Shown piece after piece: positions 1-64,000 of a stretch of DNA of 64,000 nt. The translations under genes were made by a program, and so were the position numbers. Source of the stretch: Pratylenchus scribneri (taxonomy: Eukaryota; Nematoda; Chromadorea; Rhabditida; Pratylenchidae); contig JAQSEB010000037.1 of the NCBI GenBank assembly GCA_030063045.1, positions 1,302,001 to 1,366,000 on the forward strand, given 5' to 3'. The notes beneath the pieces are model-generated. The model did no database searches and had not been told where the DNA came from. It saw only the letters and a program-made list of their open reading frames with translations. Positions within the stretch are counted from its first letter, which is position 1. Every line of letters starts with the position of its first letter.

Positions 1-2
1 TG

Positions 3-1415
3 CAAATGCCACCAGCGAACACATTATTTGGCAAAGTTGGCCTTGACTTGGCTGGGCCTTTTCCAACAACAGATAAAGGAAACAAGCACATTTTGAATAT
101 AATTTGTTGCTTCACCAAATATGTCATCTCAATTGCAGTACCTAATGCTAAGGCAACAACTCTGGCCAAAGCATTCTTCACCAATTGCTACCTCAAATTC
201 GGAGGCTGCACTGAACTACTTACAGATAGTGCATCAGCTTTCACCTCCGACTTCTTCAAATCATTTTGTTCGTTGCTCTACATCAACAAGTCCTATGCCA
301 CACCTCATTGGAGTCAAGGAAATGCCATTACGGAAAGGTCTTTTAGAACATTTCATAACATTTTAGCAAAATACATCACGCGTGATGAACCCAATTTTGA
401 TGAATATTTGGACTGCGCAAATTTTTGTTATAACACATCAGTGCATGCATCGACAAATGAGAGTCCGTTCTTCCTCATGTTTGGTCGTGATCCGATATTT
501 TGTGTTGATCAAATTTTGGACCCTAAGGCTAGAGAACCACTTGGATTTACCGAAGAAGGTGAGTTTAAAGCAAAACTGGTAAATTCCTTGCGCAATGCTT
601 GGGAAGCTGCCGCGGCAGCCAATAAAGATGCTCAAATCAAAGCAAAAGCCCAATATGATAAATTAGTGAGAAATCCGACTATCCAAGTTGGTGATAGAGT
701 TTTACTGCGAAATTATGAAGGTAAAAAGGGTACTTCGAAAAAGTTCTATTTGCCTTGGAAAGGAATTTTCCGAGTGGTAGAAATTGATGGAGTTTTGGTC
801 ACTATCACTAGTTGTACCTCTCCACAAGCTAATCCAAGAATTGTTCACATTAACCAACTCAAAAAATGCGTTGAAGGCCGGGGACCAGTCTGCACAATTC
901 CCGAATTGCCGGAAGAGGAACAACAAGCATTGGCGGAAGCAGAAGCAAAAGAAATTGAAGGTAAAGCTGGATTCAATCATAGACAAAACCAAAAGAGGAA
1001 CATCGGTTTAGAAAATGGTCAAACAAACCAAAATTCAGACAATTTAGTAAGTCAAAATCATGAAAATCCCCGAGGGGAACAAAAAGGGTACAATCTAAGA
1101 CCTAACAAATACAGAAATCCCCAGATAAAGACTTTATTTGCACTTTCCATTTTAATTATACTGTCCCTTTTCCCAATTGCCCATTCATCGGAGGAAAAAG
1201 AAATTCACCAAAAAGGAACGCCCTCTTTTCTTTGGTTTACTCTTATAGGAATCATTCTTTCCATTTTTCAGTTGGGATACTGGGTCAGCCAAATAAGAAT
1301 AAACAGACACTTAGAGAATGCTCTCTCAAGGAGATTAAGAGAGATGGGCAATGTGCCCAGAGCAAATTTGAGGAGATGGGTAATAGCCAATGGCGAAACC
1401 ATCCAAAACATTTAG
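3..1415 (+). CDS. retroelement integrase with C-terminal membrane-spanning tail (5' truncated by window)
   Basis: Integrase inserts the element's cDNA into host DNA. Numbering from the Met at base 6, the catalytic triad is D14 (LDLAGPF), D74 (LLTDSASAF) and E110 (NAITERSF): D-x59-D-x35-E, the retroviral/gypsy DD35E spacing. A core continues to about residue 180. A small beta-rich C-terminal module follows (about 225-290, 'VGDRVLLRNYEGKKG'), like the domain after gypsy integrases. Then comes a charged linker and, unusually, two hydrophobic segments at about 374-394 and 408-430, with a basic tail to residue 469. Most gypsy Pol proteins end after the integrase module, so the tail could be a fused envelope-like remnant or a membrane anchor. 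The Met at base 6 is not the true start, because the frame is open to the window edge. No internal stops are seen, so this copy may be young. Confidence 0.85.
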   Translation, partial: QMPPANTLFGKVGLDLAGPFPTTDKGNKHILNIICCFTKYVISIAVPNAKATTLAKAFFTNCYLKFGGCTELLTDSASAFTSDFFKSFCSLLYINKSYATPHWSQGNAITERSFRTFHNILAKYITRDEPNFDEYLDCANFCYNTSVHASTNESPFFLMFGRDPIFCVDQILDPKAREPLGFTEEGEFKAKLVNSLRNAWEAAAAANKDAQIKAKAQYDKLVRNPTIQVGDRVLLRNYEGKKGTSKKFYLPWKGIFRVVEIDGVLVTITSCTSPQANPRIVHINQLKKCVEGRGPVCTIPELPEEEQQALAEAEAKEIEGKAGFNHRQNQKRNIGLENGQTNQNSDNLVSQNHENPRGEQKGYNLRPNKYRNPQIKTLFALSILIILSLFPIAHSSEEKEIHQKGTPSFLWFTLIGIILSIFQLGYWVSQIRINRHLENALSRRLREMGNVPRANLRRWVIANGETIQNI

Positions 1416-1465
1416 GAAAACGACGCCTTCAATTCAAAAATGAATAATAAGGTAGAGCAAAGTCC

Positions 1466-1485
1466 AAAAAAAAAGGAGGAAGAGG
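1466..1485 (+). promoter_or_regulatory. polypurine tract (plus-strand primer of the retroelement)
   Basis: Twenty consecutive purines (nine A, then GGAGGAAGAGG) lie 50 bp after the integrase stop. This is the position and composition of the RNase H-resistant primer that precedes a 3' LTR. The next bases, CTGACC, contain a TG that could open the LTR. Confidence 0.6.
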
Positions 1486-1486
1486 C

Positions 1487-2406
1487 TGACCAGAAAATGC
1501 AAATCATTTTTCCTCAACACATTTTATTTACACCGTATTCCAATTTTACGACAAAATTCTCTCCGAGGAGAAGGAAAACATTTTATTTAGGAATCAACAA
1601 ACAAATTCCCTACAAATTCCAGTATGCGCGCTTATTTTTTCCCTTTTTCTCAAAAGCTAATAACTTTGTTAAACTCAATCCTTTTTAAACTCAATTCTAA
1701 ATATAATATTTATATGATAAGCACTATCCAAAAACAGCCCGTGAAAATCCGACTCCATAAGTACATTGATAAACAACCCAAAAACATGTGAAAATCGCAA
1801 CTCATATCCTCCAAATCACCCCAATTTCAAATTATATCAACACCATAGGATTTTCGAATTCCTGAATAGCTTATGGCCCAAAATGCAGACAAATATACTG
1901 TCCATCAATCTTAGTTTGGCAATAATGCAGCATCATCGCTGAGCTGAGACATTTTGAAAAATCCTTCCCTCTGAATATTCACACACCCATTATCTTTTTT
2001 TTAGGCAAAATTTTCAAGACTGAAAATCAGAGGCGATTATAAAGCCTGAAATTCCCTACAAATTTGCTAAAAGTTCGCGTACTATAATCATTTTTGAAAA
2101 GCTAGCGAGAAAAATTATCAAATTATTTAGAAAAATTTCAAAATTATCAAACCATTAAACTCCAAGTTAATATATGCGTATACAAAACCTTGCGAGGTTA
2201 ATCCGAATATTATTCCTCATTTATTCCGTGCTCTTTCCTTTTTTTTTCATTCCGCGGAAATTTCATAAGAATTAAATATATTAATTTTCCCATCTATTTT
2301 TCAGAAAAGCAAACAAATTCAAATTCTCAATTCAACAACGCTCTCAAATCAAATTTCTTCTAAAAAAAAAAAAAAAAAAAAATCTGCAACTTATTCTTCT
2401 GCTGAA
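1487..2406 (+). other. no gene: probable 3' LTR plus helicase 5' leader
   Basis: About 0.9 kb without a convincing ORF. The left part is the expected place for a 3' LTR; its end is not visible. The right part is a pyrimidine-rich leader containing a good 3' splice site (TATTTTTCAG ending at 2304), then a run of 21 A at 2362-2382, then the helicase ATG at 2407. The splice acceptor could receive a spliced leader or a 5'-UTR exon. Confidence 0.4.
2362..2382 (+). repeat. A(21) homopolymer in the helicase leader
   Basis: Twenty-one consecutive A, 24 bp before the helicase start codon. A genomic poly-A run directly beside an intronless gene can be left by retrocopying, but here it lies on the 5' side, so that reading is weak. 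Confidence 0.9.
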
Positions 2407-5400
2407 ATGCCTGGCAAGAAAGGTGGGAGAAAGGCGGGGAAAGGAAATAAAAATCGGAAAGTGAAAGAAAGCTCTGCGGAGCTCGTAAACGAAATTGCAC
2501 AAAATGAAATGGAAAATGTTGAACAAGACAATCAAATTGTTTCAGATCTGCAAAACATGGACGTGGCCGAAGAGAAAATGGAAGTGGATACGGTGCCAAA
2601 TACCGAGAATGTGACCAATGAGGAAGAAGAAAAATTATTGGAGGGAGAAGAGATTCCTCTGAGTGAGGAACAAATGAAAGAAGCGGAGAAGCAATTGGAC
2701 AAAGACGATGAGGAAATTGAGGAGAGTGAAAAGAGTGGAAATGATCTAAACCCTGCGGGGTTCGAGAACGAAAATGGTTGGAAAGTTGTGGAGAAAAAGG
2801 ATAGGAAAAGGAATGTGGATGAAGGAAATGTGGATTCTGGGAGTGGTTTTGGTAATAAGGGCTTTAATAATAGCCAGGCTGGTAAAGAGATGCCCGAAAA
2901 GAAAAGGAAGGAGGAAGGGGTGAAATATGTGGTTTGCCAAGTTCACGAAGGTCACGTGATTGCGGCACGGAAGAACGTCCGCTCACGAAATTGGTGGCCC
3001 TACTTCATGGAGATTGAGGATAAATTGGTAGAAGAAGAAATTGAGGATGATTTTACTGGACTGATGGTTGGGGATATAATTATCGTTAGTAAATTCAGGT
3101 GGAACGAAGCAAATCGATATTTAGCTGCCCGTCAAGAGGACGTGAACAACAGAACGAAATTTTGGCTCAACCCGAATACAGGAATATTGCCAAAGCAGGC
3201 AAGAGCAACGGAATTGTTGGCCATTGAAACTGCTGAAAGAATGGAAGTGGTTGGCTGTGTCATTGGAATTAAATGGAGCAAAGGGAAGTTTGCAGCGGAC
3301 ATCATTTCATGCGGATTACAAGTTTGTTCACGGTTTATTCTAAGACAATGCAAAGGGTTTGACCCCTCAAATTTGAAAAATGGTCAATTATTGAACGTTA
3401 CTGTCGCAAAATTAATTGATGGGACTGTTTCGGAAATTAATTATATCCTTCCACCAGGATCCCCTTTTAGACAAGGTACTGAACAATACATTCTGCCTAA
3501 TTTTGGTGCACTGGCTGCCGTTAGCCCTCACACAATGGAATGGCCCAATTACAATGAAAATGGTTTGCCTACATTATTCCCATGCTCCGCGGAGCTCAAT
3601 GATGATCAATTGGAATGTGTGGAACATGTAGTGGCTGCAGCAATTGGCTATGAATCGGAATTGGAGCAAAGGAAATTGATGGTCTCGCGATTTGAAGGAA
3701 GAATTGCCGGATTTGGTGAGAATAATGCTGTAAAATTAAGTTTTGGTGAAAGAAAGAAGGAAGAAATAAGCATTCTAGCTGAATGTTGGGAACCAGAGGT
3801 AACGGTAAAAGCTAGAACAACACTGGCGGACAAGCATTTTGCCCAAGGATATGCTTGTGATCATGAAATTGTAGCAGGTAGAAGACCAAATCATTTCATT
3901 TTTTCAGTATGGGTGAAATTGACTAATGTTCAAGAACGGAAAAAGGGCTATGTGGAGGAAGAGTATGAAGCCTTCATGAATGGTGGTCGAGCAGTAGTGC
4001 ATCCTGTGGCTGGCAAAGGACTATTTGATAGGCTAATGTGCTTCAAATTCAATGTGCCGTCAAAAATTGCAAAAATGGACACACCACAAGGTAAAATAAT
4101 GGCAGCTCTTCTTGGCAGGTCAAAAGATGAGGAAGAGCGAATGACCATGGAGGATGTGGATGACTTGAGTGATTTGGATCAAAATGTTCAAGTGCACTCA
4201 GCTCTGCGGAGACTCAATGGCAGACAGAGAATAACAGCGGAAAATGTGATCAACGGAATTGGAATTTTGGCTCATCAACAAGCACCTGGTGGTACTGGAA
4301 AAACAGAAGTGGCTGCGGCTCTACTCAAAGTGCTAATCGAACAAAATCCGGAATTAAAATGTGCCCTCATGGCTTGTGCAAACATTCCGGTGACCAAATT
4401 GGTGGAAGCAGTTCAAAATATTTGTGGGAATGCGCAATTAGACGAAATTGGAACGATGGCCCTTTTCGGCGGCATGGCCAAGGTTAAGTACGCAAATCAA
4501 ATCGAATTGGTAAGAGAACAAACTCTAGTGAATAAAATAAACTCTGAGGAGTTCAAAAAATTATTGAATGATGATGAGAAAGCCATTGTGAAGGCATATA
4601 TGGAAAAAATAGAAAAAATGCCAAGATTTGCTGGAGAACAAGGTGCAAGTATTGTTTATTCAGATCGGAAGAAACCAAAATTAATTTTCTGTACAACAGC
4701 TTTAGGGGAAGATTTGCTGAAAAATTGTTTGAAGGATGTGCAAACACTCATTTTTGACGAGAGCACACAATTAAAATGGTCTGTAGTCGTGCATATTGTT
4801 GCGGAATTGGAACAACTTCAAAGAATTTTGCTGACTGGAGACAAACACCAATTGGGTGTTCATTTAGCCGACTTGCCTTCGATTCTTCAAAATGGATATG
4901 GACTTGAATCAGTGCTTGAGCAGGTTGAGCAATCACCCGGAATCAGGTATAGTTTTCTAACAAAATGCTATCGTTCCCATCCAGAATTGGTAAAATGTAT
5001 TTCGTTCTCCAAATATGAGCCAGATGAGAAGCTCATACCAGGAGCCTCTGCGGAGGAAAGAGCATTACTTACGGGATCTAATTTCTTACTTCCCAATCAA
5101 AGTGTGCCAATTGTACTAATAAATTCGACTGGATTTTGTCGTCAAGACCCACTGAGCCCTTCTTTGACAAATGACTCACACACCGATTGTGCAATCATGC
5201 TAGTCGACTCTCTTGTCTCGAATTTTGGCAACAACATTCTCAAAAGGACGGTAATTCTATGCATGTATCTGTACCAGGCTGCCGAACTAAAGGCACAACT
5301 CCAAAGAAGAGGCCAATATGATGAACTCCAAATTGTGTCGGTGGATGCGTTTCAATCCAAAGAAAACGACATTGCCATCCTCATAACAACGAGGACAAGG

Positions 5401-5937
5401 AATCGTGAAAATCAGGTTAAACAGGGCATGGACTTCTTTAAGGACAATCGGAGAGCCTGTGTGGCCTTAACCCGTGCACGTCATGCCATTTTTATCATTG
5501 GTGACTTGGTGCATGTCAGTCAAGGTGATGTTTGGCAAAAATTCATTTCAAAAGCGCTCGAGACCACCTCGGTGGTGAAGGAAGAATATGCTGCGGCATT
5601 ATTCCATGGAGCGGCAAAAAGAACGGATGCTGGAGAATTGATTGACAAATATGGCCCATTGGTTGACAATGAATTCCTGCGGGAATGGCGGAGGACATTT
5701 GGGAACGGAGAAGACAAGGATGAGGGAAATCGGGAAAATTCAATCAATTTTAGTTTTGCCTATGCAGCTCATGATCAGCCTGGCCCAAGTCGACCCAATG
5801 TGCAAAATGTGATTGCGGATGCTCGAGACGGAAATGGTCGAAATGGTAATGGCAATCGAGGCGGAAGAGTGTTCGTCAGAGGTGGAGGCAGTGGTGCATA
5901 CCGAGGAATGGCAAAGAATAAAAGAGGTCGAAATTGA
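2407..5937 (+). CDS. UPF1/NAM7-like superfamily 1 helicase, intronless, 1176 aa
   Basis: ATP-dependent nucleic-acid helicase of the UPF1-like (SF1) class. The protein has an acidic/Lys-rich N-terminus (about 1-165) and a middle domain. Motif I is APGGTGKT at 626-633 (Lys632; the usual form is GPPGTGKT). Motif II is DESTQ at 784-788 (DEAxQ in UPF1). Motif III is TGDKHQL near 810-816. A 'CYRSHP' segment corresponds to QYRxHP. Motif V is VDAFQSKE near 979-986 and motif VI is ALTRARH near 1020-1026. The C-terminus is Gly/Arg-rich with RGG-type repeats (about 1135-1170), typical of RNA binding. All catalytic residues look intact. RNA surveillance or small-RNA work is the usual role of relatives; this member's substrate is unknown. 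The 3.5-kb single exon is odd beside neighbours cut by many short introns. It follows the retroelement in the same orientation, so retro-origin or cargo status is possible. The ATG at 2407 is the first in frame. Confidence 0.88.
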   Translation: MPGKKGGRKAGKGNKNRKVKESSAELVNEIAQNEMENVEQDNQIVSDLQNMDVAEEKMEVDTVPNTENVTNEEEEKLLEGEEIPLSEEQMKEAEKQLDKDDEEIEESEKSGNDLNPAGFENENGWKVVEKKDRKRNVDEGNVDSGSGFGNKGFNNSQAGKEMPEKKRKEEGVKYVVCQVHEGHVIAARKNVRSRNWWPYFMEIEDKLVEEEIEDDFTGLMVGDIIIVSKFRWNEANRYLAARQEDVNNRTKFWLNPNTGILPKQARATELLAIETAERMEVVGCVIGIKWSKGKFAADIISCGLQVCSRFILRQCKGFDPSNLKNGQLLNVTVAKLIDGTVSEINYILPPGSPFRQGTEQYILPNFGALAAVSPHTMEWPNYNENGLPTLFPCSAELNDDQLECVEHVVAAAIGYESELEQRKLMVSRFEGRIAGFGENNAVKLSFGERKKEEISILAECWEPEVTVKARTTLADKHFAQGYACDHEIVAGRRPNHFIFSVWVKLTNVQERKKGYVEEEYEAFMNGGRAVVHPVAGKGLFDRLMCFKFNVPSKIAKMDTPQGKIMAALLGRSKDEEERMTMEDVDDLSDLDQNVQVHSALRRLNGRQRITAENVINGIGILAHQQAPGGTGKTEVAAALLKVLIEQNPELKCALMACANIPVTKLVEAVQNICGNAQLDEIGTMALFGGMAKVKYANQIELVREQTLVNKINSEEFKKLLNDDEKAIVKAYMEKIEKMPRFAGEQGASIVYSDRKKPKLIFCTTALGEDLLKNCLKDVQTLIFDESTQLKWSVVVHIVAELEQLQRILLTGDKHQLGVHLADLPSILQNGYGLESVLEQVEQSPGIRYSFLTKCYRSHPELVKCISFSKYEPDEKLIPGASAEERALLTGSNFLLPNQSVPIVLINSTGFCRQDPLSPSLTNDSHTDCAIMLVDSLVSNFGNNILKRTVILCMYLYQAAELKAQLQRRGQYDELQIVSVDAFQSKENDIAILITTRTRNRENQVKQGMDFFKDNRRACVALTRARHAIFIIGDLVHVSQGDVWQKFISKALETTSVVKEEYAAALFHGAAKRTDAGELIDKYGPLVDNEFLREWRRTFGNGEDKDEGNRENSINFSFAYAAHDQPGPSRPNVQNVIADARDGNGRNGNGNRGGRVFVRGGGSGAYRGMAKNKRGRN

Positions 5938-6088
5938 TTGGAAAAATCATTGATAAATATTCCCTAATTCCTTTCCCCAATTCCATCTAATTTATTTTAT
6001 TATAATTCTTCATTATTTTAATTGTAATCTTCCCTCTTCTTATTCTTTAAAAATGGGAGCTGCTGGGTACAAATTTTGCTCTGCGGAG
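2472..6088 (+). repeat. five dispersed copies of the 10-bp near-palindrome CTCYGCGGAG
   Basis: CTCTGCGGAG occurs at 2472-2481, 4202-4211, 5046-5055 and 6079-6088, and the perfect palindrome CTCCGCGGAG at 3585-3594. Four are inside the helicase ORF, mostly spelling Ser-Ala-Glu/Leu-Arg; the fifth is in the 3' flank. A 10-mer this GC-rich is not expected to recur in 3.6 kb of AT-rich DNA. Confidence 0.8.
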
Positions 6089-7789
6089 CACAAGCAATTA
6101 GTTCAGAAAGGAAACCAAAAGGAAATTCTCAAATCATTTAGCCAAATCAAATCCCAAAATCAAAAAGGCTACTCCCATTTTCTCAAATAGTCTAGTGATA
6201 TTTCTGCGATGAACTCAAAAAAAAAAGTAAAATAAAAAGTGAAAAGAAAATAAATAAAATTCATTAAAAAAAAAAAATAAAATACTTCGGTGCGATTTTT
6301 CCGAGAAAAGTCACGGTTAGTTCAGGGGCAGTAGAGGCATAGGAACTCTGCTGGACGCCTGTTCTCGGTTGACATTCAAGCTGGCTCGGCAGCATAAAAT
6401 TCAAAGCTTGTGAGCAAGCCAAATATTCAAATAAAGTGAAATGCGAAATGACAAAGTGACCAGGGACGGTCTTTGGCCGCCGGTGGAGTGAAGATTGAGA
6501 AGAAAAATTTTGAAAAATGAAAAATAAAAACTTTGAAAATGAGTCAAATGCATCGCAGAAATATGTTTAAAAAAAAGAGACTAGGGACAGTCTATTGAAG
6601 GTTGGGAGATGTAAGGCTGTGTGCCTTTAAATTGGTCAAAATTATTTTGGGAATTTCTAAACAAATTATCCCAATCCAAAAAGGTCCAAGCAGTTCACCA
6701 TTTCCCCATTTTTATTATTCACTTTTCATTTCTCAATCATATTTCCACATTTCCCTCAATTTCCGTCTTCCCACTTTCGATGTTCAATTTATCCTCCCAT
6801 TTTATTGTCCACGCCCCCATTTATAAATCCCTTCTTTTCTCATTTTCATGCAGTTCTGGACGCAGACTCGACTTTGGATTTTTCTCCGCTCTCCCCTTTA
6901 GCGATTTGTTCCCCTACCCCTTTCCATCGCAATTTGCCTTAAATTGACATTTTACTTTGATTTACAATTTCCCAATTTATTGCGCATTTCGTATTTAAAC
7001 TTTGGAAATAAATGATTGAATTAAAATGCTGTATTTTGACTGGCATGGGTAGAGGTCTAGGCACGACTTTCAACTTTTGGTAAAATTCCTAAAATCTTTT
7101 TATTCAATTCCTTTTCTATAATTCCGTTCAATCTTGTTTCCAATGTTCTGTAAATGTAAATATGAATTATATTTTTTAATTTTTATTTTTAGATAAAATA
7201 TTAATAGATTGTCTCCAAAATAATCAAAAAATCCAGCCAAGAGTTTATAAATTAACTTTTTGACATTTTTACCCTAATCAGTGAATTCTAACATGAAATT
7301 TCGGTACCGCAGATTTATCAGTATTTTAGACCTGCTGCTGTTCTTTTGGCCATAGCTCTCACTGTCACTAATAAAATAAGGAAGAATCCTTCAGGGAGAA
7401 ATTATACCTTTTTAAAAACATAAATAGCCTTTATATTTTTTTTCATAACCAAACGAATTTTTCTCAACAAAATCGAGTTTATCATATATAAACGACATTT
7501 AATAATTTTTAAAATTAAAAGATAAATTGTGAAGAAATATTTTGAACCTAGTTTTTCAATTGCCTAGTGCCTATGCCTACTCCTATGTACCCGGACGCAT
7601 TCGTCATTTTCGGCCCTAATATTTTGAGAATTTATTCACTAAATATCCGACAAAAGATTTGCCCTTTATGATTAATTTAATATTATCAAATTTTAAATTC
7701 ATTAATGAGTCTTTTTTTAATTCACTTTTCTGCATAAAAATTATATTTGAACCTAAAATTTTATAAATCTTTTTATAATAATAAGAAAT
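5938..7789. other. no gene; helicase 3' region and AT-rich spacer with short repeats
   Basis: Contains the helicase 3' flank. An imperfect direct repeat lies at 6457-6493 and 6579-6612 (shared core GAC-AGGGAC-GTCT). A short inverted pair lies at 6199-6211 and 6551-6562 (TTTCTGCGATG / CATCGCAGAAA). AATAAA-type signals occur near 7007. The ORF at 6621-6947 is low-complexity Phe/Ser/Pro and not credible as protein. Confidence 0.5.
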
Positions 7790-9111
7790 TTACAGCAGAT
7801 AAAATTTCCAAATGTTGATTTGATCCGTTTGCATTTCCCTTTTCAATTTTCTCAAAAATGGATTATAATTTTGGAACCAAATTTGTTCATTCAAATCATA
7901 AATTTTTTCATTGATTTTGACAGACAAAAAATGGACACCAATTTTTTCTTCATTTTCAATATTCCTTGACGATGAGGATGATTCTGCTTGTTCTATTTCC
8001 TTTTCCTTCCTTTTTTCATCTGATGAAAATAATAAACAATAATTTTAAAAGGGGCAAATTCCGGCTTCGATTCTTTGTTTTGAATTTTAATATTTATTTT
8101 TAATATACCGTAAATCCTCTATTAGTGACCCGACCTTCTATTAGAAACCTTCCCTCTATAGAACCCTCTCTAGAGGGTTTCATAGTAGGATTCTTTAAGC
8201 CAACCCCCTTCTCTATTAAAAGCCGCCTACTCTATTAAAGTTCTTCCCTCTATTAAAGATCCCCTCTCCTCCCACAATCTATTATAAGCACTCCCCCCTC
8301 TCTATTAAGAAGTCCCCTCCCTCCCCCTTCTTATATGAAACCATAGCCCTCTCTAATAGAAGCTTTCCCTCTATTAAAAGCCTCCCCCCTCTAGTAGAAC
8401 TAAAGGGTCTTATTAGAAAATTAGTAAACTGACTAATAGAGGATTTACTTTATTCGACTTAAAATTAATTTGGCCAATGATTATAAATATAAATAATAAA
8501 TATATAATCTATTGAATACCTTTCACATTCCCATCAGCCAAACTGCTTTCCATTTCTGTGTTTGCCATTACCACCTCCTTCATCTTCCGCTTCCGATGAA
8601 CATCAGATTGACGCCATTTTTCCCTCAATTCGGCTTCCAGCCAATCACTCATTTTTACTCTGAATTTGTCTAATTCGTCGGTCAATTCTTCTAACATTTT
8701 TCTTGCGCCACTTTCCTTTTTCAATTCACCATAATTTAATGCTTCAAAATATTGGTGCAATTTTTCGAAAATATGTTTAATTTCCGATTGTCTGGGCAAA
8801 GTCATATCATTCCTAAAATCCACATCCTCAAATGTGACAGCTTTTTGCCTTCCTCCATACTTTTCTGATATTTTTGAATGTGCCTTGGAAAACCATTCGC
8901 CAAAATGATTAATTTTATCGAGTATTTCATTTTGTTGAAGCTCCGAAAATTTGTACAATGATTGGGAAGAAGGAATCGAAATTAGCAATAGCAATAGATG
9001 AATATTAGGGAGGATAATTAGGAGATTTGATGAAGTGGAATTGCTCATGAATAGATGGAATCTATTTTTAATCTGTTTAAATGAAAAATAATTAAATTTG
9101 TTTATGAACAA
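7790..9111 (-). CDS. orphan secreted helical protein, short tandem paralogue (2 exons, 273 aa)
   Basis: Exon 1 is 9111-8520; exon 2 is 8019-7790 (stop 7792-7790). The intron 8519-8020 begins GT and ends TTTTCATCAG, and the split codon reads cleanly. The protein has a hydrophobic leader ending '...ISIPSSQS'; translation may start at the internal Met (MSNSTSSN) rather than the upstream one. A Glu/Lys-rich, probably helical region follows, then a conserved module with 'NIENEEKI' and 'QIWFQNY'. It matches exons 1-2 of the larger gene at 11006-16085 along its length (SIPSSQSLY/SFPSSQSVY; LDKFRVKMS/FDKFRVEMS) but stops at 'KFYLL', where the paralogue continues. It is therefore a truncated tandem duplicate, or it has unrecognised downstream exons: a GTAAAT donor overlaps the stop. 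The intron hosts the element at 8110-8448. Function unknown; I do not recognise the family. Confidence 0.7.
8110..8448. mobile_element. 339-bp MITE-like element with 17-bp perfect TIRs
   Basis: GTAAATCCTCTATTAGT (8110-8126) is perfectly mirrored by its complement at 8432-8448. The interior is a degenerate run of CTCTATTA-type words in both orientations. No ORF. It sits inside the intron of the orphan gene at 7790-9111. No clear target duplication could be seen, so the superfamily is open. Confidence 0.75.
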
Positions 9112-11005
9112 AAATTGAGTAAAATAATTTTATGGAAACAATGGAATTTTGAATTGAAAAATTCATTGAATTTTTACAAATAAATGATGATTTGGAATCG
9201 AACATTAGAAGAGATCCTAATTCACTATCTCATACCCCTTTCCCCAGAAGGGGTACTTTTTAGTTAATAAGAGAGCCGCTTCCCCCTCCAAAAATTGTGA
9301 TAATTTTGCGGCTTTCAGCAAAAATGAAACATGTAGCCTATTAAGCAATCCTACGAGATCCGAAGCATAGCTTATTAGATCTTAAGACCCATAATCCGTC
9401 TTTAAAATGTTAAATTTGGCCCTAAATTTCACTCTTTTATCATTATATATGTTAATATTTTCGGTAGGGCCACAAATTTCGGGCCGCAATTTTCATTTTT
9501 AGTAAGAGCCGCAAAATTAGGGGAAGCAAATTTCGCCATACGGTCAACAGAATGCCGAATTAAACCAAAAAATGTTAGAAAGAAAGAAGAGCCAAGGAAA
9601 ATTTGGTAAGGGGGCTCATAATGGAAAAGTACCGCCCCGACCCCCGATGGGATGGACCATTTCTTTTTGCTTCAACTCACCAGCGACTATCTAATGATAG
9701 TTTGAATAAATTAAAATTTAAAAGTTTAGGCAAAGGCAAACTAAAAATCGCCATTTTTTTAATCAAAAAAAATAATAAATATAATAAAATTGGGTAATAT
9801 TTTATTTAATGTGATGCCCATATTTGTCAAATCAAATCCATCCACAAAAAATTAATCGATTTTGGCATTTGGCCCATAAATCATTTGACCCAATAAAATC
9901 AAATGATTTGTGGCCAAATAATAATTGAAAGGGGAAAATTAGATAGAAATGAAGAGGAGAGAATGTGATGAAGAGAAGACAAAGAAATGAGGGGGATGGG
10001 CATTTTTGAGGAGGACGAGGAAATTTGCCGAATTGGCCGGAGAATGTAGTAGGCTTCAATCGAGGAAATGGGAAATTGGGTGCGCGACGCGAACGCAAAA
10101 ATTGAGATAGAATGGAAGGAAAATTGTGCCAAAAGGGTTTTGATCACAATTCACAAACAACAGCAGGGCACAAAAAAAACATCCATTTTAGGAGAAAAAT
10201 GCATATATTAAAAAATTCTACACTTTTATACTTATATAAGTTATATCTGAATAAAAATAACTGAAATAATTTGAATAGAAGAAAAAAAAAAAAACAAAAG
10301 TGGAAAAAATGACAGCAAACTTGATTTTAAAAAATTAATACGGGTTTAAAGGCTTTGCTTTCTCATTTTGAATCAAGAGTGCACGAAATTATCAAAATTA
10401 CCACTTCATCACTCATCAGTCATCAGTGAAGGGAAAAGTGAAAAAAAAAACGAAAAAGCGGATCAGTTTGGAGTTTGGACCTTCGGTTTTCGATTCTTGA
10501 TATTTTTGAAGCTTGATTTTCGTTTTGGTTTTTGGCTAAAAATAACATGGTACGGTTTTGGTTCGGTCAACTTACTCTTGACTATCCTATTTCACGGAAA
10601 TTTAAATCGGTCAACAGAAGAAAAAATTTGATAGACTAAAAGATGCTTTCATTTTAAAGATGCCATTTCATTGAAATCCAATTAAATAAAATGAATTAAA
10701 AAATTTATAAAACCCTTTATAACTAGTATATGATTGAATAAATGAAAATGAAAATATTTGGACGAGGAAAGAGAAAATATTAAAAATTAATATAAATAAG
10801 ACAGCCAATTTGAATCAAAATAATAAAGGGTTGAAAAATTCATATCGCCATTTTTCGTAAAGAAAATTCTTCTGGATCAAAAAAAAAAATTACAATAAAA
10901 TGACAGCCAATTTGAATTTAAAAAATATAATAATTTAAAAAAAAATCATGTTGCTTCCCATTTCGTGACTGAACACCTTCCGGATCAAAAGAGCCTGCAA
11001 AAATC
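9112..11005. other. no gene; spacer between the two orphan paralogues
   Basis: AT-rich spacer. It holds a 53-nt hairpin at 9867-9919 (ATTTGGCC...GGCCAAAT with paired interior) and three related copies of a GACAGCMAAYTTGA word near 10308, 10801 and 10901. ORFs at 9603-9797, 9832-10147 and 10368-10631 are low-complexity and lack gene-like features. Confidence 0.5.
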
Positions 11006-14000
11006 CTATTTCTTGCTGCTGGATTCCGTCATTTGATCGACATTTTCTTTATGCTGAAAAAAATTGTGTTCATCATCACCTTCATAATCTGAATCGCTTT
11101 GATGGAATTCAGCAGAAATATCTTCGTTCTCTTCCTCATCCGTTTGGCTTGCAATCAGCGATTGATGAGGAGGAGTCAAAAATACGGGTGAGGATGATTG
11201 GGGTGATGATGGGTTTGATGATTGAGTTTGTCGCAGGCTTGTCCGAATTGGCTCCAAATGTGAATCATCCTCACCCGAGTCCAAATTGATCGAAAATTTT
11301 GACGAAAGCGATTGCGATTTAGGTGATGATGGGGATGCTGGCGATATTTGATGAGTTCGTCGTAATCGAATTGGTTCCAAGGGTGGACTATGACGAATTG
11401 GCTCCAAGGGTGGACTATGACGAATTGGCTCCAAGGGTGGACTATGAATGCCCGAATTGGCTGGAAATTGTGATGATGGTGATTGCGATTGGGGTGATGA
11501 TGGCGATATATGGGTTCGTTCCAAAATTGGTTGAGTTGGCTCCAAATTTGGAATATTCGGGCCCAAATTGCCCATATTTGATTGCACATTTTCCGCATAT
11601 TTATCATAAATGAAGGCCGCAAAAGTTTGAGGAATTCGACGGCCATGAATATTTTCTAATTCGGCTTTCAATTTGTCCATAATTTCCAATCCATTTCCTT
11701 CCTTAAAATGTTTTACATATTTGTCCATCCCTGTTTTTTCCTTTAAATGTTTCAATCGGCTGAATATGGCCAACAAATTCATGGAATCCACAATGACTCG
11801 AACATCCAAATTCAGTCCTCGTTGGTTTGCTTTATGTCTGTCCAGGAAATTTTCGGGCAATTCATTTTGGCCAAGGCCAAATTCGAACAAATGAAAGTCG
11901 AATTTCTAAAATGGTTTATATCGGATATATTAATTAAATTTTATGAAGAAATCAAATTTATCATATTCTAAAAAAGAAATTATTTTTATTAGTATTTTTG
12001 GGCCGAATTTATATTTATATGTGAATGTGGATCTATATCACTAGAATATACATTTCGATCTTGATCACAAATTTTTAGTTATGTTTGTAAAATTAAAACA
12101 GTCAATTATCCAATTTAGATTATAAAATTTGTAAATAATATTCAATTTGTTAGCTATCAATTCGAATTTTAATCATTTTTTGAAGTTTTGTTTTGATCAA
12201 ATTTACTTTTTAATAGTCAACATATTTGTTCTCTGCTGAACTGAAACTAAATGTCCCACCAGCGATTACTATAATATCAAAATTTTATTTATTTACCTTT
12301 AAATAATCATGATTTGGCTCATATTCAGGGAACAATTCTCTGTATTCATTGCTTGTTTGCACATAATGCAAATGGTCATCATTGTAAAGTGATTTGATGG
12401 ATTGGACCAGTGGATTGTCCATTTCCTCCTCTACAATTTTGTTCATTTCATCCGTTTCTGTTTCCGTTGATGGCTTCTTCCCTTTCCGCTTTTTTGCTTC
12501 CAATTCCGCTTTCAATTTTATATCAATAAATTTTTTACTTGTTGCCCTCTCGTCCAATTTGCCCAAATAATATTTTAATAAATCCATTGCCAAAATTGTA
12601 ATTGTTGCCAAATTTTCAACTGCAAATTTTTTTCTGCCAATTTCGACTGTTTGATTTTCTTCTTGTATTATTTCTGAATGTTCAGTCAATGGAACAAAAT
12701 GATGTGAAGATTGTTGATGGACGGCTGCTTTATTTCTTTGTGGCTTTTGATTTTCCGTCCAAGCAAATTCATCTGCCATATAATTGACCAATTCCAATGT
12801 GGCACGATTTGTTAACACCGTATAATATAAACGTTTCAATTCCTAGAAATATAACTATTTATTATAATACAACCTATTCACATTTTCTATGTGTAACTAA
12901 ATTTTGTGTAACAAATCAATTTTTAATTAAAATCTTTCCGGAAAACATAATTAAATTCTTTCCGGAAAATCTAATTAAAATCTTTCCGGAAAACTTAATT
13001 AAAATCTTTCCGGAAAACTTAATTAAAATCTTTCCGGAAAACTTAATTAAAATCTTTCCGGAAAACTTAATTAAAATCTTTCCGGAAAATCTAATTAAAA
13101 TCTTTCCGGAAAACTTAATTAAAATCTTTCCGGAAAACTTAATTAAAATCTTTCCGGAAAACTTAATTAAAATCTTTCCGGAAAACTTAATTAAAATCTT
13201 TCCGGAAAACTTAATTAAAATCTTTCCGGAAAACTTAATTAAAATCTTTCCGGAAAACTTAATTAAAATCTTTCCGGAAAACTTAATTAAAATCTTTCCG
13301 GAAAATCTAATTAAAATCTTTCCGGAAAACTTAATTAAAATCTTTCCGGAAAACTTAATTAAAATCTTTCCGGAAAACTTAATTAAAATCTTTCCGGAAA
13401 ACTTAATTAAAATCTTTCCGGAAAATCTAATTAAAATCTTTCCGGAAAACTTAATTAAAATCTTTCCGGAAAACTTAATTAAAATCTTTCCGGAAAACTT
13501 AATTAAAATCTTTCCGGAAAACTTAATTAAAATCTTTCCGGAAAACTTAATTAAAATCTTTCCGGAAAATCTAATTAAAATCTTTCCGGAAAACTTAATT
13601 AAAATCTTTCCGGAAAACTTAATTAAAATCTTTCCGGAAAACTTAATTAAAATCTTTCCGGAAAACTTAATTAAATTCTTTCCGGAAAACTTAATTAAAT
13701 TCTTTCCGGAAAATGAAATTAAAATCTTTCCGGAAAACTTAATTAAAATCTTTCCGGAAAATCTAATTAAAATCTTTCCGGAAAACTTAATTAAAATCTT
13801 TCCGGAAAACTTAATTAAAATCTTTCCGGAAAACTTAATTAAAATCTTTCCGGAAAATCTAATTAAAATCTTTCCGGAAAACTTAATTAAAATCTTTCCG
13901 GAAAACTTAATTAAAATCTTTCCGGAAAACTTAATTAAAATCTTTCCGGAAAACTTAATTAAAATCTTTCCGGAAAACTTAATTAAAATCTTTCCGGAAA

Positions 14001-16085
14001 ACTTAATTAAAATCTTTCCGGAAAACTTAATTAAATTCTTTCCGGAAAATGAAATTAAATACTTTCCGCAAAACTTAATCATTCCGAAAAACTTAATTAA
14101 AATCTTTCCGTAAAAAATAATTAAAAATCCCGGAAAAAATTTTTCTGGAAAAATTAAAATCTTTTCGAAAAACAAAGTATTTAATAAAATCAATTCATTT
14201 CAAATATTTTCAAATATTAAATTCTTAATTTAATTAAAATATAACCCTACCCTTTTGATGGCCTCATTCTCGTATTTCTTCGCAATTTCAGCCTCAATTT
14301 CATTCACAACATTTCGTGCAAATTTTGTCATCCTTCCCAAAGCAGTCAATTTGCTCCCAATTGAATCTTTTTCAATGTTTTTCACGGTTGGCACATTCCA
14401 CCCCATATTTTTTAATCTTTCCGCATTCTCTCGTTCCCTTGCCTCATTTTTCGCAATTTCTTCCATTTGTTCGGCCACCGTCTCCAATTTTATCAATTCC
14501 ATTTTATTCACAATTGAATATTCGCCATTTTGCCATTCCTTAAGACTGTTAAGAAAAAAGCGGACCCGGCTCATCAATTCTTCCGCTTTTTCCCTTTCTC
14601 CTCGCCGAAAATTCATTCCATCTATTTTCGAGGATTCCTCTTGCAAATAAATTTCTACTCCATTGCACATTTCAGTAAAACTTTTCTTGTCAATTCCTTT
14701 CCTCACTTTTTTTACAATTCCGGCAATCTTTTCGTCCAAATTCTTTTCCCTAATTCTGTTCCATTTAAATTCCAGTGTCCTGGAAAATATTAAAATAAAA
14801 TCTTGTTTCTATCTAAAAATAATTTTTTATTATGGAAATTTTTTCTATTTATTTTTTATTTATTCCAGATTAACTAGTTTTATTTATTTTAGATTAACTA
14901 GGGCTACTTGACTTTGCTCACAAAAATTTCAACAATTCTTCAGTTTTAATAAAATTTTATACAATTATATAAAATTTCATAGAACATTGATATCAAACAA
15001 ATATAATTTACTAAAATGTTTTGGCAAAAAATTCCTGATTTAAGACAATTTTATTTTGCTTCAAATTCATTAATAATCCAAATAAATGATGTTATATATT
15101 TGTTAGATAAAAATTTACTTCCTATAAAATACTTAATGTATAAAAATATGAAAGTATTTCTAAATTCCTAATTTCCATTTTAAACCCCATTAAATTAATA
15201 ATATTAATGAACTTTTGATAAAATTCCAAAATTGGGTCATGATCCATTTTGATTTCTTCCTTTAATAATTTAAAAAATGGATCATAATTTTGGAACCAAA
15301 TTTGTTTATTTAATTCATATATTTTCTCATTGATTTTGACAGGCAGAAAATGGACATCAATTTTTTCTTCATTTTCAATATTCCTTGACGATGATGATTC
15401 AGCTTGATGTTCTGTTGAAAATAAGAAGATCTCAACAATATTTTTTGTGTTAAATTAAATTTTTAATGAATAACTTTCTGTCAATTTTCGAGATTTTTAA
15501 ATTCAAATGTTTACCTTTTGCCTGCTCTTCTTTTTCAGTCATTGTTATTCCCTGTAGCTTTAAAATCGTTTGACGATATTTTTGCTTCCTAAAACTGCTT
15601 GGCTCTTCTTTTTTGGCCTTTTTCATTCTTTTTTCAACCGTTCGGCGATATTTTTCCTCCAATTCAGCCTCTAATGATTCACTCATTTCCACGCGGAATT
15701 TATCAAATTTTTCGGCTAAATCCTCCAATATTTTTCTCACAACCCTTTCCGATTTTAATTGTCCATCGCTCAAGCTATGGAAATATTCATCCAATTCTTC
15801 GAAAATTGCTTCAAAATGTTTTAGTAAATTTTCTTGTTGAATTGTCGATTCACTGGGCAATGTTATTGCATTCCAATCCGAAAATGTGACCTTTTTTTGA
15901 CCATGGTGTGGCGCATACCGCGAAATGGCATATTGCATTTTTGAATATGCTTCCGACAACCATTTATGAAAAGAAATAATTTTATGGGAAATATCATTTT
16001 GTTGATCCTTCGAAAATTGGTATACTGATTGCGATGAAGGAAAGGAAATTAGCAGAAGGAGGGAAATAATAATTAAAATTCGCAT
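11006..16085 (-). CDS. orphan secreted protein with Pro/Ser-rich tail (5 exons, 923 aa model)
   Basis: Model exons: 16085-15515, 15411-15186, 14779-14251, 12842-12297, 11905-11006. All junctions have GT/AG sites (the exon-2 donor GG|GTTTAA is the weakest), and phases add to an uninterrupted 924-codon frame. The N-terminus is a classic signal peptide (MRILIIISLLLLISFPSSQS). Exons 1-4 are charged and predicted helical or coiled-coil (e.g. EELDEYFHSL, AEKFDKFRVEM). Exon 5 is a Ser/Pro/Gln-rich low-complexity tail with three exact SPPLEPIRH-type repeats and an acidic end. No known domain is recognised. Alternatively exon 2 runs on to a stop at 15122, giving a separate 286-aa protein like the downstream paralogue, with exons 3-5 belonging to another gene. 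The 1.4-kb intron 14250-12843 is filled by a 24-bp satellite. A TATA-like TTTTTATATAG lies about 120 bp upstream of the ATG. Confidence 0.6.
11367..11447 (-). repeat. 27-bp in-frame minisatellite, 3 units, in exon 5 of the orphan gene
   Basis: Three head-to-tail 27-bp units (11367-11393, 11394-11420, 11421-11447), nearly identical, encode three copies of a nine-residue SPPLEPIRH unit. The same Pro-Leu-Glu-Pro-Ile-Arg wording recurs once more, diverged, downstream in the protein (HLEPIR), so the tail grew by internal duplication. Confidence 0.9.
12929..14120. repeat. 24-bp satellite, 47 units in strict register, inside an intron
   Basis: The unit is close to CTTAATTAAAATCTTTCCGGAAAA, two strong palindromes (TTAATTAA and TTTCCGGAAA) joined by short linkers. 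TTTCCGG begins at 12935 and at 14039, exactly 46 periods apart, so no indel has entered 47 units. Variation is mostly TCT/CTT before AATTAA, plus a few AAATTC and GAAATT units. Because 24 is a multiple of three and the unit lacks stops, both strands stay open (12797-14113 plus, 14193-12916 minus). The right edge degenerates from 14065. Confidence 0.97.
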
Positions 16086-17020
16086 TTGTGAATTTTGGAA
16101 ATAAATCTGAATTTAAAAAAATTTAAACCGTAAAATATGGGTGATATCATTTGAATGGAATACGAAACTGGATAAAATTTTGATGAATTTCCATGCAACA
16201 CATTTCTATATAAAAAGATTGGACGAAATTTTTGTGCATCACAAATTAAATTTTTCAAGGGAAATATTAACTTTTAAGCTAATCTGTTAGTCCAAAGAAT
16301 AAAGAATTAATGGAATTAATTGACAAAAGGTTATGACCAAAAAATGGCAAATAGACCAAATGAAGAGGTTCCATTTTTACATACTTTCTGCTTTCTGGCC
16401 AATTACTCAAAAAAATAAGTTTAATATAAAAATTTATTAATAAATTTGGAAGAAAATTGATCGTTGCAAATTTTAGTTGATAATGATTCCGTTGATTTGT
16501 CTTTATTGACCAGCAGACAAATTTAAATATGGGATATTGCGAAAAAAATGACATTAAATTGAGCCAAATTCCGTTTCACTTGATCAGAAATTGGCCAAAT
16601 TTGAAGGAATAAAAAGAGGGGTAAATAGAATTGTTGGATTGGGATGGGAAATGGGATTTGATGAGGGGAAGGAAGAAAGGATGGAAATGGAGATGGATTT
16701 GGATTTGGAGTGGAGGAATTTTTTGTAGATTGATTTATAAAAATTGGCTTTTGGGGGAAATGCTCGGCAAGAAAATATTTCTTTATAATCAATAATCAAT
16801 ACCCATTTGTCAGATATGTACATATTAAATATAACTAGTTAAATATAATTAAATTGAAATTTATTGGGAAATTTAATGGTCAATTCGGGTAAATTTTCAC
16901 ATAAAAATATACTATCAAAAATAATAAATTTTTAGTATTTTGATTCAAAATTAGCTGGAATTATAATTTATGTTAAACATGATTATTGTTTTTAATTAAA
17001 TAAATGAAATTGTTGCCAAT
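16086..17020. other. no gene; spacer with one dispersed repeat copy
   Basis: AT-rich spacer upstream of the orphan gene and downstream of the DEAD-like gene. Bases 16686-16768 match 23681-23757 almost perfectly (about 80 bp, GGAGATGGATTTGGA... to ...TGGGGGAAA). Minus-strand ORFs here are low-complexity. Confidence 0.55.
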
Positions 17021-20000
17021 TTAAATATTCAAGATCTCATCTTCGTCCAACAGTTGCAAAACATACTCAATTGAATTTGTGAAACGCCAACCACCTTCAC
17101 CGAATTTTTCCAAACGATTCTTTTCTCTTGCTGTGCCAAATAAATTCAGTATTTTAGGGCGCATACTCAAACCACTGCAAATTTCTAATTAAGTTTGGTT
17201 TATGGTGAAATATAATAACTTGATTTGGGGAATTCGCTTGGCATAAATTTCCTCTGTTTTTGGGACCTCCCAATTGATGATTAATTGGTTTTTTGAATGA
17301 GCAAATTGAAACAAATTCTCTTCATCACAGAGAATTAACATTGCTCTGCCCTGTGCAGTCTCTTTCATCACTTTTGCTTGGTCTGTTTTTGCGGAGTTGG
17401 GCAAAAGCTGATGCACAATTCTTTTTGTCATTGAATTCTTTGATTCATAATCCAAAGATGCAGCCACACTGCTAAAGTTCAACCGAGGAACATATAAAAT
17501 CAACAAATCGTAGCACTGTAAAAATTGTCTATTAATATTAATCAGAAATATAAAATTATTTAGCGTTAAATAAAATTTTAAGAAATTCCCAATAATGGCT
17601 TATTAAAAATATCAATGATGAAAGGCAGTAGGTCAATTGGGAAATGGAAAGGCCACAATTTTTAGTGAATAAACTAATGTTAATCAGGGTGCCGCAATGA
17701 CCAAAAAATAGTTGATTTTATTAAAATTATATTTCTGGCAGTTTTAGTAAGGTCAATCTTTATTTTTAACTTATTTTATACAAAATAAAATGTAAAATTA
17801 ATTTATAAAACAGTTTTACCCTATTTACACTACATCGTTTGTTAATACCATCTTTAAAAATCCAAAAATCAAATATTACTGTATAATTTGCAGTAATTTT
17901 TAGAAAATATATAATCCTGAATTGACTCAAGAAATTGGAATTCTTAAAGCTTATAGCATTGCTAGTCTGGAAATTTGCAAATTTAAAGGCAAATTAGAAA
18001 TCTAAGAATTTATTAGCTAATATTATTTTAAAAATTGAGTAAATTAAAAAATTTGATTTTGTATGGCATTTACAAATTAAAAATGCCATCGTAAATTTTG
18101 ATATGTATTGGAGATAATTCGAGGTCCATTGAACAATTTAGAAGATATCCATGCTATTTGGTCATAGAAAATTTTTCAAAATAATAATATTTGCCGGTTA
18201 TATTAAAATTTTCATCAACCATTTCTTTTCAACATTTTAAATATATTCATTAATTTTTACAAAATTCGCTGGTTGATGTTAATCTGGACTGGACAAATAA
18301 ATTTTTGAATTTTTAAGCAAGCAAGGCTATTCTATTTTGACGCGAACAGCCCAATTGAATTATTCGTCCGCGCAATGCTACCACGCCAGAGTATCGAGTC
18401 CCCAACCCAGGCACAAATCGGAATAATTATTGCCCCAATGAAGACACCAAAATTAGTAAAAATACTTTTATTTTGAGACCAACTTGGGTAATTAAACCAT
18501 CAAAACCCAACCCAAAATATACAATTATGAATATGTGAAATTCCAGCCATTTGGCCGGAAAAATATTCCAATATGAGAAGAATGATTGCCTTAATCATCG
18601 GCGGCTAATCATTCCATAAATGATGAGAATATGTGGTCTGGAATTGGTTGCCGCCTCCGTCCCGATTTATGTGTAAAATATGAAAAGATTTTAGATGGGA
18701 ACGGAGGCGGCAGCAACAATTAAAGGGAATGGAAAACATGGGAAAATGTTCGAGGGCAATTGGAGGAAGATTATGGATAATGGAGGGGAAATAAGAGGGA
18801 AAGAGGGGGGATAGGATCGAAGTTTATCTCGTGAATTGGCCTTTTCCCTTCCTTCCTTCATCCCGGGTCGCTATGTGCCAAAAATCCCATTTTAGGATGG
18901 CCAATTCGCGACAATTTTAGAATTAGCAATTCCGGAATTGACTAATTTGAAATATCAACTAAATTTGAATGTCAGAGTTGAAACTTAGAATTGATAGACA
19001 TTTAAATTGATAAATCATATTTGATATTTCTAATGAAATATTTTTTATTATACGCCAAATTAGAAGAAAAAAAATACAAACCGCCGCATAATCCCTGGAA
19101 AGAAGATTTTTTAAAAATATGAGCTTTGCGTTTTCGCTTCCACGACAATCCACACCGACATTAACGGATGATGCCGGAATGTTTAATATATTCACATGGC
19201 TTGAAATATGATAATAGTTGTATCCAGCAAAAGCACGAATGAACATTGATCGAAGGCTATTAAATTAAAAATTGATAAAAAAAAAATATAACTGCAAATA
19301 TGAATCCTAAATTTATTTTTTCCTCTTCTAATTCTATTTGATATCATCCATAGAGGTTGACTCGAATTGATCAAATAAGGATGGCTAAATCTTGAGCTTT
19401 CTTGTAGTAAATTGTAGAGAAATTTTAAATTTAAAAAACAATTAATTGCTATTTATTCATTCGACTAAAAATTAGATATTTTTATATAAAAAATAACTTG
19501 ATAGTATCGGCAAAAGCATTCATGCAAATTGATATATCGGTATTTTGTTTTGCCGGTGGTGAGGACAATGTAAAAGATGTGAAGGCAGAGATGAGTTTCG
19601 GGCAGGCTTTTGCAGCCCGGACCGATATAACCCGTAATAGGGCATTCAGCCTGGCCTTTGTTACCCTATTTATTTATTTTTTAAATTGGAAAATTTTCAA
19701 AAAATTTTCAACTTACTTACAAATATTTAAATAAAGAAAAAAAATAAATATACTGACAAAAAATTTTATTTATAATATTTTATAACAATTATTTTCATTA
19801 AATTAACCTATTTCTCTTAAGTCTTAAATATCATATGTTTTCGGGCCGGGCCATCCGAGAATTAGCCCGGCCCGTACAGTAATCAAGCCAAAAATTTCGG
19901 TCCGGGCACGAGTCGAAATGGGGCGGCCCAACTCATCTCAGCGTTGAAGTCGATGGCATGCCAGCAGCAGCAGGCTGGATGGCGACCTAAAAAATTTTAA

Positions 20001-22049
20001 AATGAGAAATAATTTTTGCCTATTTTATAGACTATTTTAGCAAATATCCCAATTCGAAATGTTGGATATTTCAATTTAAAAAAATTTAACGTTTTACCAA
20101 TCACTAGCATCATACATATATACTTAATTAATTCGATATTGATTATTCTAATTCTAAAGGGATATTTATTATATGAAAATAAAGAGATTTGGTGTAGCTT
20201 TGGGCAAAAATTTTAATTTTTGAACTTTCTTAATCCTTAGATTGCTAAACTTATTTGATTTCAGTATAGTTATAATTGATAATTGGTTAAAGATTCGCCT
20301 TCTAGCAATTTAGGGCATGATGAATAACTTATTCACATTTTTAAATCTTTTTTTTAATGAAAAATTTCAATTTTACCTGTGTTTTTTGTTGATCTTGACG
20401 GATGGAATCGAACATGTCTCTCAACAAAGTGCATTGGGTGGTATCTTTCCAACAGTTGAATGCAACAATATTTGTTATTTGAAATTCATCCCAATTGCGA
20501 ATTGGAAGGTAGGGTGGATAGTCTTGACATTAGGGATTGAAAAATTTTTATAAAGAAAGAAAAGGAACACCTGTACCTTTTTCCAATTCCATATTCACGC
20601 TTTCCGTTTTGGCAACAAAATATGATTTTGATGAGAAAATCCTTTTCGGATTCCGATTCTTCATATATTTCCACACATCATCGGATTTGGCCAAAACAAT
20701 TATTAGGTCATTTGTGGGCGTATCGATGAAACGATTAAAATTGACAAAAGTGACACCAAACTTAAATAAGAAAATTTATTTAAAAATTCCAAATTAATAT
20801 TAAACGGAATAAATTCGTCAATTAGGTCTTAATAAAATGTCAAGATATGATAAAAAATTATGTGAGATTTGTATGTATCTTACTTTCTGCGCCCTAAATT
20901 ACCCTAAAATGGAATTTTTGAAAATTAAAAAAAAATTCGGACGACAATTCTGCAGGATGTGAACATTATTCTAATTGCTAAAATAAGATTAGCCTTTACA
21001 AAAAAATTTTTTTATGCAGAAAATTTTCAATTAACAATTTAGTTAAATAATAGATATTCAAGGTTAATAATTCGATCATAAGAAAGTATTTTGGCTTAAT
21101 AATTACACTTATGTTGCTAAATAACATTCATAAACAAGATTTTCGCCATCCAAATTCCAATTAGATAAAAATATTTTTTATGACTCAATCAGCAGAAGCA
21201 GAATCGACCGACCCTAAATACGACCGTTATTTTTCAACTTAATTAATTTTGAACGAATTTTATAAATCTTAAGTCCTATCTTTTATTATAAATAGAAAAA
21301 ATAATATTTACCCGGCAGTTTTTTTGACTGTAGGCTTCATTAATTAGATGCAATTTTTGTTCCATCCATGTGTAATGCTGCTCCGTAACAATAACAATTG
21401 CCGCAGAATTTCCTTGATATTTAAACATCCTTTCAAATGCTATGGCCAACAATGAATCAGCCAGACGATCCGATTTCCCTTCATGTGAAGACGGGAGCTG
21501 CTTATGGATTAGCATTGATTCTACATGATGAAAGGAAAAGAAACAATTAAATATTTTTAAAATTAATTTATCATTTTCCCCCTATCATAATTTCTTGAAA
21601 TATAGTCTCGATTTTCGTATCTTACAATCATTTGCGAAATACAATAATGTTTGTGTTTTGGGAGATTATTATTATGGCAAACCAAATTTCAATTGTATAA
21701 TTTTTTTCCTAATGGACATAATTGAAATTATGCATTATTAACTTGCTTTTATAATTATCTCCAATCTTGAAATTGCTCACAGAATTTATTTTAAAAAAAT
21801 TGAAACAGATAAAAACACAACCTTCTAGAAGTGTGAACAAAGTCGTTTCAAAATTGGTCAGACAAAATATATTGCTTTGCAGAATTTGTATCCCAACTTC
21901 GGAGAAGACATTTCCAATATAACCAAATTTTCTGGTAATCTAAAATGATGTGAAAATGTTATTATGGGAATAACAAATTATTTTGCCTGTTCGCCAAACT
22001 CAGATTGTAAGTTGGCAAAAACTTCGCTATACTCATTGGGATGCAGATT
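17021..22049 (-). CDS. degenerate DDX3/Vasa-like DEAD-box protein lacking helicase motifs (5' end not found)
   Basis: Eight exons: 22049-21987, 21939-21822, 21520-21312, 20760-20577, 20522-20377, 19256-19082, 17515-17220, 17174-17021. All have recognisable splice sites, and phases match at every junction except 20377/19256, where a small exon is probably missing. Order and wording follow DDX3/Vasa: a Q-motif region (FGYIGNVFSEVG...TLFTLLE), the Walker A region (SHEGKSDRLADSLLAIAFERM where A-TGSGKT is expected), the Ia region (AAIVIVTEQ for PTREL), 'SSVNVGVDCRGSENAK', and the C-terminal core (CYDLLILYVPR... for LVFVETK). Motif V is CDEENLFQFAHS (for TDVAARGLD), then 'QLIINWEVPKTEEIYAKRIPQ' (for VINYDLP...YVHRIGR). 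Catalytic residues are replaced while structural hydrophobics remain and no stop interrupts the exons. It probably acts as an RNA/protein-binding pseudohelicase. Intron 21986-21940 has a GC donor. Stop TAA is at 17023-17021. Confidence 0.7.
18481..18498 (-). ncRNA. SL1 spliced-leader-like 18-mer (possible SL RNA gene fragment)
   Basis: The minus strand reads GGTTTAATTACCCAAGTT, identical to the first 18 of 22 bases of nematode SL1; the usual TGAG end is replaced by GGTC. An AATTTTGG, the wording of the SL RNA Sm site, follows about 27 nt downstream (18454-18447, minus). The following DNA is locally GC-rich. Spacing is shorter than in a standard SL1 RNA and the donor GGTAAA is absent, so this is a diverged or dead SL gene, or a captured leader. 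It lies in an intron of the DEAD-like gene. Confidence 0.4.
18648..18716. repeat. GC-rich stem-loop
   Basis: TTGCCGCCTCCGT (18648-18660) pairs with ACGGAGGCGGCAGCAA (18701-18716) around a 40-nt AT-rich loop. It is exceptionally GC-rich for this window, as structured RNAs often are in AT-rich genomes. No family recognised. Confidence 0.5.
19530..19985. repeat. GC-rich imperfect foldback element in an intron
   Basis: The left arm (GATGAGTTTCGGGC, then AGCCCGGACCGA, near 19590-19624) recurs inverted on the right (TCGGTCCGGGC, then CCCAACTCATC, near 19897-19937). The centre carries the strong hairpin CGGGCCGGGC / GCCCGGCCCG (about 19849-19878). It lies between exons of the DEAD-like gene. No credible ORF; 19498-19734 is an accidental one. 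Confidence 0.55.
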
Positions 22050-22868
22050 CTGTAATATGTTAATTTTATTTTAATTATTTGTTATATTATATCTGTAGAA
22101 TATTGGGAATATTGGATTGATATTTAAATTAGATTTGACCTTATATCCCATTGGCATAATATGTATTTCCCCTCTATATAAGCTTTCCTCATTCCTCCCA
22201 AATCATCTCAGTCTGACCCAGTCTGTTGTTAATTTTATATTGAATTCCCAAATCTATTATTCATTCATTATTATTTATTCATTTTATTTATTGGATAAAA
22301 TATTAATTAAATACATTCGGACATAACAATATCCTTATTAACAATTTTGATCAAACCATCAAAGGAAAATTGAAATCATTATAATTAATTTTTAAAAAGG
22401 AACATAAATTCCGCCCATTTCACAAACTTAATACCATTGTATTTTTAAAACCAGAAACCACATTCTTTTTAGTTGGAGACAGAAGAGATATTAGAAAAAG
22501 ATATGGTAGATTTAGCGATAATTAGTAATTACAACAATTTATAGCAAAAAAACGGTAAATAACCTTATATTGCCGTTTTTGGTCATAATTTTTTATTTTA
22601 TGGTCAATTTTGTTTCGATCATCGATCAATTTATTTGATAGCAAAATATTCTGCCAAAAGAGTAATTAATGGCATATATAAAATTTTATTAATAAGGTGA
22701 AAAGTTGCTGTGATAAGCGCATAATTGGGTGGACTTTTCTACCAACAATCGAAGCTTTAAATAATTCCATAAAAAGATTTTTCGAACAACATAAAATTTT
22801 TTTATTAATTTAAAATTGTTGGTTGAAAGAAAAAATTCTTTGCTAGGTCTTTTTAATTATAGAACATA
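22050..22868. other. no gene recognised; presumed 5' region of the DEAD-like gene
   Basis: About 0.8 kb AT-rich DNA. The exon at 22049 starts with a splice acceptor, so one or more upstream exons of the DEAD-like gene should be here or further right, but I could not identify a start codon with support. A TATATAAG box lies near 22176 on the plus strand. Confidence 0.35.
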
Positions 22869-23240
22869 TTAAATTGCCTTTTTATAAAGCTTGTCGAAGA
22901 GTGATATATAAAAAAGGCTGCAAGTTGTGGCAATTGTCGACCAGTTACCCATCGGCAAAAACGAACAAATCTCTGGCCAACAGGCTTCCAGTGAAATGTT
23001 GATGAAAGGCAGTCGAGTTTGCAAAGCTTTTTTTCGCCAACGTCGAGTGAAATTAATAGAGCAGAATTTGGCAAAATGCTTCAAAAAACGTTGAGGTTTT
23101 CTGATGATTATTTTGTTGTTCATATAATTTCCATCGAATTTCAACCATTTTAAAATGCGATTTTTAATGAAACAAAATTTTTTTGCTGCAAATTTTTCAA
23201 ATGGCAGTTGCAAAAAATGTTGTTGGTGCAATTGTTCCAT
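22869..23240 (-). CDS. small F-box-like protein (123 aa, single exon)
   Basis: The ORF begins MEQLHQQHF and is basic and aromatic in its first 75 residues. It ends with a segment resembling an F-box: SLEACWPEICSFLPMGNW followed by TCSLFYISLFDKLY (about residues 84-119), where F-box proteins show a Pro-Glu-Ile...Phe-Leu-Pro core and a later Cys...Tyr pair. F-box proteins link substrates to SCF ubiquitin ligases through SKP1. The motif is at the C-terminus rather than the usual N-terminal position and there is no substrate-binding domain, so this may be a fragment or an exon of a larger gene. It lies upstream of the DEAD-like gene on the same strand. Assignment is tentative. Confidence 0.4.
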   Translation of the reverse strand: MEQLHQQHFLQLPFEKFAAKKFCFIKNRILKWLKFDGNYMNNKIIIRKPQRFLKHFAKFCSINFTRRWRKKALQTRLPFINISLEACWPEICSFLPMGNWSTIATTCSLFYISLFDKLYKKAI

Positions 23241-24157
23241 TTTGGAAAAATATCATATCGTTAGAGATGAATTGTAGATGTGTGCTCAAAAATGTGATTC
23301 TAGAATAAAACGTTAAATAAAAAGCCATAAAGCATTTATTAATTTAAATTGATCATTTATTAAGTATAGAAAATGTTAAATGATTTAAAATTTTGTGAAA
23401 TTTTTATTGGAAAAGGTAAAATAAAATTAAAATTATTTATGAACATTTAGAAAAAATAAATTTTCCAAAATATATTAGAAAAATGAGAGAATTTTTCGAT
23501 TTTTAGATTATTGAGTCGAGGAAAACAATTGACCCAAATGACGAAAAATGGGAGGCTGAAAGGATTGAGTTAGGCGTTAGATGAGCCATATGTGCACTGC
23601 TGAAAGCAATGTGCATTGTGCAATTCCTCTTTTAAGCAAGCATTCATCGATTGCCTAAGCAAAGGCATTGGCAAAAGTCCAAATGGAGATGGATTTGGAG
23701 TGGAGGAATTTTTTGTAGATTGATTTATAAAATTGGCTTTTGGGGGAAAAATGCTCGGCTGAACTCTGTGACTGAATTCAATGATGGAATTTTTATTATT
23801 ATTTTATGGATTCATTGCAAAAATTCTAACATCCTCCGTATTTTATGCATTTTTCCAATCATTATACAATTTTATGAATTAATTGCAAATGCAAATTAAA
23901 TTGATGGTGGAGAATAGGCAATATCTTTTATGCTTTTTAAAATAAGATTGTCTCATCCCGGGAAAAAAATTTTTTACGAAATTTTTGTAATAATACCTAT
24001 TATTCAATAATGGAAATAATAATTATTACATTTAAAATTGGAGAATTAATTTATAAAAAAAAAATTAAATTGAATTGGATGAGTAATTTATTTAAGATGA
24101 GATTAAAATATGGCAATTGATTTAAATAATCAAAATTAACAAAATAAAAATTCAAAT
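23241..24157. other. no gene; spacer with dispersed repeat copy
   Basis: AT-rich DNA between the F-box-like ORF and the 3' end of the SLC22 gene. Bases 23681-23757 are the second copy of the about 80-bp repeat at 16686-16768. The ORF at 23651-23899 runs through this repeat and is not credible. Confidence 0.5.
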
Positions 24158-27100
24158 TCAAGTGGCCACTGAATCGGAAAGTAATTTGCCATTTTGATCC
24201 GATTGTACCATAGCGGAAGCAGATTTATTCGGAAAATTTGCCAGCAATGGTTTGCCCTTTGTTTCGCTAATGTTAAACTGTGGGAAAAATAAAAATTTAA
24301 AAATATTTATACGGCAAATTATACCTGAAAGAAGAATGCATCGACCAATGCAATGATCATCAATGCCAAATAGGGCAAAAATGTGGCAATATTGGACTGA
24401 AAAATTGAGGTAAATTAAAATTGAATTTCAAAAATTTCCTAACCAAAATAAACATTTGAGGAGCCAAAACAACGCCAATTCGGCAAAACAATTGACCAAA
24501 TGAATAAGCCGTATTGCGTATGCACGTTGGGAATAATTCATTGTTAGCCAGAGAATTGATGATGAAGAGGAGGGGCGACAAACTCAACACAAGGAGAACG
24601 GGTGCCCGAGGGATGAAGGGGAATTGGCGTTGAGAATCTGAAATCAGATTATTATTTTATACATTAGCGGAAAAATAAGAAATAATCTCTTTTCTTTGGA
24701 CTAAATAATTGAGTCTGTTTTAATTCCGCCTGTTTGACTAAGTTTTAATTCCGCCTGTTTGACTAAGTTTTAATTCCGCCTGTTTGACTAAGTTTTAATA
24801 ATTCCGCCTGTTTGACTAAGTTTTAATAATTCCGCCTGTTTGACTAAGTTTTAATAATTCCGCCTGTTTGACTAAGTTTTAATAATTCCGCCTGGTTGAC
24901 TAAGTTTTAATTCCGCCTGTTTGACCAAGTTTTAATTCCGCCTGTTTGACTAAGTTTTAATTCCGCCTGTTTGACCAAGTTTTAATTCCGCCTGTTTGAC
25001 TAAGTTTTAATTCCGCCTGTTTGACCAAGTTTTAATTCCGCCTGTTTGACTAAGTTTTAATTCCGCCTGTTTGACCAAGTTTTAATTCCGCCTGTTTGAC
25101 TAAGTTTTAATTCCGCCTGTTTGACCAAGTTTTAATTCCGCCTGTTTGACTAAGTTTAAATAATTCCGCCTGTTTGACTAAATTTAAATTCCGCCTGTTT
25201 GACTAAGTTTTAATTCCGCCTGTTTGACTAAGTTTTAATAATTCCGCCTGTTTGACTAAGTTTTAATAATTCCGCCTGTTTGACTAAGTTTTAATTCCGC
25301 CTGTTTGACCAAGATTTTAATTCCGCCTGTTTGACTAAGTTTTAATTCCGCCTGTTTGACTAAGTTTTAATAATTCCGCCTGTTTGACTAAGTTTTAATA
25401 ATTCCGCCTGTTTGACTAAGTTTTAATTCCGCCTGTTTGACCAAGATTTTAATTCCGCCTGTTTGACTAAGTTTTAATTCCGCCTGTTTGACTAAGTTTT
25501 AATAATTCCGCCTGTTTGACTAAGTTTTAATTCCGCCTGTTTGACTAAGTTTTAATAATTCCGCCTGTTTGACTAAGTTTTAATAATTCCGCCTGTTTGA
25601 CCAAGATTTTAATTCCGCCTGTTTGACTAAGTTTTAATTCCGCCTGTTTGACCAAGTTTTAATTCCGCCTGTTTGACTAAGTTTTAATTCCGCCTGTTTG
25701 ACCAAGTTTTAATTCCGCCTGTTTGACTAAGTTTTAATTCCGCCTGTTTGACTAAGTTTTAATAATTCCGCCTGTTTGACTAAGTTTTAATAATTCCGCC
25801 TGGTTGACTAAGTTTTAATTCCGCCTGTTTGACTAAGTTTTAATTCCGCCTGTTTGACTAAGTTTAAATAATTCCGCCTGTTTGACTAAATTTAAATTCC
25901 GCCTGTTTGACTAAGTTTTAATTCCGCCTGTTTGACTAAGTTTAAATAATTCCGCCTGTTTGACTAAATTTAAATTCCGCCTGTTTGACTAAGTTTTAAT
26001 TCCGCCTGTTTGACTAAGTTTTAATAATTCCGCCTGTTTGACTAAGTTTTAATTCCGCCTGTTTGACTAAGTTTTAATTCCGCCTGTTTGACTAAGTTTT
26101 AATAATTCCGCCTGTTTGACTAAGTTTTAATTCCGCCTGTTTGACTAAGTTTTAATTCCGCCTGTTTGACCAAGATTTTAATTCCGCCTGTTTGACTAAG
26201 TTTAAATAATTCCGCCTGTTTGACTAAGTTTAAATTTAGCCTCTTTTAATTCCTCCTGTTTTTTATTTCGCCTGCATCTATCGATTTTGATTGTTCAAAT
26301 TTTGAATCCGGATTAAAGATAAATTAATGATGAGCTGGATCACCAAAAAACAAATTTTACGCAAAATATTCACTAACCGAATATGTAAAAAATTGCACAA
26401 ATTGCCATTGCTGCTGCGATCAATATTTCCGCAATAAAATGAACCAATTTACGGCCCAATCGCCGAGTTCGAAATTCGAGGAAAGCCACCAACAAATGGA
26501 GGGCATATCGGCTACATCCCATGAAAATGGCATTCAAATAAATGGAACCGGACAATTTTTCCATATTGAAGAGGAGGGAATAGTCAATGAGGGAATAGAC
26601 GAGGAAACTGCAGGCAATGGCCAATGTGTAGCGGGTGAAACGCAAATTGTAGAATAAATGGAACTGTGAAATTGATAGAAAAATAAACTAATAATTAATT
26701 TTTTGAATAGTAAGTATTTAAATAATAATTGTCAAAAAAAAACGAAAATTTCGAAAATGATTGAAATTGTTGAAAAAATTATAATGGTTCTTTTTTTAAG
26801 ATCCCCAATCTTACATTAGAGCCAATTTATAGATCTCTTTAAAACTCATCAGTTAAGAGTTTGTAGCGGTGTGATCAAAATTGAAACTTAATAAAGCGCT
26901 TTCGGTGCAAATTAATTTAAAATTGGTTTAATTAATATAAGCAAAATTATTCTCAAATGATCCGATTCGTCAAGATCTATCAAATTAATAGTGATTTGAA
27001 GGGTTAAAAATGAACTTTTGAACCAATAATCCTTTCAATATATTTTAAAAAATTTTTAACATTTACACTGTTTTTTTTGACAAATTAAATATTTTCTCTA

Positions 27101-30100
27101 ATTTTTTGCTCTATAGATATGGCCAAAATCCCCCAGCTGAAAATACCATTAGTAACAATTTTAGCCAACTTACATAATTGTATTTCTTCTGCCCTTTTGT
27201 CTGGCTAATTGAATGGCATTCACGTTTGATGACCAAATCGACGTCATTTTCATCACACGGACGTCCTTTTAGGGAAAATATTCAATGAAATAAATGGAAA
27301 GCAACCATCAATGCGATGAATTCGCAAAATTGCCTCCTTTGCCTCGGATATTCTGCCAGCTTGGATTAAATAGCGAGGAGATTCATTCAGAAAAAATAGA
27401 AGTCCAAATGCGGGAATGGCCAAAATTGTAGAAAAACGTTGAAGGGAACGCCAATCACCGGCCAATGCGGCCATCAAAGCAAAAAACACGAAATTCGGAG
27501 CCCTTAACCCGGACTATGAAAAATGGGAAAATTTCTGAGAAATTCCCGAGAAATAAAAAAAATTCTTGAAAACAATCCGCTCTTAGGAGAAAAAGAAATT
27601 CAAAAAAATAATAGAAAAGGTACAGAATCTGGGAAATTTTGCCAAAATAAATTTTTTTTTCAAAAATATTTTTGAACTTTATTTTTCTCCTTATTTTGGG
27701 AATGAGGAGAAAAATAAAGTTCAAAAATATTTTTCGGAAAAAATTTTTTTTTGGAAAAAATTTCCAAAATAATTTACCTTTTGGGAAACATTTTTTTGAC
27801 GAAAAGTGGGAATTATTCCGAAGTTTAGTCCCCAAAAATATTTCTGATAAAATTCTACTTTTTCGCGAAAATTTTTGACGCAAAAAGTGGGAATTATTCC
27901 CAATATTTTTTCAAAAATAATTCTAAAAATTTTTTACTTTTTCGCGAAAATTTTTGACGCAAAAAGTGGGAATTATTCCCGCTATTTTTTCAAAAATAAT
28001 TCTAAAAATTTTTTGCTTTTTCACGAAAATTTTTGACGCAAAAAGTGGGAATTATTCCGAGAATTTTTTCAAAAATAATTCTAAAAATTTTTTGCTTTTT
28101 CACGAATATTTTTGACGCAAAAAGTGGGAATTATTCCGAGAATTTTTTCAAAAATAATTCTAAAAATTTTTTGCTTTTTCACGAATATTTTTGACGCAAA
28201 AAGTGGGAATTATTCCGAAAAATTTCTCCAGGAATTTAACTCAGGATTTAATAGATTTTGGGAAATATTTTTGCACTGTTTTTGGGAAAATTTCCGAGAA
28301 TATGCTCCAAAAATATTCCCAATAGGGGTTAATTTTGAGTATAATTTTTGGTACATTTTCTTAGAAATATTCCGAGAATGTGTACTATTTTCGGAAAAAT
28401 TCTAAAATCTCTTTTAGAATTTTTCCGAAAATATGTACCATTCTCGGAAATTTTCTGTGAAAATGTACCTAAAATTGTTTGTATTAATTCCCTATTGGGA
28501 ATTAATAGTTGGAGCATATTCTCGATTAGGCATTCGAGAATACATTCCAACTTTTTAATTTTATTCATTGATGTAAATTTAAATAATGATGACAAAGAAT
28601 ATTGTTTTGAAATTAATGTGATATCATTTATTTGTATCTTATTTTTTGGCCATTTTTTCATTGTTTCTTAACTTGATAAATATTGTTTTTTTAATTTTTA
28701 TTAATTATGCCGAAAATTTCCAGTTTGAAATTTTAAGATACAAATAATTAAACAAAAAAAAATTACGTAACAATCCCAGAAAGATAAAATTCATCCAATT
28801 ATTCCAACAAGTTCATCCAATTTGTCCAGTCCGTTCGACCAAATTCGTCAATTAATCATGATCAAATATGCCCTTTGGAAATACGGCCATTTGTTGTTCC
28901 AAATGTCCATCACAATATTGAACCATCAAGCCTTTGCAAGCAACTCGTTGAAAATCGATATTTCCAAGCTAAAAATAAATTTTTATTATTTTTGTTAATT
29001 TTCCCTATAAACCTACTTCGCCAAGTTCTTTTGAGACCATATAGCAATCAGGGGTTAAAAGTTCACAATTTTCATTGCCCGTCCAAGAATCCAAATTTTC
29101 ACATTTTTCAACTTTGTAAATGTGTTCGGCTAAAACCAGCTTGATATTTCCATCATCTTTCTGGGAAAAAAAATTAATAAAAGAAAAGTAAAAAATTAAC
29201 GAACGCTTTGCACATAGATGATTGAATCAAAAATGTTCATGGTAAAGACCATTGTTTCATACATATATCGATCTTTGTTTTGAACCAATTGATAATTTTG
29301 CACAAAACTCAATCACAAATGATGTCGAAGATCAGTACTAAGTAAAAAAATTATTTTTTTACTAATTTTCTTTGTTTGTTCTGGATTACAATTCCTTAAA
29401 TTTGATCAAATGATCAAAATTTGAATCATTTTATATTTTTATTTCTAATTTACTATTTTGAATGCTTGAAAAAAACCTTGAGATCGAAGTCCAGAATATT
29501 ATGTTGATCATCAGTTCATCTTGAAGCTGTGATTCACTATAAAAGGTAAATATTATTTTCTATCAGAAATCATCGATCACTTGAAAAAACCTAGAGTTCG
29601 AAGTTCAGAGCATTATGTTGATCATCAGTTCATCATGGGAAGGCTGTGATTCACTAGAAAAAATGGTCATTATTTTCTATAAGAAATCGTCGATCAAAAA
29701 TTTTTACGTATTATTCTACACTCATTTTGCTTAAAATTACAAAATGGAAACTTTTCAATAAAAAATAAACTTATACAATATTTTCCATTGTAAAATATTA
29801 TTTTATGAAAAATACTTAATAATTTTAAGTAACCTGTTAATATTGAGAAGTCATTTCTTCATCCTCCATTTTGATCTGATCATCCATTAGATCATCAGTA
29901 TGGTTCCCTTCTATTAGTCATTTCATCCTCATCCATTTCATTTCGTATTATAAATTTTATATTAACTAAGATTTAGAAATGGATAATTATAACCTGGTCC
30001 TCACTAGAACATTTCCATCCATCTGGTACCGAACATACATATTGAATTGATCTCCATTGGTTCGAACATGATCATTTTTTATTCCAACATTTTTTAATTT

Positions 30101-33100
30101 TCAATTTTTAATATAATATTTAATTAAAAAATAACCTTTAAACTTATGAAGCCTTCAACAATTTTTCATCCCATCTCCATGCATTTCAATGGCTGTGCAA
30201 TCCCAAAAGAACATTATTAATAAAGATAATTTCCTAATATCAAACCTCATTATTATCGTACTTTCCTCGTTTTCAATGTCCATTTTGATCCAATCTTTCG
30301 TAACTTGATAGACCGCAATCCATCTCAACTTGCTCCATTTTATTATTTTTTCATGGGAAAAAAATATTTTTTAAGAAAATATTTGAAAAATTTAACCTTC
30401 TTTATTGATCATAGACACATCTTTTTACGAGCCATGTTCAATTTTTTTGATAGAGTTAAGTTCTGTTATTATTTTAAATATAAACTTAATTTTTCATTAA
30501 ACCTGGGAAATTGCTTGCAGAACCATTTCCGCTGATATTTTGCAGTAGATTCCAATTCCAGAAATCATTTAAGTCCACCATCGATATGAAAATTTATAAT
30601 ATTAATAAAATTCCTAATTTTTATTATTACCTATTCTGCAGCAAGTTTTCGTCCATTCTTTTTTAAGATCACTATTATTCAAGTTCAATTATGCTTTAAA
30701 GATCATTTTTAATCAACATTTTTTTCAGAAAAACGAAATAAAAATGTTAATAAGTATAGGAAAAATAATGGCGTTGCATTATTGATTTTAATCTTAGAAA
30801 TGTTTTTTTCTCTAACTTTCATTTTAATCAAATCTTGCATGAAAATTAATTAAATAAAAAGATCGTGTTAGTACTCTAATATTGAATTTTAGTAATTTTT
30901 TATTCTTGAATTGAACGTGATCAATAAATGCAGGAACCGCTTACAATGTTAGCTTTAAAATATCAGTTTAAAATTAATTTTTTAATTTAGAATATTGCAA
31001 CCTTTTATGCCGTGCTTTTCAAACTAAAAAGATGATCTCAAGATGAAGTAATTAAGATCGCCGTACAAAATGTAAAATCAAAAAGATATAGGTTTAATTT
31101 TGATAATAATTAAAAAAATAAAATTTGAATAAGAACAATATCAACTATACTAATCTAGCTACATCTTTTCCAAATAAGTGATAGAATAATATCAGATGAA
31201 AATTACATAGAAATAACGATAAAGCTTTGACTCTTTATCATGTGGCGTTAGGATCAAATCTTATGAAAAAATCCGAAATAAATTTGAAAACAATATTTGT
31301 AGATGAACGTACATAGTGGGCCGGATTACGCAATTGATCTGGACATGTTTATAACACCACAACAACATACTTGTTCTGGACTATTACGACAAAATGTTCG
31401 GACCACCGCTACAACGAATATCTTCCTGGACGATCATAACAACAAAAATATTATGGACGACTACAACATCAAGTGTTCTAGAAAACGACCATAGCAACAT
31501 AAATATTCTCGAAGCAACAACCACAACAAAATAAGTGTTCTGAAAGCGACAACTGCAAAAACATAAGTGTTCTGGGTGACTACAATAAATCAAACATCAA
31601 AAGTACTGATTGAACATGATTGGAGAAACTCGCAATAAAGGTTTTAAATTTTGTAAAATTTTTTTAAATCTAATTACAATAATTTAAAGAATATAGCTGG
31701 TGCTCTTACTAACAAATTAAATGAATCACGATATTTGCGCCACCAATCTATCAAGAGGTTTAAAATTTAAATTTTATTTAAATAATAAAAAAATTCAAGG
31801 AATTTTCAAATGGTTTATGAACACCTCGAATATAGGCCGTCCCTGTGGGGAAAAAATTGACTAAACATGGAAGTTAAGGTTAAATTTCGCATTTTAATAT
31901 TTATTAATTTAAAAAAAATTAGCTTTCTCTAATTGGCGGAACGAAACATGTTCTTGAACGTGATTCAAATTTGGAATTGGAACGAGGCAATGACGAAGAA
32001 CATGACGAGAACAAGAAAAAATGAACCTGAGAATGAATCGAACTTTCAAGCAACTGTTCGGGATAAGTTCTGGCCGATCGCACGGTTCATATCAATACAT
32101 TTAATTTAACTATATATTAAATCAATTAAGGGCTTTAATGACATCATGATCTCGAAAAATTGGAACGAAAACGGTCTTCTTCGTTGGCAGCATGTGCTGG
32201 CAACTGTTCAGGTATTTGGCAAGGTTCAATAAATTAAATTTATTAATAATTAAAAATTAACTAAATAAAGGACTACAATAACAACCATATCAACTTGAAC
32301 AATGAAAATAATAATGCGACAATTGATTGATCGAAGATACCGAGGTTTGGTTTAAAAAATTAAAAAATAATTAAAATCAATCAAATAATATTGTAAAAAA
32401 ATTATAAAATAAATAATACTTAAAAATTTATTATCTGGAAATTAAATATTTCATTTTTAAGTCAAATGCATCCGATGTCCTTTGTTTGGATTCATCGGTT
32501 ATCCATTTTCAACAAATTTTACACTGACATCGAACTTACCATGCATTGTTCATGAGGTTTGTTATTTATTTATTCCAAAATATTCAAAAACTAAAAATTG
32601 TATAGTTCTTTTCAAATTAATTAATATTCTTTTTTAGATTTCCTCTGATTCATAGGAACATTCGTCAGACATAGAAGTGCTGTACATCATTCGACATTCG
32701 GACCAAGAAAATGAAGTCAATTATCATTCCCCGGACATTTGAAAACTCATCGTTCTGCCATAGCGTCGTGAGAATGGCGAAAATTTTTGCGAAATGTTCA
32801 ATCCATTTGATCGATCAAGAGAACGGCGCAAGAAAGCCAAAGATGTTCCGGTTTAAATATCGATTTTTTGACCATTATTTTCTATTCACTAAAAAACATT
32901 ATCTAATCTTTTTTGGAAACATCCTAGCTCAATTATGATCGGGGGTAATTTTGTAAAAATCCTTTGTTGCTTGAAACTAATTTTTACATATTATCAGAAA
33001 TTATAAGGAATTTACAAAATTACAAAACATAGATGAAAAAATGTAAAAATTTCATTTTTCAAAAAAAATATTCAAATAAATTTCCAAAATATCGCAAAAA

Positions 33101-36100
33101 TATGTAAATTTCTAAATTGCATAATTTTACCAAAAAATTAAAAATCTACAAAATCTTTTTCAAAATATTTAATTCCTCACAAAATTTTTATTTTTCACTT
33201 TCTTTTAAGAAATTATTCTGAATTTATTTTCAAAATATTTCTCGAAAAAATGAAAAATTTCCATTTTGACAATTGTATCCAAAAAGGTAAAATTGTCAAA
33301 ATCTTTTTCAGAAATTAATAAATTTTCAAAAAATTTTAATTTTTCACTAGATTCTCAGAAAAATTTTTGAATTTATTTTCAAAATATTCTTAAAAAGATG
33401 AAAAATCGTCATTTTGAAAATTTTATCCAAAAAGGAAAAAATTTTCAAAAAATTTTAATTTTTCGCTAGATTCTCAGAAAAATTTTCTGAATTTATTTTA
33501 GAAATATTCTTGAAAAAATGAAAAATTGTCATTTTGACAATTTTATTAAAAAAGTTAAAATTTTCAAAAAAATTTTCAGAAATCAATAAATTTTCAAAAG
33601 ATTTTAATTTTTCACTAGATTCTCAGAAAAATTTTCTGAATTTATTTTAGAAATATTCTTGAAAAAATTAAAAATTGTCATTTCGAAAATTTTATTTAAA
33701 AAACTAAAATTTTCAAAAATTTTTCAGTAATCAATAAATTTTCAAAAAATTTTAATTTTTCTCTAAATTCTCAGAAATTTTTTTGAATTTATTTTCGAAA
33801 TATTCTTGAAAAAATGAAAAATTGTCATTTCGAAAATTTTATTAAAAAAACTAAAATTTTCAAAAAAATTTTCAGAAATCAATAAATTTTCAAAAGATTT
33901 TAATTTTTCACTAGATTCTCAGAAAAATTTTCTGAATTTATTTTAGAAATATTCTTGAAAAAATTAAAAATTGTCATTTCGAAAATTTTATTTAAAAAAC
34001 AAAAATTTTCAAAAATTTTTCAGTAATCAATAAATTTTCAAAAAATTTTAATTTTTCTCTAAATTCTCAGAAATTTTTTTGAATTTATTTTCGAAATATT
34101 CTTGAAAAAATGAAAAATTGTCATTTCGAAAATTTTATTAAAAAAACTAAAATTTTCAAAAAATTTTTCAGTAATCAATAAATTTTCAAAAAATTTTAAT
34201 TTTACTCTAAATTCTCAGAAATTTTTTTGAATTTATTTTCGAAATATTCTTGAAAAAATGAAAAATTGTCATTTTGACAATTTTATTAAAAAAGTTAAAA
34301 TTTTCAAAAAAATTTTCAGAAATCAATAAATTTTCAAAAAATTTTAATTTTTCTCTAGATCCTCAGAAAAATTTTCTGAATTTATTTTAGAAATATTCTT
34401 GAAAAAATTAAAAATTGTCATTTCGAAAATTTTATTTAAAAAACTAAAATTTTCAAAAATTTTTCAGTAATCAATAAATTTTCAAAAAATTTTAATTTTT
34501 CTCTAAATTCTCAGAAATTTTTTTGAATTTATTTTCGAAATATTCTTGAAAAAATGAAAAATTGTCATTTCGAAAATTTTATTAAAAAAACTAAAATTTT
34601 CAAAAAATTTTTCAGTAATCAATAAATTTTCAAAAAATTTTAATTTTACTCTAAATTCTCAGAAATTTTTTTGAATTTATTTTCGAAATATTCTTGAAAA
34701 AATGAAAAATTGTCATTTTGACAATTTTATTAAAAAAGTTAAAATTTTCAAAAAAATTTTCAGAAATCAATAAATTTTCAAAAGATTTTAATTTTTCACT
34801 AGATTCTCAGAAAAATTTTCTGAATTTATTTTAGAAATATTCTTGAAAAAATTAAAAATTGTCATTTCGAAAATTTTATTTAAAAAACTAAAATTTTCAA
34901 AAATTTTTCAGTAATCAATAAATTTTCAAAAAATTTTAATTTTTCTCTAAATTCTCAGAAATTTTTTTGAATTTATTTTCGAAATATTCTTGAAAAAATG
35001 AAAAATTGTCATTTCGAAAATTTTATTAAAAAAACTAAAATTTTCAAAAAAATTTTCAGAAATCAATAAATTTTCAAAAGATTTTAATTTTTCACTAGAT
35101 TCTCAGAAAAATTTTCTGAATTTATTTTAGAAATATTCTTGAAAAAATTAAAAATTGTCATTTCGAAAATTTTATTTAAAAAACAAAAATTTTCAAAAAT
35201 TTTTCAGTAATCAATAAATTTTCAAAAAATTTTAATTTTTCTCTAAATTCTCAGAAATTTTTTTGAATTTATTTTCGAAATATTCTTGAAAAAATGAAAA
35301 ATTGTCATTTCGAAAATTTTATTAAAAAAACTAAAATTTTCAAAAAATTTTTCAGTAATCAATAAATTTTCAAAAAATTTTAATTTTACTCTAAATTCTC
35401 AGAAATTTTTTTGAATTTATTTTCGAAATATTCTTGAAAAAATGAAAAATTGTCATTTTGACAATTTTATTAAAAAAGTTAAAATTTTCAAAAAAATTTT
35501 CAGAAATCAATAAATTTTCAAAAAATTTTAATTTTTCTCTAGATCCTCAGAAATTTTTTTGAATTTATTTTCGAAATATTCTCAGAATTCCTTTATAGTT
35601 GAAAAAATTGTCATTTTCAAAATTTCATCAAAAAAAATTATATTATAAAAAAAATTTTCAAAAAGTGAAAAATTCTCAGAAAATTTCCTGACTATATTCT
35701 GACAAAAATTCTAAATATGCAACAAGGGATTTTTTCCAAAATATCAACATTCCCAAAAATATTCTCACAAATTGTCCTATTTTCTCAAAATTATTCTCAA
35801 AATGTTGACATTTCACACAATTTCCTCACAATTGTTACATTTTTCAAAAATTCTTTAGAAATCAACACATTCCGATAAATATTTTTCAATTTCTTCCGAA
35901 ATTTATGCTCACCAGAAAATTTTGTATTTTCAGAAATTTTTCGGGGATTTGTTCATATTTTCGCGAACTCTCGAAAAATCACCACTTTTTCACTAAATTC
36001 CCATTTTTTTATCCCTCCCCAGAAATATTTCCGTCTTTTTTTTGTACTTCTCCCTTCTCATAGTCCGGGAATGGATTTGAAAAATTTATTTTATGGTAGA

Positions 36101-37760
36101 AAAACCAACCAACTGATCAAATTTGGCAACAAAAAACGTTGCTTTTTTGGATAATATTCCGCAGTGAAAACATTCAAAATGACCATTGTTCCAGCATTGA
36201 ACACATTCACAATGAAACGAGCAAATGTGAATGATTTAATTCCTATAAAATATTCAAATTTAAAATTAAATTTTAAAAAAATTTCTTAATTTTATCTAAA
36301 TTTTTAGTAAAAGAATTTTGCAGGAACTTTGGGAAGTTGTAATGTTAGCTGAAGGAATAACTTGCTTAAAATTTTTAATTTTGATAATATCAAAATAGTT
36401 TTAAAATATAAAATATTTAATTTTTGACAAATTTAGTAAAAAATAAAAATTGAAAAGTAAATTGAAGTTTAATTTTTAGAAAAAAATTAACTAATATTTT
36501 CCTGTCCAAAAACGACATTTTTAACCAATATGTAAGACAAATCTTAAATCTTTTATGACCATGTTTTTGGCTAAAAATGATTTCATTGTTAAAATTAATA
36601 ATATTATCTCCCAGAATTCTTATAAATATAGTAGGAGAAAAATGATTTATGGTAAATTCATTGAAAAATTAGATAAAATTCTATAATCATAATAAATTTT
36701 TAAAAAGAAATTCATGACATGACATGAGCTGACCATTTGTGAAGCTGGTGGCCCACATGAAAATGATGCAAAAGAACAATGCAATCAGCATGCATCGCCT
36801 TCGTCCATACCAATCACTTAAATAGCCGAACAAAATTGTGCCAATTATCACACCAAACATTTGATAGGAAATTGTCGATTTGACCAATTGAGTTTGGCTT
36901 TAAAGGAGAAAAATTAATTTAATTTAAATAAATATGCACCAATGTAGTCCAAATTCAATGTTCACCGAGTGGAATTGGCCCTCTAAAATTAGATTGGCAT
37001 TTGAGCATTCGCCTACATTTCCATCATCCGTGGATTGGCCAATTTTGTTCCTTTTCGAATTGATTTATTTATTTTTAAATTTTATATAAATTTTTTAATC
37101 AAATTATAATTTTTTATTATTTTTTAAATTAATTTTTTATTCAAATTAATTTTTTGAATTATTTTTAATTTATAATTTTTTCTAATTAATTATTCTAATT
37201 ATTTTTAATTTTAAAATAATTTTTTAATCAAATTAATTTTTAAATTTTTTAAGTTTAAATAATTTTTATTAAATTTATTTTTTAAATTATTATTTTTTTA
37301 TTTTTAAATAAATTTTTAATGAAAATTATTTTTTAAAATTATTTTTTAATTTTTAAATAAATTAATTTATTAATTAACTTTAATAAAATTAATTTTTAAA
37401 AATTTTTCTTTACATTCTTTCCTTCCAAATAATGTCCACCATTTTTGCGCATCTTTCCTCCCCATTTAAATTGCTTTCAAATTTATGTTCTCCACATCCA
37501 ACCAAAATTGGTGCTGCACCTGCATAGGCCATATAGAGCATGTTGCCAACCTTTTAATTAGAATTGGAAATAAATAATGGCCAATTTTGATGGAAATTTA
37601 CTTGTAAAAGAATGGTCATTTCGGCGAAAAGGCAAACTATTAAAGTGTATTTGCCCATTCGAAAGAAATCATCCATTTCGGGCAAATTCAAATTTGTTGA
37701 CCCTTCTCGATTTGAGTCGTCAATGGATGAAATCTTTCGTCCACATTTTTGATTTTCCAT
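24158..37760 (-). CDS. SLC22-type organic ion transporter (11 exons, 554 aa)
   Basis: Exons: 37760-37602, 37550-37414, 37050-36940, 36897-36734, 36242-36110, 27502-27306, 27265-27174, 26663-26378, 24637-24444, 24396-24325, 24277-24158. Splice sites and phases are consistent and give 555 codons, the usual SLC22 size. It is a plasma-membrane major-facilitator carrier for organic cations/anions or carnitine-like substrates; the substrate cannot be read from sequence. Signatures: a large extracellular loop after TM1 (exons 2-3, with Cys); the MFS motif GYLSDWYGRRR in the TM2-3 loop; 'RFIVNVFNAG'; 'SWAPNFVFFALMA' split across the giant intron; 'LNESPRYLIQAGR' opening the long cytosolic loop; and 'NELFPTCIRNTA', matching the SLC22 ELYPTxxRN motif. 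The first Met (MENQKCGRK) gives a typical short cytosolic N-terminus. Two introns are bloated: 36109-27503 (8.6 kb, an insertion) and 26377-24638 (satellite). Others are as short as 38-50 nt. Confidence 0.88.
24713..26275. repeat. satellite A: 25/28-bp unit with AATTCCGCCTGTTTGACTAAG, about 57 copies, in an SLC22 intron
   Basis: Head-to-tail units TTCCGCCTGTTTGACTAAGTTTTAA occur in a 25-bp form and a 28-bp form with an extra TAA (AATAATTCC). CTAAG/CCAAG alternation and TTTAAA variants form local blocks, showing block duplication. It lies wholly inside intron 26377-24638. The copy number is estimated from length. It shares the AATTCCGCCTG core with the arrays at 52178, 58536 and 63855. Confidence 0.96.
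27661..27734. repeat. hairpin with 29-bp perfect arms
   Basis: Bases 27662-27690 are exactly complementary to 27706-27734 around a 15-nt loop. Pairing continues imperfectly outwards to about 27620-27780 (TTTTGGAAATTTT-type words on both sides). Confidence 0.85.
27770..28220. repeat. 79-bp tandem repeat, 6 units
   Basis: The word GACG(C)AAAAAGTGGGAATTATTCC starts at 27798, 27877, 27956, 28035, 28114 and 28193, an exact 79-bp spacing. The intervening part is a T/A-rich TTTTTCAAAAATAATTC...TTTTTCRCGAA block. Confidence 0.93.
28296..28523. repeat. 228-bp foldback (imperfect palindrome)
   Basis: Paired landmarks are symmetrical about 28409.5: GAGAATATGCTCC (28296-28308) with GGAGCATATTCTC (28511-28523); CCCAATAGGG with CCCTATTGGG; GGTACATTTTC (28350-28360) with GAAAATGTACC (28459-28469); TTCCGAGAATG with CATTCTCGGAA; and a centre TTCTAAAATCTCTTTTAGAA. 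It could form a very long hairpin RNA from either strand. Confidence 0.93.
28852..29307 (-). CDS. 3' exons of an unrecognised gene nested in the SLC22 intron
   Basis: Exons 29307-29205, 29160-29017 and 28968-28852 join in phase 0 with donors AGC|GTTCGT and GAA|GTAGGT and acceptors TTCCCAG and TTTTTAG, ending in TAA (28854-28852). The last two exons give a Cys-containing sequence (KCENLDSWTGNENCELLTP...; ACKGLMVQYCDGH...FPKGIFDHD) with no recognised family; the four to five Cys suggest an extracellular or lumenal domain. The upstream exon reads 'MVFTMNIFDSIIYVQS'. The nested gene is on the same strand as its host, so its exons must be skipped in SLC22 splicing, or the host transcript is interrupted. 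It is open and well spliced, which argues against old debris. Confidence 0.55.
29464..29697. repeat. 116-bp tandem duplication
   Basis: Two adjacent copies (from 29464 and from 29580) share CTTGAAAAA, GTTGATCATCAGTTCATC, GCTGTGATTCACTA and a closing TCGATCA. They are about 85% alike by eye. Non-coding on both strands. Confidence 0.85.
29866..30590 (-). pseudogene. patches of minus-strand coding sequence upstream of the nested gene
   Basis: Several stretches read as protein: near 30578-30506 (MVDLNDFWNWNLLQNISGN), near 30345-30160 (WIAVYQVTKDWIKMDIENEE, then MFFWDCTAIEMHGDG), near 30095-29995 (NGDQFNMYVRYQMDGNV) and near 29920-29860 (MDDQIKMEDEEMTSQY then stop). I could not join them in one frame: one patch ends in TGA at 30154 without a good donor. 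They may be 5' exons of the nested gene or a decayed neighbour. No family recognised. Confidence 0.35.
30591..33199. other. no gene; AT-rich interior of the intron insertion
   Basis: No supported ORF. 31350-31590 holds a degenerate about 33-bp repeat built on AAGTGTTCTGG and GACTACAACAACA words, which produces the spurious ORFs at 31303 and 31384. The ORF at 32711-32938 is isolated and lacks splice context. Confidence 0.4.
33200..35580. repeat. 148-bp satellite with 8-unit higher-order repeat
   Basis: The landmark (CACTAGATTCTCAG or CTCTAAATTCTCAG) starts at 33613, 33761, 33909, 34057, 34205, 34353, 34501, 34649, 34797, 34945, 35093, 35241, 35389 and 35537: fourteen starts exactly 148 bp apart. 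Variants run A B A B C D B C then A B A B C D, so each unit matches the one eight places (1184 bp) away. Two shortened units precede at about 33345 and 33464, and the last is truncated near 35580. Extremely AT-rich, full of AAATTTT words. Confidence 0.95.
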
Positions 37761-40635
37761 TAATTTTATTTTCTTGAATTAGTAAAAATATTAAATTCCA
37801 TAGATGGTTTTTATTTTGGGGAAGAGATTTCAGATTTTTTAATGAAATTATTTATATATGGACGAAAGTGAAAATAGGATTCTAAAAAATAATAAAACAA
37901 TTTCTCAAAAAATTTTCATTATTCAGTATTATCCGCTCAGAATTATATTTTAAATTGCCATTAAAAGAGTCAACAAATTTCTTGTATTCTTTGTTTGAAA
38001 AAACTTCATGTTTTGTTTTTATCCTTTGTTTCACTTAAAAAAGTGTTTTGTAGAATAAAGAAATAAAATAAATTATTTCTTCTTCCTTGCGATGCGAATT
38101 CAATTTCAAAATAAAAAGTACTTTAAGGTATCATTTTTTGGACAAAAATAGTTATCAATAATAAAATGGAAATAAAGAATTTTAAAATTAAAAATAACAA
38201 AAATATATTTATTTTAATTTGTGAAAATAAAAAAAAAACAAATACAGATTTTAATTTGTGAAAAATATTATTTAATATAATTTTAAAAATTTTACAAAAA
38301 TAAAGATTCATTGAGGTGGGAATATTATTATATTTTAAGAATCATTTAAAAAATTTTTTTTAACTTTTTAGAGGTTAAAAAATAATAAATGCTTATGAGA
38401 AAATGAGTAATGGAAGAAAGTGAACGTGAACCATCAAATTAACGAAAAAATATTATTCGATATTTTGTTAAATATATTGACATAGAATTTAGATGGAGGG
38501 CGGAGAGGCGCAACTTTTTCCATTTTTGGTGTGAACTCAAAAATTGATGCAGTAAAGTGCAAAAATTCGTTCGATTGTGTAACAATTTGGTTTCTTATCC
38601 CCAAAAATGTGCTTTTTTTAAATTTTTATTAAAGAAAAATTCAATGAATTATGGATGACCACGGACACAGATCAACCGTTCAAATATTCTTTTTTAATAT
38701 GAAAAAATTGATGGCGTCGATTAAAGATTGAAAGCAATTCCGCTAAAATTGAATTAAATTTGAAAAGTTTGATATGCGATTTGCATATTATTTTTTCATT
38801 TTATATTAAATTTAGTCCAACTCCGAATGCAATAGTTTTTCTCATAAATTTTGATCTGCGTCCATAAAATTTTTTTGTAATAAATAAATTGATGGCAACT
38901 TGATTAAATATTGTGTTATAATTATTTGATTTGCAAATTTTCTTTTATTTAAAACTTTGAATGCCATTTTTCATAAATTTTACTAGGGGATTATTATTAT
39001 ACTTTTCAAATGCAATTTTTTCATAAATTTCTATTAGGAATGGATAAAATATTTATTAACAATAAATTGATATTATTCTTTCATTTAATATTAAATTTAG
39101 TCTAACTTCGATGTAATTTTTTCATACATTTTGATCATGCGTTCATAAAATCTTTTTTAATAGAATAAATTGATGTTGAAAACTAAAATATTTTGATAAA
39201 AATGAAGGCGCGGGATCATTTTGTCGAATGGTCGTTTTGTCTACGGGAGACTTTTGGGTCGTTTTGTCTTCGAGCGTGCAACTTTAAAAGGCCATAACTT
39301 TTTTATTTTTTTAGTTTTATGCAAAAATGAATAGCAATTCGTGATTCTGGTTCCAGGCATCGAGATCGAGACGCGTCGATTGAACTATAATTTGATCAAA
39401 AAATTTCGGCGAATCTAATTCTAGACAAAATGACCATTCTACAAAAGGACTCCCAACGAAAATGGCATTAATAGATTTGCGATTTACATAAACTGCTCCG
39501 TGCAAAACTGTATTTAAAACCGAATGCAATTTTTCATAAAATTTTTTATGGGATTATTACATACCGATAAATTGATGGCGAGATAAAAGATTGAAAATAA
39601 CTCTGCAAAATTCAAATTGAAATTGAAATTTAGTCTAAGATTTGCATATTATTTTTCAATTTAATATTAAATTTAGTCCAATTTCGAATGCAATTTTTTT
39701 CATAAATTTTTGATCATGCGTCCATAAAATCTTTTTTAATATAAATATTGGGATGAATTTGAAATTTGCTCTGTGATTTGCATATTTTCTTACATTTATT
39801 TAATATTAACCAAAGATATTGTGGCAAAATTTCAGCCCAATCCGTAATTTGGGTCAAAAGTCGAACATCCATCAAGGTTCACTCGAGGCCAAAATTTCTA
39901 AATTTTATCCAACTACCAATGCAATCTTTATTCTTTATACATTTTTTCTAAGGGATTATGACATCTCGATTCTTGGTCTCAACTAATATATAAATGAAGT
40001 GACATTGCTCCTGAGTCCTGACAATCATTTATTGGCACAACTCTCCAAATAAACCTAACCTAATAATTGTTCAATAAATCTATTTCTAATTTCTTATGAA
40101 ACAGAATAAAATCAAAAATTATTTAATTTCTTAAAATTGTGTGATCAATAATAATTTTAAAGTCATTCGAACATTTAGCATTTTTGGCTTATTCTTTTAA
40201 TTTTTTTTCACGTATTATTCACCATTCTTTTTATTTATATTTATTCAGCGAATTATTCACCACTATAAATCACCATTCTCTTTGAACAATATGAATTTCT
40301 CATTTTGCTATCATTTTTACGCCATAATTTTTTTTTGCCAAAAATTATTGTTTTATTTTCAAAATAAATTTTTCAAAAATATAATTAATCAATAAATAGG
40401 AAAATTGTTGCATAATTTAATGCGAATTATATATAGTGGGATAGTTTTTGGAATTTTCATCTGTCCTGCCTAAAACATTTTTGTGGGTGGAAAATAGGTA
40501 TATTATGCTACTAAATACTACATACCCTTATGTATATCCATTATCCATTTTGCATTATTATCTATTTAAAATGCAATTATTTCACAATTTTAGATAAAAA
40601 AATTCCAAATATTCAATTAAAAAAAAACTTTAAAA
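37761..40635. other. no gene; intergenic AT-rich region with a foldback
   Basis: 2.9 kb between the SLC22 start and the small secreted-protein gene. Contains the foldback at 39200-39470 and several imperfect repeats of a TTTAGTCYAACTTCGAATGCAA-like word (near 38815, 39105, 39673 and 39898), each followed by TTTTTCATAAATTT. ORFs present are short and low-complexity. Confidence 0.5.
39200..39470. repeat. foldback element with CGAGACGCGTCGAT core
   Basis: GAATGGTCGTTTTGTCT (39226-39242) is mirrored by AGACAAAATGACCATTC (39423-39439) with one mismatch. Between them are a TTTTGGGTCGTTTTGTC repeat and the word CGAGACGCGTCGATTGAACT (39367-39386) that recurs across the window. Confidence 0.7.
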
Positions 40636-41351
40636 ATGTTCACAAAAATTTCGATCGCCTTCATTATTTTGGCAATTTTCTTCATTGTCCCCAATATTTA
40701 TGGCGCTGCATTCAAAACCCGAAATGCAATGTGCAGCCTTGGAGGCAGTAATCGCCATACGTAATTATATAAAATAAAAAATTAAATTTAATTTATTTGC
40801 CGAAATTTTTCCTGTCGAAAAATATTATTTTTTAAAGCTATATAACTTGGCCAAATCAGACTTCTTTAGGATTCCCTATCCCCTAACCTTTAGTCCCTAA
40901 CTCCATCCTACCCTGAACTTAACCCTGAGCCCTACTATACCTAGTCATGGCCAAATTATATGGCTTCAAAAATATAATATTTTTCGACAAGAAAAAATTT
41001 GCGTAAATTAATTATTTTTTGGGTAAATTAATATTTTCCCATAAATGTTTTTAGTGAAAAAAAATTTTTGAAAAAAATGCTGGAAACAAATTAAAATTAG
41101 ACTATATTTTGTTATTTAAATTTTTCTCTTTCTTTAGTTATTCCCATTGCAAAACTGCGGGCGGTCGATATTACAAATGGAAAACTGGCGACGAATCGCC
41201 GTGTTGCGAACTGAAAACGGCGGCAAAATACCGCAAATTCATTGACAGTTGCACATCGGATGACCTCAATGTGCTGGACAATAGTGCCCGAATGACATGG
41301 TGCAATTATTATTGTGCCGATGGAGTGGTGTGCAATAAGCCATCGGATTGA
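40636..41351 (+). CDS. small cysteine-rich secreted protein (2 exons, 112 aa)
   Basis: Exon 1 is 40636-40760 and exon 2 is 41138-41351; the intron starts GTAATT and ends TTTCTTTAG, and the phases agree. The product opens with a strong signal peptide (MFTKISIAFIILAIFFIVP, cut near NIYGA). The mature part is about 88 residues with eight Cys in the pattern C-C-CC-C-C-C-C (MCSL, SHCKT, PCCEL, DSCTS, WCNYYC, VVCN), suggesting four disulphides. No known family recognised. In a parasite such a protein would be an effector candidate; in a free-living nematode it could be antimicrobial or cuticular. The only plus-strand multi-exon gene between 6 and 61 kb. Its 377-nt intron carries a foldback (40803-41000), and the DNA just after the stop is a duplicate of the cathepsin B 3' end. 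Confidence 0.75.
40803..41000. repeat. 198-bp foldback in the intron of the small secreted-protein gene
   Basis: Left arm 40803-40852 (AAATTTTTCCTGTCGAAAAA...ACTTGGCC) is mirrored by 40949-41000 (GGCCAAATTA...TTTTTCGACAAG...AAATTT). The loop is C-rich with CCCTAACC-like words. Related C-rich loops occur near 44370 and 55790. Confidence 0.85.
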
Positions 41352-41379
41352 TGAGGCAGAGCCAAAAAATGAGGAGAGC

Positions 41380-41570
41380 CTAACAAAATTAGAAGAAAAT
41401 AAATTTTAGATGAATTTTTTTATACCGTTCGAATGAAATAATGTTAAATTACATTAAAATTATCGATTAATTAGAAAAGATAAAAGAATATTTTGCACAA
41501 ATTAATTATATTCAATCAATTCTTCGGCTACTTTTGTGGCATTCAAATTTGTAAATAAAAGAAAATTTTT
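41380..41570 (-). pseudogene. duplicated 3' end of the cathepsin B-like gene
   Basis: The minus-strand ORF ending at 41502 finishes NLNATKVAEELIEYN, nearly the end of the protease at 42312 ([13 protein letters not shown]). Similarity continues into the 3' flank: AAATAAATTTTAGATGAAT appears near 41397 and 42224, and GAGCCAAAAAAT near 41359 and 42207. Only the last dozen or so codons and the 3' UTR were copied, so the rest of the 147-codon ORF (41502-41945) is not protease. Confidence 0.75.
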
Positions 41571-42311
41571 ACTTATATTTTCTTCCGATTCGAAAATACC
41601 GATCACTCGAAAATCCAGACTCCGAAAAAAATAATGAAGGAAAATGAGGAAAAAATGCTCACTTTTGTACTTAAATAACGTCATTCTCATATTTACCAAT
41701 TTATGAACGAATAATTTTCTAATATCCATATTTTCAGTAAAAATTTGGAAAAAAAATACAAAATAAAAACAAAAATATTTGGAGACGAAAAAAATTTTAA
41801 CGTAAGCGCCACTTTTTTCTATTGGAGGAACAAGATGAATGATAGCTAATTCGAAAGAGCTCGAAAAATTAAGTCTAATTAAGGGCAAGAGAAGTTGTGA
41901 CGACTTGCACGGCATCTTTACAAAGTTGAGCATGTTGCCGTGCAAATTAGAATTTTATTTTCTTGCAAAAGTTATTGATCTCTTTAAGATTCCTTTGCTC
42001 TCCTAGCCCTGTAAGTCCTAATCCTAAACTTAATTCTTGACTATAAGGAAAAAATGGTAATAAACATTTTTATTTTTGAATTTTATGCCAAAAATGGCAA
42101 TTTTGGGCTTCACTCATCGAGGCATATCGATTCAACTATAATTTGGCAGAAAAAATTTTTACCAAAATAAAGTGCTGAAATTTTTATTTTGCCAATGGAG
42201 TTTAGGAGCCAAAAAATATGAAAATAAATTTTAGATGAATATTTTATACCACCAATGATATAAAAATGTTTCAATTACATCAAATTTATCGAAAATATTT
42301 CAATAAATTAA

Positions 42312-45300
42312 TTATTCATTCAATTCTTCGGCCATTTTTGTGGCATTCAAATTTGCAACCGCATAATTGATTCCCCATGTCTCAATTTGGCATTCATCTT
42401 GGCCACGGGCAATTTTGAAGAATCCATTCATGCCCCAATCAGTGTTCCATGAATTTGCCACCTTAAAGAAATTAAATTAATTTTTAAATATTTTATATTA
42501 AGCCAAAAGCTAATTTTTATATTATTTTTATATAACTTTTTGGAATGCAATTTTTACCCTATTTTTATTTTTTTTACCCCAAAAATGACTTCTAATAAAT
42601 CAGAAACTGGTTTTAAACCCTACATACAAATCATATGCCAATTTGTAGATATTATTGATGAGACGCATTTTTTGCCATATAAATTTCCTAGTTTATAAAT
42701 TGAAACCGAGCATGTTAAGCAGTTTAAACCATATTTCCAGTTTTCGGTTTTAAATTCTTTAATTTTGGGCCAAAAACCAGATATTTTATATACTATTCGA
42801 TGCTTCTCGATGCGATCTAGAAATTGATAAAAGATTCGTAAGGTCTAAAACCTTTTTATAAACCAATTTTGGAAAAAAAAATAAATAAAAAATGGGTTAT
42901 AAAGATATTTTTTCTAAAATTTTAGATGCCAAAAGACATAAAATTATAATTAAATTCTTCTATTTAAATTAATAATAAAATATTCCCACTGACCAGCCAA
43001 TAGTCCGTTTCCGTAACATTATCAAATCCCCATCCAACAATGCGCACGGCATGCCCTCCGGCAACGCCCGAATCCTCGTCATGTTCATAGATGCCCGAAC
43101 TGTAGTGGAAAAAGTCATAGTAGACAACCTGAAATTGGGTCAAAATAATTCGACCGAATTAATTTCGAAGCAGACCATATCCGCCTCGACCGGTCCCCCC
43201 TCAATGATGGCATTCATTATTTGCTCTTCGTTCACATTATCCTCCAAATGCACTGGTTTCAAACCTGAAAAAATAGCAAATTTACATTTTTTGATTTAAT
43301 ATTTTTTAATTAAATTCTGAAGAATTTTATTAAATATTTTTTATAATATTTTGTAATCAAATAATTGTCAAACCATAGGCTAAAATTTGTCCAAAAAATT
43401 AAAATTTTTTTTATTTTGGACCATTTTTTGCCGATTTTGGTCTCAAAATTTTTTGCAGTTTTTATTAAATTTAAATCCACTAATTCTTTCTTTAATTAAT
43501 CATTCCCAATCCAGGCGGAACTTTTCTGTTATGTGAGCCCCCTATCAAATTAGCCTTTTATTTGTTCCCTCTAAAATTTTCATGATTAAATTGATGAATT
43601 CACTCATCAAAATGATTTGATATGAAGCAAGGATGTCGGATTCGTCATTAGCATCCAAAATCACTTCTATTGCTTGGATTTCAAATTTTTTGGTAGAGGA
43701 GTGAGCTCATAACGTAAAAGTATCATCAAAGTTTTACCGAAAATACTCTTTTAATTTTCCATGGGGAATTATTTTTCAATCTTCCCAAAATGTGGGGAAT
43801 TAATAGAGTATTTATGATACAATGAAAACAAATTTACTGAATTTCAATCTAAACTTAGAAAACTAAGTAAGGCTGGTTTAAAAAGCTTATCAGCTAATTT
43901 TTATTATCTTAAATTTTATATTTAAATATTTTTTAAAAAATTTTTCACTCACCAAATTGTTTGTCCTTTTTGTAGTTTGCCTTATAGTAACGATTTTCGC
44001 ATCGATGTTTGCATCTAAAAATATTCCAAAATATTTAAAAATAATAAATAAAATATACAAAAACTTGCCTTGGTGTCATATACATGTGGTCGGCATGCGG
44101 CGGGAATGGATATGGCTTACAGCCTTTTTTACTCCCATATTCTCCACCACTGCATACTCCTTTTGTGTGCCAAAATGTGAAAGCATTTTCGGGATATCCT
44201 CCTTCACAACTATGATGGAAAAAAGAGAATAAATTTCATTTTAAAATTATAAAACTTTTTTCGGTACTTGTTAATTATTTTACTTCAGATTTATTTGGTC
44301 AATTAGAGAAAAGTAACGGTAGCCTCATTGGTCATCCGGTATAGAGTTAAGGTCATTCAGGGCATATTTTATCATCTCATGTATCCCTGACCCTAATACT
44401 AATCACGTATAAGGGGGCCCTTCATTCAAAAAAAATCTACAAAGCAATAAATTAATAATTACCTGTTTTTCTTTAAATTTAATTTATTTCTGCGATCATT
44501 TTGTATTACAAAAATTAAAAATAAACATGTTTTGATATACATTTATTTGACTTTGGTCTATATTTATATTGCTATTGTCATTCACTATTTCTTTAATAAA
44601 AGCCTATTTTTAATCATTAAATTATCCTTCGAATATTTGTGAATATTCCCAAAGTTAATTTATCAAAAATTTTTTTTTGTCTTTTTTGGCACTTTTTTTA
44701 AATCTACCTATCCTATTCTAATTGTAAATATTTCCAAAATTAACACATCAAAATATGTGAACAGAAAAAAATTGTTTCTTGTCTTTTTGGTATCATTTTT
44801 ATAATTTTTGACGAGCTTACCCATAACTTTTCGTTTCACAGCTGAGAATGTCCTCCGATGAAACATTCATTTTCAATTCACCTCCACTCCCAATGCAAAT
44901 TCGATCCTGCATTACGGAAGCAGATGCCACGGCCCAACAACTTCCACAGCCGGATTGATCCTTTAAAATTTGCATAAAATTTCCCTAAAAAAATTCCGAA
45001 ATTTTGCCTGAATTTGATTGATTACATCCGCACATTTTGGCCATTTTTCGCGTGCATCAAATTGTTCGACCGGATCCGGTTTTGGCGCTGCCAATTTTTG
45101 GACATTGTCCGGCTTTGCCATCAATATTTCGCCTCCTCCATGTTTTGGCTTCTTCTCCAAATGGTCCTGGCGGCGAAGGCCAAGCCAACGGCGCATTTCC
45201 TCCTTTGGCATTTCCGCAAAACGGGGATGCAATTTTGCCTAATTTTGGTGATTTTTTAAAGGGAAAAAATATAAATTTTCTTACGGTCCATTTTTTCTGT

Positions 45301-45506
45301 ATTTTATTGAGCCTTTCAACATGCGCTTTTGCTTCAATTCGAAGTTGTGCCCGAGCAATGCCAATTTTTGGAGGAGATTGGACTATTTTTGGCGATTCCT
45401 CATTTTCTGACAAGATGTCGGAATTTGGCGACTGTTCATTTGTTGCCAAAATATGCACAAGACAAAAAGGCAAAAGAAAAAGAATAATAATTGGTAAATT
45501 CGACAT
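42312..45506 (-). CDS. cathepsin B-like cysteine protease 1 (8 exons, 389 aa)
   Basis: Exons: 45506-45285, 45238-45008, 44960-44821, 44209-44069, 44014-43953, 43264-43176, 43128-42994, 42461-42312; phases are consistent throughout. A secreted papain-family (C1A) endopeptidase: signal peptide ([20 protein letters not shown]), propeptide, then the catalytic Cys159 in DQSGCGSCW, His321 in [11 protein letters not shown] and Asn343 in ANSWNTDWG. '[13 protein letters not shown]' and '[13 protein letters not shown]' are cathepsin B wording; the last is the occluding-loop region, where one His of the usual pair is displaced. The active site is complete, so an active enzyme is expected, in the gut or secretions as in other nematodes. 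Two introns have GC donors: 45007 (CAG|GCAAAA) and 44068 (AAG|GCAAGT). A paralogue of 53166-56108 with the same intron positions; exons 3 and 5 have equal lengths (140 and 62 nt). Confidence 0.92.
42540..42900. repeat. foldback element (TTTTTACCCCAAAA family) in protease intron
   Basis: TTTTTTTACCCCAAAAATGA opens it near 42569. The left half has AATAAATCAGAAACTGGTTT, ACCCTAC and GATGAGACGCAT; the right half carries the complements (CGATGCTTCTCGATGCGATC, GTCTAAAACC). Same family as 56865-57192 and 60450-60856. Confidence 0.65.
44270..44450. repeat. C-rich-loop repeat related to 55667-55872, in protease intron
   Basis: Contains ATGTATCCCTGACCCTAA and AAGGGGGCCCTTCATT, matching words in the foldback at 55667-55872 (TGACCCTAACCC, AGGGGGATCCTTCACTT). 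Terminal inverted repeats are not clear in this copy. Confidence 0.45.
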
Positions 45507-47071
45507 TTCGCTCTATATAAATTAAATTTAATACAAAAATATAAATTAATTTTTATTTAACTGAAAATTTAATGGAATTTTTTCTTTAAATTTATTTAAT
45601 TTAAAAAGCAAGTATGTTACTTATGCATTGTTAAATGTACGCAGATCTGAAAAATTTTTTTTAAATTCTTATTCTATTACTCATATTTGATTGTAAAACG
45701 ATGAAAAACATTATATTAGGCGATTTTAGGATTGATAAATTTTGGGGATACTTAAGGGGAGGAAAAAAGCAGATAAGTACAGCTAATATTATAGAAAAAA
45801 TTTGTCTAAATTCTTTTTATTTAGAAAAGTTTGAGTTAAAAATTCTTGCAATTTCTCAATTAACCAAAATGTTAATAAAAATGGCATTGTTTAATTTTAA
45901 TTACAGATTAAAAATAAAATGTTAATGTGTAAAATTTAAAGAATTTTTAATTTAATCTAATGAAAATTTTGCTAATGAATTTTTATGATATTTGTGGATT
46001 GTTTCGAATATAACTTTTTATATAAAGCACAGAAAATTGACAAAATTCCTAAAAAGGGTGCGGCGACCAATTATGATCAAATTGGAAACCGGAACACTAT
46101 CCAAAAATTAACAAAAATGAAGAAGAAGCAATCAAGATATATAATAATGCTTTGATAATTTGATAAGAAGAAGGAGAGGGCAAATATGGGAATGGAAAAT
46201 TGGGCAAAAATTGAGTAATAAAATCAGCCATGATGTTTTAGGGAGGAAAAAGACAAAATATAATTTTTTTATTGGATGCCCATTTTTGGGTGAGAAAGGA
46301 GGACACACCCATTAAAATACCATGATAATTCATAATTCAGGATTAATTCAGAAAAATGAAAAAAATTTTGAAATGAAACATCAAAACATATTAAATTAAA
46401 AATACTATTATATTTTGGTGTTATGTCATGTGAATTCCTTTGTTCATTTAATATTAAAATTCAAAAATTCGTTTTTGTATTTTGATTAGCCTACATAAAA
46501 TTAAATGGAAAATTAATTTATCTAAAAGAATTAAAAATGTCAAATAGATTATAGTGGTTCAATGATTCGTCTTAAAGCACAAAATCAATTGATATGAATT
46601 CTTTATTTGATAATGATTTTGATTAGGTTTAATCAATTCTAACTTCGTTTTGAACCAAAAATGTTTTACACACTTCAATAACCTTTAATTTTGGCAATTA
46701 ATTAATAAATCTGGACATATTGCATCATTTGATAATGAATTTTGGCTTATGTTAACGAATTAGCTTTGAACTGAAAAAGAAAATATTTAATTTTGACCAT
46801 GTCATAAAAAATTGGATACTATTTGATGAGTTTTGACAAACTCTATCAAATTTTATATATGCTTTCTGAATATAGGGCAAAACCTTAAACCATTTTATTT
46901 TTTTTGGCATTATCAACTATATTTTCAAACAATTTCAATTTCAATACTTTTTAAGACAAATAATTTTTTTCGACAATTTATTTTTAAATTTATTTATTCA
47001 ATATCTAATTTTTTTATTCTTTAATTAAAAATGCAATTTGAATTTTCTTTCGTTATATCTTCCACAAATTT
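45507..47071. other. no gene; intergenic AT-rich region
   Basis: 1.6 kb between protease 1 and the collagen 3' end. Bases 45640-45712 are a repeat also present at 63078-63540, there interrupted by a MITE. The ORF at 45701-45925 is Lys/Ile/Leu-rich, lacks neighbours or splice context and is not accepted. Confidence 0.5.
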
Positions 47072-49278
47072 CTAAACACGCTTAAGCTTCTTTGCTTTGG
47101 CTCGTCGTCGATAACCGCCAGCCGGATTGGTGCCAGCCGAAGGGGCAACAGCAACACTGGGGGCAGGGGCTGGGGCCACTGAAGGGGAAGTGCCACCGCC
47201 GTAACCTGCATTGCCACCGGCATTTCCACCAGCGGATGGGGCAACTGATGGTCCCGTTCCAGCAGAAGTGCCAGCCGATTGACCGCCATATCCGCCATTG
47301 GCTGCACCGCCTCCAGTCGAAGTTGTACCTCCACTGCCGACACTTTTACCGGTCATTTCGCCTGTTCGACCAGGGCATGGACAATATTGGGCATCTTGGC
47401 CAGGACCAGTGGAAGGACCCGGTTGTCCGGGTTGACCATCGCTTCCAGGCTGCCCAGCTGGACCAGGTGGGCCAGGCTGGCCTGGAGGTCCGGGGACGGC
47501 GGCAGGCGGTGAGCTTAAGTGTAAAAATAATTATTATTTTTTAATATTTTCAAAAATAATTTTTTATTCTTTAAAAAATTTTTTAAAAATGTTTAGCAAT
47601 TTTTAAAAATTTTTTTTATAATTTTCTTAAAATTTTTTGATAAATTTTTGTAATTTTTTATTAGATTATTTTATTAAATTCACCCTCCAGGCTGTCCATT
47701 GGGTCCAGGTGGTCCGGCTGGTCCAGGCGGCCCTTTTGGTCCTGGTGTGCTTGTGCCTCGAGTTCCGGGTGTACCTGGTTGGCCTGGCGATCCTGGCTGA
47801 CCCGGTTGGCCATTGGGACCAGCATCTCCGGGCGGTCCAGATGGTCCTGGTTGACCCTTAAAAATGATTAGAATTTGAGGTGAATATTTCCATATAGAGA
47901 ATTACCGAATTTCCTCCCTGTCCAGGTTGTCCATTTTGGCCGGGTGGTCCAGCGGGTCCAGGTGGCCCATTCCCTCCAGGAGGACCGGGTGGCCCAGCCG
48001 GACATGATTGGCAGCCGCCCTTCGATGTGGTCGTTCCACCGGTGGCCGCATTCCCGGATTGACCCGGTTGGCCGGGTTCACCATTTTCTCCTGGTTGGCC
48101 AGGTTGACCGGGAGGGCCGGGCTTAAATTTTGATATGAATTATTTCATTGATTATTTTTTAGTTATTTACTGGGCCCGGAGGACAGCTTTGAGCTCTTGC
48201 CGCACAATTGCATTGTCCACCACCGCCGCCAGTGCTTCCTTTATGATTTTATTTTAAATCAATTAATTGAAATTTGAAATTGTTTGAAAATAGATTGGGT
48301 ATTTAATAATTATTAAAATAAAATATATAATTCTCACTTAAATCTAAAAAATATTAATGTCACCGCTAATAGAAATTGGCCAATTCCATAATTAGCTAGA
48401 TGCCGTTTAGCCGATTTTGGAAATTTCGACTTCTAGACAACATACAGACTCGAGAAAGTGCTCATTAGAAACAGTATGGCCGATATAGTTCAATTTTATG
48501 ATTCTGTTTTAAAAATTAAACTGCTGTTTAAACCAAAACCATTTTAATTTTATTAATTCTGTCAGTCATTAATTCGGGTCTGAAATTAAAATTTCTTAAT
48601 GTAAATCGTCTAAACCGAGAATAATTAGCCTATTCCTAAATCGAGAGATTTCTATAAGCCATGATTTCCAAAATTATTAGCCCAGCAGCTATCTAAATAG
48701 TGAATTTCGGTATTTATTAATTTTCAATATTTTTTTACAAATAGATCAGAACGGATGTTAGCTTTAATATAATTAATCCTATACAAAATTCTTATTTAAT
48801 TTTTTTAAAAATGGTGGATAAAATTGAAGAAATTATTTACAAAAAATTCTCCCGGTTTTTCAAAATATGCGCCCAGATAAAATTGAAGAAAAATATTTAC
48901 AAAATTATCGCCCAAAAACCAACCACCAGTAGAAGCGCCACCTCCGCCAACTGCCGATTCCCCTCCTCCTCCATAGCCGCCTTGCCTTTTGTGCTTTTGT
49001 TGATTGCCGCTGCGTTTTTCACGTTGTTGATGGAAAATTGAATTGAATTGTTCCCCTCGGCGGGCATGCATCATTCCCCGCCAAGCATCATTGGCAATGC
49101 CGGTGAATTCGTCCAAATCCGCGTGGATTTCATCGTACAGGGAATTGATGTCACGAAAGAGGGAAGCGCAAATGAACAGGCTGCCCAAAATAATCACAGC
49201 AGTTCCACCAATGGCGACACTCAGAATTGTACGAGTGCCGGAATAGGATGGAGGAGGAGCCAAATTCGTTGTTTTCAT
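47072..49278 (-). CDS. nematode cuticle collagen (5 exons, 417 aa)
   Basis: Exons: 49278-48924, 48238-48171, 48121-47906, 47856-47684, 47513-47072; phases are consistent. An extracellular structural protein of the cuticle. The N-terminal cuticle-collagen domain begins with a membrane segment ([20 protein letters not shown]), then the '[15 protein letters not shown]' region, then a furin-type cleavage site (REKR, in [11 protein letters not shown]). After a Gly-rich spacer with CNC come Gly-X-Y blocks ([18 protein letters not shown] and so on) interrupted at Cys clusters (CQSCP; YCPCP). The C-terminus is a long Gly/Ala/Ser/Pro low-complexity domain ending in a basic KAKKLKRV. The 685-nt first intron holds only AT-rich DNA. 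GC content rises sharply in the collagen exons because of Gly/Pro codons. This gene is the firmest single marker that the DNA is from a nematode. Confidence 0.95.
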
Positions 49279-50881
49279 TGCTCTAAAAAGTAGGAATAAT
49301 TGTTTTATTATATGAAAAGGTTAGATATTTTTATGAATTTTTGTTCATTTCTAGAATAGATTATGGCAGTTCTAAACAGGGATCAGTTTTAAATCAGGTT
49401 TTTTTCTCTTTTTGAAGTTTTCGAATTTTCTCTTATTTTCTGTTTGAGTAAAAATTCTCAATTTCGGTTTTAAATTACATCGATTTTCTCAAACCGAAAC
49501 CGACCACCATCTAGCCTAATCATTTGACTAAAAGCATTAAAACTCATAAACCATATTTCCTAATTTCTATTTTGGATATATAATGTGCAAATTTACATAG
49601 AATATTAAATTTTTGTTTGAATTTTAGACTAATTTATTGTTTTAATTTTAATTTGATTTGTTGAAAATTAAATTCTAGAAATTACAAATCAATTAATCAA
49701 AGGCAAAATTTAATTTTAAAGAGGAAATTTTTAAGAAAATAATATTATTCAAGGTTTAATGAATATTGCATAAAGCATAATGTGCGCTTTTATACACCCG
49801 AATATCCTTGGTAAAAATTATTTATTGGCAATATGAAATCAATTGGTTTCAGTCCGAGTCCGAGACAATAAAGAATGTCTTTATGATTGGTCAATTTTTT
49901 GCTAATAATTAATTTTCATACTGGCTGGGGCGATTTTTCGGCAATTGAGTGTTAATTGTTTTATTGCTTTGTGGCCCATCCAAAAAAAAAACGAAAAAAA
50001 GTCGCATGGACCGTCTTAGTTCATTCTTTTTTTTTAAATATAATTATTATCAACCCATCATTTTGGTTTCACCTTTTTGTCCAATATTTATGTTGGCCAT
50101 TCCACGATGCCTTTAGGCCAATTCTCACAGGAGTTGACCATTTTGGGCAATTTATTATTCAAAAAAAGATTGAATGGTTTCACTTCATATTTTCGGGTTG
50201 TGCTCATTTTCATTGTTTTTGCAACAAATTTGCCTCTCTTTTAAAACTGCAGTAATAATAATTTTTTTTATGTTGGGTAACCCCCGCCGTAGAATGGGGC
50301 ATTCACATTGATGCTGATGTTCGCTCTTTCTCTTTATAAATGATTATTTATGGTTGCGCAATGCGCATGTTCGCATATGGAAAATAAGGTTGTCTTCATT
50401 GTGGAAAAAAAAAGTTGTGAACGCAAATATCAATTAAAAACAAAGATCAGAATCAACAGAAATTGAATTTATATATTTATTTTCAATATCTTTAACATAA
50501 TTATTCCCTTTTGATTAGCTAAAATATAATATTAATTTTAAAATTATTTACTTAAATTTTGTTCCATCTTTCTTCCACAGCAGGTCATTAATTGTTAGAT
50601 AATAAAATGTGTTTAATTTATGTAATTATCAAACCTTATATAAGTTTTAATTTAATAAATAAGCTGGGTATTAAATTAAAGTTGTGAACGCGACTATCAA
50701 TTAAAAACAAAGATCAGAGCAGCAATTGAATAACATTTATAAATTTATTTTCAATATTTTAACATTATTTTTTCTGATTAATAGAATATATTGATGAGCT
50801 GAAAAATTTATTTTTTAGTAATGCAAATTTTATTATATCTAAAAATGTGTTTTTAAATATTAGATCTTAATAAAGGATTAT
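49279..50881. other. no gene; upstream of collagen, with a repeated block
   Basis: Presumed collagen promoter side on the left. Two copies of an about 105-bp block, GTTGTGAACGC..AYTATCAATTAAAAACAAAGATCAGA then TTTATTTTCAATAT..TTTAACAT, lie at about 50413-50520 and 50680-50785. No supported ORF. Confidence 0.5.
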
Positions 50882-51658
50882 TTGGAAATTGAACGTAAAA
50901 TGAAGTCAATTTTCAATCAAATTAAGGATGGTAAGCAGAAGGAAAATGTTTTGATCAATTATTTCTCATCAATAGATCCGGTGCTTCGCGGGGCCTACTA
51001 TCCCTACGAGAATTTGAAAAGAGAAGAGCAAGAAACGATCTTCGGGAATCGCAATCGTTTTGTTAAACATGCAAAGGGTTATAATCACTGGCCATCGGGT
51101 CGTGGAATATACAAAAATAAAGAGGAGACACTCTCTGTTTGGGTTAATAAGCATGAACATTAGCAATTTGCTTGCAAAGAGGAAGGGGCAAATGTTGGCC
51201 AAGTGCTCAAATGTCTGAACAAGTTAGTGAATGCAATTGAATCCAAATCCAATGTGAAATTCGAACGAGATGAACGTCTTGGATGGCTCATTTTCTCTCT
51301 TACCGCTTTGGTAATTTTTCCTATAATTTTGCTAAATTTCAATTTCATACATTCAGGGTACAGCCATGCGAGCATCTGTCTACATCAAATTGCCAAAAAG
51401 CAGCGCAAATCGGGAAAAATTCCATCAAATTTGCGATGGTCTCAACTTGAAAGTTAGTGAATACCATGGCGAAGATTCAATGAACGAGGACAGTGTTGTC
51501 TACGATTTAGCCAACAAGGACTTTTTGGCTTGACTGAATTTAAGGGTAGGTCCAAATGTTTTCTTTTTTAAAACAATTCGTACAATTTTGCAGCGGTCAA
51601 ACAAATGTACGATGGTGTGAAGGAATTGATCAAGTTGGAGAAGCAGGCAAAGGCCTAG
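50882..51658 (+). pseudogene. arginine kinase pseudogene (partial, N-terminus missing)
   Basis: Arginine kinase moves phosphate between ATP and phospho-arginine. Recognisable pieces in order: 'LRGAYYPYENLKREEQ', 'PSGRGIYKNKEETLSVWVN' (family PTGRGIYHN...FLVWVNEEDH), 'GQVLKCLNKLVNAIE', then past an intron at 51311-51356 'TAMRASVYIKLPK' and 'SVVYDLANK', then past a second intron (51546-51593) 'AVKQMYDGVKELIKLEKQ'. The first third of the enzyme is absent. A TAG at 51161-51163 interrupts the frame after VNKHEH, and a shift near 51525-51535 turns the expected NKxxLGLTEF into a stop. Introns are retained, so this is a decayed genomic duplicate and not a retrocopy. Non-functional by sequence. Confidence 0.85.
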
Positions 51659-53165
51659 AAAGAAGGAACTGTGAATTTGGATGCATGTGTTTTGATGCGA
51701 ATATTTGAGAGTAACAGACAAGCAAGAACGCAAGAATAATTTTTGACCAAACAAACATTTTCAATTTTTTTAGCAACTGATGAACAAAAAGGAATCAAAT
51801 AAAATTTAAATAGACAATATGAAAATTTAATTCATTATTTAATACGTCAATTCCCTGTACCATCCACATCCACACCCTTTGTACCAAATTTTGATAACAA
51901 TGGGTGTGGGTGGGTGTATGGCCAAACCCATATTAAATATATTTTTTTTCTTCGAAACCATAGATAAAATTTTTTTAAATTAGTCTTATTATGATATTAA
52001 AAATATTGAAATTGTAGATGATTGTCATTAATAAAATGGAATAATGAAGGGGCACTCCCAGAAAAATCGCAGTGATTTTGATATCCGGAATGGGAGAATA
52101 TTAATTTTCAAATTTTTATGAGATCATTTATTTTTTATTTTTATAATTATTAAAAATGGTAATAAAGGCCAGGAGGAATTGAAGAAACACAAAACAGGAG
52201 GAATTATTTTAAGCGAAAACACAAAACAGGCGGAATTATTCTAAGCGAAAACACAAACAGGCACACAAACAGGCGGAATTATTTTAAGCGAAAACACAAA
52301 ACAGGCGGAATTATTCTAAGCGAAAACACAAACAGGCGGAATTATTCTAAGCGAAAAAACAAACAGGCGGAATTATTCTAAGCGAAAACACAAAACAGGC
52401 GGAATTATTCTAAGCGAAAACACAAACAGGCGGAATTATTCTAAGCAAAAACACAAACAGGCGGAATTATTCTAAGCGAAAACACAAATAGGCGGAATTA
52501 TTCTAAGCGAAAACACAAACAGGCGGAATTATTCTAAGCAAAAACACAAACAGGCGGAATTATAAGCGAAAACACAAAACAGGCGGAAATATTTTAAGCG
52601 AAAACACAAAACAGGCGGAAATATTTTAAGCGAAAACACAAAACAGGCGGAATTAATTTAATGCAAAACAGATCGTATATATTTGAAATTTAATTTATTT
52701 CAAATTAAAAAAATTTTTATCATAACAAAAAATTGAAAAATATATAAATAAATTATTTAAAAATTTTAAATATTATTTTTCCAATTTATATCATATTTTA
52801 GAAAGATGGACAAACAAATGAATGATTATTAATGACTTTCTGTATAGAGCATTTTGATATTCAAATCAAATTTATGACTAGAAAGTTATGAGCTAAAAAA
52901 GAAAACCAACTATTTAGGCTTTTTGATTAATCAAAAGAAATTTGATTTATAACAATAATTTTTCAATCCAAATAAAAATTCGATTCAAGCAATTTTTATA
53001 AAATATTCAATTTATTTATTTGAATGATATGGACATTTTGGACAAAAATAAAAATATGAAAACATTTGATAATATTAATATTTTATTATTGTATTTTTTC
53101 ATTACATTATTTTTATCCACTTCTTTTTCTTTCTTTTGTTCCTTTCCATCATTATCCTTTTCTAG
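51659..53165. other. no gene; intergenic region containing satellite B
   Basis: Apart from satellite B (52178-52660) there is a GT-rich hairpin near 51859-51922 (CCATCCACATCCACACCC against GGGTGTGGGTGGGTG). No supported ORF. Confidence 0.5.
52178..52660. repeat. satellite B: about 31-bp unit, GGCGGAATTATTCTAAGCGAAAACACAAACA, about 16 copies
   Basis: Head-to-tail units of AACAGGCGGAATTATT followed by CTAAGCGAAAACACAA. On the minus strand the unit reads AATAATTCCGCCTGTTTGTG, then TTTTCGCTTAG, the same family as satellite C (58536-58805) but inverted, and it shares its core with satellites A and D. Intergenic, downstream of both flanking genes. Confidence 0.95.
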
Positions 53166-56108
53166 TCATTTCAGATCAGGTTCACCAAAAGTGATGCCCC
53201 AGGATTCAATTTTGCATTCATCTTTGCCGCGTACAATTTTGAATAATCCTTGCTGGCCCCAATCCGTGTTCCATGAATTAGCGATCTAAAAAATTGATAA
53301 AAATTGAATAAAATTATAAAAAATTGATGAATATATTTGAAGGAAATAGATGGCAATTAATCAGTGGAATTTGTCGGAAAAATATTATTAAATTTGTTAA
53401 TAATATATGAAAAATTGAATTAAAAATTTAATATTTTTATTGCATTTTTTATTCAAATATTTGAATAGGGAAGATTTCATAACACTTATTTTGGTAATTT
53501 AATATTTTGATGATTGACTTATTAGTTAGGTAATTTCCCTTTCTTAACAAAATAAATTTTTAAATTCGTTTTCATGCTAAAAATGATTGTACCAAAAATG
53601 GATATTTAAATAAAATTAAATAATTTTTTACCTAAAACTTTTGTGATTTTTTAATAAATCGGTGACCGGTTTTAGACCCTACAAATCTTATACCATTTCT
53701 CATCGAGACGTATCGAAAGGTTTTAGGTAAAAAAAACTATTATTCCCAGAAAAATGACATACCAGCCAATATGGTGTGCCTCTTTCTTCGCCCCAGCCAA
53801 TCATGCGGACTGCATGGCCTCCCATTTGTCTTGCAGTCCTGCTATGCTCATAAACACCGGAATGGTAATGGTGAAAATCAGAATAGGTTACCTAAAATAA
53901 TAGGGAAAATTTAAAATTCTTTGAATAGAGAAATGTACCATTGATGCCACCACTGAACCTCCTTGCATAATGGCCATTTTGATGTCATCCTCAGTGGCCT
54001 TCACCAGATGGAATGTACGATTGCCTGCAAAAAACACATTTATTAAAATTCTAATAAAGTAAATAATTAAAAATAATGAGAACAATTAATAGAATGAAAA
54101 TCCGAATAAAATGGCAGTTAAAAAAATAAAAATTTATAGTACTAAAATATTCGAAAAATTAAAATTATAATTTCGAAGTAAAAATTTCATTTTTTTTATT
54201 TCTAAAAAAAATTAAATATTAATACTTTTCAATTTGACAATTCGAAAAATCTTGAAATATCATTTTATTAACATTCAAAAATCAAAATATCTGCTAAATA
54301 TCCATTGGGAAAATATAAAAATATTATTTAATTATAATTACTAATTTCATTAATTTTTAATATTATTCCAATTCCAAATACACAAAAAATAAAAATTTCA
54401 TTTTTATAAAAATTACTAATTAAAAAACTCACCATAATGTCGGTCTTCATTGTAGCGAACTTCATATTCCGGATTTTCGCATTCCTTTTCGCATCTAAAA
54501 TTTGCCAAATTCTCATTTAAATAATTTATTCGAGCCTTGCCTTGGTGTTGGAAACATTATGCGGCTACTTGGTGGAAATGGATACGGTTTGCAGCCATAT
54601 TCAGGACGAGGTTCGTCCGCATATTTGGATCCGCTGCAAACGCCTTGGCTCCTCCAATATTCAAATGCCCATTGCGGAAAACCGCCATTACATCTTTTAT
54701 TTTAAAAATATTGATTAAAATTTGGAATAATATAAAAAATTTTAAAGCTTGAAGAAATTTTTTCTCTAGAAAATGAATAATGAATTAATTTATTAAAATT
54801 GATATATTTTTCAAGTCAGCAGATTTACCATTAGAATTAATTTTAGAGAATGAATTAGTGAATTTGATTTATAACGAAAAAGGATTGACTAATAAGGAAG
54901 ATTTCGTTTTTTGTCCAAAATTTTTTAATTTGATTATTATTTTGATATCAAAAGCTCTTCTGATGAATCCCAATGGTATAAAAGTTTTATTAATAATTTA
55001 AAAAATACTGAAATTTTAATCTTTCGAAAAATCATAGAATATTTTCTGTAATTAAATTTAAATTAAATTTTGGCTATTTTGAATCCCTTAGAAAATTACC
55101 CGGTCATTTCGCTGGTGCAACTGTTCACATCTTGAGCAGAAACTTCAACTTTCTGTTTGCCCACGCTAGCAATGCAAATTCGATCCTGAATGACGGATGC
55201 GGACGAAACGGCCCAACAACTTCCACAACTCGATTGGTCCTATCAAATTCATAAATTTAATTTAAATTATTTCATTTTCCTAACTCACTTGTATTTTGGC
55301 AACAATTTGCCGGCATTCTGGCCATTTTTGAAGAACATTAAATTCCTTTGGCAAATCCGAATCATTTTCTCCTTTAAATTTTCTTTCATCCATCATCATT
55401 GTTTCCCTCCATTCATTCAGTCCCATCATTGTTTTTGGCTTCTGCATTAAATTTGATTGGCTAAATTTTGTTGACCCATCTAATGGGACACCAAGCATTG
55501 TGCGCAATTCAGTCTCTGTCATTTCCGCAAAACGGGGATTCAATTTGGCCTAAATACAAAAATTTATTAAGCATTTAAGTAAAATTAGATGTAAATTTTC
55601 ATTTGAATTGAGCCAAAAAATTCCATAGAATATTTTTGCATTTTAAATTTAATTTTTGGTATTTGCCGGCTTTGTATCCTCTTTTTGGGTCAACCGGGAA
55701 AAAATGAAGGGTCCCTCTATGGAATAACAGGATTAGGGTTAGAATCATTAGAGGTCATTTCAGGGTTGGGATACCATTTCAGGAAATCCCGAATGACCCT
55801 AACCCTCTCCATATATTAGGGGGATCCTTCACTTTTCCTTTCTCATCAATAAAAAGCGAATATACAAAGCCGACGAGTGTTAAATTTTAAATATTTCCAT
55901 TTATTTTATAATTTTATTTAATTTTACTGACCGTCCATTTCTGTTGACTTTTGTTGATTTCCTCAATACGAGCTTCAGCTTTCAACCGAATTTGGGCTCT
56001 TGCAAAAGTGGAAATGGATCGATCTTCAGGCAATCTTGATTCATCAAGTGCATTAGAAAAGGCAAAAAGGCAAAGAAGAATTATTGAAGAAATTTTGGAA
56101 GATGACAT
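53166..56108 (-). CDS. cathepsin B-like cysteine protease 2 (8 exons, 375 aa)
   Basis: Exons: 56108-55932, 55549-55289, 55239-55100, 54693-54541, 54494-54433, 54024-53939, 53891-53763, 53285-53166; phases are consistent. Secreted C1A protease, paralogous to 42312-45506. Start chosen at 56108 because it begins a clean signal peptide ([20 protein letters not shown]); an in-frame Met lies 13 codons upstream. Catalytic Cys154 in DQSSCGSCW, His319 in [12 protein letters not shown], Asn339 in ANSWNTDWG. '[13 protein letters not shown]' and '[12 protein letters not shown]' mark the cathepsin B fold; the His pair of the occluding loop is missing, so dipeptidyl-exopeptidase activity, which depends on that loop, is doubtful. 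Intron 54540-54495 has a GC donor (AAG|GCAAGG) at the same place as in protease 1. A TTTATAAT box lies about 50 bp upstream of the ATG. Confidence 0.92.
55667..55872. repeat. 206-bp foldback in intron 1 of protease 2
   Basis: CGGCTTTGTAT (55667-55677) and ATACAAAGCCG (55862-55872) are perfect terminal inverted repeats. Inner words also pair (GAAGGGTCCCTCTATGGA against CCATATATTAGGGGGATCC). The loop has TTAGGGTT and CCCTAACCC words. Confidence 0.85.
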
Positions 56109-56626
56109 TTTGATGAAAATTGAACAATGCATGATTTGGAATTTCATTGGGCATTATAAAAGCTTCTTAAAATGAAAAGGAAAATGGCAAACCCAAAAAA
56201 TGGCATAAAACCACACCCATTTGTCTACATTAATTTTATGAAGAATTATTAAATGCGTCAATGTTCAATAGACAAAGAAATTTTATTGATAAAAATGATA
56301 AGGAGAAGTCATTTTGGATTAATTTCATCATTTTTGATTCATTCAAATTCAGCAAAAATCGACCAGAGCACTGTTGATCAGATATCAGATTATTGTTGGG
56401 TAAAGGTCGGTGGATTATTTTTAATCATTGGAATTTTAAATGTCAAAATCACAATAGAAAAATTCATTCTTTTGTTAATCTTTTAGAGAATTTGGGTTTG
56501 GCCCAAAATGGTCAGGAAACGCTCAAAAAAAAATCAAAAAATTTTCTGACTTTTTAAATGACAATAAACATAAAATACAAATTAAATAATATTTTATTTA
56601 TTATTAAATTTATGAATTAAAAAAAT
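56109..56626. other. no gene; protease 2 upstream region and SLC17-A 3' flank
   Basis: Short intergenic gap. The ORF at 56253-56486 lies in AT-rich DNA and has no supporting features. Confidence 0.45.
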
Positions 56627-59600
56627 TTAAAATTTTGGTACAGTAATTTCATTTTTGGTAATTCCGATTTCTCCTCCACCTTGATCCTCCAATTTCTTTT
56701 GAATTGCCCATGGCCGCGGTTTTGAGTCAACGAAAATGATGAAAAGAACAATTGTTACAGTTTGGACTGCAGCTATGCCAAACAGAATCATAGCCCACTA
56801 AAAAATGAATTTAATAAGTGATTTAAAAAAAATTTTACCCCATATTTTATTTTTTATGGCAAATTTTATTTTTTACCCCAAAAGTAGTCTTTTACTATTA
56901 AAAAATCAGAACCGGTTTTAGCCACAACAAAACATATACCAATTTGTAGATCTCATCGAGATGCATCGAATAATATACAAAATGTCAAGTTTTGTTCCAA
57001 AATTTAATTGTTTAAAACAAAAAAACAGGAAATAAGATTTAAGGGTTTAGCTCGCTAAGTATCGATTTAAACGAAGAAATTTATATGTCAAAAGACGCGT
57101 CACGATGAGATCTACAAAATGGTATAAGGTTTATAGGGTCTAAAATCGGTTTCTTATTTATTAGAAATCAAAAATTTTGGGGTAAAAAATATAATTTGGG
57201 GTAAAAAATGGGGTAATAAATTTTCTTCTATTAATTAAAATCCACCTCATGCACGGAATTGTTCGGTGCAACCAAACCGACAATGGGTGGCAAAAGTAGA
57301 ACAGTGCCACTGCTGATCATTGATTCCCAAGACATTATTGTGGATGAGAATTTTTGGGAAATGTGTTGGGAACATTTGATCACTCCAAGGAAATCCAATC
57401 CAGAAAATATATTCACAGAGGCATACACAATTTGGACTAGCCATTCCGGTATTCCATTAATCATTGGTAAAAGTGCCAACATCAAAAATGTGCAAATCAT
57501 TCCACCCTGAAAATTTTTTATTATTTATAATTTAGGAAAATATTAATTTAAGTAAGATAATATTTATTATAAAAATGTTTATTTTTAGCTAATATGAATA
57601 ATAAAAAATGACATTCTTATATTAATAAATTTATAACGGTTTTGGGAGTGATTTTCATCAGGCAAACCACTTAAATTAATATATTTGTAGAGCTCATTGA
57701 GGTGTCGATTCATATATAATTTGTCTATTATTGCCAACTTAAATCGTTTTAAGTTTTTGGTTTAAAACTCAATTTGTTTCAGGTCTAATCAGTTAATTTA
57801 ATAATATGTTAATAATATGCAAAATGATTTGTCAAGTGAAGCTATATTGGAAGTTATCGAGAAAAAAAAAGTAAATTTGTTGACAAAAAATTGGCACCTA
57901 TAATAAAATCGTTACAAATAAAATCCATAAATTACAGTGTAAAAAATAAAAATGAACTCACCACATTGATTACGGAGAAAATGTTAATCCGAATGCGTTC
58001 ATTTTTCCATGGTAGTCGATCATTGATTGGACCGGCCATAAATTTGGCAATGAATGAAAGGATCAATGGAAATGCTGCCAAAAAGCCAGTTTTCCTCACA
58101 TCCATTCCCAAAACCTGAAAAAAATATTTTTATTCATTAAATTTATTAATTGTCAACTCGATTCAAATAAACTGGTCCATATTGAATGAAAATTTGGAAT
58201 CCGAGATCATCAGTCCAAAAAGTTAGTAACACAATCCATATGATGGGATCATTGAGAATTTTGCGATACGGAACTTTCAATGCACCCTTCTTGATCAAAT
58301 TGCCATTCGCATTTGTTTGAACCCCAATAGAATGTTTGTTTGCTTGAATTAGATGCAATTCTCTATTGCTAATCCATCTTAATTTAAATTTAAATAGATT
58401 ACAAAATAATTTCGTTTGTTTTATTATATTTATGTTTATTTTGCATTAAAATATAATAAATTACGCTGTTTCAATATTTAATAATTAAATATTTCTTTAT
58501 TCCGAATTTTTAGACAAATTTAATTCGCCGGTTTGTGTTTTCGCTTAGAATAATTCCGCCTGTTTTGTGTTTTCGCTTAGAATAATTCCGCCTGTTTTGT
58601 ATTTTCGCTTAGAATAATTCCGCCTGTTTTGTGTTTTCGCTTAGAATAATTCCGCCTGTTTTGTGTTTTCGCTTAGAATAATTCCGCCTGTTTTGTGTTT
58701 TCGATTAGAATAATTCCGCCTGTTTTGTGTTTTCGATTAGAATAATTCCGCCTGTTTGTGTTTTCGCTTAGAATAATTCCGCCTGTTTTGTGTTTTCGCT
58801 TATTACAATAATTAAGCCCGTGTTTCGTCTTAATTAGCTGATTATTAATTAATTCTTTAAATTAAAAATAATCAGATAATTCCAAAACTTATATTACTGC
58901 TGAATTATCTTTGATAATAAATCTTAAATTTACGGATGTTCCGATGGAGAAGCACGATAAATGAGAAAGAATATCGCAAAAACAATTAATGTGATGACAG
59001 TTTGAAAATAATAAATTGAAGGCCAGCCAAATCGTGATTCACAAAGTAAGCCGGAAATTGGCATTGTGAATAAAGGGCCCATCTAAAAAAATTAAATTTT
59101 ATGGATTTATAAACAGTAAATGTAAACTTGATATTGTGTTGAAAGTATGAGCATATATGTACTGATACTGCGAATTGGACTCCATTCTCGACTCAAATGG
59201 CTGATCATTATCAATTCGACTGGGTACAAAGTGCCCTGAACAATTCGCAATAAAAACATTGGGACGAAACCAAGTTGGACGGCAACTGGCATTAAAATGC
59301 ATGAAAGGGCGGAAATGCAACCGAAAAATGTGACCACAATTCTGGAATATTATGGAAGTAAAGACGAATACAAAATTAATTATTTTGTTAACCTGGCTCC
59401 AAAATGACCAATTAAATGAGGAATAAATGGACTGTTGAGGATGGCACCAATGGCCGCAGCCGAGAAAAGGGCATTTCGTTGTTGGACGGAATAGTCATAA
59501 TAAAATAATTCTTAAGAAATTATACAAAATAAATTATTGAGAATAATTTAATATTATTCACCTTTTGGATCATCATTTAATATGGATTTGTTAGTACCAT

Positions 59601-59751
59601 TTTGTTGTTTTTCTGGGCGAAACATGCAAATGACGGTGAAATTGAATGTCATAATGTTGGCATAAATAAGTGTGAAGGCCAGCAGTGTAATGCCCAAAAT
59701 CAACCATCGTAGATGATGTCGTAAGAAATTACCGAAAATTGGTAAAGCCAT
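56627..59751 (-). CDS. SLC17-type anion transporter, copy A (8 exons, 491 aa)
   Basis: Exons: 59751-59562, 59510-59393, 59341-59128, 59082-58934, 58377-58158, 58114-57962, 57506-57246, 56797-56627; phases are consistent and give 492 codons. A major-facilitator carrier of the SLC17 family (sodium-phosphate/sialin/vesicular glutamate group); substrate unknown. Signatures: short cytosolic N-terminus then TM1 (LRWLILGITLLAFTLIYANI); 'QQRNALFSAAAAIGAI'; 'RIVQGTLYPVE'; 'GLLCESRFGWPSIYY'; 'RASPSEHPWISNRELHLI', the SLC17 SPxxHPxIS..E signature opening the central loop; then 'VPYRKILNDPIIW' and 'VYLNRVLGMDVRKTGFLAA'. Exon 7 ends with donor GTGGAT. Introns 4, 6 and 7 are enlarged by satellite C, a partial foldback and a full foldback; the rest are 43-52 nt. 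It forms a head-to-head inverted pair with 61960-64000. Confidence 0.9.
56865..57192. repeat. foldback element (TTTTTACCCCAAAA family) in SLC17-A intron 7
   Basis: ACCCCAAAA near 56876 mirrors TTTTGGGGT (57175-57183). Inner pairs: AATCAGAACCGGTTTTAG against CTAAAATCGGTTTCTTATT, ATATACCAATTTGTAGATCTC against GAGATCTACAAAATGGTATA, and CATCGAGATGCATCG against CGCGTCACGATG. Centre near 57030. Confidence 0.85.
57600..57800. repeat. half foldback of the CATCGAGACGCGTCGAT family in SLC17-A intron 6
   Basis: TTTGTAGAGCTCATTGAGGT, then GTCGATTCATATATAATTTG (57684-57722), matches the inner part of the elements at 60450 and 61074. The opposite arm is missing or decayed. Confidence 0.5.
58536..58805. 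repeat. satellite C: 32-bp unit AATAATTCCGCCTGTTTTGTGTTTTCGCTTAG, 8-9 copies, in SLC17-A intron 4
   Basis: Head-to-tail 32-bp units (31 bp where a T is lost), with CGATTAG variants in two units. It is the same sequence as satellite B in inverted orientation. The paralogous intron in copy B (62785-62826) is 42 nt and has no repeat. Confidence 0.96.
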
Positions 59752-60449
59752 CTATTACCTATTTAATTGGGAATTTTCTTAATTTATTAAGAGAGAAAAA
59801 TTTGATATTAATTTTTTTTTAAATTTGAAATTAATCAGCAAAATAATTTATGATTTAACAATCACAATGATGAAATTTTAATAGCAATTTTAATTAATTT
59901 AATTGGAAAAATTATGACTATATCTGCTGATCACAAAATAAACATTAACACAAAAATTGCTGAATATTCATTCTATCAATGTTATTTTATCAATTTTTAT
60001 TCAGTGCACAAATTTTTAATGGAATTTATTTTTTGTGGTGCTTTTCCAATTTATGGGTACATAAATTTATGGAACATTAATTTGATTAGTCCATTCTCTG
60101 TCTTTGATTCCTTCAATAAATTTCCCCATGAAAATGGAAAATCTCTGGTTCAATGTTCGGGTTCATGTCCCTTTCAGTGGCTTCATTTTTTTCCAATTGT
60201 TGTTATCTTTCATCTTTTTAATTTGTATGTTTTGCGGAATTGTTGGCTGACATTTCATTAATTTGAATTTTATGGTTTTCCAATTTCCTCAATTTATTAT
60301 GACAATCCTCTAATTATTAATTAAAAAAACATTCTTCGTTACTCATCATTTTTTAATACTTTTTAAATTAAATCGTTTAATTGATAAATAGTATTATTTA
60401 TTGGAAAAAAAATGTTTTAAAAAATTTAGATGAATTCGTCCGTCCGTGC

Positions 60450-60856
60450 GGGGACATCTCCACAAAAGATAAAGGGCGGTGTAAAAATGGGCACTTCCAC
60501 AATGGTGTAAATAAAGGCTTTTTCGATTATAATAAATCAGAAACCGGTTATAGGCCCTACAATTCTTATACCAATTTATAGATCTCATCGAGACGCATCG
60601 ATTGGTATATAATTTGTTATGGTTCGGTCAAAATAAAAGAGTTTAAAACCAAAAATTTGAAAAATGGTTTAATATCATTTAATTTTGATCAAACCATAAC
60701 AATTTATATAACAATCGATGCATCTCGACGAGATAAATGATATAAGATTTGTAGGGTCTAAAACCCTTTTCTGATTTATTATAAGCCGAAAACGCCCATA
60801 TTTACTCCATTGTGGAGGTGCCCTTATTTACAGTTTACACCATTGTGGAGATGACA
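60450..60856. repeat. 407-bp foldback with CATCGAGACGCATCGAT core
   Basis: Outer arms GGGGACATCTCCACA and TGTGGAGATGAC; then CACTTCCACAATGG against CCATTGTGGAGGTG, ATAAATCAGAAACCGG against CCTTTTCTGATTTAT, and GATCTCATCGAGACGCATCG against CGATGCATCTCGACGAG. Centre near 60653. Confidence 0.9.
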
Positions 60857-61073
60857 TTGACATAGCACCGAATTCGTCAATTTGACATTGTGAATTCTAG
60901 TTTATTAGAGGAGGAGGAGGCTCAAATTCCAGTTCAATTTTAAAATAACATATTTATTCTCTTGCATTCGAATTTGAATCATATAATATTGTAAAACTTA
61001 TTTAATTTAATGTTACACTTTTTATAATGAATGATTTGAAAAATTAATATTTTGGCAATTTAGAAAGAGATAA

Positions 61074-61489
61074 TATTATTTTGCCGAAAGAATTACATGG
61101 TTTTGCCGAAAAAATGCATTATTTTGCCGAAAGATCAGTTTTTTGATTAGAACTCTTTTGTGCTTGATCCTAGACCCCCAAACCATTTAGTATATTTGTA
61201 GAGCTCATCGAGACGCGCCGATTGATGTATAGTTTGTCAGGGTTTAAACCCAAACCAAAAAGTTATAAACCAAAAACCAAAATATGGTTTAGACGGTTTA
61301 ATACCTTTAATTTTGGCCAAACCCCGACAATATATAGGTCAATCGACGCGTCTCGATGAGCTCTACAAATATGCTAAATGGTTTGGGGGTCTAGGATCAA
61401 GCACAAAAGAGTTATAATCAAAAAACTGATCTTTCGGCAAAATAATGCATTTTTTCGGCAAAACCATGTAATTCTTTCGGCAAAATAAT
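61074..61489. repeat. 416-bp foldback with TTTTGCCGAAA ends and CATCGAGACGCGCCGAT core
   Basis: ATTATTTTGCCGAAAGAATT opens and its complement AATTCTTTCGGCAAAATAAT closes. TTTTGCCGAAA-type words occur three times per arm. The inner core CTCATCGAGACGCGCCGATT (61204-61223) faces AATCGACGCGTCTCGATGAG (61341-61360). Landmarks are symmetrical about 61282. Confidence 0.93.
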
Positions 61490-63068
61490 GCACACCCATT
61501 TAGAAAAGAGGAGGGAAGGGACTTGAAATGGACATTTTATGTCCAATGAATTTTTTTGCGGCAATTATTTTACTATTATCATAGTTCATTTGTTAATGTT
61601 CAATTTATTATATTTCTTCAATTATGTATTTGTTTATTTTATTTTTTTCACAAAATTAAAATAAATTTTTATTGGTGAATGACCGTCAATTTAGATTTAG
61701 CAAACAATGATGAACAAACCATAAAAGAGACAAATGGATAAGAAAATGTCCGTGATCATTCAATGTATGTATAAAATTGATAAACCTTTCCTTTATGTGT
61801 TTTAATTGCCTAAATTGATGGTCAATGAGTTAATGAGCACTGAGCAGTCAAAATTGTCCATTAGTATTTTTATTCAATTATTTTATATTGACTTCGAGGA
61901 TTATTTCCCTTAATAAATTGGCTTTGGAATTTGGATAATAAATTATTTTTGCTGAAATAATGCCGAATTCATGGAATTTTAATTTTCTTCGAAATTTCCT
62001 GCGCCATCATCTGCGATGGCTAATTTTGGGCATTTCCTTGATTGCATTCACACTTATTTATGCCAACATTATGACATTCAATTTCACCGTCATTTGCATG
62101 TTTCGCCCAGAAAAACAACAAAATGGTACTAACAAATCCATATTAAATGATGATCCAAAAGGTGAATAATATTAAATTATTCTCAATAATTTATTTTGTA
62201 TAATTTCTTAAGAATTATTTTATTATGACTATTCCGTCCAACAACGAAATGCCCTTTTCTCGGCTGCGGCCATTGGTGCCATTCTGAACAGTCCATTCAT
62301 TCCACATTTAATTGGTCATTTTGGTGCCAGGTAGGCATATTAAAATTTTGGATTAAATTGACTAATCAACATTCAGAATTGTGGTCACATTTTTCGGTTG
62401 CATTTCCGCCCTTTCATGCATTTTAATGCCAGTTGCCGTCAAACTTGGTTTCGTCCCAATGTTTTTATTGCGAATTGTTCAGGGCACTTTGTACCCAGTC
62501 GAATTGATAATGATCAGTCATTTAAGTCGGGAATGGAGCCCAATTCGCAGCATCAGCACATATTTATTAATTCTCTCTGCTGATTATCAAGTTCATATTA
62601 TTTATAATTAATTTATATTTTAATTTAATTTTTAGATAGGCCCATTGATGTCAATGCCAATTTCCGGCCTCCTTTGTGAATCCAATTTTGGATGGCCTTC
62701 AATTTATTATCTCCAAGGCATTCTCACCATTTTCATTTGCACAATTTTCTTCTTCATTTATCGAAGTTCACCGGCAGAACATCCGTTTGAACCAATATTC
62801 AATTTTTTATTTTTTTTTATTTTAAGATGGATCAGCCCAGAAGAATTAAATTTAATTCAAGAGGGCAAAAATTCAATTGGAATTGAAATTGATGAGAAAA
62901 ATGTCAGCAAAAGAATAAATGTTCCATACAGAAAAATACTCGGCGATCCAATCATTTGGATTGTCCTTCTCACATATTGGACCGATGATTTAGGCTTTCA
63001 AATTTTCTCACAATATGGACCAATTTATTTGAACAGAGTAAATAATTGAGAAGAAATTTGGAATTTTC

Positions 63069-63592
63069 GGTTATCTATATGCAGATTTGAAAATATTTTT
63101 TGAAATTCTAATTCTTAGGGTTAATTATCCGTTGGCGGGACTGGTACGCGGGACGGGTATTTGCGCGATTTTGGGCTAATTATCCGTCCTGCCTATCCGT
63201 CCCGTATTTCCAGCATTATCCGTTACCCGTGACCGTGATTTCATTATCCGCCTACCCGCAAACGTTATTTTTACCGAATTTTTTACCATTTTTTGGATCC
63301 ATATGGCAGATTTTTTATTTTGGATATGTCAACCATGCAAAACATGGTCATTTAGAAACAAATAATATAATTAAAATGATTTTAATACGGAAAAAAATGA
63401 TTTTATTTTTTATTTTGGCAATTTTTATCCCTTATCCGTGCCTTGATTATCCGCACTGCCCGTTACCCGTGATTTCATTATCCGCGCATGGATAATTAAC
63501 CCTACTAATTCTATTATTCATATTTGATTTTAAATCGATGAAAAAACTTGATTTTAAATAATTTTAGGGGAAATATCTGCGTATAGATAACC
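63069..63592. repeat. outer foldback ends around the hAT MITE
   Basis: CGGTTATCTATATGCAGAT (63069-63087) mirrors ATCTGCGTATAGATAACCG (63574-63592) with two mismatches. The DNA just inside is repeated at 45640-45712 without the MITE. Confidence 0.7.
63116..63504. mobile_element. 389-bp non-autonomous hAT-like MITE
   Basis: TAGGGTTAATTATCC (63116-63130) is perfectly complementary to GGATAATTAACCCTA (63490-63504). The element is flanked by identical 8-bp duplications CTAATTCT (63108-63115 and 63505-63512); 8-bp target duplication and a YAGGG end are hAT features. The interior is rich in repeats of TTATCCG and ACCCGT words. No transposase. A related empty site (CTTATTCT, 45668-45675) is in the window. 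Confidence 0.9.
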
Positions 63593-63854
63593 GACATGTT
63601 CTGGAAATTGTCAATAAAATAAGAAATAACTCATTTTATAGGTTTTGGTTAAAGATATTCAAGGAACAATGTTTTTGGCAGCCCTTCCATTATTACTTTC
63701 AATGATTGCCAAATTCACATCTGGGCCAATCAATGATCGATTGCCATGGAAAAGTGAACGAATCGGATTAACATTTTCTCCGTTATAAATGAGGTGAATT
63801 CATTTTAATTATTTTTGCATGGATAGAATTTGGAGTTATCCCCCTGTTTTGCAC

Positions 63855-64000
63855 TAAATAATTCCGCCTATTCTGATTTTTAATTCCGCCTGTTCTGATT
63901 TTTAATTCCGCCTGGAAAGAATAATCTGTTCTGATTTTTAAATCCGCCTGGTTAGAATAATTCCGCCTGTTCTGATTTTTAATAATTCCGCCTGGTTAGA
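63855..64000. repeat. satellite D: AATTCCGCCTGTTCTGATTTTT / AATTCCGCCTGGTTAGAAT mixed units, about 6 copies to window end
   Basis: Two linker types alternate around the AATTCCGCCTG core (TTCTGATTTTT and GTTAGA or GAAAGA). It begins about 60 bp into intron 6 of SLC17 copy B and runs off the window. Confidence 0.9.

Follow-up and report, generated by a model that had tools for sequence, protein, structure and literature searches.

A two-copy gene of Pratylenchus scribneri as a candidate DEAD-box pseudohelicase, with a repeat insertion in one copy

A stretch of 64,000 nucleotides from the Pratylenchus scribneri genome (the window) holds a gene that had been described, from its letters alone, as an intact multi-exon DEAD-box protein of the DDX3/Vasa type stripped of its helicase motifs and kept for binding. 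DEAD-box RNA helicases of superfamily 2 (SF2) carry the motifs Q, I, Ia, Ib, II (DEAD), III, V and VI. The locus raises the question of whether the gene encodes a pseudohelicase, a decaying relic of one or a protein with no helicase ancestry.

Gene model and a colinear second copy

The eight exons reported on the minus strand are open and have usable splice signals, one GC donor among them, and the strings said to replace the motifs, SHEGKSDR, VTEQH, CDEENLFQFAHS and KRIPQIN, are all present as quoted. The proposed frame was the best of six by codon bias in seven of the eight exons, and other frames outscored it in the first exon (21987..22049). When the window protein was searched against the whole genome (276 contigs, 227,248,964 bases), the best candidates scored gave 14 matches, which fall at the window itself and at C8:155968-159701 only. 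The C8 protein as query gave 13 matches among the best candidates scored, at the same two loci only. The published assembly is given as 276 contigs and 227.24 Mb, and 41.4% of its BUSCOs are duplicated in spite of a ploidy model of two (PMC10138993).

The window exons occur in the same order at the C8 locus, where nine exons with consistent phases encode 497 residues open as far as the stop. As this colinear copy demonstrates, the eight window exons belong to one gene; they correspond to exons 1-5 and 7-9 of a nine-exon model, exon 6 being the missing one (Table 1). The C8 model, like that of the window, begins without a located start exon, and the start of the gene, in a predicted first coding exon, probably lies upstream of 22049. 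A candidate first exon near 22150, MPMGYK, was dropped because nothing aligns there in C8. This rejected start is still in the queries of the initial Pfam, PDB, protein-database, shuffle, own-genome DHH1 and window-query genome searches, and it is included in the 453-residue query made by joining the window exons without the missing exon.

Table 1. Positions in the window of the exons, the insertion and the upstream block
Feature	Position	Strand	Remarks
Exon 1 of the located model	21987..22049	-	NLHPNEYSEV..., GC donor; C8 counterpart NWHPDDYNQI... with GT donor
Exon 2, where the Q-motif region would fall	21822..21939	-	C8 counterpart and alignment
Exon 3, putative places of motif I (PSSHEGKS) and Ia (VTEQH; C8 VPEQH)	21312..21520	-	
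Exon 4, putative motif Ib place (AKSDD; C8 AKPDD)	20577..20760	-	
Exon 5, likely motif II place, FNCW instead of DEAD	20377..20522	-	alignment to DEAD by eye
Exon 6, 5' piece (VAIQPAAAGMPSTST...)	19940..19986	-	resembles the start of the C8 exon, AAAAVLPIPTAGGPSTST...; stops at the insertion
Repetitive insertion, ~350 bp	about 19586..19939	.	imperfect terminal inverted repeats GC[T/A]GAGATGAGTT by eye
Exon 6, 3' piece (FTSFTLSSPPAKQNTDISICMNAFADTI), likely motif III place	19498..19585	-	C8 comparison
Exon 7, where the RecA2-like part begins	19082..19256	-	
Exon 8, RecA2-like core; CDEENLFQFAH at the motif V place, AKRIPQI at the motif VI place	17220..17515	-	
Exon 9 and stop codon	17021..17174	-	
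Upstream block kept at C8 (C8:159885-160685)	22455..23341	-	73% over 900 columns; 81% over 469 bases of the block

The missing exon, expected between 19257 and 20376, was located at 19986-19498 through comparison with C8. In C8 the sequence of this exon, which follows exon 5 and precedes exon 7, is AAAAVLPIPTAGGPSTSTFILRSPSEPQNVDLSSMCIISFAETI; it leads from phase 0 to phase 2, exactly what the window model requires. In the window, the ends of this exon lie ~354 bases apart, separated by an insertion at about 19586-19939 that has stops in the exon 6 frame and is not present in C8 exon 6. A genome search with the insertion gave 30 matches: one is the window, and the other 29 lie elsewhere and are mostly 67-73% identical, with short ones reaching 89%. 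All five copies that were fetched reach the low end near 19586, three of the five reach the high end near 19939 and four align in separate pieces; no clean target-site duplication was found at the insertion. The 5' piece of exon 6 runs into a stop soon after the element begins, and by eye there is no GT donor ahead of this first in-frame stop. A weak acceptor at 19655 within the element would give an open, phase-correct exon of 158 bases (19655-19498). With its exon 6 interrupted, the window copy would be either disabled or dependent on splicing around the insert, and the description of the gene as intact does not hold unless such splicing bypasses the insert. A micro-exon at 19752-19721 (32 bases, the best of 32 phase-fitting candidates) was discarded, as its bases belong to the insertion and the exon that C8 has at this place is another one. 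The sequence-only reading of a single copy had missed the insertion, which the sister copy exposed at once.

The window and C8 proteins are 56% identical, the gene seems to evolve fast, and the exon length differences between the copies keep the frame open. Between these two copies, over 462 codons, dS was 0.66, dN 0.32 and dN/dS 0.49 (bootstrap 0.37-0.65), with 132, 107 and 172 differences at the three codon positions. Such values mark a protein-coding gene that has been moderately constrained for at least the greater part of its history.

Colinearity extends over window positions ~17.0 to 23.7 kb. Beyond this block, a BLASTN comparison of C8:133500-182500 with the window (E at most 1e-8, at least 80 columns) gave one match to 40863-41051 and others, for the most part repeated, to 56911-57114 and 60548-61463. 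With so few other matches, the C8 segment looks like a limited duplication or an old homologous segment. A DNA search with window 22860-23330, from the upstream block, found it solely at the window and C8 loci. An ORF at 22869-23240, F-box-like by eye, was rejected as part of the gene because its differences from C8 are even over codon positions (23/18/20), and for this reason the upstream block may be a non-coding element.

Other features of the window were recorded alongside. The repeats at 60548-61463 lie in both orientations and recur near C8:176187-179156. Tandem arrays with a common core, AATTCCGCCTGTTT, and varying strand and unit length occupy 24717-26236, 52185-52670 and 58521-58802, and a 24-base tandem array of about 50 copies at 12923-14126 is open on both strands (FPENLIKI and FSGKILIK repeats). 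Near the gene, a stop-free frame of 1222 residues at 2269-5937 on the plus strand matches Pfam AAA_12 (E 2.3e-27) and by eye resembles a UPF1-like superfamily 1 helicase. Two seemingly related minus-strand frames, 8509-9129 and 15450-16112, by eye begin like signal peptides and continue with a body that is helical and charged; they have no Pfam family above cut-off. A nematode cuticle collagen N-terminal domain (Col_cuticle_N, E 9.2e-14) is encoded at 48805-49320 on the minus strand and adjoined by a collagen-like frame without a Pfam hit at 47072-47530, and a major facilitator superfamily transporter exon (E 2.7e-10) lies at 62636-63049 on the plus strand.

Searches for a helicase relationship

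Neither half of the protein matched Pfam DEAD or Helicase_C at E up to 10, and the genome listing for these two families includes neither the window nor the C8 locus. No Pfam family was hit by either copy, and that of Utp25 was absent at E up to 10; the protein databases held no relative of the gene, and an Rfam scan at gathering thresholds and a plasmid search returned nothing. Whole-length sequence and profile tests against DEAD-box proteins fell mostly within shuffles, and our confidence in the best reading was lowered slightly because of the result of a reversed-protein control.

Several weak matches nevertheless agree with one another. The PDB search returned two rows only, both DHH1 (E 0.45 and 0.48), and eIF4A-III was matched at E 0.36. 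DHH1-like loci of the same genome were matched at E 0.06, a comparison in which only the register is informative because the 30 loci had been pre-selected as DEAD matches. The weak DHH1, eIF4A-III and DDX3 matches share one register, all on the second RecA-like domain, and hhalign to a 13-row DEAD profile gave the same register as the DHH1 and eIF4A-III matches. The putative RecA1 part was placed in register by eye. The claim that the exons spell the DDX3/Vasa order of segments is therefore backed by repeated weak signals over the RecA2 part but not by Pfam or, for the most part, by the whole-length tests. The suggested role in a Vasa/DDX3 pathway found no support here: no link was found, the best weak matches being to DHH1 and eIF4A-III, and a DDX3X query had 84 matches in the genome, none at the window or C8 locus, with separate DDX3-like loci at C42:1390630-1392672 and C124:1042308-1043823.

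The structural search for RecA-like domains had a mixed outcome. A model of C8 exon 8, predicted with no helicase row in the input, has a b-a-b-a-b-a-b topology at low confidence. Among the 50 rows that Foldseek listed for this model, 15 were DEAD-box by title, and the C-terminal domain of eIF4A was matched with probability 0.97 and TM 0.59; in VIA, the titles of 37 of the 50 listed rows name SF2 helicases or translocases, with many of these rows repeating one protein. This model thus returned mostly SF2 neighbours, whereas a single-sequence model of exon 8 and its fold search gave no support for a RecA2-like fold. Taken together, the modelling supports a RecA2 fold, but weakly.

Residues at the motif places

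None of the DEAD-box motifs is found in both copies. In the alignment made by eye, the PTREL place reads VTEQH in the window and VPEQH in C8, the TPGR place AKSDD and AKPDD, and the DEAD place FNCW and YNCW, in agreement with the earlier statement that no DEAD motif is evident. By the register used, neither copy has DEAD-like acidic residues at motif II or the second arginine at motif VI. C8 has a proline at both the PTREL and the TPGR places, which is suggestive of a DEAD-box remnant. At the motif I place, SHEGKSDR in the window stands against QEEQSDR in C8, and the GKS is not a conserved Walker A remnant since C8 does not have it.

Nine motif-equivalent segments (71 places) were picked by eye on the DDX3 alignment. 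Between the copies they are 66% identical, compared with 52% elsewhere, a difference that is marginal as 20 of 475 circular shifts matched it. The most conserved 20 residues, LCDEENLFQFAHSKNQLIIN, of which 18 are identical, fall at the motif V place, and the motif I and III places are below average in conservation (3/8 and 2/5). This pattern hints at reuse instead of decay, in which part of the old cleft may now form another conserved surface.

Explanations for the locus

We lean slightly towards a two-copy gene with lost motifs and an insertion, its exact role set aside. The ancestor would most likely have been a DEAD-box type RNA helicase whose fold was retained, at least in the second RecA-like domain, and whose ATP- and RNA-handling motifs were lost. 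The old motif V-VI cleft would have become a new conserved surface, and the product would be a non-catalytic binder or scaffold, i.e. a pseudohelicase, in some RNA-protein assembly, as for Utp25. The C8 copy, open in all nine exons found, would be the likely working copy, and the window copy would be disabled or reliant on splicing round the insert. In our judgement, RecA-type descent is probable; given such descent, loss of the ATPase would be very likely from the residues at the motif places, and given both, a scaffold role would be somewhat more likely than not. A more specific version, a lineage-restricted nematode family in which the catalytic cleft was rebuilt into a binding surface for a new ligand (LCDEE-LFQFAHSK-QLIIN, at motif V), appears doubtful.

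That the window copy is a plain pseudogene, disabled by the insertion and drifting while C8 alone is functional, has about an even chance and is compatible with the explanation we prefer. The insertion with its in-frame stops sits in a conserved exon, the 5' piece has no visible donor, and omega is 0.56 in the part that begins with the 3' piece of exon 6, versus 0.42 in the remainder. However, the other eight window exons have acquired no stop or frameshift despite a dS of 0.66, the weak acceptor inside the insert leads to an open exon, and the element, only 67-73% like most of its best relatives, need not be recent; if the insertion is old, the lack of any further damage would speak for its being tolerated. 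Plain neutral decay is disfavoured, and a pseudohelicase favoured, by the selection on the gene together with the weakly supported, motif-less RecA2-like fold. The pseudohelicase idea accordingly keeps a coding gene under selection, possibly with such a fold, but loses an uninterrupted window copy.

An unrelated, fast-evolving alpha/beta protein that resembles RecA2 by chance is a possible but unlikely alternative: different inputs (DHH1 in PDB, eIF4A-III and hhalign) place the helicase RecA2 in one register, and the model built free of helicases ranks SF2 entries most often. Much less probable is that the gene model is wrong or spans two adjacent genes, with the RecA1-like and RecA2-like halves separate; exon 6 is flanked by long introns and the start exon was not located, but C8 has the same nine exons with phases consistent through exon 6. 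Least probable of all, by a little, is a helicase or ATPase still working with non-standard motifs. Conservation of the motif-equivalent places between the copies and the GKS of the window would fit this, but they are set against the residues of C8 at motif I and of both copies at motifs II and VI.

Comparison with known systems places the candidate among described proteins. Utp25/Def has a DEAD-box-like fold with motifs reported dispensable, and is essential and a validated pseudohelicase according to its authors (PMC9539457); the present gene would be similar in its weakly supported fold but differs in having no Pfam family hit. The gene shares with eIF4A, DHH1/CGH-1 and DDX3/LAF-1 the register and the predicted topology of the second RecA-like domain, but no motif is kept in both of its copies. 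PriA of Deinococcus radiodurans is likewise a helicase relative described as a pseudohelicase (PMC4504706), but it is a bacterial replication restart protein of another family. No earlier mention of the gene was found in the literature searched, judged by titles. Pseudohelicases are thus already known, and this would be a new one if the fold holds. Descriptions of DEAD-box helicase relatives that lack catalysis seem to be few, and a gene whose motif places are replaced yet conserved in two copies would offer a natural test of what a helicase fold may do without ATP.
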